Source: Deltaproteobacteria bacterium
GTDB lineage: Bacteria > Desulfobacterota > DSM-4660 > Desulfatiglandales > Desulfatiglandaceae
Reading direction: 5' to 3'
Assembly (NCBI GenBank): GCA_019310785.1
Contig: JAFDDR010000014.1
Location: forward strand, 1-37,031
Length of the DNA stretch: 37,031 bases
The notes below the pieces were generated by a model. That model was not told where the DNA came from. It did no database searches and saw only the letters and a program-made list of their open reading frames with translations. Positions within the stretch are counted from its first letter, which is position 1. Each line of letters starts with the position of its first letter. A program made the position numbers and the translations under genes. Below are positions 1-37,031 of this stretch, one piece after another.

Positions 1-1509
1 CACATCCGGAGACTGATCTATGTCGATCCCACCGGCATGAGGTCCTATAGGGATGATCCCTGGTTGATCAGCTTTGCCCAGGTCCTTGAATTAGGCGAGG
101 AATTAGACAGGGAGCAGCCCGAGCTTTTTATTAAAGAGCTATGGGAGGGAAAACCGGATGATGTGGCCCTCATGCTCATGACATCCGGCACCACGGGAGA
201 GCCCAAGATGGTAATGATCTCCCATGAAAACTTCAATGAAATGGCCAGGAAGTGGCTTGAGACAGCCCCCATAGGTATTGGAGACAACTGGATCTCAATT
301 ACCCCGCCTGCCTGGATCGTGGACCAGATGTGGGGCATGGGAGTTACATTGTCAGGCGGCATGTCCATGAATTTTCCAGAGGCATTTGAAACCGCGGTAG
401 AGGATTTCAGGGACATCGGCCCCACTGTTATACTCACCTCCTCCAGGTTCTGGGAAGATCTCGCATCCAAGATACGGGTCAAGATCAATGATTCAGGCAT
501 GATAAAACGTTCTTTTTATAACATGGCCCAGAAAATAGGCGGAGCAGTGACAGATCTGGAATCCGAGAAAAAGCCGGTGCCATTCAGACTGAGGCTCTTG
601 AAACGCCTCGCTATACGTATTATCTCAAAGCCCCTTCTGGATCGTGTTGGTTGCCTTGGAGCACGCGCCGCCTACACGGGAGGGCACCCTATCAGTCCTG
701 ACGTGATCCGCTTCTTCAGGGCAAATGGTCTGAATCTGAAACAGTGCTACGGGCTGACAGAGACGGGCGGCATCTTTCAGGTCCAGCCCGACGATGAGGT
801 CAAACCGGAGACAGTGGGCACACCCCTGCCCCGCACCGAAATCAAGATCACCGAGGATCAGGAGGTCCTGGTTTCGAGCAAATCCAACTTTGTGGGCTAT
901 TACGAAAATCCCGAGGCCACGGCAGAAGCCCTGAAAGACGGATGGTTTTGTACCGGAGATGCAGGCTATTACGATGACGACGGGCACCTTCTCATTATCG
1001 GTCGAAAACAGGATATCATGCGCACAACAGAGGGCGAGGCATTTTCACCCGACTTTATCGAAACCAGACTTAAATTCAGCCCATACATAAAAGAGGCCGT
1101 TATCTGGGGCGAGGGACAGGAATATCTCACCGCCTTTATCAACATAGACTTCGGGAATGTCGGGAACTGGGCCGAGGAACGAAAGATTCCTTACACTACC
1201 TATACCGACCTTTCCCAGCAGCCCGCTGTTGAGAAAATGATTCGTGGAGAAGTTTCCGAGGTAAACACCCAGTTGCCCAAACCCATGCAATTAGTCAAGA
1301 TCATTCTTTTATACAAATTGTTGGATGCGGATGACGAAGAACTGACAAGAACGGGCAAGGTGAGGAGGATGTTTGTTTTCGAGCAATACAAAAATCTGAT
1401 CGATGCCATGTATTCCGATAAAACCGAATTGGCCGTAACTGGCGATGTGCGGTATCGCGATGGACATGTGGGCACTATTGAGACCACGGTTAAGATATTA
1501 GAGGTTTAA
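1..1509 (+). CDS. AMP-dependent long-chain acyl-CoA synthetase (5' end cut off)
   Basis: This adenylate-forming enzyme would activate a carboxylic acid with ATP and transfer it to CoA. The frame is open from base 1 and runs past the first ATG at 37, so the true start lies left of the window; 502 residues are visible. Counting from base 1, the phosphate-binding loop TSGTTGEPK is at residues 61-69, YGLTETGG at about 250-257, TGDAGYY at about 318 with the downstream GRKQD hinge, and the catalytic-lysine segment RTGKVRR at about 452. The order and spacing fit FadD/FACS-type synthetases. It lies 48 bp upstream of livH on the same strand and is probably in the same operon. Such ligases are often found inside Liv-type operons of Desulfobacterota, suggesting that the transporter imports an organic acid or aromatic acid rather than an amino acid (inference). 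Substrate unknown. Confidence 0.9.
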   Translation, partial: HIRRLIYVDPTGMRSYRDDPWLISFAQVLELGEELDREQPELFIKELWEGKPDDVALMLMTSGTTGEPKMVMISHENFNEMARKWLETAPIGIGDNWISITPPAWIVDQMWGMGVTLSGGMSMNFPEAFETAVEDFRDIGPTVILTSSRFWEDLASKIRVKINDSGMIKRSFYNMAQKIGGAVTDLESEKKPVPFRLRLLKRLAIRIISKPLLDRVGCLGARAAYTGGHPISPDVIRFFRANGLNLKQCYGLTETGGIFQVQPDDEVKPETVGTPLPRTEIKITEDQEVLVSSKSNFVGYYENPEATAEALKDGWFCTGDAGYYDDDGHLLIIGRKQDIMRTTEGEAFSPDFIETRLKFSPYIKEAVIWGEGQEYLTAFINIDFGNVGNWAEERKIPYTTYTDLSQQPAVEKMIRGEVSEVNTQLPKPMQLVKIILLYKLLDADDEELTRTGKVRRMFVFEQYKNLIDAMYSDKTELAVTGDVRYRDGHVGTIETTVKILEV

Positions 1510-1557
1510 AGATATATTTGAGGCAAAGCTTCACCAATTAAGGAGACTGAACCGGCC

Positions 1558-2436
1558 ATGGATTTTTTCCTTCAACTTTTAGTAAACGGGATATCTCTCG
1601 GATTTCTCTATGCCCTTTCCGCACTGGGCTTTGTTATGATCTTCAAATCGAGCAGTGTCCTGAACTTCGCCCATGGGGAGCTTTTAGCCATAGGCGCCTT
1701 TCTGTTTCTTGTTTTGTCTTCCTGGGCCAATCTGCCTATTATTCTCGCTTTCGCCTTCACTTTGATAGGAAGTTTCTCTCTCGGATTTATCATTGAGCGT
1801 TTCTTTCTGCGCCGCTTGATCGGAGAAGCACTGATTGAAGTTATTATGCTGACCGTGGGTTTGGCTATCATGTTCAAGGGACTGTTGCTGTTCATCTTCG
1901 GGGGTGATATTCACAACTACCGGCAGTTTTTACCTGAAGGGCTTTCCATTACATGGGGTTCTATTGGAATTCCCTCGGTCTACGTTGCATCCTTTATCAT
2001 CGGGATCATGTTTCTTATCCTGTTTGGTTTCTTCTTTAAATACTCATCCCAGGGTATTTACATGAGATCCGTAGCCGACAACCAGCCCGCGGCCCTTTCT
2101 CTTGGTGTCCACGTGAGAAGGGTATTTGCGCTTTCATGGGCCATTGCCGCTTTGGTTTGTGCCATGAGCGGTATTGTTTTAGGGATCATCAACGGTGTTA
2201 ATGTTCATGAATTGAGTTCCATCGGCCTTAAGGTCTTCCCTGTGGTCATTTTAGGCGGGCTGGACAGTATTGGCGGGGCCATCATAGGCGGAATCATTAT
2301 CGGTTTGCTCGAGACCTTTACCGGTGGATATATCTCTACCTCTTTGCGGGAAGTCATTCCGTATATTGTGCTTGTCTTTATCCTGATGGTAAAACCCTAC
2401 GGGCTTTTCGGGCTGGTGGAGATAGAGCGTGTATAA
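1558..2436 (+). CDS. livH: Branched-chain amino acid type ABC transporter permease (LivH)
   Basis: Inner-membrane permease of the HAAT/Liv ABC family, 292 residues, the usual LivH length. The sequence is almost entirely hydrophobic with about eight predicted membrane segments. It begins with the typical NGISLGFLYALSALGF helix and carries FAHGE near residue 39, a LivH hallmark. The glycine-rich VILGGLDSIGGAIIGG segment near residues 225-240 matches the cytoplasmic coupling region seen in LivH/LivM proteins. The ATG at 1558 has an AAGGAG 12 bases upstream. It would pair with LivM (2870) to form the channel and with the LivF ATPase (3981). No LivG ATPase or periplasmic binding protein is in the window; these presumably lie to the left. 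The real solute is unknown; the neighbouring acyl-CoA synthetase hints at a carboxylic acid. Confidence 0.93.
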   Translation: MDFFLQLLVNGISLGFLYALSALGFVMIFKSSSVLNFAHGELLAIGAFLFLVLSSWANLPIILAFAFTLIGSFSLGFIIERFFLRRLIGEALIEVIMLTVGLAIMFKGLLLFIFGGDIHNYRQFLPEGLSITWGSIGIPSVYVASFIIGIMFLILFGFFFKYSSQGIYMRSVADNQPAALSLGVHVRRVFALSWAIAALVCAMSGIVLGIINGVNVHELSSIGLKVFPVVILGGLDSIGGAIIGGIIIGLLETFTGGYISTSLREVIPYIVLVFILMVKPYGLFGLVEIERV

Positions 2437-2484
2437 AATCGCTTTGCGATTTGAGTAAAAAGCCTGACCAAGAGGACCAGGCTT
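2436..2484 (+). terminator. Two small hairpins just after livH
   Basis: A 7-bp perfect stem AAATCGC/GCGATTT with a TTT loop occupies 2436-2452 and overlaps the livH stop. A second 7-bp stem AAGCCTG/CAGGCTT spans 2460-2484. Neither is followed by a clear T-run, so they could be weak terminators, mRNA-end stabilisers or part of the repeat cluster that follows. Confidence 0.4.
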
Positions 2485-2571
2485 GGGTTATCCCCATAGA
2501 GGATTTGCTTTGGTGGAGTTTCATTGGCTTGGGTTATCCCCATAGAGGATTTGCTTTGGTGGAGTTTCATT
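2480..2571. repeat. 46-bp perfect tandem duplication
   Basis: Two consecutive identical 46-bp units (2480-2525 and 2526-2571) start with GGCTTGGGTTATCC and end with GGAGTTTCATT. Neither unit codes for anything recognisable. The duplication sits in the 433-bp gap between livH and livM, which are normally nearly adjacent. Confidence 0.9.
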
Positions 2572-2575
2572 GACT

Positions 2576-2780
2576 TATTGAAATTCCAAATACCAAATCC
2601 CAAATATCAAATGGTTCGACAGGCTCACCATCCTGAGCGAAGTCGAAGGACAAATTCCAATGACCAAAATTCGAAAACCCAAACAATGTCTTGTCCTGGA
2701 AGGTTTTGGTAATTGAATATTGGAATTTGTGATTTGTTTGTCATCTGGTGCTTGGAATTTGTGAATTTGTAGGTTTAGAC
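2576..2780. repeat. Dispersed palindromic (REP/MITE-like) element between livH and livM
   Basis: The left part repeats AAATTCCAAATACCAAATCC-type words. The right part carries their approximate reverse complement (TTGGAATTTGTGATTTG and TTGGAATTTGTGAATTTG), giving a large imperfect inverted repeat. In the left arm, 2613-2650 holds a foldback built from TTCGAC/GTCGAA and GCTCA/TGAGC pairs, a motif widespread as a dispersed repeat in environmental bacterial genomes. The segment is bracketed by an 11-bp direct repeat AGAGGACCAGG at 2471-2481 and 2822-2832. Short open frames here are not believable genes. Confidence 0.7.
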
Positions 2781-2869
2781 ACAAAAATTCAAGGCAGAAA
2801 CATCTATCTTTGAATTGGCCCAGAGGACCAGGTTTTCAATGGAAAAATAAATGAAAGGCTGCAACGAAC

Positions 2870-3940
2870 ATGCGCAAGCTTCAATTTCATCCCTGCGGTA
2901 ATTTCAGGGAAACATATCAGGAAGAGATCACAATCTTCGAAACCGACTTTGGCAGGCTGTGGATGCTCATAGGTCTTCTGCTCCTTTTCGGTGTAATCCC
3001 GTTTATCAGTAGTGCGTATATTGTTTACGTGCTGAATACCATTGGTATCTATGCCATTTCCGCCATAGGCCTTAATCTCCTCATCGGATATACGGGTCAG
3101 ATATCACTTGGGCATGGGGCCTTTTTCGGTGTAGGTGCCTATGCAGGCGCTGTCCTGGCAACCAAAACAGGTTTGCCTTTTGTCTTAGCCGTGCCTGCTG
3201 CAGGTCTTGTTACTGCAGCTGTTGGAATGATTTTCGGCATTCCTTCCGCCCGTCTCAAGCACCTCTATCTCTGCATTGCCACCCTGGCAGGCCAATTTAT
3301 CCTTGAATTCGTGTTTGTCCAGTGGGAGGGCATTACCGGAGGTGCAGAAGGGATCAGTGTTATCGGTACGACCCTCTTCGGCATCGATCTGGGTAATGAT
3401 CGGGCCTTTTATTTCGTAATATTCGGCTGTCTTGCGATTATGACATGGATGGCCGTCAATTTAATTCGCACCAGGTTCGGACGGGCTTTCATTGCCATCC
3501 GCGATAATGACCGGGCCGCCGAGGGCATGGGGATTCCCATCTTCGGATATAAGCTGCTTTCCTTTGCCATAAGCTCCTTTTATGCAGGGTTTGCAGGTGC
3601 CCTTTACGCCTTTTACATGATCAGTATCACGCCCGAACCCTTTAATCTTTGGCTATCCATTGAATTTATAGCCATGATAATCATCGGGGGTCTGGGAAGC
3701 ATTCCGGGTTCAGTCTTCGGTGCAATCTTTATTGTTTCGTTAAATGAAATATTGAGTAGTATCACGCAGTATTTCATGAACGTCGGAGCATCCACCGGTG
3801 TTGCCATTACCATCGCCCCGCTGCGCGAGTTCGTATTTGGCCTGGTCATCATCCTGTTTATCCTATTCGAACCAAAGGGCATAGCAGAGGTCTGGCGTAT
3901 TGTCCGTTCAAATTTCAGACTTTGGCCGTTTTCATATTAA
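2870..3940 (+). CDS. livM: Branched-chain amino acid type ABC transporter permease (LivM)
   Basis: Second inner-membrane permease of the Liv-type transporter, 356 residues. A hydrophilic N-terminus of about 30 residues precedes about nine to ten hydrophobic segments. LivM features are visible: ISAIGLNLLIGYTGQISLGH at about residues 64-83, and near the C-terminus the EFIAMIIIGGLGSIPGSVFG coupling segment followed by LFEPKGIAEVW, the usual end of the family. The ATG at 2870 has only a weak AAAGG upstream; no better start is visible. LivH/LivM heterodimers form the translocation path, so it should work with the product at 1558. The 433-bp repeat-filled gap to livH is unusual and could lower readthrough, though no clear new promoter is seen. 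It ends 40 bp before livF. Confidence 0.93.
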   Translation: MRKLQFHPCGNFRETYQEEITIFETDFGRLWMLIGLLLLFGVIPFISSAYIVYVLNTIGIYAISAIGLNLLIGYTGQISLGHGAFFGVGAYAGAVLATKTGLPFVLAVPAAGLVTAAVGMIFGIPSARLKHLYLCIATLAGQFILEFVFVQWEGITGGAEGISVIGTTLFGIDLGNDRAFYFVIFGCLAIMTWMAVNLIRTRFGRAFIAIRDNDRAAEGMGIPIFGYKLLSFAISSFYAGFAGALYAFYMISITPEPFNLWLSIEFIAMIIIGGLGSIPGSVFGAIFIVSLNEILSSITQYFMNVGASTGVAITIAPLREFVFGLVIILFILFEPKGIAEVWRIVRSNFRLWPFSY

Positions 3941-3980
3941 GATATGTCGCACCTAAATTCCTGATTCGGAGTTCACCCGT

Positions 3981-4784
3981 ATGGAAAACAACATTAGATT
4001 ACTTATAAACAACATCAGTGTAGTTTACTCCGACGTCATACAGGTCCTCAAAGGTGTATCCCTTAGCGTTAAGAAAGGACAGATTGTTTCCCTATTGGGC
4101 AGCAACGGTGCAGGCAAGACTACTACACTAAAGGCCATTTCCGGCCTGCTCAAGCCCGAAAACGGGAAGGTTACGGACGGTTCCATTGAGTATGACGGAG
4201 CGCCGGTCCAGAATTCCTCTCCGGAAGAAATTACCCGAAAAGGGATTATCCAGGTACTCGAAGGAAGACAGGAATTCAAGTATCTGACTGTTGAAGAGAA
4301 CCTGAGGGTCGGAACGGCCACCCGCTGGGGCAAGCCTTACAAGAAAGATCTGGAACTGGTTTACCACTACTTCCCTGCCCTGTTAGCACGAAAAAAGAAC
4401 CTCGCAGGCTATTGCAGTGGTGGCGAACTCCAGATGTTAGTAATGGGCAGAGGACTTATGGCCCAGCCCAAGCTCCTGCTCTTAGATGAACCGTCCCTGG
4501 GTCTTGCGCCTATCTTAGTCAAAGAGATATTTCAAATTATCAGGCGTGTAAACAAGGAGTTAGGAACCACACTTATGCTTGTGGAGCAGAATGCCAATAT
4601 GGCCCTCCAGATCGCCCACTATGGGTATGTAATGGAGAACGGCAAAATTGTCATGGAGAGCGATGCAAAAGATCTGCGTGAAAACCCGGATGTAAAGGAG
4701 TTCTATTTAGGCACTGCGGCCTCCGGGGCGCTCAAATCATACAAGGATGTGAAATCCTACAAGCGCCGCAAACGCTGGCTTTAA
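3981..4784 (+). CDS. livF: ABC transporter ATP-binding protein (LivF type)
   Basis: Cytoplasmic ATPase of the Liv transporter, 267 residues. Walker A is GSNGAGKTT at residues 40-48, and the signature motif is CSGGE near 146 (first position C rather than the usual L). Walker B is LLLLDEP near 164-170, followed by the D-loop SLGLAP, and the switch histidine region reads LVEQN. The sequence is LivF-like rather than LivG-like: it lacks the longer LivG insertions and has EGRQEFKYLTVEENL after the Q-loop. A GGAG stands 9 bases before the ATG. The C-terminus has a basic 20-residue tail beyond the usual LivF end. The gene for the giant protein starts 9 bp downstream, so the two are almost certainly cotranscribed. 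Confidence 0.94.
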   Translation: MENNIRLLINNISVVYSDVIQVLKGVSLSVKKGQIVSLLGSNGAGKTTTLKAISGLLKPENGKVTDGSIEYDGAPVQNSSPEEITRKGIIQVLEGRQEFKYLTVEENLRVGTATRWGKPYKKDLELVYHYFPALLARKKNLAGYCSGGELQMLVMGRGLMAQPKLLLLDEPSLGLAPILVKEIFQIIRRVNKELGTTLMLVEQNANMALQIAHYGYVMENGKIVMESDAKDLRENPDVKEFYLGTAASGALKSYKDVKSYKRRKRWL

Positions 4785-4793
4785 GTTGGTTGC

Positions 4794-7700
4794 ATGGATC
4801 CCACTGATTTCTATCCCACGGAAATCTCCTGGCAAAAAGATTCCTTTCGATCTATCAAACCGGAGGAGTTCAAGGCCCTCGGGATTGATCCGGCAGATAT
4901 CCCCTTAGGAACCTTCGCTGCCCGAAAACACCCTTCACAGCTTCATAGCAGATTCGGCGGAAATGCCTATGGATTCGGTTTTTTCGAAATCTACGACAGG
5001 CTAAAGCCGAAGGACCTCAAGCTGTTCCAGTCCATTACCTTCGATAACCCGGATGATATAGCGAAACACTACAAAGATATCAATGAAATATATAGTAACA
5101 TCGGGCTTTTAACCAGGTTTTCGAACCTCGGAAAGCCCTATTACCTGATCCCGGTTTACCTCCTGTCCAATACCCTCACCCACGTCAAGTCGAGGGTCGA
5201 CGAGATTTCCAAAATCGTCGGGTTCCACCGCAAAAAGTATTTCAAGGAATACCATTCCATCGGACTGGTAACCCACCAGGATGACTTAATCACTCGAGAA
5301 CTCTCCTTCCGTTTTAAAGAACACAATTTTGTGGTCCTGGACTCCCTTGAGAGCCTGCGGTCTTTACACCAGACCCTGGATCTGGTCATTCTCACAAGGG
5401 ACCTTTATGAAATCATCTTCATGGAAAAATCGAGCCCATTCTCTCAAGAGGTACTTTCCAGAAAGCGTCTGGAACAATATGCAATCTATATCCTCTGGAA
5501 AATCTACAACCTTCTTAAGCCGGATGGTGAAATCTTTATCATAGCCAATCACTATACCCAAAAAACCAATCGAACTTTGAGGTTTACCTTTAAAACAACT
5601 AATGAAGAAAGGAATTTTATTCTTTTCAGCCATATTTTCAAAACCAGAAAGAAATACAAGACAAGAAATAAGTCCCTCCAAGTCAACATCTTTGACTTCC
5701 AGAAGTATTTGAGCGGTCTTTATGTAGAACAGGAAGTCATTGACAAACTTCTTGGCGGGAAATCCTTAGAAAAGACAACCCTTGACCAGTTGAACAACCT
5801 GCCCTATATCAATTTTCAGCTCACGGATTCGTCTTTTTCAGGTGACCAGGGAAAAACCTGGTCCAGGCTTCTCTCCGTATTTTTTGACAATATCTTCTTA
5901 AAGCCCCTTATTCCGCAATCCGTAAAAGAGGACTGGAAAAAACGTTTCTCTTTCACCGATTACGCGCCAAATCACATGCTCATTTATCTCGGGCAAAAGA
6001 AACCATTAAAGACCACTATGGCTGAGATCAAGCGGGATGTAATGGAATCGAAACTGATTGGTTGCCCCCCGGACCTTTTGGCAGAGTACAAAAATTCATT
6101 TGACTATGTAATACGGACACTTAGAGTGTTGTACAAGCTAAAAAAAGGAAGCTACAAAAATCTGCCCCAAATCTATCTCGACCGCCTGACACAACCTCTT
6201 GAAAACAAGAGGAGAAGATTTAGTGCACTAAACGACGTTATCAAGTTGACAAAAAAAATCAGACTGCTTGAAAAAATCGGGGGTTATCTTAACCCCGATA
6301 ATATCGAAGGATCCAAAACTAAGGTCCTTGAAAACCTTGAGATCTTTCCTTTTTTTGGATTCAGCCATAATGAGTTAAAGGAAATCTTCTATATCGTCCT
6401 CGGACATACGCCCTTAGGGCGAATTATATCCGGAAAAACGACTGAAAAGGCATTGAAGCCGGTTTCGGACCTGGCACGATCCTACGACCAGCCTCAGGCG
6501 CTCAACCTCCTGCGTTACTGCAGGCTTATGACCATGGCCGAAATAGAAGCCTTTAGGGAGGCAGAATTGACGGAAGGGCAACTTACCGAGCTTTTCGCCC
6601 TCTATGAATCTACAGAAAGGGTTGTCACCAATCGAGAACTGGATTGGGACAGGCTTATGGACGAAAAAATAACTTCCATGGGAGGCATACACCATAAAAT
6701 TGTCCGGAAACTCCTCAAAATGATCAATCACCTTGAATTCTTAGATAACTGGTCCGAACTCAGGCAAAAGGGAGAGATGGAAAAGGAATCCTTGGCCGAC
6801 TATGATGATACAAAATTATTAAGGATAGAAAATGTAATAAAACTCGTTAATACCATAGAACAATTCGAGGAAAGGTTCCTGAAGTTCGATCCGTTGCAAT
6901 TGCCTGTATTCTACAGGAAGTTCCTCGACATAGAGTTCCACGGAACCGGCCACTTGTTTGAAAGAATGGACAGCGAAAATGTATTCGTTCTTTTGTGGAT
7001 CGCGGTAAATCTGGCGAGAGGCGAGATTATCAATTTTAATCCGATACTTGCCGACACGGAACCCCGGGGAATAGGCAATTGGGTAAAGAAAGTGGAAAAT
7101 GAGGTGAGAGCCATCAATCTTTATTACCTCGATCTTGCTATTCTCAGGCAATTCAGCGATCAGCTCTACCAGGCTCACTCTTCGTTCATCATAGGAACCG
7201 GCTTTCATTTGAGAATTGACCCGAAAACCCAGGCCCTCGAAATCACTTACATGGACATGGCCAGGAATATTGAAAAATTAGAATCCCTGATCAAAAAATT
7301 GGCAGGACATCTCATACGGGAAATCGAGGTGGAAGACCTGAAGAACCTGGAGGTCCTTTTCTCCAATCTGGAAAATTTTTACCAGAGCCAGTCCAGACTC
7401 CTTGATAAGAAGGGTTTTGCCCTAAAATTGCCCGCAAAACAGAACCAATGGTTTGAAAGGGTTAAAGATCTCAGGGAACAACTGCGATCCAACTTTCTTA
7501 ATGTAATTTTTCATCCCAAGGATGTTTACACCGATCTTGAACTACTTCGCAACAACACACCCTCCCTGTTGAACTTCATTCTTCCTGAATTTACGGCCCT
7601 TGAAGACCTGGATTCCTCATGGCACCTGTATCTGACATCACCTGTCACCCATTACATTGCTACTGCTGCTAAAAAGATTCAGGCCCTTATAAGACATGAC

Positions 7701-9497
7701 AAAGAGGGCTTCCAGGACACCCGGTTTTTGCACAGTCTGGCCCAGAGGGAATTTGGCCCCATGGCCACAGGCATTGTAGGCTTTAGCGAATCACAGATAG
7801 AAGAGCTGGAAAATATTGTTGACGGTCTGGGCCGGAATAAACCCCTGTTTGATGCCCTCATAAAATCATTCATATTACAGGATATCGGGAGGGTCCCCGG
7901 TCTGAGAGAAAAATATAAAAACAAAATCAACCCGGCAGACCTTGCTCATACGGGTTCATTCTTTATAGAAAAGGAAAAAATTGCGGAAAGATATTATCTC
8001 GATAAAAAAGGAAAGGCTTACCTGATTTTTTTGGTCAGACACCATGGTCTTCTCCACCATATCATACGGGGTGAGCTCTCCTTTTATGCGTTACAAGACA
8101 TTCTCGATTCCCCGGACAGGGATCTCCTTGACGCCTTTTTTGTTTTTTCCTTTATCATGATATCTGCAATCAGGGAGGATTTGATTCTCGAAGATCTGGC
8201 AGGAAGGTTGTTTAGGATAAGAGACATGTGTCATAAAACCCTTGGCCACGAAACCGATTTTAAAACACAACTTCATGAAATCTTTACCCAGAGGGGCAAT
8301 CTGTTTTATGCCCTTGAAAACTATAAACTGAACGGGCTCCCGGAAGGGGTGACACCGGCGGATTATTTAGAATCGCAAAGATGGGAAGCAGCTGAGGCGT
8401 CTAAGTGCATTCGATCGGGCAAAATGATCTTTGCCATGGAAAGGCTCTTCAGACTAAGGGGAATAAGATATCTCGAATTCCTTGACCTTTCAAAACTTAT
8501 GTTAAAGGTCCCCCTGAAATTTATTTACAAAAAACGAAAGTTCTCCAGTATCGGATATGCCACATATGAAAAGGAGGTCTATGAGGCATTTCGCATTTAT
8601 AACACGCTTCAGAATCTCGAAGAAGAGACAAGGCATTTCATCCTGAACCGGCTAGTAGGTGATAAGGTGCGCATTTTCGGATATGAGAAGGTCAGTGGGT
8701 ATCTGAGCTATGAAAACCAGCTCACACTCCTCTTAGCAGGGCTGTTAGGTTCAAGAAAATTTGAGCCCAAGGGTGCACCGGTATGCTTGAATTTTTTGGT
8801 CTTGAGCGAAAAGATTGAAAAGCGATATGAGGCCGTAAATGACTATCTCAGCACACTTTCCCTAAAAAAACTATGGGAAGATAAGAAGCATCTGAACAAC
8901 CTGTTCAAGGCCAAAACCGGTATTGTCCTGCGAAAGGAATCCTTTCCGAATGTCCTTTCCATCGATTTTCATGAACGCATCAATATCCCCCACAAGATAG
9001 CTTACATGGACAAAATAAGTGATGTCGAGCAACTAAAAAACTATTTTCATTACAGCCTCCAATCCTTGAGAAAACACCCCTTCCAGACAGATGATTACGA
9101 ACTCGAGATAGAAAAGGTATTTGAAAAGAGACTGGTGGAAATTACTGATATGTTATTGAACCAGACAAAAAAGCAGATGGATCTAATAAAGGATTTTTCA
9201 GAACTCCATAATTTGGTGGAGGACCTGTTTGAGCGGTCTTATGATATAGGGTTTTCCGATGATCAGAAGAATAGGCTGAAAGACCTTTACGAATTGAGAA
9301 AGGACACCTTAAAGCGGGATAAACTCTCCGAAATCGATGGCATTCTTGAAACAATTCAGGACATTCAGGAATTGAAGGACTATTGGGAAAGCATAAAGTG
9401 GTATTTGCAGAACAACCGCTGGTTCTTCGGGAAAGAATTTGAAAATCTTATTGCAACCAAGTTTGATGGTGTGAAGAGTAGAATTGAGGGTGCGTGA
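4794..9497 (+). CDS. Giant uncharacterised protein with methyltransferase-like and degenerate HD-like regions
   Basis: I do not recognise a named family for this 1567-residue protein. It has no signal peptide or membrane segment and is rich in charged helical sequence, so it is probably cytoplasmic. Residues about 150-260 read like a class I SAM-methyltransferase fold: a beta strand LDLVILTRDLYE (about 194), then a helix and NLLKPDGEIFIIANHY (about 238-253), the usual 'LkPGG' strand. I see no GxGxG SAM loop. Around 1025-1110, LQDIGR, HTGSFF, IFLVRHHGLLHHI and the following helices resemble the HD-phosphohydrolase region of GlnD-type proteins, but the first metal histidine of the HD pair is Q. 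The remainder is long helices without motifs. It starts 9 bp after livF, so its role is probably tied to the Liv-type operon or nutrient signalling (inference). Confidence 0.85.
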   Translation: MDPTDFYPTEISWQKDSFRSIKPEEFKALGIDPADIPLGTFAARKHPSQLHSRFGGNAYGFGFFEIYDRLKPKDLKLFQSITFDNPDDIAKHYKDINEIYSNIGLLTRFSNLGKPYYLIPVYLLSNTLTHVKSRVDEISKIVGFHRKKYFKEYHSIGLVTHQDDLITRELSFRFKEHNFVVLDSLESLRSLHQTLDLVILTRDLYEIIFMEKSSPFSQEVLSRKRLEQYAIYILWKIYNLLKPDGEIFIIANHYTQKTNRTLRFTFKTTNEERNFILFSHIFKTRKKYKTRNKSLQVNIFDFQKYLSGLYVEQEVIDKLLGGKSLEKTTLDQLNNLPYINFQLTDSSFSGDQGKTWSRLLSVFFDNIFLKPLIPQSVKEDWKKRFSFTDYAPNHMLIYLGQKKPLKTTMAEIKRDVMESKLIGCPPDLLAEYKNSFDYVIRTLRVLYKLKKGSYKNLPQIYLDRLTQPLENKRRRFSALNDVIKLTKKIRLLEKIGGYLNPDNIEGSKTKVLENLEIFPFFGFSHNELKEIFYIVLGHTPLGRIISGKTTEKALKPVSDLARSYDQPQALNLLRYCRLMTMAEIEAFREAELTEGQLTELFALYESTERVVTNRELDWDRLMDEKITSMGGIHHKIVRKLLKMINHLEFLDNWSELRQKGEMEKESLADYDDTKLLRIENVIKLVNTIEQFEERFLKFDPLQLPVFYRKFLDIEFHGTGHLFERMDSENVFVLLWIAVNLARGEIINFNPILADTEPRGIGNWVKKVENEVRAINLYYLDLAILRQFSDQLYQAHSSFIIGTGFHLRIDPKTQALEITYMDMARNIEKLESLIKKLAGHLIREIEVEDLKNLEVLFSNLENFYQSQSRLLDKKGFALKLPAKQNQWFERVKDLREQLRSNFLNVIFHPKDVYTDLELLRNNTPSLLNFILPEFTALEDLDSSWHLYLTSPVTHYIATAAKKIQALIRHDKEGFQDTRFLHSLAQREFGPMATGIVGFSESQIEELENIVDGLGRNKPLFDALIKSFILQDIGRVPGLREKYKNKINPADLAHTGSFFIEKEKIAERYYLDKKGKAYLIFLVRHHGLLHHIIRGELSFYALQDILDSPDRDLLDAFFVFSFIMISAIREDLILEDLAGRLFRIRDMCHKTLGHETDFKTQLHEIFTQRGNLFYALENYKLNGLPEGVTPADYLESQRWEAAEASKCIRSGKMIFAMERLFRLRGIRYLEFLDLSKLMLKVPLKFIYKKRKFSSIGYATYEKEVYEAFRIYNTLQNLEEETRHFILNRLVGDKVRIFGYEKVSGYLSYENQLTLLLAGLLGSRKFEPKGAPVCLNFLVLSEKIEKRYEAVNDYLSTLSLKKLWEDKKHLNNLFKAKTGIVLRKESFPNVLSIDFHERINIPHKIAYMDKISDVEQLKNYFHYSLQSLRKHPFQTDDYELEIEKVFEKRLVEITDMLLNQTKKQMDLIKDFSELHNLVEDLFERSYDIGFSDDQKNRLKDLYELRKDTLKRDKLSEIDGILETIQDIQELKDYWESIKWYLQNNRWFFGKEFENLIATKFDGVKSRIEGA

Positions 9498-9520
9498 TTT
9501 GACATCCATGTGGAAAGTAG

Positions 9521-11197
<1,677 letters not shown>

Positions 11198-11206
11198 CTA
11201 TCCTTC

Positions 11207-11473
11207 TCAAGGGCTTCTCTTTTCGCTTTTTTGACCACGAACGCCAGCAAGGTATGCAAGCACATCATTGACTTGTGCGATGGTAATGTGACCCTGGTCA
11301 AACAATATCGTGCCGATAAGGCGGTGCTTTCCAATCGAAAAATCTTCCGTTAACTGAATGTCTAACGCTTCCAGAATCTGATCTTTCTTCACAAAGCCTT
11401 TTTGTGCCGCAGCTACTCCAAAACGAATGTCAATATCTTCTGTTTCCAACTTTCTCTCCAGTTTCCTGCCCAC
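11207..11473 (-). CDS. Small MshEN/GspE-N-like domain protein
   Basis: A protein of about 88 residues built around IRFGVAAAQKGFVKKDQILEALDIQL and GTILFDQGHITIAQVNDVL, two copies of the 'G-[LI]-[IV]-x3-Q-[LI]-x-[ED]-A-L' helix pattern. That pattern is typical of the N-terminal domain of GspE/PilB/MshE ATPases, which in some members binds c-di-GMP. The protein has no ATPase part, and small free-standing versions occur in Desulfobacterota without a known role. I place the start at GTG 11473, with AAGGGG seven bases upstream; an in-frame ATG at 11494 lies inside the tRNA terminator stem and has no ribosome site. It converges on pgi, ending 10 bp from the pgi stop. Function not known. Confidence 0.7.
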   Translation of the reverse strand: MGRKLERKLETEDIDIRFGVAAAQKGFVKKDQILEALDIQLTEDFSIGKHRLIGTILFDQGHITIAQVNDVLAYLAGVRGQKSEKRSP

Positions 11474-11474
11474 C

Positions 11475-11513
11475 AAAAAACCCCTTGGCTCCATTATGGA
11501 AAATCAAGGGGTT
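11475..11513 (-). terminator. Rho-independent terminator of tRNA-Glu
   Basis: On the minus strand, 9 bp downstream of the tRNA CCA end, the sequence AACCCCTTG (11513-11505) pairs perfectly with CAAGGGGTT (11487-11479) around a 17-nt loop and is followed by a six-T run. On the plus strand the same stem is followed by GTTTTT, so it may act in both directions. The 3' arm also supplies the Shine-Dalgarno sequence of the small gene that follows. Confidence 0.8.
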
Positions 11514-11521
11514 GTTTTTCC

Positions 11522-11597
11522 TGGTAGTCCCAAGGGGAATTGAACCCCTGTCTCCGGCGTGAGAGGCCGATATCCTAAACCGCTAGACGATGGGACC
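11522..11597 (-). tRNA. tRNA-Glu (anticodon CUC)
   Basis: A 76-nt cloverleaf on the minus strand with encoded CCA (11524-11522). The acceptor stem is GGTCCCA/TGGGACT (first pair G-U), the anticodon stem TCGGC/GCCGG around loop CTCTCAC gives anticodon CTC, and the T arm is AGGGG-TTCAATT-CCCCT. The D arm contains AGCGGTTTAGGA. Sequence and identity elements match bacterial tRNA-Glu. A rho-independent terminator follows directly. Confidence 0.93.
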
Positions 11598-11628
11598 AAG
11601 AATATATGTCAAGTGTTTCATCAATAAA

Positions 11629-11655
11629 TGGCTGGGGGACGAGGATTCGAACCTC
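11629..11655 (-). other. Orphan 3' end of tRNA-Gln (candidate attachment-site scar)
   Basis: Read on the minus strand, these 27 nt are a tRNA 3' terminus: the T-stem/loop GAGGTTCGAATCCTC, the 3' acceptor strand GTCCCCCA, then GCCA. They match bacterial tRNA-Gln(CUG) ends. The match stops inside the T stem: the first T-stem pair is broken, and no variable arm, anticodon arm or 5' acceptor follows to the right. It lies 31 bp from tRNA-Glu, and tRNA-Gln/tRNA-Glu pairs are common neighbours. The fragment length is typical of the identity segment left by tyrosine-integrase insertion into a tRNA gene. Confidence 0.6.
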
Positions 11656-11898
11656 CAATACGTTTGCAAAATAGCAAGGACTCAGGCATATTGCAAGCGC
11701 AAAATTTTCATAATGCTCGATGGGTGTTCACAGAAGGGCCGCCTGGGACTTTCAACCGAATTTCATTAAATAAAATCAATAGATTAGAATCAATATGCAA
11801 GAAATTGGGCGAAAGAGGGCGTTTTGCAAAGGTCTCGTCGCAAAGGCAATGATAGTTGCAGATATGAAGGAAAAAGGGAGGTAGAAGCAGACATTCTA
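11656..11898. other. Gap with no recognisable gene
   Basis: Between the tRNA-Gln fragment and flgM the sequence is A+T-rich, and none of its open frames resembles a protein. One 74-codon plus-strand frame from 11628 begins MAGGRGFEPP, which is simply the antisense reading of the tRNA 3' end. No integrase remnant can be recognised. The stretch probably represents decayed mobile-element DNA. Confidence 0.45.
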
Positions 11899-12231
11899 TT
11901 AATAAAAAATATCGTCTATAAAGGCATCAACAAGTTTATCAGCAACGGCCTCATTATCAAACCTATAATTACCGGATTCAATCCTTTCCCTTAGGGCAGA
12001 TACCTTATCTTCCCTGACATCCGGTTCAGATGAAATTATTTCTTTTATTTGCTGAGCCTCTTTTGAAGCCCTGGAAAGATTGACAACCGTATCCTGATCC
12101 GATCGATCTTTTCCTTCCGCCCTTTTTTCTGTAGAAAGCTGCTTTTCCTCAATCTTTTCAGTAGCACTTGGGGTGGAGTTAGGTATGTACCTGTTAATTT
12201 CATAGCTGATAATTTTGTCATCAATCTTCAC
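11899..12231 (-). CDS. flgM: Anti-sigma-28 factor FlgM
   Basis: FlgM binds the flagellar sigma factor sigma-28 (FliA) and holds late flagellar genes off until the hook is finished and FlgM is exported. The 110-residue product has the FlgM layout: a disordered, charged N-terminal half, then the sigma-binding helices VNLSRASKEAQQIKEII and VSALRERIESGNYRFDNEAVADKLVDAFIDDIF at the C-terminus, ending three residues later. The GTG at 12231 is preferred because GGAGG stands 8 bases upstream; an in-frame TTG at 12246 overlaps that ribosome site. It lies 18 bp downstream of the DVU0524-type gene and is surely cotranscribed. Its targets in this window should be the sigma-28 promoters of fliC (29458) and fliD (32724). 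Confidence 0.92.
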   Translation of the reverse strand: MKIDDKIISYEINRYIPNSTPSATEKIEEKQLSTEKRAEGKDRSDQDTVVNLSRASKEAQQIKEIISSEPDVREDKVSALRERIESGNYRFDNEAVADKLVDAFIDDIFY

Positions 12232-12249
12232 GTTCGTATCCTCCAATTA

Positions 12250-12663
12250 TCACATCATGTTTTTATTTACTGTTTCCTTGGTTATCTCTTCTAATTTATG
12301 CCTTAGAAATTTAGAATCTTCGATAGAAAGTAAATTTATTGTCTCACCATCTTCATCAATGGCCTTGAATATTAAATCGGTGGGACTCTTCCTTGAAATG
12401 GCTAATTGCGCTCCATATTCATTTTCAAGTTTTTGGAACACCTCTTTTTCAACATTCTCCTGGGGTCCGTACTGAGCTATTTTTTCTATGACATTGGAGG
12501 CTACCTTATCAATAACGGCCTTCCTTTTAGCCCCGGCAGAGATGCTAACCATATCCGGTAAGCGAGTATTGGCAGTCTTCGGCCTGATCGAGAACCTGCC
12601 CTGGCGAAGCTGATCCCCATAAACCCTTAAAACATTATTAACCTGATAAGCGGATATTACCAT
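12250..12663 (-). CDS. FlgM-associated protein, DVU0524 type
   Basis: A 137-residue protein that begins MVISAYQVNNVLRVYGDQLR and continues with a KTANTRLPDMVSISAGAKR segment, as in the small family encoded directly upstream of flgM in Desulfovibrio and relatives (DVU0524 family). Its molecular role is not established; the constant linkage suggests an accessory role to FlgM or flagellar gene control. The ATG at 12663 has GAGG seven bases upstream, so I chose it over an in-frame codon at 12699 that has none. The middle is helical and charged (KVASNVIEKIAQYGPQENVEKEVFQKLENEYG), with no membrane segment or signal peptide. It is the first gene of the two-gene leftward unit and diverges from the sugar cluster. 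Confidence 0.82.
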   Translation of the reverse strand: MVISAYQVNNVLRVYGDQLRQGRFSIRPKTANTRLPDMVSISAGAKRKAVIDKVASNVIEKIAQYGPQENVEKEVFQKLENEYGAQLAISRKSPTDLIFKAIDEDGETINLLSIEDSKFLRHKLEEITKETVNKNMM

Positions 12664-12904
12664 AATTTCGCCTCGGTTTTCTCTTCGGCATTTATGCAAG
12701 AAAACTTTAGAAAAATATAGTTCTCACGGTTTCTGCGCATCCTAAATCCCGCAAATCGGCAAATTGCTCACCTTTGAGCGTCACAAAACTGACGTATCTG
12801 CTCAATATTTAGGGTAGACCGAATTTGAATGTTTTCATCCCCGCCAAATAATCGATGTACTGAAAACCTGGAATACATGGAGCTGTGTTAACCCAGGAGG
12901 CTGT

Positions 12905-13039
12905 ATGGGAACTCTGGATTTGGAAAGCGTCAAGTTTTCCCTTCTACCGTCAAAAAAAAGAAAGATTTGCCTACCCCGGTTTATTAATCCGGAACATATC
13001 AGACAAACCAACTTATTGGATTCTAAACAAAAATGGTAG
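12905..13039 (+). CDS. Possible 44-residue small protein
   Basis: A short frame with a near-ideal AGGAGG (12895-12900) four bases before its ATG. The product is basic in the middle (LPSKKRKICLPRF) and ends NLLDSKQKW; I recognise no family. It lies in the divergent region between the flgM unit and the sugar cluster and ends 11 bp before the sigma-54 promoter. It could be a real small gene, the remnant of a longer one, or chance. Confidence 0.3.
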   Translation: MGTLDLESVKFSLLPSKKRKICLPRFINPEHIRQTNLLDSKQKW

Positions 13040-13049
13040 ATGGTATTCG

Positions 13050-13065
13050 TGGCATAGTGCTTGCA
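13050..13065 (+). promoter_or_regulatory. Sigma-54 (RpoN) -24/-12 promoter
   Basis: TGGCAT, five bases, TTGCA: the -24 GG and -12 GC lie at the correct 10-bp spacing, with one deviation from the TGGCAC-N5-TTGCA consensus. A transcript would start near 13076 and run into the sugar cluster whose first start is at 13275. Sigma-54 with a flagellar enhancer-binding protein drives mid-stage flagellar genes in many polarly flagellated bacteria. Confidence 0.7.
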
Positions 13066-13075
13066 GAGATTAAAG

Positions 13076-13274
13076 TTCGACTACAATTTTTAGTTCTTGG
13101 GTCAAAAAGGGCGGCTAAAGGCCCTAAGCATCGCGGAATCGGTAAACAGGGCATAGCGCAAGTGAAAAGTATCGGTCCGAAGTCATAAGGCTTTATATTC
13201 GCGACAAATTGAAGCATCGCGAAATGCGTCAAAAATTTGGCGAAAAATACATAAGATACTTTATGGGTGAAATC
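13076..13274 (+). other. About 200-nt leader before the sugar cluster
   Basis: From the predicted sigma-54 start to the first gene there are roughly 200 nt without a convincing open frame. A small hairpin AGGGC/GCCCT spans 13108-13125, and G+C-rich words such as CATCGCGGAATCGG recur in variant form further on. It matches no riboswitch class I can recognise, including GEMM-type c-di-GMP aptamers. It may be a structured leader or the remains of a displaced gene. Confidence 0.3.
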
Positions 13275-14477
13275 ATGTCATTGCCAGCCAAGAATTTTCA
13301 GACTTTTGAAAAGACCGGTTATATCCGAAATGATTTTTTGGTTTTTGGCGCTCCGGCAATTCAGGAAGCCGAAATTAACGAAGTTGTCGCCAGCATGAAA
13401 AGCGGCTGGTTAGGAACCGGACCAAAAGTTGCCCGTTTTGAGAGTGAATTTCGTGACTATAAGGATGCCAGGTACGCGGTTGCAGTGAATTCGGGCACTG
13501 CGGCATTACATTTGAGTATGCTCGTTTCGGGCGTGAAACCCGGAGATGAAATCATAACTACCCCACTGACTTTCAGTGCGACCATTAATGCCATAATTCA
13601 CGCGGGCGGGACGCCGGTGCTGGCAGATGTGGACCCGGTTACCATGAATATTGATCCTGAACGGATTGAAGATAAGATCACGTCAAGAACCCGTGCCATT
13701 CTACCCGTCCACTTTGCCGGCCGTCCATGCGATATGGATGCCCTGAGCGATATCAGCAAACGCCACGGTTTAAAGATTATTGAAGATTGTGCCCACGCCA
13801 TTGAAACAGAGTACAAGGGGCGAAAGGCGGGGACAGAAGGTGATTTCGGCTGCTTCAGTTTCTATGTGACCAAAAACGTTGCAACCGGGGAAGGTGGGAT
13901 GGTCCTGACCAGAAAAAAAGAGGCCGCAGTGCGCATCAAGATATTAGCGCTCCACGGAATGAGTAAAGATGCGTGGAAGCGTTTTAGCGATGATGGCTAT
14001 AAACATTACCGGGTGGTGGATTGCGGTTTTAAGTACAACATGATGGATCTTCAGGCAGGCATCGGCATACACCAGTTGCGGCGCGTGGAGGAAAACTGGA
14101 AAAAGAGGCGTGATATCTGGAATTTTTACAAACAGTGTTTTTCTCACCTGCCTATCCGATTGCCTGCTGATCCTGAGCCTGAAACTCGCCATGCATATCA
14201 CCTGTTTACGATATTGGTAAATGAGTTGGAGACCGGGATAACTCGCGATGCATTTCTCGCCGCTATGACACGCAGGAACATAGGGGTCGGCGTACATTAC
14301 CTGAGTATCCCTGAGCACCCATATTATCAAAAGACGTTTGGATGGAGGCCTAAAGATTATCCAAATGCCATGAATATTGGGCGCCGGACGGTTAGCCTTC
14401 CGATTTCACCAAAACTGAATCATGACGATGCAACAGATGTGGTAAATGCAGTCGAGGATATTCTGATTCATGATTAA
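13275..14477 (+). CDS. DegT/DnrJ/EryC1/StrS-family sugar aminotransferase
   Basis: A PLP-dependent enzyme that converts a keto-sugar into an amino-sugar, normally on a nucleotide sugar and with glutamate as donor; 400 residues, the family norm. Visible motifs: GWLGTGPKVARFE near the N-terminus, NSGTAALHLS (cofactor phosphate binding), EDCAHAIE (the aspartate that contacts the pyridine nitrogen) and SFYVTKNVATGEGG with the Schiff-base lysine. HYLSIPEHPYYQ and a SLPISPKL end are also typical. ATG 13275 gives the usual N-terminus; upstream in-frame starts back to TTG 13209 add unlike sequence. It is the first gene of the cluster and overlaps the next by 8 bp. PseC and LegC belong to the same family, but the exact substrate cannot be read from sequence. 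Confidence 0.92.
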   Translation: MSLPAKNFQTFEKTGYIRNDFLVFGAPAIQEAEINEVVASMKSGWLGTGPKVARFESEFRDYKDARYAVAVNSGTAALHLSMLVSGVKPGDEIITTPLTFSATINAIIHAGGTPVLADVDPVTMNIDPERIEDKITSRTRAILPVHFAGRPCDMDALSDISKRHGLKIIEDCAHAIETEYKGRKAGTEGDFGCFSFYVTKNVATGEGGMVLTRKKEAAVRIKILALHGMSKDAWKRFSDDGYKHYRVVDCGFKYNMMDLQAGIGIHQLRRVEENWKKRRDIWNFYKQCFSHLPIRLPADPEPETRHAYHLFTILVNELETGITRDAFLAAMTRRNIGVGVHYLSIPEHPYYQKTFGWRPKDYPNAMNIGRRTVSLPISPKLNHDDATDVVNAVEDILIHD

Positions 14478-15252
14478 ACTTGCAACTCCAATTTCGCACC
14501 TTTTTTTGCACACCCAAAACGCACGGGAAATAGTCATGGTTAGCGATTGCCTGGAGTGTCGTGACTGGTGCATTGAGGAGCAACATCCCAAAGAGGAATT
14601 GATACACTTCGACTTCAATATTATTCATCACTGGCCTGAAGCAATGAAACTTCGTATCCGCTCCTCCATTCTTTCCAAACCGATGCTCAAGCTGGTGACT
14701 TTTCACATGGCTGCATGCTGTGGTGCTCCTGTTGAAATAGACGGGATGTTTCAGCCCGGCGGGATGCAATATTGCAGGGAAGAGCTGCTGGAAAATGCAA
14801 GAGTCAATATATTATGGATTCGTTCATTTTTAGCTGAAAAAACTATTATAGCAGTTGAAAACAATAATTATTACCCAACTCCGGCGTATGATTACATAAC
14901 TGACGGTGATTTTATAGCAGAAGTTGTTGAGGAAAACGACATTAAGTTTCTCCTTGATATTGCCCATGCCAGAATTACTGCCCATAACAGGGCAATAAAC
15001 TACAAAAAATACCTTGCTACACTTCCCTTAAAAGACACAATTCAGATACACATCTCAAGCCATAGAATCAATTCCGCCCGGCTTGCCTACGATGCCCATG
15101 AATTCCCTGACGAAGGGATTTATAGAGAGGTCAGATCGCTTGTGAAGGCTTACCCGGTTAAATACCTGACTGTTGAGTACTACAAGGACAGCACAAAGGT
15201 CGTCCGGGCCTTGAGAAGGTATAGTCAACTAAAGCAGGATATCAATAGATGA
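14470..15252 (+). CDS. TIM-barrel protein resembling DUF692/MNIO and xylose-isomerase-like enzymes
   Basis: A 260-residue protein with the strand/metal-ligand pattern of the AP-endonuclease-2/xylose isomerase/DUF692 superfamily: VTFHMAACC, AVENNNYYP (Glu, about residue 133), FLLDIAHARI (Asp and His, about 160), QIHISSHR (His, about 190), DAHEFPDEG (Asp and His, about 212) and LTVEYY (Glu, about 239). These acidic and histidine residues at strand ends suggest a divalent or di-/tri-iron centre. DUF692 (MNIO) enzymes oxidise cysteine-containing peptides, whereas xylose-isomerase-like members act on sugars. Embedded between an aminotransferase and an SDR, a sugar isomerase or epimerase role is the simplest reading. 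It overlaps both neighbours (8 bp upstream, 4 bp downstream), implying translational coupling. Precise family not certain. Confidence 0.7.
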   Translation: MIKLATPISHLFLHTQNAREIVMVSDCLECRDWCIEEQHPKEELIHFDFNIIHHWPEAMKLRIRSSILSKPMLKLVTFHMAACCGAPVEIDGMFQPGGMQYCREELLENARVNILWIRSFLAEKTIIAVENNNYYPTPAYDYITDGDFIAEVVEENDIKFLLDIAHARITAHNRAINYKKYLATLPLKDTIQIHISSHRINSARLAYDAHEFPDEGIYREVRSLVKAYPVKYLTVEYYKDSTKVVRALRRYSQLKQDINR

Positions 15253-16031
15253 ATAAGGGCTATCTGGACAATCTGTTTGATCTTGCGAATAAAGTCGTCC
15301 TTATGACCGGAGCCACGGGGCAACTGGGGTTCGAGGTATGTAAGGCTTTCGAGAAAGCAGGTTCCACGGTATTTGCCACGGATAAAGCAATAAACACAAA
15401 GAAGGTTATAGATTCCAAACAGGTAAAATACTTTGAAATGGATATTACAGATAAGGCATCAATCATTCAGGGGATGGATCGAGTCTATGCTGAATATGAT
15501 CACCTCGATGTGTTGATCAATAATGCCGGGGTAAGCTGCTTCGAGCCTTATGAAGAGAGGCCCGAGGAGTCATTTGACTGGGTCATGGATGTGAACCTGA
15601 AGGGAACATTTTTATGCATCCAGGCATATGCTAACGAGATTAAGGAAAAAAAACACGACGGCAGCATCATCAATATAGGGTCGATTTATGGTCTGATCAG
15701 TCCGGATTTCAGGATTTATACAGATTGTAAACGCATGAACTCCGAGGTATACGGAGCGACAAAAGCGGCGGTTATTCAGATGACACGCTATTTTGCAGTC
15801 CATCTTGCGAGATACGGGATAAGAGTCAATAGCGTTTCTCCTGGCGGGATCTTTAATACGGAGTCGCCACAGGGTGAAGATTTTGTAGAGAATTATTCCT
15901 ATCGGTGTCCTATGGGACGAATGGCAAATTGCGAAGAGATGATCGGTGGAATTCTCTACCTTGCCTCATCAGCAGCGGGATACACGACAGGGCAAAACCT
16001 GGTCATTGATGGTGGGATGAGTTGTTGGTAA
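15249..16031 (+). CDS. Short-chain dehydrogenase/reductase (PtmA-like)
   Basis: An NAD(P)-dependent oxidoreductase of the classical SDR type, 260 residues. The cofactor loop TGATGQLG is at about 20-27, NNAG at about 91, and the catalytic Ser in NIGSIYG, with Tyr and Lys in EVYGATKAAV, form the standard tetrad. The ending TGQNLVIDGGMSCW is typical. It resembles the flagellin-modification protein PtmA of Campylobacter, an SDR encoded among sugar genes. It would oxidise or reduce a hydroxyl or keto group on the sugar, for example making the ketone for one of the two aminotransferases (inference). An ATGA overlap couples it to the preceding gene, and the NeuB-type gene begins 7 bp after its stop. 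An insertion between NIGSIYG and YGATK (DFRIYTDCKRMNSE) is also seen in PtmA-type proteins. Confidence 0.88.
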   Translation: MNKGYLDNLFDLANKVVLMTGATGQLGFEVCKAFEKAGSTVFATDKAINTKKVIDSKQVKYFEMDITDKASIIQGMDRVYAEYDHLDVLINNAGVSCFEPYEERPEESFDWVMDVNLKGTFLCIQAYANEIKEKKHDGSIINIGSIYGLISPDFRIYTDCKRMNSEVYGATKAAVIQMTRYFAVHLARYGIRVNSVSPGGIFNTESPQGEDFVENYSYRCPMGRMANCEEMIGGILYLASSAAGYTTGQNLVIDGGMSCW

Positions 16032-16037
16032 CAGGGT

Positions 16038-16892
16038 ATGGTAAATACCATGCATAGAAGAATTCAAATTAATGGCGAAAATATCGGTGACGGCAGCCCG
16101 GTATACGTAATTGCGGAAGTAGGGATTAATCATAATGGTGACTTGAAGATTGCGGAAAAACTCATTCGGGCAGCAGCATCGGCTGGCGCAAACGCCGTAA
16201 AGTTTCAGACATATATTACTAAAAAGCGTGTTCCGGAAAGCAGTCCTATTTACGGGATATTGAAAAAATGTGAACTGTCTTACAAGATCCAGACGGACTT
16301 AAAGAATTTTGCTGACGCTGAGGGGGTAACTTTCTTTTCAACACCGTTTGACATTGAAAGCGTAGATTTTCTGGCAGGTCTTGATGTTCCTGCATACAAG
16401 ATCGCTTCCTTTGAAATAGTGAACCTGGCCTTGGTGCGTCATATTGCCTCGGTTGGAAAACCGGTAATCGCCTCGCGAGGAATGGCTAACTGCAAGGAGA
16501 TTGACAACGCCATTCAAATTATGGATGCAAAATTAACACCTCATGCACTGCTTCATTGCGTTTCAGCATACCCGACTGCTCTGGAAAATGCCAGCTTGAA
16601 AGTTATTCGGTCCCTGCTGAAGGCGTATGAATGTCCTGTAGGATATTCCGATCATACTTTAGGAATAAAGGCACCGGTATTTTCCGTCGCCGTTGGAGCT
16701 CAAATTATTGAAAAACATTTCACTCTCGATAAAAGGATGGAAGGACCAGACCAGAGTATGTCCGCCAATCCGCTGGAAATGTCAGAAATAGTGAGAAATT
16801 GCCGTGAGGTAGAGTCACTGCTCGGAGATGGTAAAATATGCCGCAGTGAAGCCGAAGCTAAGTTTACATGGCTTCGTAGACCTTCGGAATGA
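16038..16892 (+). CDS. NeuB-family nonulosonate synthase lacking the SAF domain
   Basis: Condenses phosphoenolpyruvate with a six-carbon amino sugar to give a nine-carbon 2-keto acid of the sialic/pseudaminic/legionaminic type. Catalytic-domain motifs run in order: AEVGINHNGD, AVKFQTY, FFSTPFD, YKIASFE, HCVSAYP, VGYSDHTLG, EKHFTLDKRMEGPD. The product is 284 residues; canonical NeuB, PseI and LegI are about 335-350 and end with an antifreeze-like (SAF) domain, which is missing here. The stop is followed at once by the next gene's ribosome site, and no SAF-like sequence follows in another frame, so it seems a true short form rather than a recent frameshift. Start is ATG 16038 or ATG 16050. Substrate cannot be decided between Neu, Leg, Pse and others. 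Confidence 0.9.
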   Translation: MVNTMHRRIQINGENIGDGSPVYVIAEVGINHNGDLKIAEKLIRAAASAGANAVKFQTYITKKRVPESSPIYGILKKCELSYKIQTDLKNFADAEGVTFFSTPFDIESVDFLAGLDVPAYKIASFEIVNLALVRHIASVGKPVIASRGMANCKEIDNAIQIMDAKLTPHALLHCVSAYPTALENASLKVIRSLLKAYECPVGYSDHTLGIKAPVFSVAVGAQIIEKHFTLDKRMEGPDQSMSANPLEMSEIVRNCREVESLLGDGKICRSEAEAKFTWLRRPSE

Positions 16893-16905
16893 AAGGAGTT
16901 TGACA

Positions 16906-17832
16906 ATGAAATACCGTGCAATCGTGTTTGGCTGTCAACAGATCGCTGTCGACTGTATTGAAACATTATTAAAAAAGGGGGTAGATATTCCACGTATCAT
17001 AACTTACGAATTGCCCCTTGATAAAGTTTATGGATACAAATCCGTTCAGGAATTTGCTTTGCAACAAAATATTGCCTGCGATATGCCGAAGCAACTAACC
17101 CATGATTTTATTTCAGAGATAGGGACGCTCAAGCCTGATCTTATTTTCTCCTTTTACTACCGCAAGATATTCCCACACAAACTTATTGCAATTCCAAACC
17201 TTGGAGTTGTGAACATCCATCCCTCTTATCTTCCAACTTACCGTGGATGTGTGCCAACGGCATGGGCACTTTTGAATGGAGAAAAGGAAACCGGTATCAC
17301 GATACACTATATTGATGGGAATATTGATACCGCTGACATAATTGCTCAAAAGAAAATTTCAATTAGAGACGATGATACCGGTTTCAGCCTTTACAATCGG
17401 TGTATGGATATGGGGGCTGAGCTGTTCGAGGAAGTTGTAGACGATATTCTGGCAGGAACTGCACCACGAATTCAACAACCTGTTAATGGGAGCTACTATG
17501 GAGCCTTAACCGATCAACAGAATCGGATCGATTGGAGTACTCCTGCCCGACGAATTGTCAATCAGATTCGTGTCTTCTCTAAGCCTTATGCTGGCGTAGA
17601 ATGCAAATTCCTAAACAAGCACTTAGTCATTTGGCGTGCACGTTTAGGCTCTTCTAATGGCTATTTATTGCAGGGGCCGGGTAAAATTCTGGACCTAATT
17701 CCTGCAAAAAGAACCGAAATCGTGGTAAGCGGAGTTGATGACGTTATAGTGCTTGAGGATTATGATATCTTCCCGCCTTTAGATGATATCGAACGGGATG
17801 TTTACCTGAAAATCGGACAGAAAATCCAGTGA
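16906..17832 (+). CDS. Sugar N-formyltransferase (methionyl-tRNA formyltransferase fold)
   Basis: Transfers a formyl group from 10-formyl-tetrahydrofolate to an amine. The catalytic trio Asn-His-Asp is present: VNIHPSYLPTYRG carries the Asn and His, and GNIDTADII carries the Asp. A C-terminal beta-barrel-like region starts near NRIDWSTPARRIVNQIR. At 308 residues with Fmt-like order it could in principle be Fmt, but the setting between NeuB-type and nucleotidyltransferase genes, and the divergent N-terminus (RAIVFGCQQIAVDCIETLL), point to a sugar formyltransferase of the ArnA-N/FdtF/VioF kind. ATG 16906 has AAAGGAG upstream; earlier in-frame codons reach back into the previous gene. It would N-formylate the amine placed by one of the two aminotransferases (inference). 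Confidence 0.88.
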   Translation: MKYRAIVFGCQQIAVDCIETLLKKGVDIPRIITYELPLDKVYGYKSVQEFALQQNIACDMPKQLTHDFISEIGTLKPDLIFSFYYRKIFPHKLIAIPNLGVVNIHPSYLPTYRGCVPTAWALLNGEKETGITIHYIDGNIDTADIIAQKKISIRDDDTGFSLYNRCMDMGAELFEEVVDDILAGTAPRIQQPVNGSYYGALTDQQNRIDWSTPARRIVNQIRVFSKPYAGVECKFLNKHLVIWRARLGSSNGYLLQGPGKILDLIPAKRTEIVVSGVDDVIVLEDYDIFPPLDDIERDVYLKIGQKIQ

Positions 17833-17851
17833 AGGATGTATGGGGGGATAC

Positions 17852-18640
17852 ATGATTTGTGCAATCATACAAGCGAGATTAAACTCAAGCAGACTGCCGG
17901 GCAAGGTTCTTTTTGAGATAGAGGGACGCCCCATGCTTTCATATATGCTTGAACGCGTGACCGCTTCAAAAAGAATCGATCAATTGGTGGTCGCAACGAG
18001 TATTGAACCTTCCGATGACCCCATTACCGATTTTTGCAGACAAAGTGGGATCTCCTGTTATCGAGGGAGCCTTGAAAACGTGTTAGACCGCTACTACCAG
18101 GCTGCTTTGAAGGCTAAGTGTGATGTAGTAGTGCGGCTGACAGCGGATTGTCCACTGATAGATCCCAAGGTTATCGATACTGTTATTGATGTTTTTCAAT
18201 CCGGTCAATTTGACTTTGCAGCCAACACCGTTCCCCCGGAAGGGAGTACATACCCGGACGGCATGGACGTGGAAGTGTTTTCCTTTGAGGCCCTTGAAAG
18301 GGCATGGAAGGAGGCAAAAAAGCCATCAGAGCAAGAACATGTGACCTTCTATTTTTGGAAAAACCCGCAATTGTTTTCGACAATTCGTTATGATCTGCAG
18401 GAAAATTTGGCCGACTATCGCTTGACAGTGGATTATCCGGAAGATTTTGAAGTGATATCTTCGCTTTTGGGGAATTTATATACAAAATATTCCAACTTCA
18501 GCATGAAAGACATAATTGCCTTTTTAAATACAAATCCGGGTATCAGAATAAAAAATTCGCATATCGCCTCTAACCAGGGATGGCAACCGGCATTTGAAAG
18601 AGATAAATGCGCGGGTTCTACTGGAGCGGCAAATGGATAA
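17852..18640 (+). CDS. SpsF/CMP-nonulosonate-synthetase-like nucleotidyltransferase
   Basis: A sugar nucleotidyltransferase of the cytidylyltransferase-like GT-A fold, 262 residues. The N-terminus AIIQARLNSSRLPGKVL contains the conserved Arg and Lys of the nucleotide-binding loop, and VVRLTADCPLIDPKVID is the metal/nucleotide-binding region. The family includes SpsF (spore coat polysaccharide) and acylneuraminate cytidylyltransferases. Following the NeuB-type synthase, it is the natural candidate to form the CMP-activated sugar. ATG 17852 is chosen because GGGGGG stands four bases upstream and it gives the standard MICAIIQAR start; an in-frame ATG at 17840 is possible. Its stop codon overlaps the next gene by 8 bp. 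Confidence 0.88.
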   Translation: MICAIIQARLNSSRLPGKVLFEIEGRPMLSYMLERVTASKRIDQLVVATSIEPSDDPITDFCRQSGISCYRGSLENVLDRYYQAALKAKCDVVVRLTADCPLIDPKVIDTVIDVFQSGQFDFAANTVPPEGSTYPDGMDVEVFSFEALERAWKEAKKPSEQEHVTFYFWKNPQLFSTIRYDLQENLADYRLTVDYPEDFEVISSLLGNLYTKYSNFSMKDIIAFLNTNPGIRIKNSHIASNQGWQPAFERDKCAGSTGAANG

Positions 18641-19952
18641 TCAGGTGGAAAGCATCGCGATGCAAAATCGGGCACGGAAACGAATTCCCGGCGGCACACA
18701 ATTGCTATCGAAGCGGCCGGAGATGTTTGCGCCCGGGCAGTGGCCCGGATATTATTCCAGGGCAAAGGGCGCTGATACCTGGGATCTTGACGGCAATAAA
18801 TATATTGACATGAGTATAAACGGCATCGGAGCTAATGTCCTTGGATTTGCCGATCCCGATGTTGACACTGCGGTCCGTGCTGCTATCGATGCCGGAACGA
18901 ATTGTTCGCTAAACTGCCCTGAAGAAGTTGAATTAGCTGAATTACTTTGTGCAATGCACCCATGGGCCGACATGGTTCGCTATGCCCGGTGCGGAGGGGA
19001 AGCGATGGCCATTGCTGTCCGCATTGCACGTGCCCATACAGGGCGGGACAAGATAGCTTTCTGCGGGTACCATGGCTGGCATGACTGGTACCTGGCAGCC
19101 AATTTAGGGGATGGAGATATGTTAGGCGATCAATTGCTTCCAGGGCTGGACCCTGCCGGTGTACCGCGCATCCTTGCAGGTACTGCACTGCCCTTCCACT
19201 ATAATAAAATTGAGGAACTGGAGGAGGTTGTATCCAAAAACAGGGATGGACTCGCAGCCATTGTCATGGAGCCTGTCAGGGATCTTGATCCGGAACCAGG
19301 CTTTCTGGAAAGAATCCGGAGGATTGCTTCAGAGATAGGGGCCGTCCTGGTATTTGATGAAATTACGGCAGCAATGAGACTAAATACGGGAGGGGTTCAC
19401 CTCATTTACGGCATAAAGCCGGACATGGCGGTTTTCGCAAAGGCGATCAGCAACGGTTACCCCATGGGTGCAATTATAGGCAGAGAGAACGTTATGCAGG
19501 CTGCTCAATGTACGTTCATCAGCAGCACTTACTGGACTGAGCGGATCGGGCCCGTGGCAGCGCTTGCCACGATCAGGAAACATTTTAGGTTAAACGTGGC
19601 ACAGCACCTGATCGACGTGGGCAAGCGGATTCAGGAGGGGTGGAAATTGGCTGCAGAGAGGACAGGGATAGCTCTACATGTTAGCGGGATCCCGCCACTC
19701 AGCCATTTCTCGTTTGAATATGAAAACGGCCAGGCAATGGTAACTCTGTTTACGCAAATGATGCTGGAGCGGGGATTACTTGCATCCGGCAGGTTTTATG
19801 CAACATACGCTCACAAGGGCTTTCATATAGAGAAATACCTTGATGCGGTGAATGAGACATTTCAATTCATTGCTGAGGCCGCTGAAAAGGGCGAAGTTGA
19901 GCAGAATCTCAAAGGGCCGGTGGCGCACACCGGATTCCAGCGATTGACATGA
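18633..19952 (+). CDS. Class III aminotransferase, glutamate-1-semialdehyde aminomutase-like
   Basis: A PLP enzyme of 439 residues with the fold of HemL. Visible: RIPGGTQLLSKRPEMFAPG at the N-terminus, the GANVLGFADPDV substrate region, YARCGGEAMAIAVRIAR for cofactor phosphate binding, YHGWHDWY, VFDEITAAMR with the ring-nitrogen aspartate, and FAKAISNGYPMGAI with the Schiff-base lysine. True HemL has closely similar motifs, but here the gene sits in a sugar operon and overlaps the nucleotidyltransferase gene, so it more likely aminates or isomerises a sugar intermediate. SpsF-like and HemL-like genes occur side by side in other surface-polysaccharide clusters. ATG 18633 has GGAG seven bases before it; the frame also extends back to TTG 18594 without a ribosome site. 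Confidence 0.88.
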   Translation: MDNQVESIAMQNRARKRIPGGTQLLSKRPEMFAPGQWPGYYSRAKGADTWDLDGNKYIDMSINGIGANVLGFADPDVDTAVRAAIDAGTNCSLNCPEEVELAELLCAMHPWADMVRYARCGGEAMAIAVRIARAHTGRDKIAFCGYHGWHDWYLAANLGDGDMLGDQLLPGLDPAGVPRILAGTALPFHYNKIEELEEVVSKNRDGLAAIVMEPVRDLDPEPGFLERIRRIASEIGAVLVFDEITAAMRLNTGGVHLIYGIKPDMAVFAKAISNGYPMGAIIGRENVMQAAQCTFISSTYWTERIGPVAALATIRKHFRLNVAQHLIDVGKRIQEGWKLAAERTGIALHVSGIPPLSHFSFEYENGQAMVTLFTQMMLERGLLASGRFYATYAHKGFHIEKYLDAVNETFQFIAEAAEKGEVEQNLKGPVAHTGFQRLT

Positions 19953-19988
19953 TCCTAAAAAGAAATAATGGTTATACTTTAGCTCTTT

Positions 19989-20054
19989 GCAAGGGTGAGG
20001 CATTTTTCAAGGCAATATCTAAACCTGGCAACTTCACCCTTGCAGTGAAGTTGC
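19989..20054 (+). promoter_or_regulatory. Two mutually exclusive hairpins in the amidotransferase leader
   Basis: GCAAGGGTGA (19989-19998) can pair perfectly with TCACCCTTGC (20034-20043). Alternatively GCAACTTCAC (20028-20037) pairs perfectly with GTGAAGTTGC (20045-20054) around a 7-nt loop. The two 10-bp stems share bases 20034-20037, so only one can form fully. No T-run directly follows either. This is the layout of a conformational switch or attenuator, or of a nested palindromic repeat. The remaining bases of this 176-bp gap are A+T-rich with no clear promoter. Confidence 0.5.
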
Positions 20055-20128
20055 AATATTACTCAATTTTTCAAACAGCTAAAATATTACAAATAATGAA
20101 ATATTATTAAGAAAGGAAGTGGGCGATA

Positions 20129-21199
20129 ATGAAAAGGTGTGCAAGATGCGTCATGCCGGAAACATGGACTGGAATTACCTTTGATGAAAAAAGCGTATGT
20201 AATATCTGCGGGGCAAACGAGACTAAAAAAGTAAAGGTGAATTGGGGAGAAAGGCAGAAGGCCCTAAATGATATTTTGAGGAATTACAAGAAACTGGCCA
20301 AAACTACAGGTAACAAGTATGACTGCATGGTCCCCTTTAGCGGAGGCAAAGACAGTGCATACACCCTCTGGGCCGTGGTCGAAAAGTATGGTTTGACTCC
20401 GCTGGTGGTCACTTTTGATCACAGCTTTCCTCTGTCACCGGAGGCCGAATGGAACCTGATGGAAATCCCGAAACAACTGGATTGCGATCACCTGCGTTTC
20501 ACCTTGGGAAACGGCCTGCGAAATGCCCTGTGTAAAAAGGCATCAGAAGTGATGGGTGACTTCTGCTGGCATTGCCATAATGGTGTTGGCGCTCTTCCTG
20601 CAAGGATTTCCAAGCAGTGGGACATACCCCTGCAGGTCTGGGGCGAACCAACCATGGCCGAATACCAGACAGCCGGGCCTTACAGGTACGAGGATCTTGA
20701 GGAGCAGGACAAAGAACACTTTGAGAAGGTCTTCCAGGCAGGAATAACGCCGGAGATGGTGCTGCCGCGCGATTACAATATGGTTGACTTGTTGCCCATG
20801 ACATGGCCGGATGGCGAATTCACGCTTAAGGCTTTATATCTGGGCTGTTATGAACCCTGGGACCAGCGGAAACAGGTGGAGATCATCACGCGAGAACTTG
20901 GGTGGAAACACCACGAGGTGGAAGGGACTTACGTGGACTGGGACAAGATAGATTGTCCTTTTGAGCCGGTTCGGGACTGGCAGAAATTCATGAAGAGGGG
21001 TTTCGGACGCACTACTTTTCAGGCAAGCAAGGATATCAGGGGGGGATTGATGAGCCGGGAGGAAGGCATGCGTCTGGTTGAAGAGCTGGATGGAAAAAGG
21101 CCCGGAAGCCTGGACCTCTTTTTGAAAGAGATAGGAATGACAGAAAAGGAATTTGAAAGTATTACCAAAGTGCATGTTGTACCGGTATCCGAACAATAA
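20129..21199 (+). CDS. N-acetyl sugar amidotransferase (PseA/WbpG family)
   Basis: An ATP-pyrophosphatase (PP-loop) enzyme that turns an acetamido group into an acetamidino group, or otherwise adds ammonia-derived nitrogen to a sugar. The 356-residue protein begins with two CxxC pairs (C4/C7 and C24/C27), the usual N-terminal zinc-ribbon-like element of this family. The PP-loop VPFSGGKDSAYTLW follows near residue 70, and further family sequence includes FCWHCHNG and QVWGEPTMAEYQ. In Pseudomonas, WbpG works with HisH/HisF-like partners; no such partner genes are visible here, resembling PseA of Campylobacter. The ATG at 20129 is preceded by GAAAGGAAG. It starts a new block after a 176-bp gap with potential alternate hairpins and so may be separately controlled. 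Confidence 0.92.
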   Translation: MKRCARCVMPETWTGITFDEKSVCNICGANETKKVKVNWGERQKALNDILRNYKKLAKTTGNKYDCMVPFSGGKDSAYTLWAVVEKYGLTPLVVTFDHSFPLSPEAEWNLMEIPKQLDCDHLRFTLGNGLRNALCKKASEVMGDFCWHCHNGVGALPARISKQWDIPLQVWGEPTMAEYQTAGPYRYEDLEEQDKEHFEKVFQAGITPEMVLPRDYNMVDLLPMTWPDGEFTLKALYLGCYEPWDQRKQVEIITRELGWKHHEVEGTYVDWDKIDCPFEPVRDWQKFMKRGFGRTTFQASKDIRGGLMSREEGMRLVEELDGKRPGSLDLFLKEIGMTEKEFESITKVHVVPVSEQ

Positions 21200-21220
21200 T
21201 ACTCATGAGTGAGACACATT

Positions 21221-21775
21221 ATGAACCATATGCGACCCCGACGCTTCATTGAGGGAAACCGTATATATTTGCGAGAAGTTCGTCTCTCGGATGCGAATGG
21301 AAAATATTATCGCTGGATGAATGATCCTGAAATAGTCCGGTATGTGGAAAGCCGATTTGACCCGAAATCAGTAGAAATGCTGCAGTCGTATATCAGGCGG
21401 GAAGAAGAGAACAAGGCTAATGTTTTTATGGCCATTATTGACAAAAATAACGACGAACATATCGGGAATATCAAAATCCACGGCATCGATCATATCCATC
21501 GCCATGCCCAGGTTTCTCTTATTATCGGAGAAAAGGACTATTGGGGCAAGGGATACGGTAGTGAAGCCATTAATCTGGTGGTTGATTTTGCTTTTAATAC
21601 CTTGAACCTTTACAGGCTTTTTGCCGGCATTTACGCCTCCAATGTAGGATCAATTAAGGCATTCAAAAAAGCAAATTTCTTCGAAGAGGGCGTAAGAAAA
21701 GAACACCGTTTTTGTAATGGAAACTACGTTGATGAAGTGGAGATGGCAATTATCAGAGCCCCACACAAAAATTGA
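21221..21775 (+). CDS. GNAT N-acetyltransferase (PseH/RimJ-like)
   Basis: An acetyl-CoA-dependent N-acetyltransferase of 184 residues. Motif A, which binds the CoA pyrophosphate, reads SLIIGEKDYWGKGYGSEA; the following NLYRLFAGIYASNVGSIKAF and KANFFEEGVRKEHRF are typical of the RimJ/RimL-like branch that includes PseH and other sugar acetyltransferases. In this setting it most likely acetylates an amino group of the flagellar sugar or its precursor. Start is uncertain: ATG 21221 has a GAG-rich stretch at 21207-21213; GTG 21209 and ATG 21230 are also in frame. Its stop codon lies inside the hairpin that begins at 21771. Confidence 0.9.
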   Translation: MNHMRPRRFIEGNRIYLREVRLSDANGKYYRWMNDPEIVRYVESRFDPKSVEMLQSYIRREEENKANVFMAIIDKNNDEHIGNIKIHGIDHIHRHAQVSLIIGEKDYWGKGYGSEAINLVVDFAFNTLNLYRLFAGIYASNVGSIKAFKKANFFEEGVRKEHRFCNGNYVDEVEMAIIRAPHKN

Positions 21776-21813
21776 TGGACTCGGAAAAAGTCCATCAATC
21801 CCGCATAGCGGGA
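21771..21813. repeat. Palindromic element / terminator-like hairpins after the GNAT gene
   Basis: An 11-bp perfect stem ATTGATGGACT/AGTCCATCAAT with loop CGGAAAA covers 21771-21799 and includes the stop codon. It is followed by TCCCGC-ATA-GCGGGA (21799-21813). The left arm is nearly the same as that of the element at 22761, marking both as copies of one dispersed repeat family. It may also stabilise or end the upstream transcript. Confidence 0.65.
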
Positions 21814-21874
21814 GGGTAGGGGTTGTCATAATTAAAAATGCAAATTTGTCGAAAGTGAGGAAGTCTTAATCGAA

Positions 21875-22711
21875 ATGAATGATACCATTGAATATCGTTT
21901 TAGTGCAGGCAGGAAAAAATATGTCATCAAAAAATCCGATAAGCTGCTCCGACGGACATACAATATGAATACATTCCGCGGGCATCCCTGGATGACATAT
22001 TCAGGCACCGATAGAATAGAAGGAGACGGTATCATTAAGCCGGCATTATATTCACAGGCCGACAGTCTTGGACGCCAATATCTTTTTTCCATAGGCCCCT
22101 GGTGGGTAGATGCAAACCATTCTCACCCCGGGTATGGGTATTTGTCACTTGTTTTTATTGCAGTTCTGCGGCCGGATCAGATGCAGGAAATGGCTTTTAA
22201 TCCCAGCCTCTGTTATCCAACTATGCGCAGCATGAAAATTAGCGGGAAAATTCGAGGGCACAATGTTGAGTTGAAGAGTGCCGATCTTGTTTTCTGGTTT
22301 CAGTGCTATTCTGACAAAATTGGCAAAAAAGTCAATTATGCTCTTATTGGTCAGACACTTAACGATAAACTTATTAATGGAAAGATTAATGACTTTGAAT
22401 TGAATATAGATGTATCAGCCGCTGACCACTGGATTTGCCTTGGGAGTTGTATAGAAAAGAGTTATATGTATGGAGATTTACCCATAGAAGATCTCGATAT
22501 AGACAAGCCCATCAATATGGGCTTCATTTTAATACCACTGGATGTCAAGCCGATCTGGCCTGAAGAATTAAATGTTGTATCACCAATGAACCTCGGTTTA
22601 GACTCAATGTGGCCTGTAGATACAACCTTATTGCCTACTGGAGCAATTGCACTTTATGAATTGGAGATTGATTATTACTCAAGTTACCAGTTGCTGTTAG
22701 ACAGATCATAG
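21875..22711 (+). CDS. Unknown protein in the flagellin sugar cluster
   Basis: A 278-residue protein I cannot assign. It has no signal peptide and no transmembrane segment. It reads as mostly beta-strand with many aromatic residues (SIGPWWVDANHSHPGYGYLSL, LVFWFQCYS, LELEIDYYSS-like ends). Cysteines are few. DHWICLGSCIEKSYMYGDLP and PIWPEELNVVSPMNLGLDSMWP are the most distinctive segments. The aromatic-rich beta character would suit a carbohydrate-binding or jelly-roll fold, but that is a guess. It lies between the GNAT gene and the tandem glycosyltransferase gene, on the same strand, bordered on both sides by palindromic repeats. The ribosome site is poor (AGGAAG about 15 bases before the ATG), so the start is uncertain. 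Confidence 0.75.
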   Translation: MNDTIEYRFSAGRKKYVIKKSDKLLRRTYNMNTFRGHPWMTYSGTDRIEGDGIIKPALYSQADSLGRQYLFSIGPWWVDANHSHPGYGYLSLVFIAVLRPDQMQEMAFNPSLCYPTMRSMKISGKIRGHNVELKSADLVFWFQCYSDKIGKKVNYALIGQTLNDKLINGKINDFELNIDVSAADHWICLGSCIEKSYMYGDLPIEDLDIDKPINMGFILIPLDVKPIWPEELNVVSPMNLGLDSMWPVDTTLLPTGAIALYELEIDYYSSYQLLLDRS

Positions 22712-22760
22712 GCCGATAGCTTATAAAGCATGGCGCAGCCAAAACCATTTGATAATACTA

Positions 22761-22824
22761 ATATTGATGGATTCGTAAAAAGTCCCGAAAGGGAAATCCC
22801 GACTCTTTACGATTTCGTCAATAT
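22761..22824. repeat. Imperfect palindromic element before the tandem glycosyltransferase gene
   Basis: Arms 22761-22784 and 22801-22824 are inverted repeats, 20 of 24 positions matching, around a 16-bp centre that itself contains CCCGAAAGGG. The left arm (ATTGATGGATTCGTAAAAAG) matches that at 21771. It is a dispersed repeat copy, with no coding content. Confidence 0.7.
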
Positions 22825-22833
22825 TGTCTTTTA

Positions 22834-25269
22834 ATGATACTTATGAAACCAAAAATTAGTACATATATCATCTGCAATGGCAATGAAACCGATCTTCAAA
22901 CATATTTAGCCGGCATAAGAGAATTCGGGGATGAGATTATTGTGGTAAACGGATGCCTGCAACATAACCTGCCAGGCCCTGATAAAATTGGGGAACCTTC
23001 CTTTTTATCTATCGCAGATACCCCGAATCCCGCTGAGGCCCTCACACATGCGGTTAAAAAGGCCAATGGGAACTGGATACTATTCTTAAGGGCCGGCGAA
23101 ATTGACTCGAAGCAAGACTATCAGAAAATATTTAAGTTATGCAAAAATAATGGCATCCAGGCTTATCAATTTATCTGTCAGACCATTCTGAAAGGCGAAG
23201 AACTTAGCAAATATGAATGGCTGGGCAACTTTGGAAAGTTTTCACGGACCAAAGTTACCAACAGTGGATACATACCCACAATTGAAATCAGACTTTTTCA
23301 AAAGGACGTGTTCAGGAAAGTCTTAGCAGTTGATAATGACATTCTTCAACTTGATTTTGATGATAAGACAACTGTTAGCACCAATAGTCAGATTCGATTT
23401 ATTCCAACTAAAACTGATCTAAAACACCAGCAAAGGCCCGATGAAAATGAGAAATGGGCAAAAGACAGACAGCAATTCTTTAAGGATGATGAGAGCATTT
23501 CCGATCAGCCTATCGGTTTTGAATTAATCGGTCCCGGAAATATAGGCTATTCCTTAATTTCAGAAAAAGACCTGCCTTCCCTTGAAGCCGGTCTTGATAT
23601 GAGATTCGGCAGAATTGAAATACTTAAATGGGCCGTACACAACCTCATTGAAAATTGCTCTTATAATAAGGCGATAACTTTTGCAGATAAGATTCTTCTA
23701 CACTTTTCAGACAGTTATGAAATCTGGCATCTTAAAGGAATTGCCTTCTTTCACAAGTTAGACTTGGCAAATGCTGAAAAATGTATCCATAGGGCGCTGG
23801 AATTTAAACCGGACGATGAAACCATTTTGTCGGATCTTGTTCGCGTCAATATAGCTTCCGGAAATTTGTCCGAGGCCAATTCCATTTTGGAAAAGGTGAA
23901 GGACCTATACGGACTCTCGACTGAAAACAAATACATACACGATTGTATTAAACAAAACAGAGGCAGGCAGGCAAAAGTCTCTCTATTAATCATGTGCAGG
24001 GATGAAGAAAAATATATTGGTAGAGCACTAAAAAGCGTAAAAAATATTGTTGATGAAATTGTGGCGGTTGATACAGGGTCAAAAGATAACACCTTAGGTA
24101 TTCTAAAACAAAATGGTGCAAAAATTGTACATCATATTTGGAAAGACGATTTTTCGGAAGCCAGGAATACCGGGCTTTTTCATGCAACAGGTGACTATGT
24201 ATTTTGTATGGATGCTGACGAGTATCTTGAGGATAAGGCCATACTCTCCTTTTTGATATTTAAAAACTTACTCCCGCTGAAGAAAATATCGGGAGTTGTT
24301 TTCGAAATTCAAACCCTAAACGACTCTTATGATATGGCTGTAAAAGGGTTACCCCCAACAAAAGTTATCAGACGGACGGCCCTTTTTCCAAATCTCCCGG
24401 GAGTACGGTTTAATGGTAAAATTTTCGAGACCGTCGAATCATCACTTGAAGCATTGAATGTCCCGATTATTTTTGCTGAAAGCATCTCCATCAAGCACCA
24501 CAACAACGATAATGCCCAGCGGAGAAGACGCAAAATACCTGCAATGGCCAAAAGCGCTGCAGATTTTGGTCCTGAAGGACTGTTTCGCGGGGTTCAATTC
24601 TGGCTTAATATGGATGATGTCAATCAGGCCATGGAATGGTTTGAACGGGCTATTGTAAAGGCCAACGGAAAACGGCGTTATCTGAATACAATTTGTCAGT
24701 TGTTTGACAACTTCAAGCAGGATAGACTCATACAACCCGGCGCACAAATCTTCAAGGAGCTTATGGTCCGTTATGGTACTTCCTATCGTATCACATCTTT
24801 TTGTGCCGATTATCTTTATGAACTCAAAGAGTACGACGCGGCATATAAACTGTTTAAGCGTTTGGTCGGCACGGAAAGTTATCAATATACTGATAAGCCC
24901 CAAAAATCGGATATCCAAAGAAACAGGCTGAATTTTGCAATGACATGTCTTGAATTGGATGACAATAAGGCCTGTGATAAAATGGTGTCGGTGATGTCTG
25001 ATGACATCGAAATGGTTGATACGGCAAGAGCCGTGGTTTTTTATTCAGAAATCAGGAAAAATGAACTGGAAAAGGCTATTGATATTTTAGATCAATGGAT
25101 AAGGGAAAGAAACATTCCTATCCGGGATACCATTAACAACTTTACCGAGTTCCTCCAAATAATTATTAAATTTTCCGAAACCTTATTAAGCTATGGTCTT
25201 ATGGATGAAGGAAAAGTCATGATACGCGCGGCAGAATCTTTTGCTTTAATTCTAAAAGGATCAATTTAA
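22834..25269 (+). CDS. Tandem GT2 glycosyltransferase with TPR-like repeats
   Basis: An 811-residue protein with two glycosyltransferase family-2-like GT-A regions. The first (about 1-200) has the outline of the fold, but the site of the DxD metal motif reads LFLRAGE, so it looks inactive. A TPR-like stretch follows (about 265-370, with WHLKGIAFFHKLDLANAEKC). The second GT2 region starts at about 388, with LLIMCRDEEKYIGRALKSV, AVDTGSKDNT and FCMDADEYLED carrying an intact DxD near 459-461. The C-terminal 230 residues are helical repeats. TPR-GT2 proteins of this kind occur in flagellin and surface-sugar loci, where they may recognise protein substrates. The next gene follows the stop with no gap. 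ATG 22834 or ATG 22843 is the start. Confidence 0.88.
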   Translation: MILMKPKISTYIICNGNETDLQTYLAGIREFGDEIIVVNGCLQHNLPGPDKIGEPSFLSIADTPNPAEALTHAVKKANGNWILFLRAGEIDSKQDYQKIFKLCKNNGIQAYQFICQTILKGEELSKYEWLGNFGKFSRTKVTNSGYIPTIEIRLFQKDVFRKVLAVDNDILQLDFDDKTTVSTNSQIRFIPTKTDLKHQQRPDENEKWAKDRQQFFKDDESISDQPIGFELIGPGNIGYSLISEKDLPSLEAGLDMRFGRIEILKWAVHNLIENCSYNKAITFADKILLHFSDSYEIWHLKGIAFFHKLDLANAEKCIHRALEFKPDDETILSDLVRVNIASGNLSEANSILEKVKDLYGLSTENKYIHDCIKQNRGRQAKVSLLIMCRDEEKYIGRALKSVKNIVDEIVAVDTGSKDNTLGILKQNGAKIVHHIWKDDFSEARNTGLFHATGDYVFCMDADEYLEDKAILSFLIFKNLLPLKKISGVVFEIQTLNDSYDMAVKGLPPTKVIRRTALFPNLPGVRFNGKIFETVESSLEALNVPIIFAESISIKHHNNDNAQRRRRKIPAMAKSAADFGPEGLFRGVQFWLNMDDVNQAMEWFERAIVKANGKRRYLNTICQLFDNFKQDRLIQPGAQIFKELMVRYGTSYRITSFCADYLYELKEYDAAYKLFKRLVGTESYQYTDKPQKSDIQRNRLNFAMTCLELDDNKACDKMVSVMSDDIEMVDTARAVVFYSEIRKNELEKAIDILDQWIRERNIPIRDTINNFTEFLQIIIKFSETLLSYGLMDEGKVMIRAAESFALILKGSI

Positions 25270-27204
25270 ATGATGCATGCTGAAAAACATACAGGCAAAA
25301 CGAGCATATTAAAAAATAATTTGGATGCCTTAGAAAACTGGTATCCTGAACTATATAAGAGACTTGTGGAACTGCCTGAGGAAATACCCGATTATATTGT
25401 AAGGACAGGAGAAAAAAGTTCCTTCCTGAATGTTTTGTTCAGAGGTCCGGATAAAAATACGCTCTATTATGACAATGATGATCCGATTGGCTATTCACAT
25501 CGTTATATTAAGTCTCTTGATCTGAATTATGCCCCTTTCCTTGTATTTTTAGGCTTTGGCCTTGGGTACCATATTGTAACCACACTCAACGGTTTTTCAA
25601 AAAGCCATCAAATAAGACATATCGTTATTGTTGAAAAGGATATTGAGTTATTCAAGGCAGCGTTAAGAATATTTGATTTCAGCCAGGTGATAATGCATCC
25701 CGACATCGAACTTATAATAGGTTATCAACATCAGGACCTATTTGTTGCCTTTAGAAGCTATTTCGCAAATAACCCGCAAGTTCTGGAGTATTCGAGAAAT
25801 TTAAAATTTATTATCATGCCCGCTCTCCATCGTTCGGAAAATGAATACTATGGAAATGCCTATCAAATTTTCAAAAATGCCATGATCCACGTTTTCGACT
25901 ATATTGGTAACGACCCTTACGATTCCCTTATCGGACTATACCAGACAATTTCAAACCTTCATCCAATGATTCAAGACCCCGGTATTATTACTTTTAAAAA
26001 CTGTTTCCAGGGTAAACCCGCCATTGTTATCGGCGCAGGTCCGTCTTTAAACAAAAACATTCACTTTTTAAAAAAAGCAAGCCACAAAGCGATCCTCATA
26101 TCTGTGGATGCGGCCTTAAGGCCCCTTCTCGATGTCGGCATCAGACCTCACGTTGTGACAAATATTGAAAGGACCAAAGGACAGGATTTATTTTTTTCAA
26201 ATCTGGAAGGGGTTGAAGATACTTTTTTTGTATTTTCTCCAGTGGTCCCACCTGAAACCTATGATGCATTCAAAGGGCCCAAGATATTAGCTCACCGCTA
26301 TGAAGAAATTATGCAGTGGTTAGACATACCAAAAGGGGCGCTTGAAGGTGGCCCACTTGTCGGAAACTTTGCCTTTAACATTGCACAATATCTGGGCTGT
26401 TGTCCAATTATTCTTGCCGGCCAGGACCTTTCATTTAAACTTACCGGAGCAACACATGTAAAAGGCAACGTATTTGGTCACATAGATGAATACAAGAATG
26501 ATACGCTCGAGGTTGAGGGGAATTATAATGAAACCCTTCTTACTACCAGATCTTTTGATGAAGGGAGAAAGCGTTTAGAGCTTCAGGTGCAAGAATTTGA
26601 CGGCCTGGTTATTAACGCCACTGAAGGGGGCGCCAAGATAAGGGGGACACTTTTTTTGGGTTTGAGAAACGCCATCGATAATTACTGTAAAACGGATTTT
26701 AATCCATTGTGTGATCTGAAAAGGATTTGGGCAGCAGAAAAGGCCGAACAGAAGGACACAAAGAGCGAACTCAAAAGGATAGACGCCATAATAGAGGAGT
26801 CTCTTTCTGAGTTGGACTCCGCAACAGTTGACTGTAGACACAGCATCGAAATGATAGAATCGGTACTAAATCAGAATCAATTATTGATAGATGACAAACC
26901 AAACCCTAAAGTCGTTCAGGTAATTAGATCTGTCAGCAGGGAGCTTAATAAAACCCGGAAGAATATTATTTCATTACCGTCATTCGTTACTTTTGAAATG
27001 GTAATCCAAAGCTATCATTTCGACCTTGAGATTCGACGAAATTTTACACGTGAACAGTACTCTCATCCTGATTTTGCAGAATTAAAATCTTTCTTACTTA
27101 TGAAAGAATGGTTCGCCACAGTAGGCCAGCTTATCCTGTCTACTTATTATGCAATCAGGCGGGAAAAGGCCATATTGCAGGGGAAAGCATTACCATTTAA
27201 ATAG
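25270..27204 (+). CDS. Maf-type flagellin glycosyltransferase (DUF115/MptE-like)
   Basis: Motility accessory factors transfer nonulosonic acids from their CMP forms to serine or threonine of flagellin before export. The 644-residue product has the DUF115 core at about 250-420: AIVIGAGPSLNKNI, LISVDAALRPLLDVGIRPH, TNIERTKG, ALEGGPLVGNFAF and LAGQDLSF followed by THVKG. These are the most conserved segments of the family. The N-terminal 240 residues include LGFGLGYHI and IVEKDIELF, another Rossmann-like unit usual in Maf proteins; the C-terminus is helical. The ATG directly follows the stop of the upstream glycosyltransferase gene, indicating translational coupling. With NeuB- and SpsF-like genes upstream and flagellin downstream, the inferred job is O-glycosylation of the flagellin at 29661. 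Confidence 0.93.
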   Translation: MMHAEKHTGKTSILKNNLDALENWYPELYKRLVELPEEIPDYIVRTGEKSSFLNVLFRGPDKNTLYYDNDDPIGYSHRYIKSLDLNYAPFLVFLGFGLGYHIVTTLNGFSKSHQIRHIVIVEKDIELFKAALRIFDFSQVIMHPDIELIIGYQHQDLFVAFRSYFANNPQVLEYSRNLKFIIMPALHRSENEYYGNAYQIFKNAMIHVFDYIGNDPYDSLIGLYQTISNLHPMIQDPGIITFKNCFQGKPAIVIGAGPSLNKNIHFLKKASHKAILISVDAALRPLLDVGIRPHVVTNIERTKGQDLFFSNLEGVEDTFFVFSPVVPPETYDAFKGPKILAHRYEEIMQWLDIPKGALEGGPLVGNFAFNIAQYLGCCPIILAGQDLSFKLTGATHVKGNVFGHIDEYKNDTLEVEGNYNETLLTTRSFDEGRKRLELQVQEFDGLVINATEGGAKIRGTLFLGLRNAIDNYCKTDFNPLCDLKRIWAAEKAEQKDTKSELKRIDAIIEESLSELDSATVDCRHSIEMIESVLNQNQLLIDDKPNPKVVQVIRSVSRELNKTRKNIISLPSFVTFEMVIQSYHFDLEIRRNFTREQYSHPDFAELKSFLLMKEWFATVGQLILSTYYAIRREKAILQGKALPFK

Positions 27205-27258
27205 TTCTCCCCCAGAAACTTATGTTTTTGGATGCGCGCTATCAGCCATCAGCTTCCG

Positions 27259-27321
27259 GCTTTCAGCAAAGGACATTAAAAACAAGGTGTTGGCGGTTGC
27301 TGTTCGCTGACTGCTGAAAGC
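27259..27321. repeat. Inverted repeat in the Maf-TPR gap
   Basis: GCTTTCAGCA (27259-27268) and TGCTGAAAGC (27312-27321) are perfect inverted 10-mers, with further CAGC/GCTG words around them. The element resembles other short foldback repeats of the window. It occupies most of the 215-bp gap; no promoter is clear. Confidence 0.5.
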
Positions 27322-27419
27322 TCTATCCGGAAATTGGTTGTTTCTGGATGGACACTAAATGGTCCCTTAATTGAGACAAAGGGATATTAGGCTAAGTTTC
27401 TTTTATGGAGAATCAAGAT

Positions 27420-28415
27420 ATGATAGTTAATCGTTCCATTGGCACGCGCAATAACTATGGTGACCTTACGGCCCTGTTTAAATATATCTCGATACTGGAA
27501 TCACAAAAAGAGCATGAAAAGTCCAGAGATATATTGAACGATTTACTCCATATTGTAAGAGGGATCGAGTCCGTAACCCCTGAGAAAAGTTCTGGGCTTT
27601 GTACTACCTATCGATTAATCGCTGACAATCACATGGAGGTGGGCGAGGTATCCGAGGCCGCCAGATTATGTCGCGAAGGCCTTCAGTTATGCCCCGGATA
27701 CGGTGAATTGCTCCTCAGTTATAGTAATTGCCTGACTCGGTTACATCAGTTTGAGGCGTCTGAAAACATTCTGGATCAAATTGACGAAAAAAGCGTAACT
27801 GCTACTCATAAAGCTACAAATTCCGGCCTATGTACATACCGTAAAAGCACCGCTCTGGGACAACTTTACCAGGATTGGGGCAAGATTGAGCTGGCCCGGC
27901 AACACTTCACTAAGGCCCTACAATCCCGTGGCGATTGGATCCCGGCTCACGTTGGCTTAATCGAGTCAGAAATCATAGAAACAAATTTGGCAAAAGCAGG
28001 GCAATACATGGCTATGATCATGCAAAAACACGGTCCTGACCACGCGTTGAAGCTTACCGCGGCTAACCTGGCCCTTATAACATCAAACTTCGCTGAGGCG
28101 GATGACCTTGCAGCACGTCTTCAAGGAAACCTGTTAGGCGATGACCGTTTTGAGTACCTGCTCTTTCAGCTTGATTTTTTTAAGGGGGACCATGAATCTC
28201 TTTCACATGTGCCATACCTGATGACAGGAGAAAGTGCCGAGACAGAAGCAGCGCGCGTCTGGGTAATGGAATTTAAAGGCAAATCATATCAAGAGGATCT
28301 GTCCAGAATACCGGAAGATGTATGGCGGGAAGAATACCAGGCACTTGACCGTGCCTGGCAAGATATCGAATCACAATTCAAACCATGTGTTGATTCCAAA
28401 AGAGACGGATTATGA
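27420..28415 (+). CDS. TPR-repeat protein coupled to the radical SAM gene
   Basis: A cytoplasmic helical-repeat protein, 331 residues from ATG 27420 (GGAG nine bases upstream; ATG 27405 is in frame but has no ribosome site). TPR-like helix pairs can be seen: YRLIADNHMEVGEVSEAARL, YSNCLTRLHQFEASENIL, LGQLYQDWGKIELARQHFTKAL and LALITSNFAEADDLAARL. No enzymatic motif is visible. The stop overlaps the start of the radical SAM gene by ATGA, so the two proteins are probably made in fixed ratio and may act together, with the TPR part as a substrate or chaperone-binding module (inference). It follows the Maf gene after a 215-bp gap that contains an inverted repeat. Confidence 0.85.
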   Translation: MIVNRSIGTRNNYGDLTALFKYISILESQKEHEKSRDILNDLLHIVRGIESVTPEKSSGLCTTYRLIADNHMEVGEVSEAARLCREGLQLCPGYGELLLSYSNCLTRLHQFEASENILDQIDEKSVTATHKATNSGLCTYRKSTALGQLYQDWGKIELARQHFTKALQSRGDWIPAHVGLIESEIIETNLAKAGQYMAMIMQKHGPDHALKLTAANLALITSNFAEADDLAARLQGNLLGDDRFEYLLFQLDFFKGDHESLSHVPYLMTGESAETEAARVWVMEFKGKSYQEDLSRIPEDVWREEYQALDRAWQDIESQFKPCVDSKRDGL

Positions 28416-29395
28416 AAACAGAACATCGAGTGACTCAAGGGGAAAAGACATTCAGACTTATAATTACGGAGGACTGCAATGCAAATTGTCCCCATTGCTT
28501 CAATGCCAACATGAGATTGGGTAAACATATGCCGATGGATATCTTTTATAAAGCCCTGTCATGCGCCGATGCCCCCTCAATTAAGATTATGGGTGGTGAG
28601 CCCACCCTGCATCCAAATCTTCTGGAAATCATAGATTCCTGTCATGAAGCGGTACCGGTTTTGAGGGTATTTACCAATGGACTAAAAAAAGAGGTGCTCG
28701 ACAAGGCAGCCTGGCATCCCAGCGATACGGTCACGTTCAACTTTTACGTGGCAAACAAGAACCTGACAAATCAGAACTATCTGTGGGACAAGGATATCAG
28801 CCGTACATTCCATGTGGTTGTGAACACTAAGACAGACTTTGTTCGACTCTTCAACAAACTGAGAAACCTGGCAGCACTGCTGAAAAAGCAGCCCGTTGCA
28901 GTACAGGAACGTTCAGGAATTGCATTGAGCCTTGACACCCAGGAAAACATCTTTATCTATAAAGAGAGATTGCAGCAGGTTATGTTTAATATTGTTAGAA
29001 GACTGAGGTTGTGGGGTTTTAGGCATATTTCGCGCGACCATCAGATCCCTGAATGTTTTTGGATCCATGAAGATGTCAGAGAATACCTTAACAAACACCT
29101 CAAAAACAATCACATTACCGCCTGTCTCTCTCCGAATTGCGCCTCCTGGATAGGGATCGATGGAACCATAAGACACTGTAATCAGTTTCCTGTTTACTGT
29201 GGGAAACTTTCCGATGCTTCAACACCTGCTACCATTGATTCTTTGTATGCAAAAGCGAAAGACGTCAAACTCGATCTTCTAAAGAAAGACCATGATTGCA
29301 TGAACTGCATACATCTTGAGACATGCCTGGGAGGGTGCTTTAAGGCATATCACCTGGATGGACAGATCAGCCTGCACAGGCTGAAATGTGCATGA
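28412..29395 (+). CDS. Radical SAM/SPASM-domain enzyme next to flagellin
   Basis: A 327-residue radical SAM protein. The [4Fe-4S] motif is C22-x3-C26-x2-C29 (CNANCPHC), and the SAM-binding GGEPT lies at about 66-70. The C-terminus holds a complete SPASM pattern for auxiliary clusters: Cys-x-Gly-x-Asp-Gly-x4-Cys (CASWIGIDGTIRHC), then CMNCIHLETCLGGC, which is Cx2Cx5Cx3C, then a final Cys two residues from the end. SPASM enzymes mostly modify peptides or proteins (PqqE, AlbA, anSME and similar). Lying between a TPR gene that overlaps it by 4 bp and the flagellin promoter, it is a strong candidate for modifying flagellin or a flagellar protein, but this is inference; sugar-modifying members also exist. 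Confidence 0.9.
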   Translation: MKTEHRVTQGEKTFRLIITEDCNANCPHCFNANMRLGKHMPMDIFYKALSCADAPSIKIMGGEPTLHPNLLEIIDSCHEAVPVLRVFTNGLKKEVLDKAAWHPSDTVTFNFYVANKNLTNQNYLWDKDISRTFHVVVNTKTDFVRLFNKLRNLAALLKKQPVAVQERSGIALSLDTQENIFIYKERLQQVMFNIVRRLRLWGFRHISRDHQIPECFWIHEDVREYLNKHLKNNHITACLSPNCASWIGIDGTIRHCNQFPVYCGKLSDASTPATIDSLYAKAKDVKLDLLKKDHDCMNCIHLETCLGGCFKAYHLDGQISLHRLKCA

Positions 29396-29457
29396 GCAGG
29401 ACGTTCAAGAACACACGCTGAATATTTCCCTTGTTTATGTCTGCCTTAAAAAAATTC

Positions 29458-29485
29458 TAAAGTAATCCGCCCCTCTTTCCGATAA
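29458..29485 (+). promoter_or_regulatory. Sigma-28 promoter of flagellin
   Basis: TAAAG (29458-29462), 15 bases, TCCGATAA (29478-29485), close to the enterobacterial TAAA-N15-GCCGATAA rule with one extra base of spacing. The transcript would start near 29495 and give a leader of about 165 nt. The same arrangement and exact spacing recur upstream of fliD at 32724. Confidence 0.82.
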
Positions 29486-29563
29486 ATACTCCAAAGCGAA
29501 CAGATCCATTCCGAAAAATCCATGTAGAAAGGGGGGATGAAAATAGTCAGGAGTAAGGGGTAA

Positions 29564-29652
29564 GCAGCGGGTTTAAACGCTGCATAACTACCAAGGCAAA
29601 AACCTTAAATCTATTTGGCAAGGATGCCAATAAAACAAAAAATTCAAGGAGG
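29564..29652 (+). promoter_or_regulatory. Structured flagellin leader with two CsrA-like sites
   Basis: Three small hairpins precede the gene: GCAGCG/CGCTGC (29564-29583), AAGG/CCTT around 29593-29606, and TTGGCA/TGCCAA (29615-29630). The third has AGGA in its loop, the A(N)GGA-in-hairpin signature of a CsrA site. A second GGA lies in the AAGGAGG ribosome site (29646-29652), 26 nt away. The pair resembles the hag leader of Bacillus subtilis, where CsrA blocks translation. Confidence 0.5.
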
Positions 29653-29660
29653 ATTAAATT

Positions 29661-30767
29661 ATGGGATTAAGAATTCAACACAATATTGCTGCAATGAATG
29701 CCCATCGGCAACTGGGAATAGCGGATGCCGGCATGAACAAATCTCTTGAAAGGCTGTCATCCGGTTATCGTATTAACAAGGCTGCGGATGATGCCGCCGG
29801 TCTGGCCGTTTCCTCGGGCATGCGTGCTGACATTGCCAGTTTCAAGGTGGCTTCCAGAAACACTTCCGAGGCCATGGCTCTTCTCCAGACCGCTGAGGGG
29901 GCCTACGATCAGATCTCAAACATACTTATTCGACTGAAAGAGTTAGCCACACAGGGAACCTCGGCCAATGCCTCGCAAAATACGTCTGACATCCAGAATG
30001 AGGTCACAGCGCTCTTAAGTGAGGTTGACCGTATCGCCAATGCAACAGAATACAATGGAGAGGCAGTGCTTCGAGGATACGGGACCGAGGTGAACGCTTA
30101 TAGTGATGGGCTCGATACCACGGCAGAGCGTGCGGCAATCGGCTTGACGAGTGTCAGCACGAGCGGCGTTACCGACAACGTCACCTACACGTTCACGGCC
30201 ACTACGGCGGGCGTATTGACGGTGACAAACGGTACAACAAGCCAGTCAGAATCTCACACTCTTACTGCCGACGGATCCCAGACGGTTAATTTCTCATCGA
30301 TCGGCATTTCGTTGAGCCTGGGCCCGAATTATCTCAGGACCGCTGCCAGCATGAACGCCCAGACCATGATCTTCACCGCATCGGGAGGGAAATTTATCAC
30401 CGGGATAAAGAACGACTCTAACCACTATATCAATGTAACCATTGACAAGATTTCTCAGTCAGATCTGAGCATCAGCGGTGTCACGGGTACGGCAATTGCG
30501 GATTTGGATACCATTAACACCGCAATCGATACCCTGGCAACAAGCCGAGCCGAAATAGGCGCTTTCATGAACCGGCTGGGTTATGCGGCTGCCAACCTTT
30601 CGACGATCATTGAAAACGTGCAGGCAGCAGAGTCCGTGATCCGGGATGTGGACATGGCGCAGGAGATGACCACATTCACAAAGAACCAGATCCTGCTCCA
30701 GGCTGGTACTGCCATGCTTGCCCAGGCCAATATGGCCCCGCAGCAGGTATTGTCCCTGTTCGGATAA
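29661..30767 (+). CDS. fliC: Flagellin
   Basis: The filament subunit, 368 residues. The N-terminal D0/D1 region (about 1-140) starts MGLRIQHNIAAMNAHRQL and includes LERLSSGYRINKAADDAAGLA. The C-terminal region (about 277-368) ends NQILLQAGTAMLAQANMAPQ then QVLSLFG, as in other flagellins. The central 130 residues are variable and rich in Ser/Thr (for example TYTFTATTAGVLTVTNGTTS), offering many possible O-glycosylation sites for the Maf protein encoded upstream. AGGAGG lies eight bases before the ATG. It has its own sigma-28 promoter (29458) and probable translational control in the leader. Only one flagellin gene is present in the window. There is no signal peptide, as expected for type III export. 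Confidence 0.97.
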   Translation: MGLRIQHNIAAMNAHRQLGIADAGMNKSLERLSSGYRINKAADDAAGLAVSSGMRADIASFKVASRNTSEAMALLQTAEGAYDQISNILIRLKELATQGTSANASQNTSDIQNEVTALLSEVDRIANATEYNGEAVLRGYGTEVNAYSDGLDTTAERAAIGLTSVSTSGVTDNVTYTFTATTAGVLTVTNGTTSQSESHTLTADGSQTVNFSSIGISLSLGPNYLRTAASMNAQTMIFTASGGKFITGIKNDSNHYINVTIDKISQSDLSISGVTGTAIADLDTINTAIDTLATSRAEIGAFMNRLGYAAANLSTIIENVQAAESVIRDVDMAQEMTTFTKNQILLQAGTAMLAQANMAPQQVLSLFG

Positions 30768-30769
30768 TG

Positions 30770-30789
30770 AAATCCTGGTTACAGGATTT
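30770..30789 (+). terminator. Flagellin terminator
   Basis: An 8-bp perfect stem AAATCCTG/CAGGATTT with a GTTA loop starts 3 bases after the flagellin stop and runs into TTTT. It is a compact factor-independent terminator, with a moderate G+C stem. Confidence 0.7.
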
Positions 30790-30831
30790 TATGAAACGCA
30801 GCTTTGCCGCTTAAAACCGAACAGATACGTA

Positions 30832-30873
30832 ACCCCCGTTAGAGGCCTGATTGGCAGCGCCTCTAACGGGGGT
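30832..30873 (+). terminator. Strong 15-bp hairpin downstream of flagellin
   Basis: ACCCCCGTTAGAGGC (30832-30846) pairs perfectly with GCCTCTAACGGGGGT (30859-30873) around a 12-nt loop. There is no T-run afterwards, so it is either a backup terminator, a stabiliser of the abundant flagellin mRNA, or a repeat. The bases from here to 30997 hold G+C-rich foldback words but no gene. Confidence 0.6.
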
Positions 30874-30997
30874 AAACCTTAACCAAAAACCCTTGCATCC
30901 CGCTCTGCGGGGCTCGTTACGCTCGCTCGACCCACACAGATTAGACCGGACTTTTAGCGACATTCGAAGACATCAAGTTTGATAAGTCGTAAATGCA

Positions 30998-31070
30998 CAG
31001 GTTCAACGTTTAAGGTTCAAGGTTCAAAGGTTCAAAGGTTGTAACCCCTGAACCTTGAACCGTGAACCTG
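30998..31070. repeat. GGTTCA-rich inverted repeat, left of the AbiE pair
   Basis: Direct copies of GGTTCA(A)AGG on the left are mirrored by CCTTGAACC/GTGAACCTG on the right, giving an imperfect palindrome that begins CAGGTTCA and ends TGAACCTG. The same word family forms the element at 32560-32671 on the other side of the AbiE genes. Confidence 0.75.
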
Positions 31071-31082
31071 GCAACTTGAGTT

Positions 31083-31649
31083 TCAATAAATCAAGAGAGA
31101 ACGGGAGACAGACGGAGGATATTTCTTAGCCATTTTTAAAAGGAGTTTGAAGTCAACCCTATCCATTTCCAACTCATCTTGAGCCGGAATTATTCCCCGG
31201 TAATAGAGGGTATCAAGAATGGCTTTTTCAGGTGAAGCCATATAAAACCTATCCACATAGGCAAATCCGGAAAAGAGAGCGGGGGAAATCCTTGAGAATT
31301 CAATGGTGCTCCCTTGATATTGAATATTTCGTTTTTTGCCGACGGATGTACTTAAAGTTACCACCGTACACACCACAGGAGACTGCAGGCTGATGCCATG
31401 ATAATTCAAGGCCCATTCACAGGAAATGTAAGCCGGCGGCTTTAAGAAACACGCTACCTCTTCTACGCCAGGGAATCCATAAAGAAAGGAGTTGATATAG
31501 TTTCCCCGATTAATACGATGGATCAGTCCTTTTTTAACTGCCCGCGATAAAAACATACCTGGATGAGGAGCCACCTTTTCTGCATCCTGTTTGCGGAAAA
31601 GCCCTGGAAGGAGTTTTAAGCGTTTAAGCGTTGATTTTTCTTCTTTCAT
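31083..31649 (-). CDS. abiEi: AbiEi-type antitoxin / transcriptional regulator
   Basis: Antitoxin of a type IV toxin-antitoxin or abortive-infection pair, 188 residues. The N-terminal part (LPGLFRKQDAEKVAPHPGMFLSRAVKKGLIHRINRGNY) is the winged-helix DNA-binding region of AbiEi. Then comes ISCEWALNYHGISLQSP, a conserved family segment, followed by VDRFYMASPEKAILDTLYY, as in the AbiEi C-terminal domain. In the known AbiE system the antitoxin neutralises the toxin without stable contact and represses its own operon. ATG 31649 is chosen (the frame extends to a TTG at 31658). It overlaps the toxin gene by 26 bp and is the downstream gene, opposite to the usual antitoxin-first order. Both genes run against the surrounding flagellar genes. 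Confidence 0.85.
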   Translation of the reverse strand: MKEEKSTLKRLKLLPGLFRKQDAEKVAPHPGMFLSRAVKKGLIHRINRGNYINSFLYGFPGVEEVACFLKPPAYISCEWALNYHGISLQSPVVCTVVTLSTSVGKKRNIQYQGSTIEFSRISPALFSGFAYVDRFYMASPEKAILDTLYYRGIIPAQDELEMDRVDFKLLLKMAKKYPPSVSRSLLIY

Positions 31650-32520
31650 GATCTTCAAGATATTTTTTCATACCCTGGCTCAGAAGGTCTGAAGTAACCT
31701 CCTTAAGTGTGGTGATGAACTCTTTAAAATCCTCTTCTTGATAAAGGCTGAGGATATTTTGCGGTAAAAAGCGGGGCAGATCTCTTCTTAGTGCGTCTAT
31801 AATGCTTGAGGCGGATCTCCTTTGTTGAAAATAATCCGCTCCTCTGGTCGGGACAAAAAAGGCCTGATACATTACAAGTTTTTCCATGACCTTGATCAAA
31901 TTTGGACGGACCTTCAGTTGTTTGTTTATCCACCAGATGTCATAGATATCCCTCCCTTTGAGGTATTTTCTTTCATAAAGGGCTCTTATTTTATCAGACA
32001 GGATCTCCTCCGGGGTTTCTGCTAAAATGATACTGCTCGAGTATGGGATTATCAGTTTTCCGCTGGTAACCAGTCCTGAAATTAGCGGCAAATCCCTCAA
32101 GATAAATTTTCGAGATTCTGGTTTGTGGCCGGGCGCTAAAAATTCGAACTCTAATTTTACGGCAATTCTTTCACGTTGATTTTGAGGACGATATATAAAA
32201 AACATCTTAAATGCTTGTTTTCGTCCACGCTTACGCTTATGTTCGGATTGTCCGGGGCCAAACTGGGCGATACAGGCCATTTGGGTCTTCTGAAATATCC
32301 CTGCTAAGATATTTTCCACATCTACTTTAGGCAAGTCGGTTACAAAATCGAGATCTTCTGAAAATCTCATTCCGCCATAGACCCATCTTAAGGCTGTTCC
32401 GCCCTGGAAGATGATACTGTCTGATCCTGATTGAGCGTAAAGGTTGTTCAGGAGGATCAACTGTAACAATTCCGATTTTTTGATCTTTTTTTCATTATAC
32501 ATGATTACGTTATCATACAT
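31624..32520 (-). CDS. abiEii: AbiEii/AbiGii-family nucleotidyltransferase toxin
   Basis: A nucleotidyltransferase-like toxin of 298 residues. The hallmark motif FQGGTALRWVYGGMRFSEDLDF (about residues 38-59) contains the GG-T/S loop and the two metal-binding aspartates of the DUF1814 family. Downstream, AVKLEFEF and TPEEILSDKIRALYERKYLKGRDIYDIWW match the conserved lysine and aspartate region. AbiEii proteins bind GTP and stop growth, and related MenT toxins add nucleotides to tRNA; which applies here is unknown. Start ATG 32520 or 32502: a near-palindrome lies between the two codons, and a TATACT (32534-32529, minus) could be its -10 box. All key residues look intact, so the pair is probably functional. 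Confidence 0.88.
   Translation of the reverse strand: MYDNVIMYNEKKIKKSELLQLILLNNLYAQSGSDSIIFQGGTALRWVYGGMRFSEDLDFVTDLPKVDVENILAGIFQKTQMACIAQFGPGQSEHKRKRGRKQAFKMFFIYRPQNQRERIAVKLEFEFLAPGHKPESRKFILRDLPLISGLVTSGKLIIPYSSSIILAETPEEILSDKIRALYERKYLKGRDIYDIWWINKQLKVRPNLIKVMEKLVMYQAFFVPTRGADYFQQRRSASSIIDALRRDLPRFLPQNILSLYQEEDFKEFITTLKEVTSDLLSQGMKKYLEDHERRKINA
32501..32516. promoter_or_regulatory. Near-palindromic operator candidate at the AbiE start
   Basis: ATGATTACGTTATCAT reads the same on both strands except at one symmetric pair (14 of 16 positions). It lies over the 5' end of the toxin gene, just downstream of a possible -10 box. AbiEi proteins repress their own operons by binding inverted repeats in the promoter region, so this is a reasonable operator candidate. 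Confidence 0.4.
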
Positions 32521-32559
32521 TATTGTTTAGTATAGTCAATGAATATTATTAAGAAGGCT

Positions 32560-32671
32560 CGTAACCGTTCACAGGTTCCCCGCCCAGTGGGATCTTCGAC
32601 AGGGTTCAGGGGTTCAAGGTTCACCGTTCAGGGGTTAAAACCTTTGGACTCTGAACCTGTGAACGGTTACG
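32560..32671. repeat. Large inverted repeat, right of the AbiE pair
   Basis: A perfect 19-bp inverted repeat: CGTAACCGTTCACAGGTTC (32560-32578) and GAACCTGTGAACGGTTACG (32653-32671). The 74-bp interior holds further GGTTCA words (AGGGGTTCAAGGTTCACC). It resembles the element at 30998-31070. The two bracket the AbiE genes between fliC and fliD. Confidence 0.8.
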
Positions 32672-32723
32672 ATATATAAAATGGCAAACATCTTGCTATC
32701 TATATTACCAGCCATGAAAATCC

Positions 32724-32751
32724 TCAAGTTTTGGGCAAATTTTTCCGATAG
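32724..32751 (+). promoter_or_regulatory. Sigma-28 promoter of fliD
   Basis: TCAAG (32724-32728), 15 bases, TCCGATAG (32744-32751). The spacing equals that of the flagellin promoter to the base, and the -10 boxes share seven of eight positions. The transcript would begin near 32760, passing a hairpin AAAATTGC/GCAATTTT (32816-32834) just before the fliD ribosome site. Confidence 0.7.
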
Positions 32752-32858
32752 TTATGTAAAGATTGGGCAGGATTTTCCGGTTTTGCCTTTATTGAGCGGC
32801 GCAGCCGCGTTTCATAAAATTGCGAAGCAATTTTATTTTTCTTAGTAAGGATCATAAC

Positions 32859-35800
32859 ATGTCAATGAGCACGAACCTTGTAGCAGGCCTTTCAAGCGGT
32901 TTTGACTGGCGAACCATGATCGACCAGTTGATTGCAGTGGAACATCGCCGTGTTGATCTGGTTGAAGACAGAAAGAAGGACTATGAAACAGAGCTCTCGG
33001 AATGGCAGACCTTCAACACCAGCCTCCTGGCGCTAAAGACGGCCGCAGAAGGACTGAAGGATCCAGCCGATTTTTACCTTTATACCCCAAGCATGACGAC
33101 TAATGCCTCTAATGTTGATGGAGAGGATATCCTTACTGTCTCCACAGGTTCAGACGCTGCTCCGGGGACATACACGATCAAGGTGACGAATCTGGCAACC
33201 GCGCAAAAGCTTTCTTCCAACCCTTTTACCAGTCAAACAGCAGAACTTGGAAGTTCATATGCCGGCGATATCATTATGAACGGCAATGTGGTCACCATTA
33301 ATGCCACTGATTCTTTAGCCGATGTGGCCTACAGTATAAATAACGCTAACGCGGGTACTGATCCAAGCGGTGTGACAGCAAGCATTGTCAATTACGGTAC
33401 CAACGATTACCGGCTCATCCTGACCAGCGATACCACAGGTGAAGAAGGCATAAGCCTGCTGAATGGATCATCGACAAACCTGGTACAGAAGTTCGGGTGG
33501 AAAGACAACCAGGCTGCTCAAGTGAAAAATTCAATAACAGGTGGTGCCCAAGGCGATGGTTTTACAGCCCCCAATGTGGCCGTCAAAACACTTCTCGGGT
33601 TAGCCGCCGGGGAAGCTTCCACCGGCACTCTAACAATAGGTGGCACGGCGGTGACGATCAATCTTTCTACCATGTCTCTGACTGATATTAAAACTGCCAT
33701 TAATGACGCTGCCATCAGCGGGGTTAACGCATCCGTTATTTCACAGACTGTAGATGGGAACACTTATTACCGCCTCCAGATTGACGGAACTCAAACATTT
33801 GTTGATGAAAAAAATATCCTGAACACATTAGGCATTCTTGACCACAACAGTGCTGATGTTATAGGCAAAAGTTCCTGCAATTCCATGACCACGGAAGGCG
33901 CATATATAACATCTACTACGCTTCTTAAGGATATTGACGGTTACAATACCTTTACGGCAGGCGGCAGTCCGGGTGGTGACTATATTACATTAAGCGGCAC
34001 CGATACTGCGGGAGGAGCTGTTGGACCGGTTGATTTTGACATCTCGTCTTCAACCACGGTACAGGGGTTACTGGATGAAATTGAGACTCACCATGGAAAT
34101 GTAATCGCCTATGTCACATCTGACGGCAAGATACGGGTGGATGATCTGTCAGGTGGTTCCAGCCTGGTTGTAAACCTTGCTGACCATATCCATGATGCCA
34201 ATTCTTCCCTCGAATTTGTGGAACTCGACGGCAACTTCGAGACTGCTTCCACAAGGCAGAGGGAGATCTCTGAAGGCGGCGATGCCGCAGTTGAGATAGA
34301 TGGCGTGGAGGTTACCGGTTCCACAAACATCTTTGAAGATGTGATCGCCGGGGTCACCCTTAATCTTGCCGGCGAGGATGATACGACAATAGTTAGTTTA
34401 AAGGTCGAAAGGGACATTAATACAATCAAGTCAAATATTTCCGATTTTGTGGGAAAATATAACGGGATGATGACTTACATAAATGCCCAATTTGCCTATG
34501 ATGAGGCTGCAGAGGAGACAGGGGGTCCCCTTTTCGGGGATAGTACGCTCCGTTCGGTCAAGTCTGATTTCACCTCCCTGATTACCCAGAGCATCTGGGG
34601 TGTGGAAAGCGGTTTTTCTTCCTTAGGCCTGGTCGGGATTAATATGGGTAGTGATCTGATATTGAGCGTTGATGACAGTATTTTGACCGGGTATCTCCAG
34701 ACCAACTTCAATGATGTCAAATCCCTGTTTGTCGGGCAGGGGACCGCATCGAACAGCAATGTGAGTTATGTAGGACATTCAAGGGATTCAGAGGCAGGCG
34801 AATATGACGTTCACATCAATAGGGCGGCCACACGTGGATCACAAACCGGCAATGTGAATCTTTCCGCAGGAGGCGCAGACGAAACTCTTATTATAACACA
34901 GGGAAATAGTACCGCAGAGATTACGATTACAAACGGCATGAACCTTGACGATATTACTAATGAAATCAATGCGGAACTGGATGCGGAATATGCACAGCTA
35001 CTCGTTGGCAATGAGCAACTCTACTCTGACAACACTCAGACTTCCAAAATCACGTCCGAGACCACTTGGAGCAGCGTCTATGATGATGGTGGGACTTCGG
35101 CGGGTCTTCAAAATAATGATGTCATCACATTTACAGGGACCTCTCCAAGCGGAAGTGCCGTCTCGGGAAGCTACACGATCAGCGATATAACCACAGATAC
35201 AATCCAGGGCTTTCTTTCAGCCATAGCAGACGCATTTTCAAGTGATGTAACCGTCGCCATTAATACCGACGGAAAGATCGTTTTGACAGACAAGTATGTA
35301 GGTAACAGCCACCTCAGCCTTGAGGTAACCGAGCCGCCAGGCAGGGACCTCGATTTCGGCACAGTTCTCACCTCAAACACAGGAGGGCAGGAAGGCCGTT
35401 CCGCCATGTCCATCACCGCCACCGGTGATGGCAATAACCTGGTGCTCAGAAGCAATAATTACGGCAGCACAAGTTTTGCTATCTCCCAGGATGCTTCTGA
35501 TAATAACTACGATCATATCCTATATAGCACAACCGGCAATACCACGGATTCGTCCAGCGGCACGGTTTACATCACAAACTCGACGACATGGAACGATGTT
35601 TACGGGGCTAATGTTGCAACTAATGACACCATAACCATATCCGGAAAAGCACGTAATGGAACGACAGATATCAGTGGCACATATACCATCAACAATCTTA
35701 CCTCCGATTCTTTAGATGGATTATTAACGGCCATTGAAAATGCCTTCAGCAATCAGGGCACCACGGTTGACGCCTTTATCATGGATGGCAGGATTTATGT

Positions 35801-36362
35801 AGAGGATACTACTACCGGAAGTTCATCTATCTCCCTGACCCTGACCACCAATAATGAGGGCGGGGGTAGTTTAGCGGTTGGGGCATTTGATCAAACCACG
35901 GAAAGGGACCTGGACCTGGGCTTGATCAATATCACTGTTACCGGCCTGGACGTAGCCGGCACCATTGGCGGGGAATCTGCCGGCGGCTCAGGCCGGTTAT
36001 TAACATGTGACGATGACAATGTAAACACGGACGGACTGGCGGTAAGTTATACAGGGTCTTCTAATAGCTATGATGCTGGCACGGTTAAACTAACCCTTGG
36101 AGTGGCAGAGATGTTTGAGCGAACCCTTTTCGGCATAACCGACTTGTACGATGGCTACCTCGCCTTCAAGCAGGATTCAATTCAAGGCAGAATAAATGAC
36201 CTTGATGACCAGGTCGAACAGATGGAGGATCGTCTTGATCGTAGGATGGAGATGATGATCAACCGGTTTGTGGCCATGGAATTGGCATTGAGTAAGATTC
36301 AAAACCAGAGCGATTGGCTTGCAGGTCAGATAAATGCCTCATTCGGCGGGTGGGGATTGTAG
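32859..36362 (+). CDS. fliD: Flagellar filament cap protein FliD (unusually large)
   Basis: The cap that folds and inserts flagellin at the filament tip; 1167 residues, whereas typical FliD proteins are about 450-700. The N-terminal D0/D1 region reads LVAGLSSGFDWRTMIDQL followed by a coiled coil (VEHRRVDLVEDRKKDYETEL). The C-terminal D0/D1 region is another coiled coil (INDLDDQVEQMEDRLDRR) ending AMELALSKIQNQSDWL. Between them are FliD and flagellin 'IN'-type segments and a Ser/Thr/Gly/Asp-rich insertion of hundreds of residues with three related repeats of about 95 residues (351-442, 728-825, 902-996). ATG 32859 has TAAGGA seven bases upstream; an upstream TTG at 32820 lies in a hairpin. Sigma-28 promoter at 32724. 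Confidence 0.95.
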   Translation: MSMSTNLVAGLSSGFDWRTMIDQLIAVEHRRVDLVEDRKKDYETELSEWQTFNTSLLALKTAAEGLKDPADFYLYTPSMTTNASNVDGEDILTVSTGSDAAPGTYTIKVTNLATAQKLSSNPFTSQTAELGSSYAGDIIMNGNVVTINATDSLADVAYSINNANAGTDPSGVTASIVNYGTNDYRLILTSDTTGEEGISLLNGSSTNLVQKFGWKDNQAAQVKNSITGGAQGDGFTAPNVAVKTLLGLAAGEASTGTLTIGGTAVTINLSTMSLTDIKTAINDAAISGVNASVISQTVDGNTYYRLQIDGTQTFVDEKNILNTLGILDHNSADVIGKSSCNSMTTEGAYITSTTLLKDIDGYNTFTAGGSPGGDYITLSGTDTAGGAVGPVDFDISSSTTVQGLLDEIETHHGNVIAYVTSDGKIRVDDLSGGSSLVVNLADHIHDANSSLEFVELDGNFETASTRQREISEGGDAAVEIDGVEVTGSTNIFEDVIAGVTLNLAGEDDTTIVSLKVERDINTIKSNISDFVGKYNGMMTYINAQFAYDEAAEETGGPLFGDSTLRSVKSDFTSLITQSIWGVESGFSSLGLVGINMGSDLILSVDDSILTGYLQTNFNDVKSLFVGQGTASNSNVSYVGHSRDSEAGEYDVHINRAATRGSQTGNVNLSAGGADETLIITQGNSTAEITITNGMNLDDITNEINAELDAEYAQLLVGNEQLYSDNTQTSKITSETTWSSVYDDGGTSAGLQNNDVITFTGTSPSGSAVSGSYTISDITTDTIQGFLSAIADAFSSDVTVAINTDGKIVLTDKYVGNSHLSLEVTEPPGRDLDFGTVLTSNTGGQEGRSAMSITATGDGNNLVLRSNNYGSTSFAISQDASDNNYDHILYSTTGNTTDSSSGTVYITNSTTWNDVYGANVATNDTITISGKARNGTTDISGTYTINNLTSDSLDGLLTAIENAFSNQGTTVDAFIMDGRIYVEDTTTGSSSISLTLTTNNEGGGSLAVGAFDQTTERDLDLGLINITVTGLDVAGTIGGESAGGSGRLLTCDDDNVNTDGLAVSYTGSSNSYDAGTVKLTLGVAEMFERTLFGITDLYDGYLAFKQDSIQGRINDLDDQVEQMEDRLDRRMEMMINRFVAMELALSKIQNQSDWLAGQINASFGGWGL
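33909..35846 (+). repeat. Three diverged internal repeats within fliD
   Basis: Copies at 33909-34184, 35040-35333 and 35562-35846 (92, 98 and 95 codons). Each has the order: a start like T-S/N-x-TTxxxVY, then ITxSGT, a linker with SGxYTI, then TxxxxGLLxAIExxF, then V-A-x-xxDGKI-x-V-x-D, then a hydrophobic strand (SLxLxx). Copies two and three are the closest to each other. They add extra outer domains to the cap protein. Confidence 0.75.
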
Positions 36363-36462
36363 GAGAACGAAGGTCGGAGGTCGGAGGATAGAGGACAGGA
36401 GTCAGAGGTCGGTGGACAGAGGGCAGAAGACAGAGCAACAAGCAACGAGAAACCAGTAACGA
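36363..36462. repeat. Purine-rich low-complexity tract between fliD and fliS
   Basis: About 100 bp of degenerate GGTCGGAGG / GGACAGAGG / GGTCAGAGG words followed by CAACAAGCAACGAG-type words. It codes for nothing recognisable and separates fliD from the fliS ribosome site. It resembles the simple dispersed repeats found elsewhere in such genomes. Confidence 0.6.
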
Positions 36463-36479
36463 GTAAGGAGGATTTTTAA

Positions 36480-36887
36480 ATGTACAGTAATGGATTCCAG
36501 TCTTATCGAAAAACAAATGTTATTACGGCAGACCCAAAAAGATTGGTTTTAATGTGCTACGAGGATGTTGATAAAGACTATGAAGGGAAAGCTACTGTTA
36601 TTAAAAAGGCGCAGGATATTATCAATGAACTTATGTGTTCGCTTGACTTTGAAAAAGGCGGCTCTATCGCCGGAAATCTGGAATCCCTCTATAATTACAT
36701 GACAAGAAGAATCATCTATGCGGACGTAAATAGGGATGTAGGCGCTATTGACGAGGTCATTGGAATGTTCAATGAGCTAAAATCCGCCTGGGAGGAGGCA
36801 TTTTACGGGCAGGCTAAGGAGACTGGACTGGAAACCATGGGATTTGATGAGGGATCAAGAGAGGTTGCAAATTGTGTAAGTGTATAA
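36480..36887 (+). CDS. fliS: Flagellin export chaperone FliS
   Basis: A small, all-helical cytoplasmic chaperone that binds the C-terminus of flagellin and prevents premature polymerisation; 135 residues, the usual size. It begins MYSNGFQSYRKTNVITADPK with the family segment RLVLMCYEDV, then LMCSLDFEKGGSIAGNLESLYNYMTRRIIYADV, the flagellin-binding helices. A strong AAGGAGG lies 11 bases before the ATG. It follows fliD on the same strand, as in most flagellar loci. The C-terminal 20 residues (GFDEGSREVANCVSV) are not conserved. Confidence 0.95.
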   Translation: MYSNGFQSYRKTNVITADPKRLVLMCYEDVDKDYEGKATVIKKAQDIINELMCSLDFEKGGSIAGNLESLYNYMTRRIIYADVNRDVGAIDEVIGMFNELKSAWEEAFYGQAKETGLETMGFDEGSREVANCVSV

Positions 36888-37031
36888 GACAAATTGTTCG
36901 CTTCGCTCACAATTGGCGTAGTGGAATAATGGAGTAGTGGAATGATGAGTTTGAAGGAGTTTTTGACAATTTAAATAGTTTTTTCCGTTGTTACGCCCAA
37001 TATTCCAGCATTCCATTTTTGCATACAGGCG
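36888..37031. repeat. Foldback repeat at the right edge
   Basis: After fliS a 6-bp hairpin AATTGT/ACAATT (36892-36914) is followed by GTGGAATAATGGAGTAGTGG-type words. About 50 bp later come their approximate reverse complements (AATATTCCAGCATTCCA), making a dispersed inverted repeat. No gene starts before the window ends. Confidence 0.5.

Follow-up and report, generated by a model that had tools for sequence, protein, structure and literature searches.

A pair of genes, coding for a TPR protein and a radical SAM/SPASM enzyme, was identified directly before the flagellin gene of an uncultured bacterium. In the only two other genomes in which the pair was found, it lies beside a flagellin of the same subtype. 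The two proteins probably introduce a so far undescribed chemical change into flagellin before export, a function inferred from sequence alone, to which we assign a probability of about 0.58. The earlier note on this DNA, which had described the two genes, their motifs, their overlap and the flagellin gene behind them, was correct in its observation. Its interpretation, a second modification system acting alongside Maf on flagellin, FliD or another exported protein, was only partly supported.

Gene arrangement and sequence motifs

The window, i.e. the whole stretch of 37,031 nucleotides that was analysed, contains a flagellin-modification island with the following features.

13050-13065 (+): sigma54-like promoter before the sugar island (TGGCATAGTGCTTGCA)
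13209-22711 (+): nonulosonic-acid-type sugar island (DegT/PseC-like, MNIO-like TIM barrel, SDR, NeuB, formyltransferase, cytidylyltransferase, class III aminotransferase, WbuX, GNAT, unknown)
22834-25269 (+): TPR-containing GT2 glycosyltransferase (TPR-GT2; Glycos_transf_2 4e-25 plus TPR)
25270-27204 (+): Maf-type flagellin glycosyltransferase (MptE-like 4e-41, Maf_flag10_N 4e-12)
27405-28415 (+): TPR protein of 336 aa (331 aa if it starts at 27420), proposed flagellin-binding adaptor
28412-29395 (+): radical SAM/SPASM enzyme (rSAM) of 327 aa
28475-28498 (+): CNANCPHC, the CX3CX2C motif that binds the SAM [4Fe-4S] cluster (aa 22-29)
28589-28615 (+): MGGEPTLHP motif (aa 60-68)
29123-29389 (+): SPASM region, C238 to C326, ligands for two auxiliary [4Fe-4S] clusters
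29458-29485 (+): sigma28-like promoter of fliC (TAAA-N16-tCCGATAA, 1 mismatch)
29606-29633 (+): second sigma28-like match before fliC (1 mismatch)
29661-30767 (+): flagellin FliC of 368 aa, proposed substrate (Flagellin_N 4e-36, Flagellin_C 2e-25)
31083-32520 (-): AbiEi/AbiEii-like toxin-antitoxin pair (AbiEii 8.6e-26; AbiEi_4 weak)
32682-32697 (+): sigma54-like promoter before fliD
32820-36362 (+): FliD (FliD_N and FliD_C)
36480-36887 (+): FliS (PF02561 1.5e-30)

Both open reading frames of the pair were present. The start of the TPR gene given in the earlier note, 27420, is the second in-frame ATG and has the better ribosome-binding site (GGAG about nine bases upstream). The two genes overlap by ATGA, but this overlap is not a trait of the family, as the gap is 67 bp in one orthologue and 4 bp in the other. 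The TPR protein matched TPR_19 at 4e-9, and its AlphaFold model (pLDDT 73.9) is an all-helical superhelix with the TPR domain of O-GlcNAc transferase as the best PDB fold match.

The enzyme belongs to the radical SAM superfamily according to Pfam (Radical_SAM, PF04055, 3.3e-8; 34.3 bits against a cut-off of 29.5). The cysteines C22, C26 and C29 and the MGGEPTLHP motif are invariant in a five-row alignment of homologues. The eight SPASM cysteines C238, C243, C256, C296, C299, C305, C309 and C326 have the spacing CX4CX12C - CX2CX5CX3C - X16 - C, and C238-X12-G251-X4-C256 conforms to the SPASM pattern CX9-15GX4C. Of these, C243, C256, C296, C299, C305 and C309 are invariant in the five homologues, and C238 is kept with a one-residue shift. 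Although the cysteine set is complete, the NCBIfam SPASM domain TIGR04085 matched at 4.3e-5 with 23.9 bits, just under its cut-off of 27. A profile built from the five homologues aligned aa 241-320 with anaerobic sulfatase-maturating enzyme (anSME; 4k36/4k37, about 2.5e-5). None of the named NCBIfam radical SAM families (W_rSAM, HxsC, geopeptide, PapB, GeoRSP, MoaA) reached its cut-off; the best score was 38.6 bits against a cut-off of 380. The structure model of the enzyme (pLDDT 74.8, pTM 0.79), made from five sequences and with poorly modelled cluster-binding loops, shows alternating strands and helices matching radical SAM structures. The best PDB fold match was SkfB (6efn), followed by AbmM, viperin and BlsE, but the TM-scores were only 0.4-0.5, so the fold search does not decide the substrate.

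The flagellin gene begins 265 bp behind the enzyme gene and has its own sigma28-like promoters. The gene order was therefore as described in the earlier note, but the pair is probably not in the transcription unit of fliC. The sigma28-like site at 29458 is among the few conserved DNA blocks between rSAM and fliC, and equivalent sites occur before fliC in both orthologous loci, where the second site at 29606 was not found. No sigma28-like site was found before the TPR gene. Scans for sigma70 promoters and terminators around the pair gave no more than chance. To judge from consensus matches alone, the pair is probably read together with the island, inside the flagellar hierarchy.

Some other parts of the window were also conspicuous. 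The TIM-barrel protein of the sugar island (14470-15252, +) has weak similarity to MNIO (DUF692) RiPP enzymes (PF05114 5.9e-15; ApyH 1e-15, far under cut-off), and it may be either an iron enzyme in flagellar sugar synthesis or a sugar isomerase. A protein of 278 aa without Pfam or NCBIfam match is encoded at 21875-22711 (+) in the island, and a 64% identical orthologue lies in the same place in the orthologous locus L063 (see below). Imperfect inverted and direct repeats of AGGTTCAA lie at 30999-31076 downstream of fliC, next to the AbiE-like pair. An ORF of 1567 aa without any Pfam match occupies 4794-9497 (+), between an ABC transporter gene and phosphoglucose isomerase.

Orthologues and their neighbourhood

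Searches with the single enzyme sequence returned no relative from collections of genome contigs, viral contigs and plasmids, from 60 relatives and then the whole order of 85 genomes that makes up the class of the bacterium, or from 395 genomes of the phylum, whose hits matched only the CX3CX2C-GGEP stretch. One locus with a longer match (L008) contains an rSAM of a polysaccharide cluster. A second scan, of 84,980 species, was steered to the motifs by masking the rest of the sequence. It found two orthologues with 67% identity over the whole length, L063 (RPRI01000035.1, labelled Desulfobacteraceae) and L064 (DYJH01000095.1, labelled Desulfonema limicola). It also found two full-length distant homologues at 30-32% identity, L065 (an archaeal metagenome bin labelled Nanoarchaeota) and L066 (a rumen bin labelled Bacteroidales). 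As the scan requires an exact NCPHCFN or IMGGEPTL, members without either are missed, and these numbers do not establish rarity in other phyla.

The earlier note had proposed that the link would fail if homologues lay mostly in loci without flagellin genes. Both close orthologues lie directly before a flagellin of the same subtype, in the order TPR-GT2 - Maf - TPR - rSAM - FliC, which supports a link to flagellin. L063 carries almost the whole island in the same order (DegT 74%, MNIO-like 61%, SDR 68%, NeuB 70%, formyltransferase 79%, cytidylyltransferase 65%, aminotransferase 79%, WbuX 41%, GNAT 63%, TPR-GT2 48%, Maf 61%, TPR 49%, rSAM 67% and FliC 79% identity; sugar set in L063/L131), followed by FliD (50%) and FliS (50%). 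Its fliC and fliD are neighbours without the AbiE-like pair. A perfect sigma54-like match precedes the same island in the contig of L063, and an equivalent site precedes its fliD. L064 has other sugar genes (epimerase, acetyltransferase, WbqC-like, formyltransferase, PIG-L deacetylase and a NeuB at 41%) but keeps TPR-GT2 (53%), Maf (61%), TPR (49%; 48% for both orthologues in a separate comparison), rSAM (67%) and FliC (81% over the first 156 residues). The rest of its FliC is probably on another contig (L130) and is 72% identical; however, the two pieces differ at two of about seven overlapping residues, so two fliC copies are possible. The pair thus follows flagellin and Maf rather than one sugar pathway.

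The distant homologues showed no such linkage. L065 and L066 had no flagellin, Maf or TPR match, so only a subclade of the enzyme is linked to flagellin. In L066, three consecutive radical SAM/SPASM-like ORFs lie at 9000-11261 (the third is cut off), the middle one being 31% identical to the enzyme of the window. In locus L071 (Gastranaerophilales) FliC-like and radical SAM genes lie about 6 kb apart on opposite strands, which was judged coincidental.

Co-occurrence with the flagellin subtype

The class of the bacterium consists of one order of 85 genomes, while L063 and L064 lie in an order of more than 390 genomes; the two groups are different classes. In that other order the rSAM was found in only two of 390 genomes, this FliC subtype (at least 70% identity) in two of 381, and the TPR in two of 341, in each case exactly the same two genomes. 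The next best FliC were 53-56% identical. In the own class the rSAM was found in no genome other than that of the window, and the TPR only in that genome among 61 (none in 60 relatives). Other FliC of the own class were at most 60% identical, and none of 27 loci examined there had an rSAM-like ORF.

FliD behaved differently. The FliD of the window is 70% identical to that of the rSAM-less loci L039 (same family) and L134, but only 47-50% identical to that of L063 and L130. FliC, TPR and rSAM thus form the unit that stays together, and FliD, which the earlier note had considered as a target, is an unlikely one. FliC and FliD of the window have different histories, as if a flagellin cassette had been exchanged next to a resident fliD.

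Between the orthologues synonymous sites are saturated, while dN of the rSAM is about 0.23 and every motif is kept. The frames are therefore not chance, and the linkage is old and under purifying selection. Only three genomes are concerned, two of them closely related in order, and all are draft metagenome assemblies. Although contamination cannot be excluded, the same gene order in three independent assemblies makes an artefact unlikely.

In relatives of the own order for which fliC loci were examined, the gene just before fliC usually codes for TPR plus GT2, and in locus L042 it codes for a lone TPR protein. The pair therefore occupies a place where TPR-enzyme combinations acting on flagellin are expected.

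Proposed function

The best explanation is that the pair is a flagellin-maturation unit. In this view the TPR protein would bind newly made flagellin in the cytoplasm, as the TPR domain of FlmG does in Caulobacter (PMC7591256), and present it to the enzyme. The CX3CX2C cluster would cleave SAM to a 5'-deoxyadenosyl radical, which would take a hydrogen atom from a flagellin residue, and the two SPASM clusters would take up or relay the electron, so that the residue is oxidised, epimerised or cross-linked before export. Maf and TPR-GT2 would glycosylate the same flagellin independently. The motifs, the gene order, the co-inheritance with this FliC subtype and the purifying selection were shown by sequence, whereas flagellin as the substrate, the TPR protein as a flagellin-binding adaptor (by analogy to FlmG, not homology) and the class of chemistry are inferred. 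A wider reading, in which the TPR-guided enzyme installs such a C-H-activated modification as a second kind of flagellin maturation next to Maf glycosylation, and in which enzyme, adaptor and flagellin subtype move between bacterial classes as one cassette, is about as likely as not.

The rSAM-associated flagellins contain no Cys and no Trp, which argues against Cys-thioether links, Cys-to-formylglycine conversion and Trp cross-links on FliC. Forty-six alignment columns are particular to these flagellins. Y147, R157, H255, N258 and K263 were found only in them, and Y256 is shared with one other; these residues are the places to look first for a modification, but with so few sequences they may simply reflect shared ancestry. 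No ORF of 15 aa or more is conserved between rSAM and fliC in the three loci that could be a separate peptide substrate, although this does not exclude unlinked precursors.

If this reading is true, flagellin, one of the most abundant exported bacterial proteins, would be a substrate of a SPASM radical enzyme, and TPR modules would be a shared adaptor on which glycosyltransferases and radical enzymes can be swapped. It would give anaerobic bacteria a way to change filament chemistry beyond glycosylation and methylation, and the question of how modifying enzymes pick flagellin would become testable with three genes.

ALTERNATIVES

The strongest rival, although unlikely, is that the enzyme oxidises, epimerises or decarboxylates the nonulosonic acid of the flagellar glycan or its precursor, with the TPR protein only holding the glycosylation complex together. 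The pair lies at the end of a sugar island next to Maf, radical SAM sugar enzymes exist, and one of them, BlsE, was among the fold matches. The co-occurrence does not distinguish the two kinds of target, as Maf and a NeuB gene are present in all three loci. In addition, a Clostridia flagellar glycan island (L113) has two unrelated radical SAM genes (9989-11515 and 12957-14180) among several glycosyltransferases and FkbM-like methyltransferases. On the other hand, the pair is downstream of Maf and apart from the sugar genes, and a full two-cluster SPASM domain with a TPR partner is more usual for peptide or protein substrates. The retention of the pair when the sugar set is exchanged in L064 also speaks against a sugar target, but does not exclude an action on a feature common to both sugars.

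It is less likely still that the enzyme modifies another protein, such as FliD, Maf, TPR-GT2 or an unlinked peptide, and lies beside flagellin for reasons of co-expression. SPASM enzymes often act on small peptides, and the distant homologues in L065 and L066 have no flagellin. However, no conserved small ORF was found next to the pair, the FliD type does not track it, and FliC is the most conserved gene of the block (79-81%). That the pair has no part in flagellar modification and was merely carried along in a horizontally exchanged island is very unlikely: the block does occur across two classes with FliC much closer than in true relatives, as expected of such an island, but saturated synonymous sites show that the order has outlived a long time, while the upstream sugar genes were lost or replaced in L064.

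Comparison with known systems

The surroundings of the pair are those of a Maf-type flagellin glycosylation locus, with Maf next to NeuB, PseC-like and cytidylyltransferase genes, FliC, FliD and FliS. The radical SAM genes of the Clostridia island L113 also share a locus with fliC and TPR-GT2, but they are not orthologous (the match is limited to aa 12-83), lie 8-10 kb from fliC and have no TPR partner next to them. The RiPP radical SAM/SPASM maturases (SkfB, PapB, geopeptide and similar) share the overall fold and motifs, but no precursor-peptide gene or RRE partner was seen here. The anSME shares the SPASM cysteine pattern and has a protein substrate; only the SPASM stretch matches, anSME has no TPR partner, and its substrate motif CxPxR is not applicable to a FliC without Cys.

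Literature searches for a radical SAM/SPASM enzyme acting on flagellin gave, among open-licence papers, nothing beyond FliB, the flagellin lysine methyltransferase of Salmonella (PMC8598068). FliB works on flagellin in the cytoplasm with SAM and an essential oxygen-sensitive [4Fe-4S] cluster, and a radical mechanism was suggested by its authors. The statement in the earlier note that a flagellin-modifying radical SAM enzyme of this type is not part of the known glycosylation machinery must be qualified accordingly. FliB differs from the present enzyme in having CX4CX3CC (related to PF03692), neither CX3CX2C nor SPASM, and no TPR partner, and it methylates lysine. The TPR-glycosyltransferase FlmG of Caulobacter has a TPR part that binds flagellin and hands it to a modifying enzyme, as is proposed here by analogy, and relatives of the present bacterium carry TPR-GT2 fusions in the very same slot. 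FlmG, however, is one protein with a GT-B domain, while here TPR and enzyme are encoded by separate genes and the enzyme is radical SAM/SPASM instead of a glycosyltransferase.
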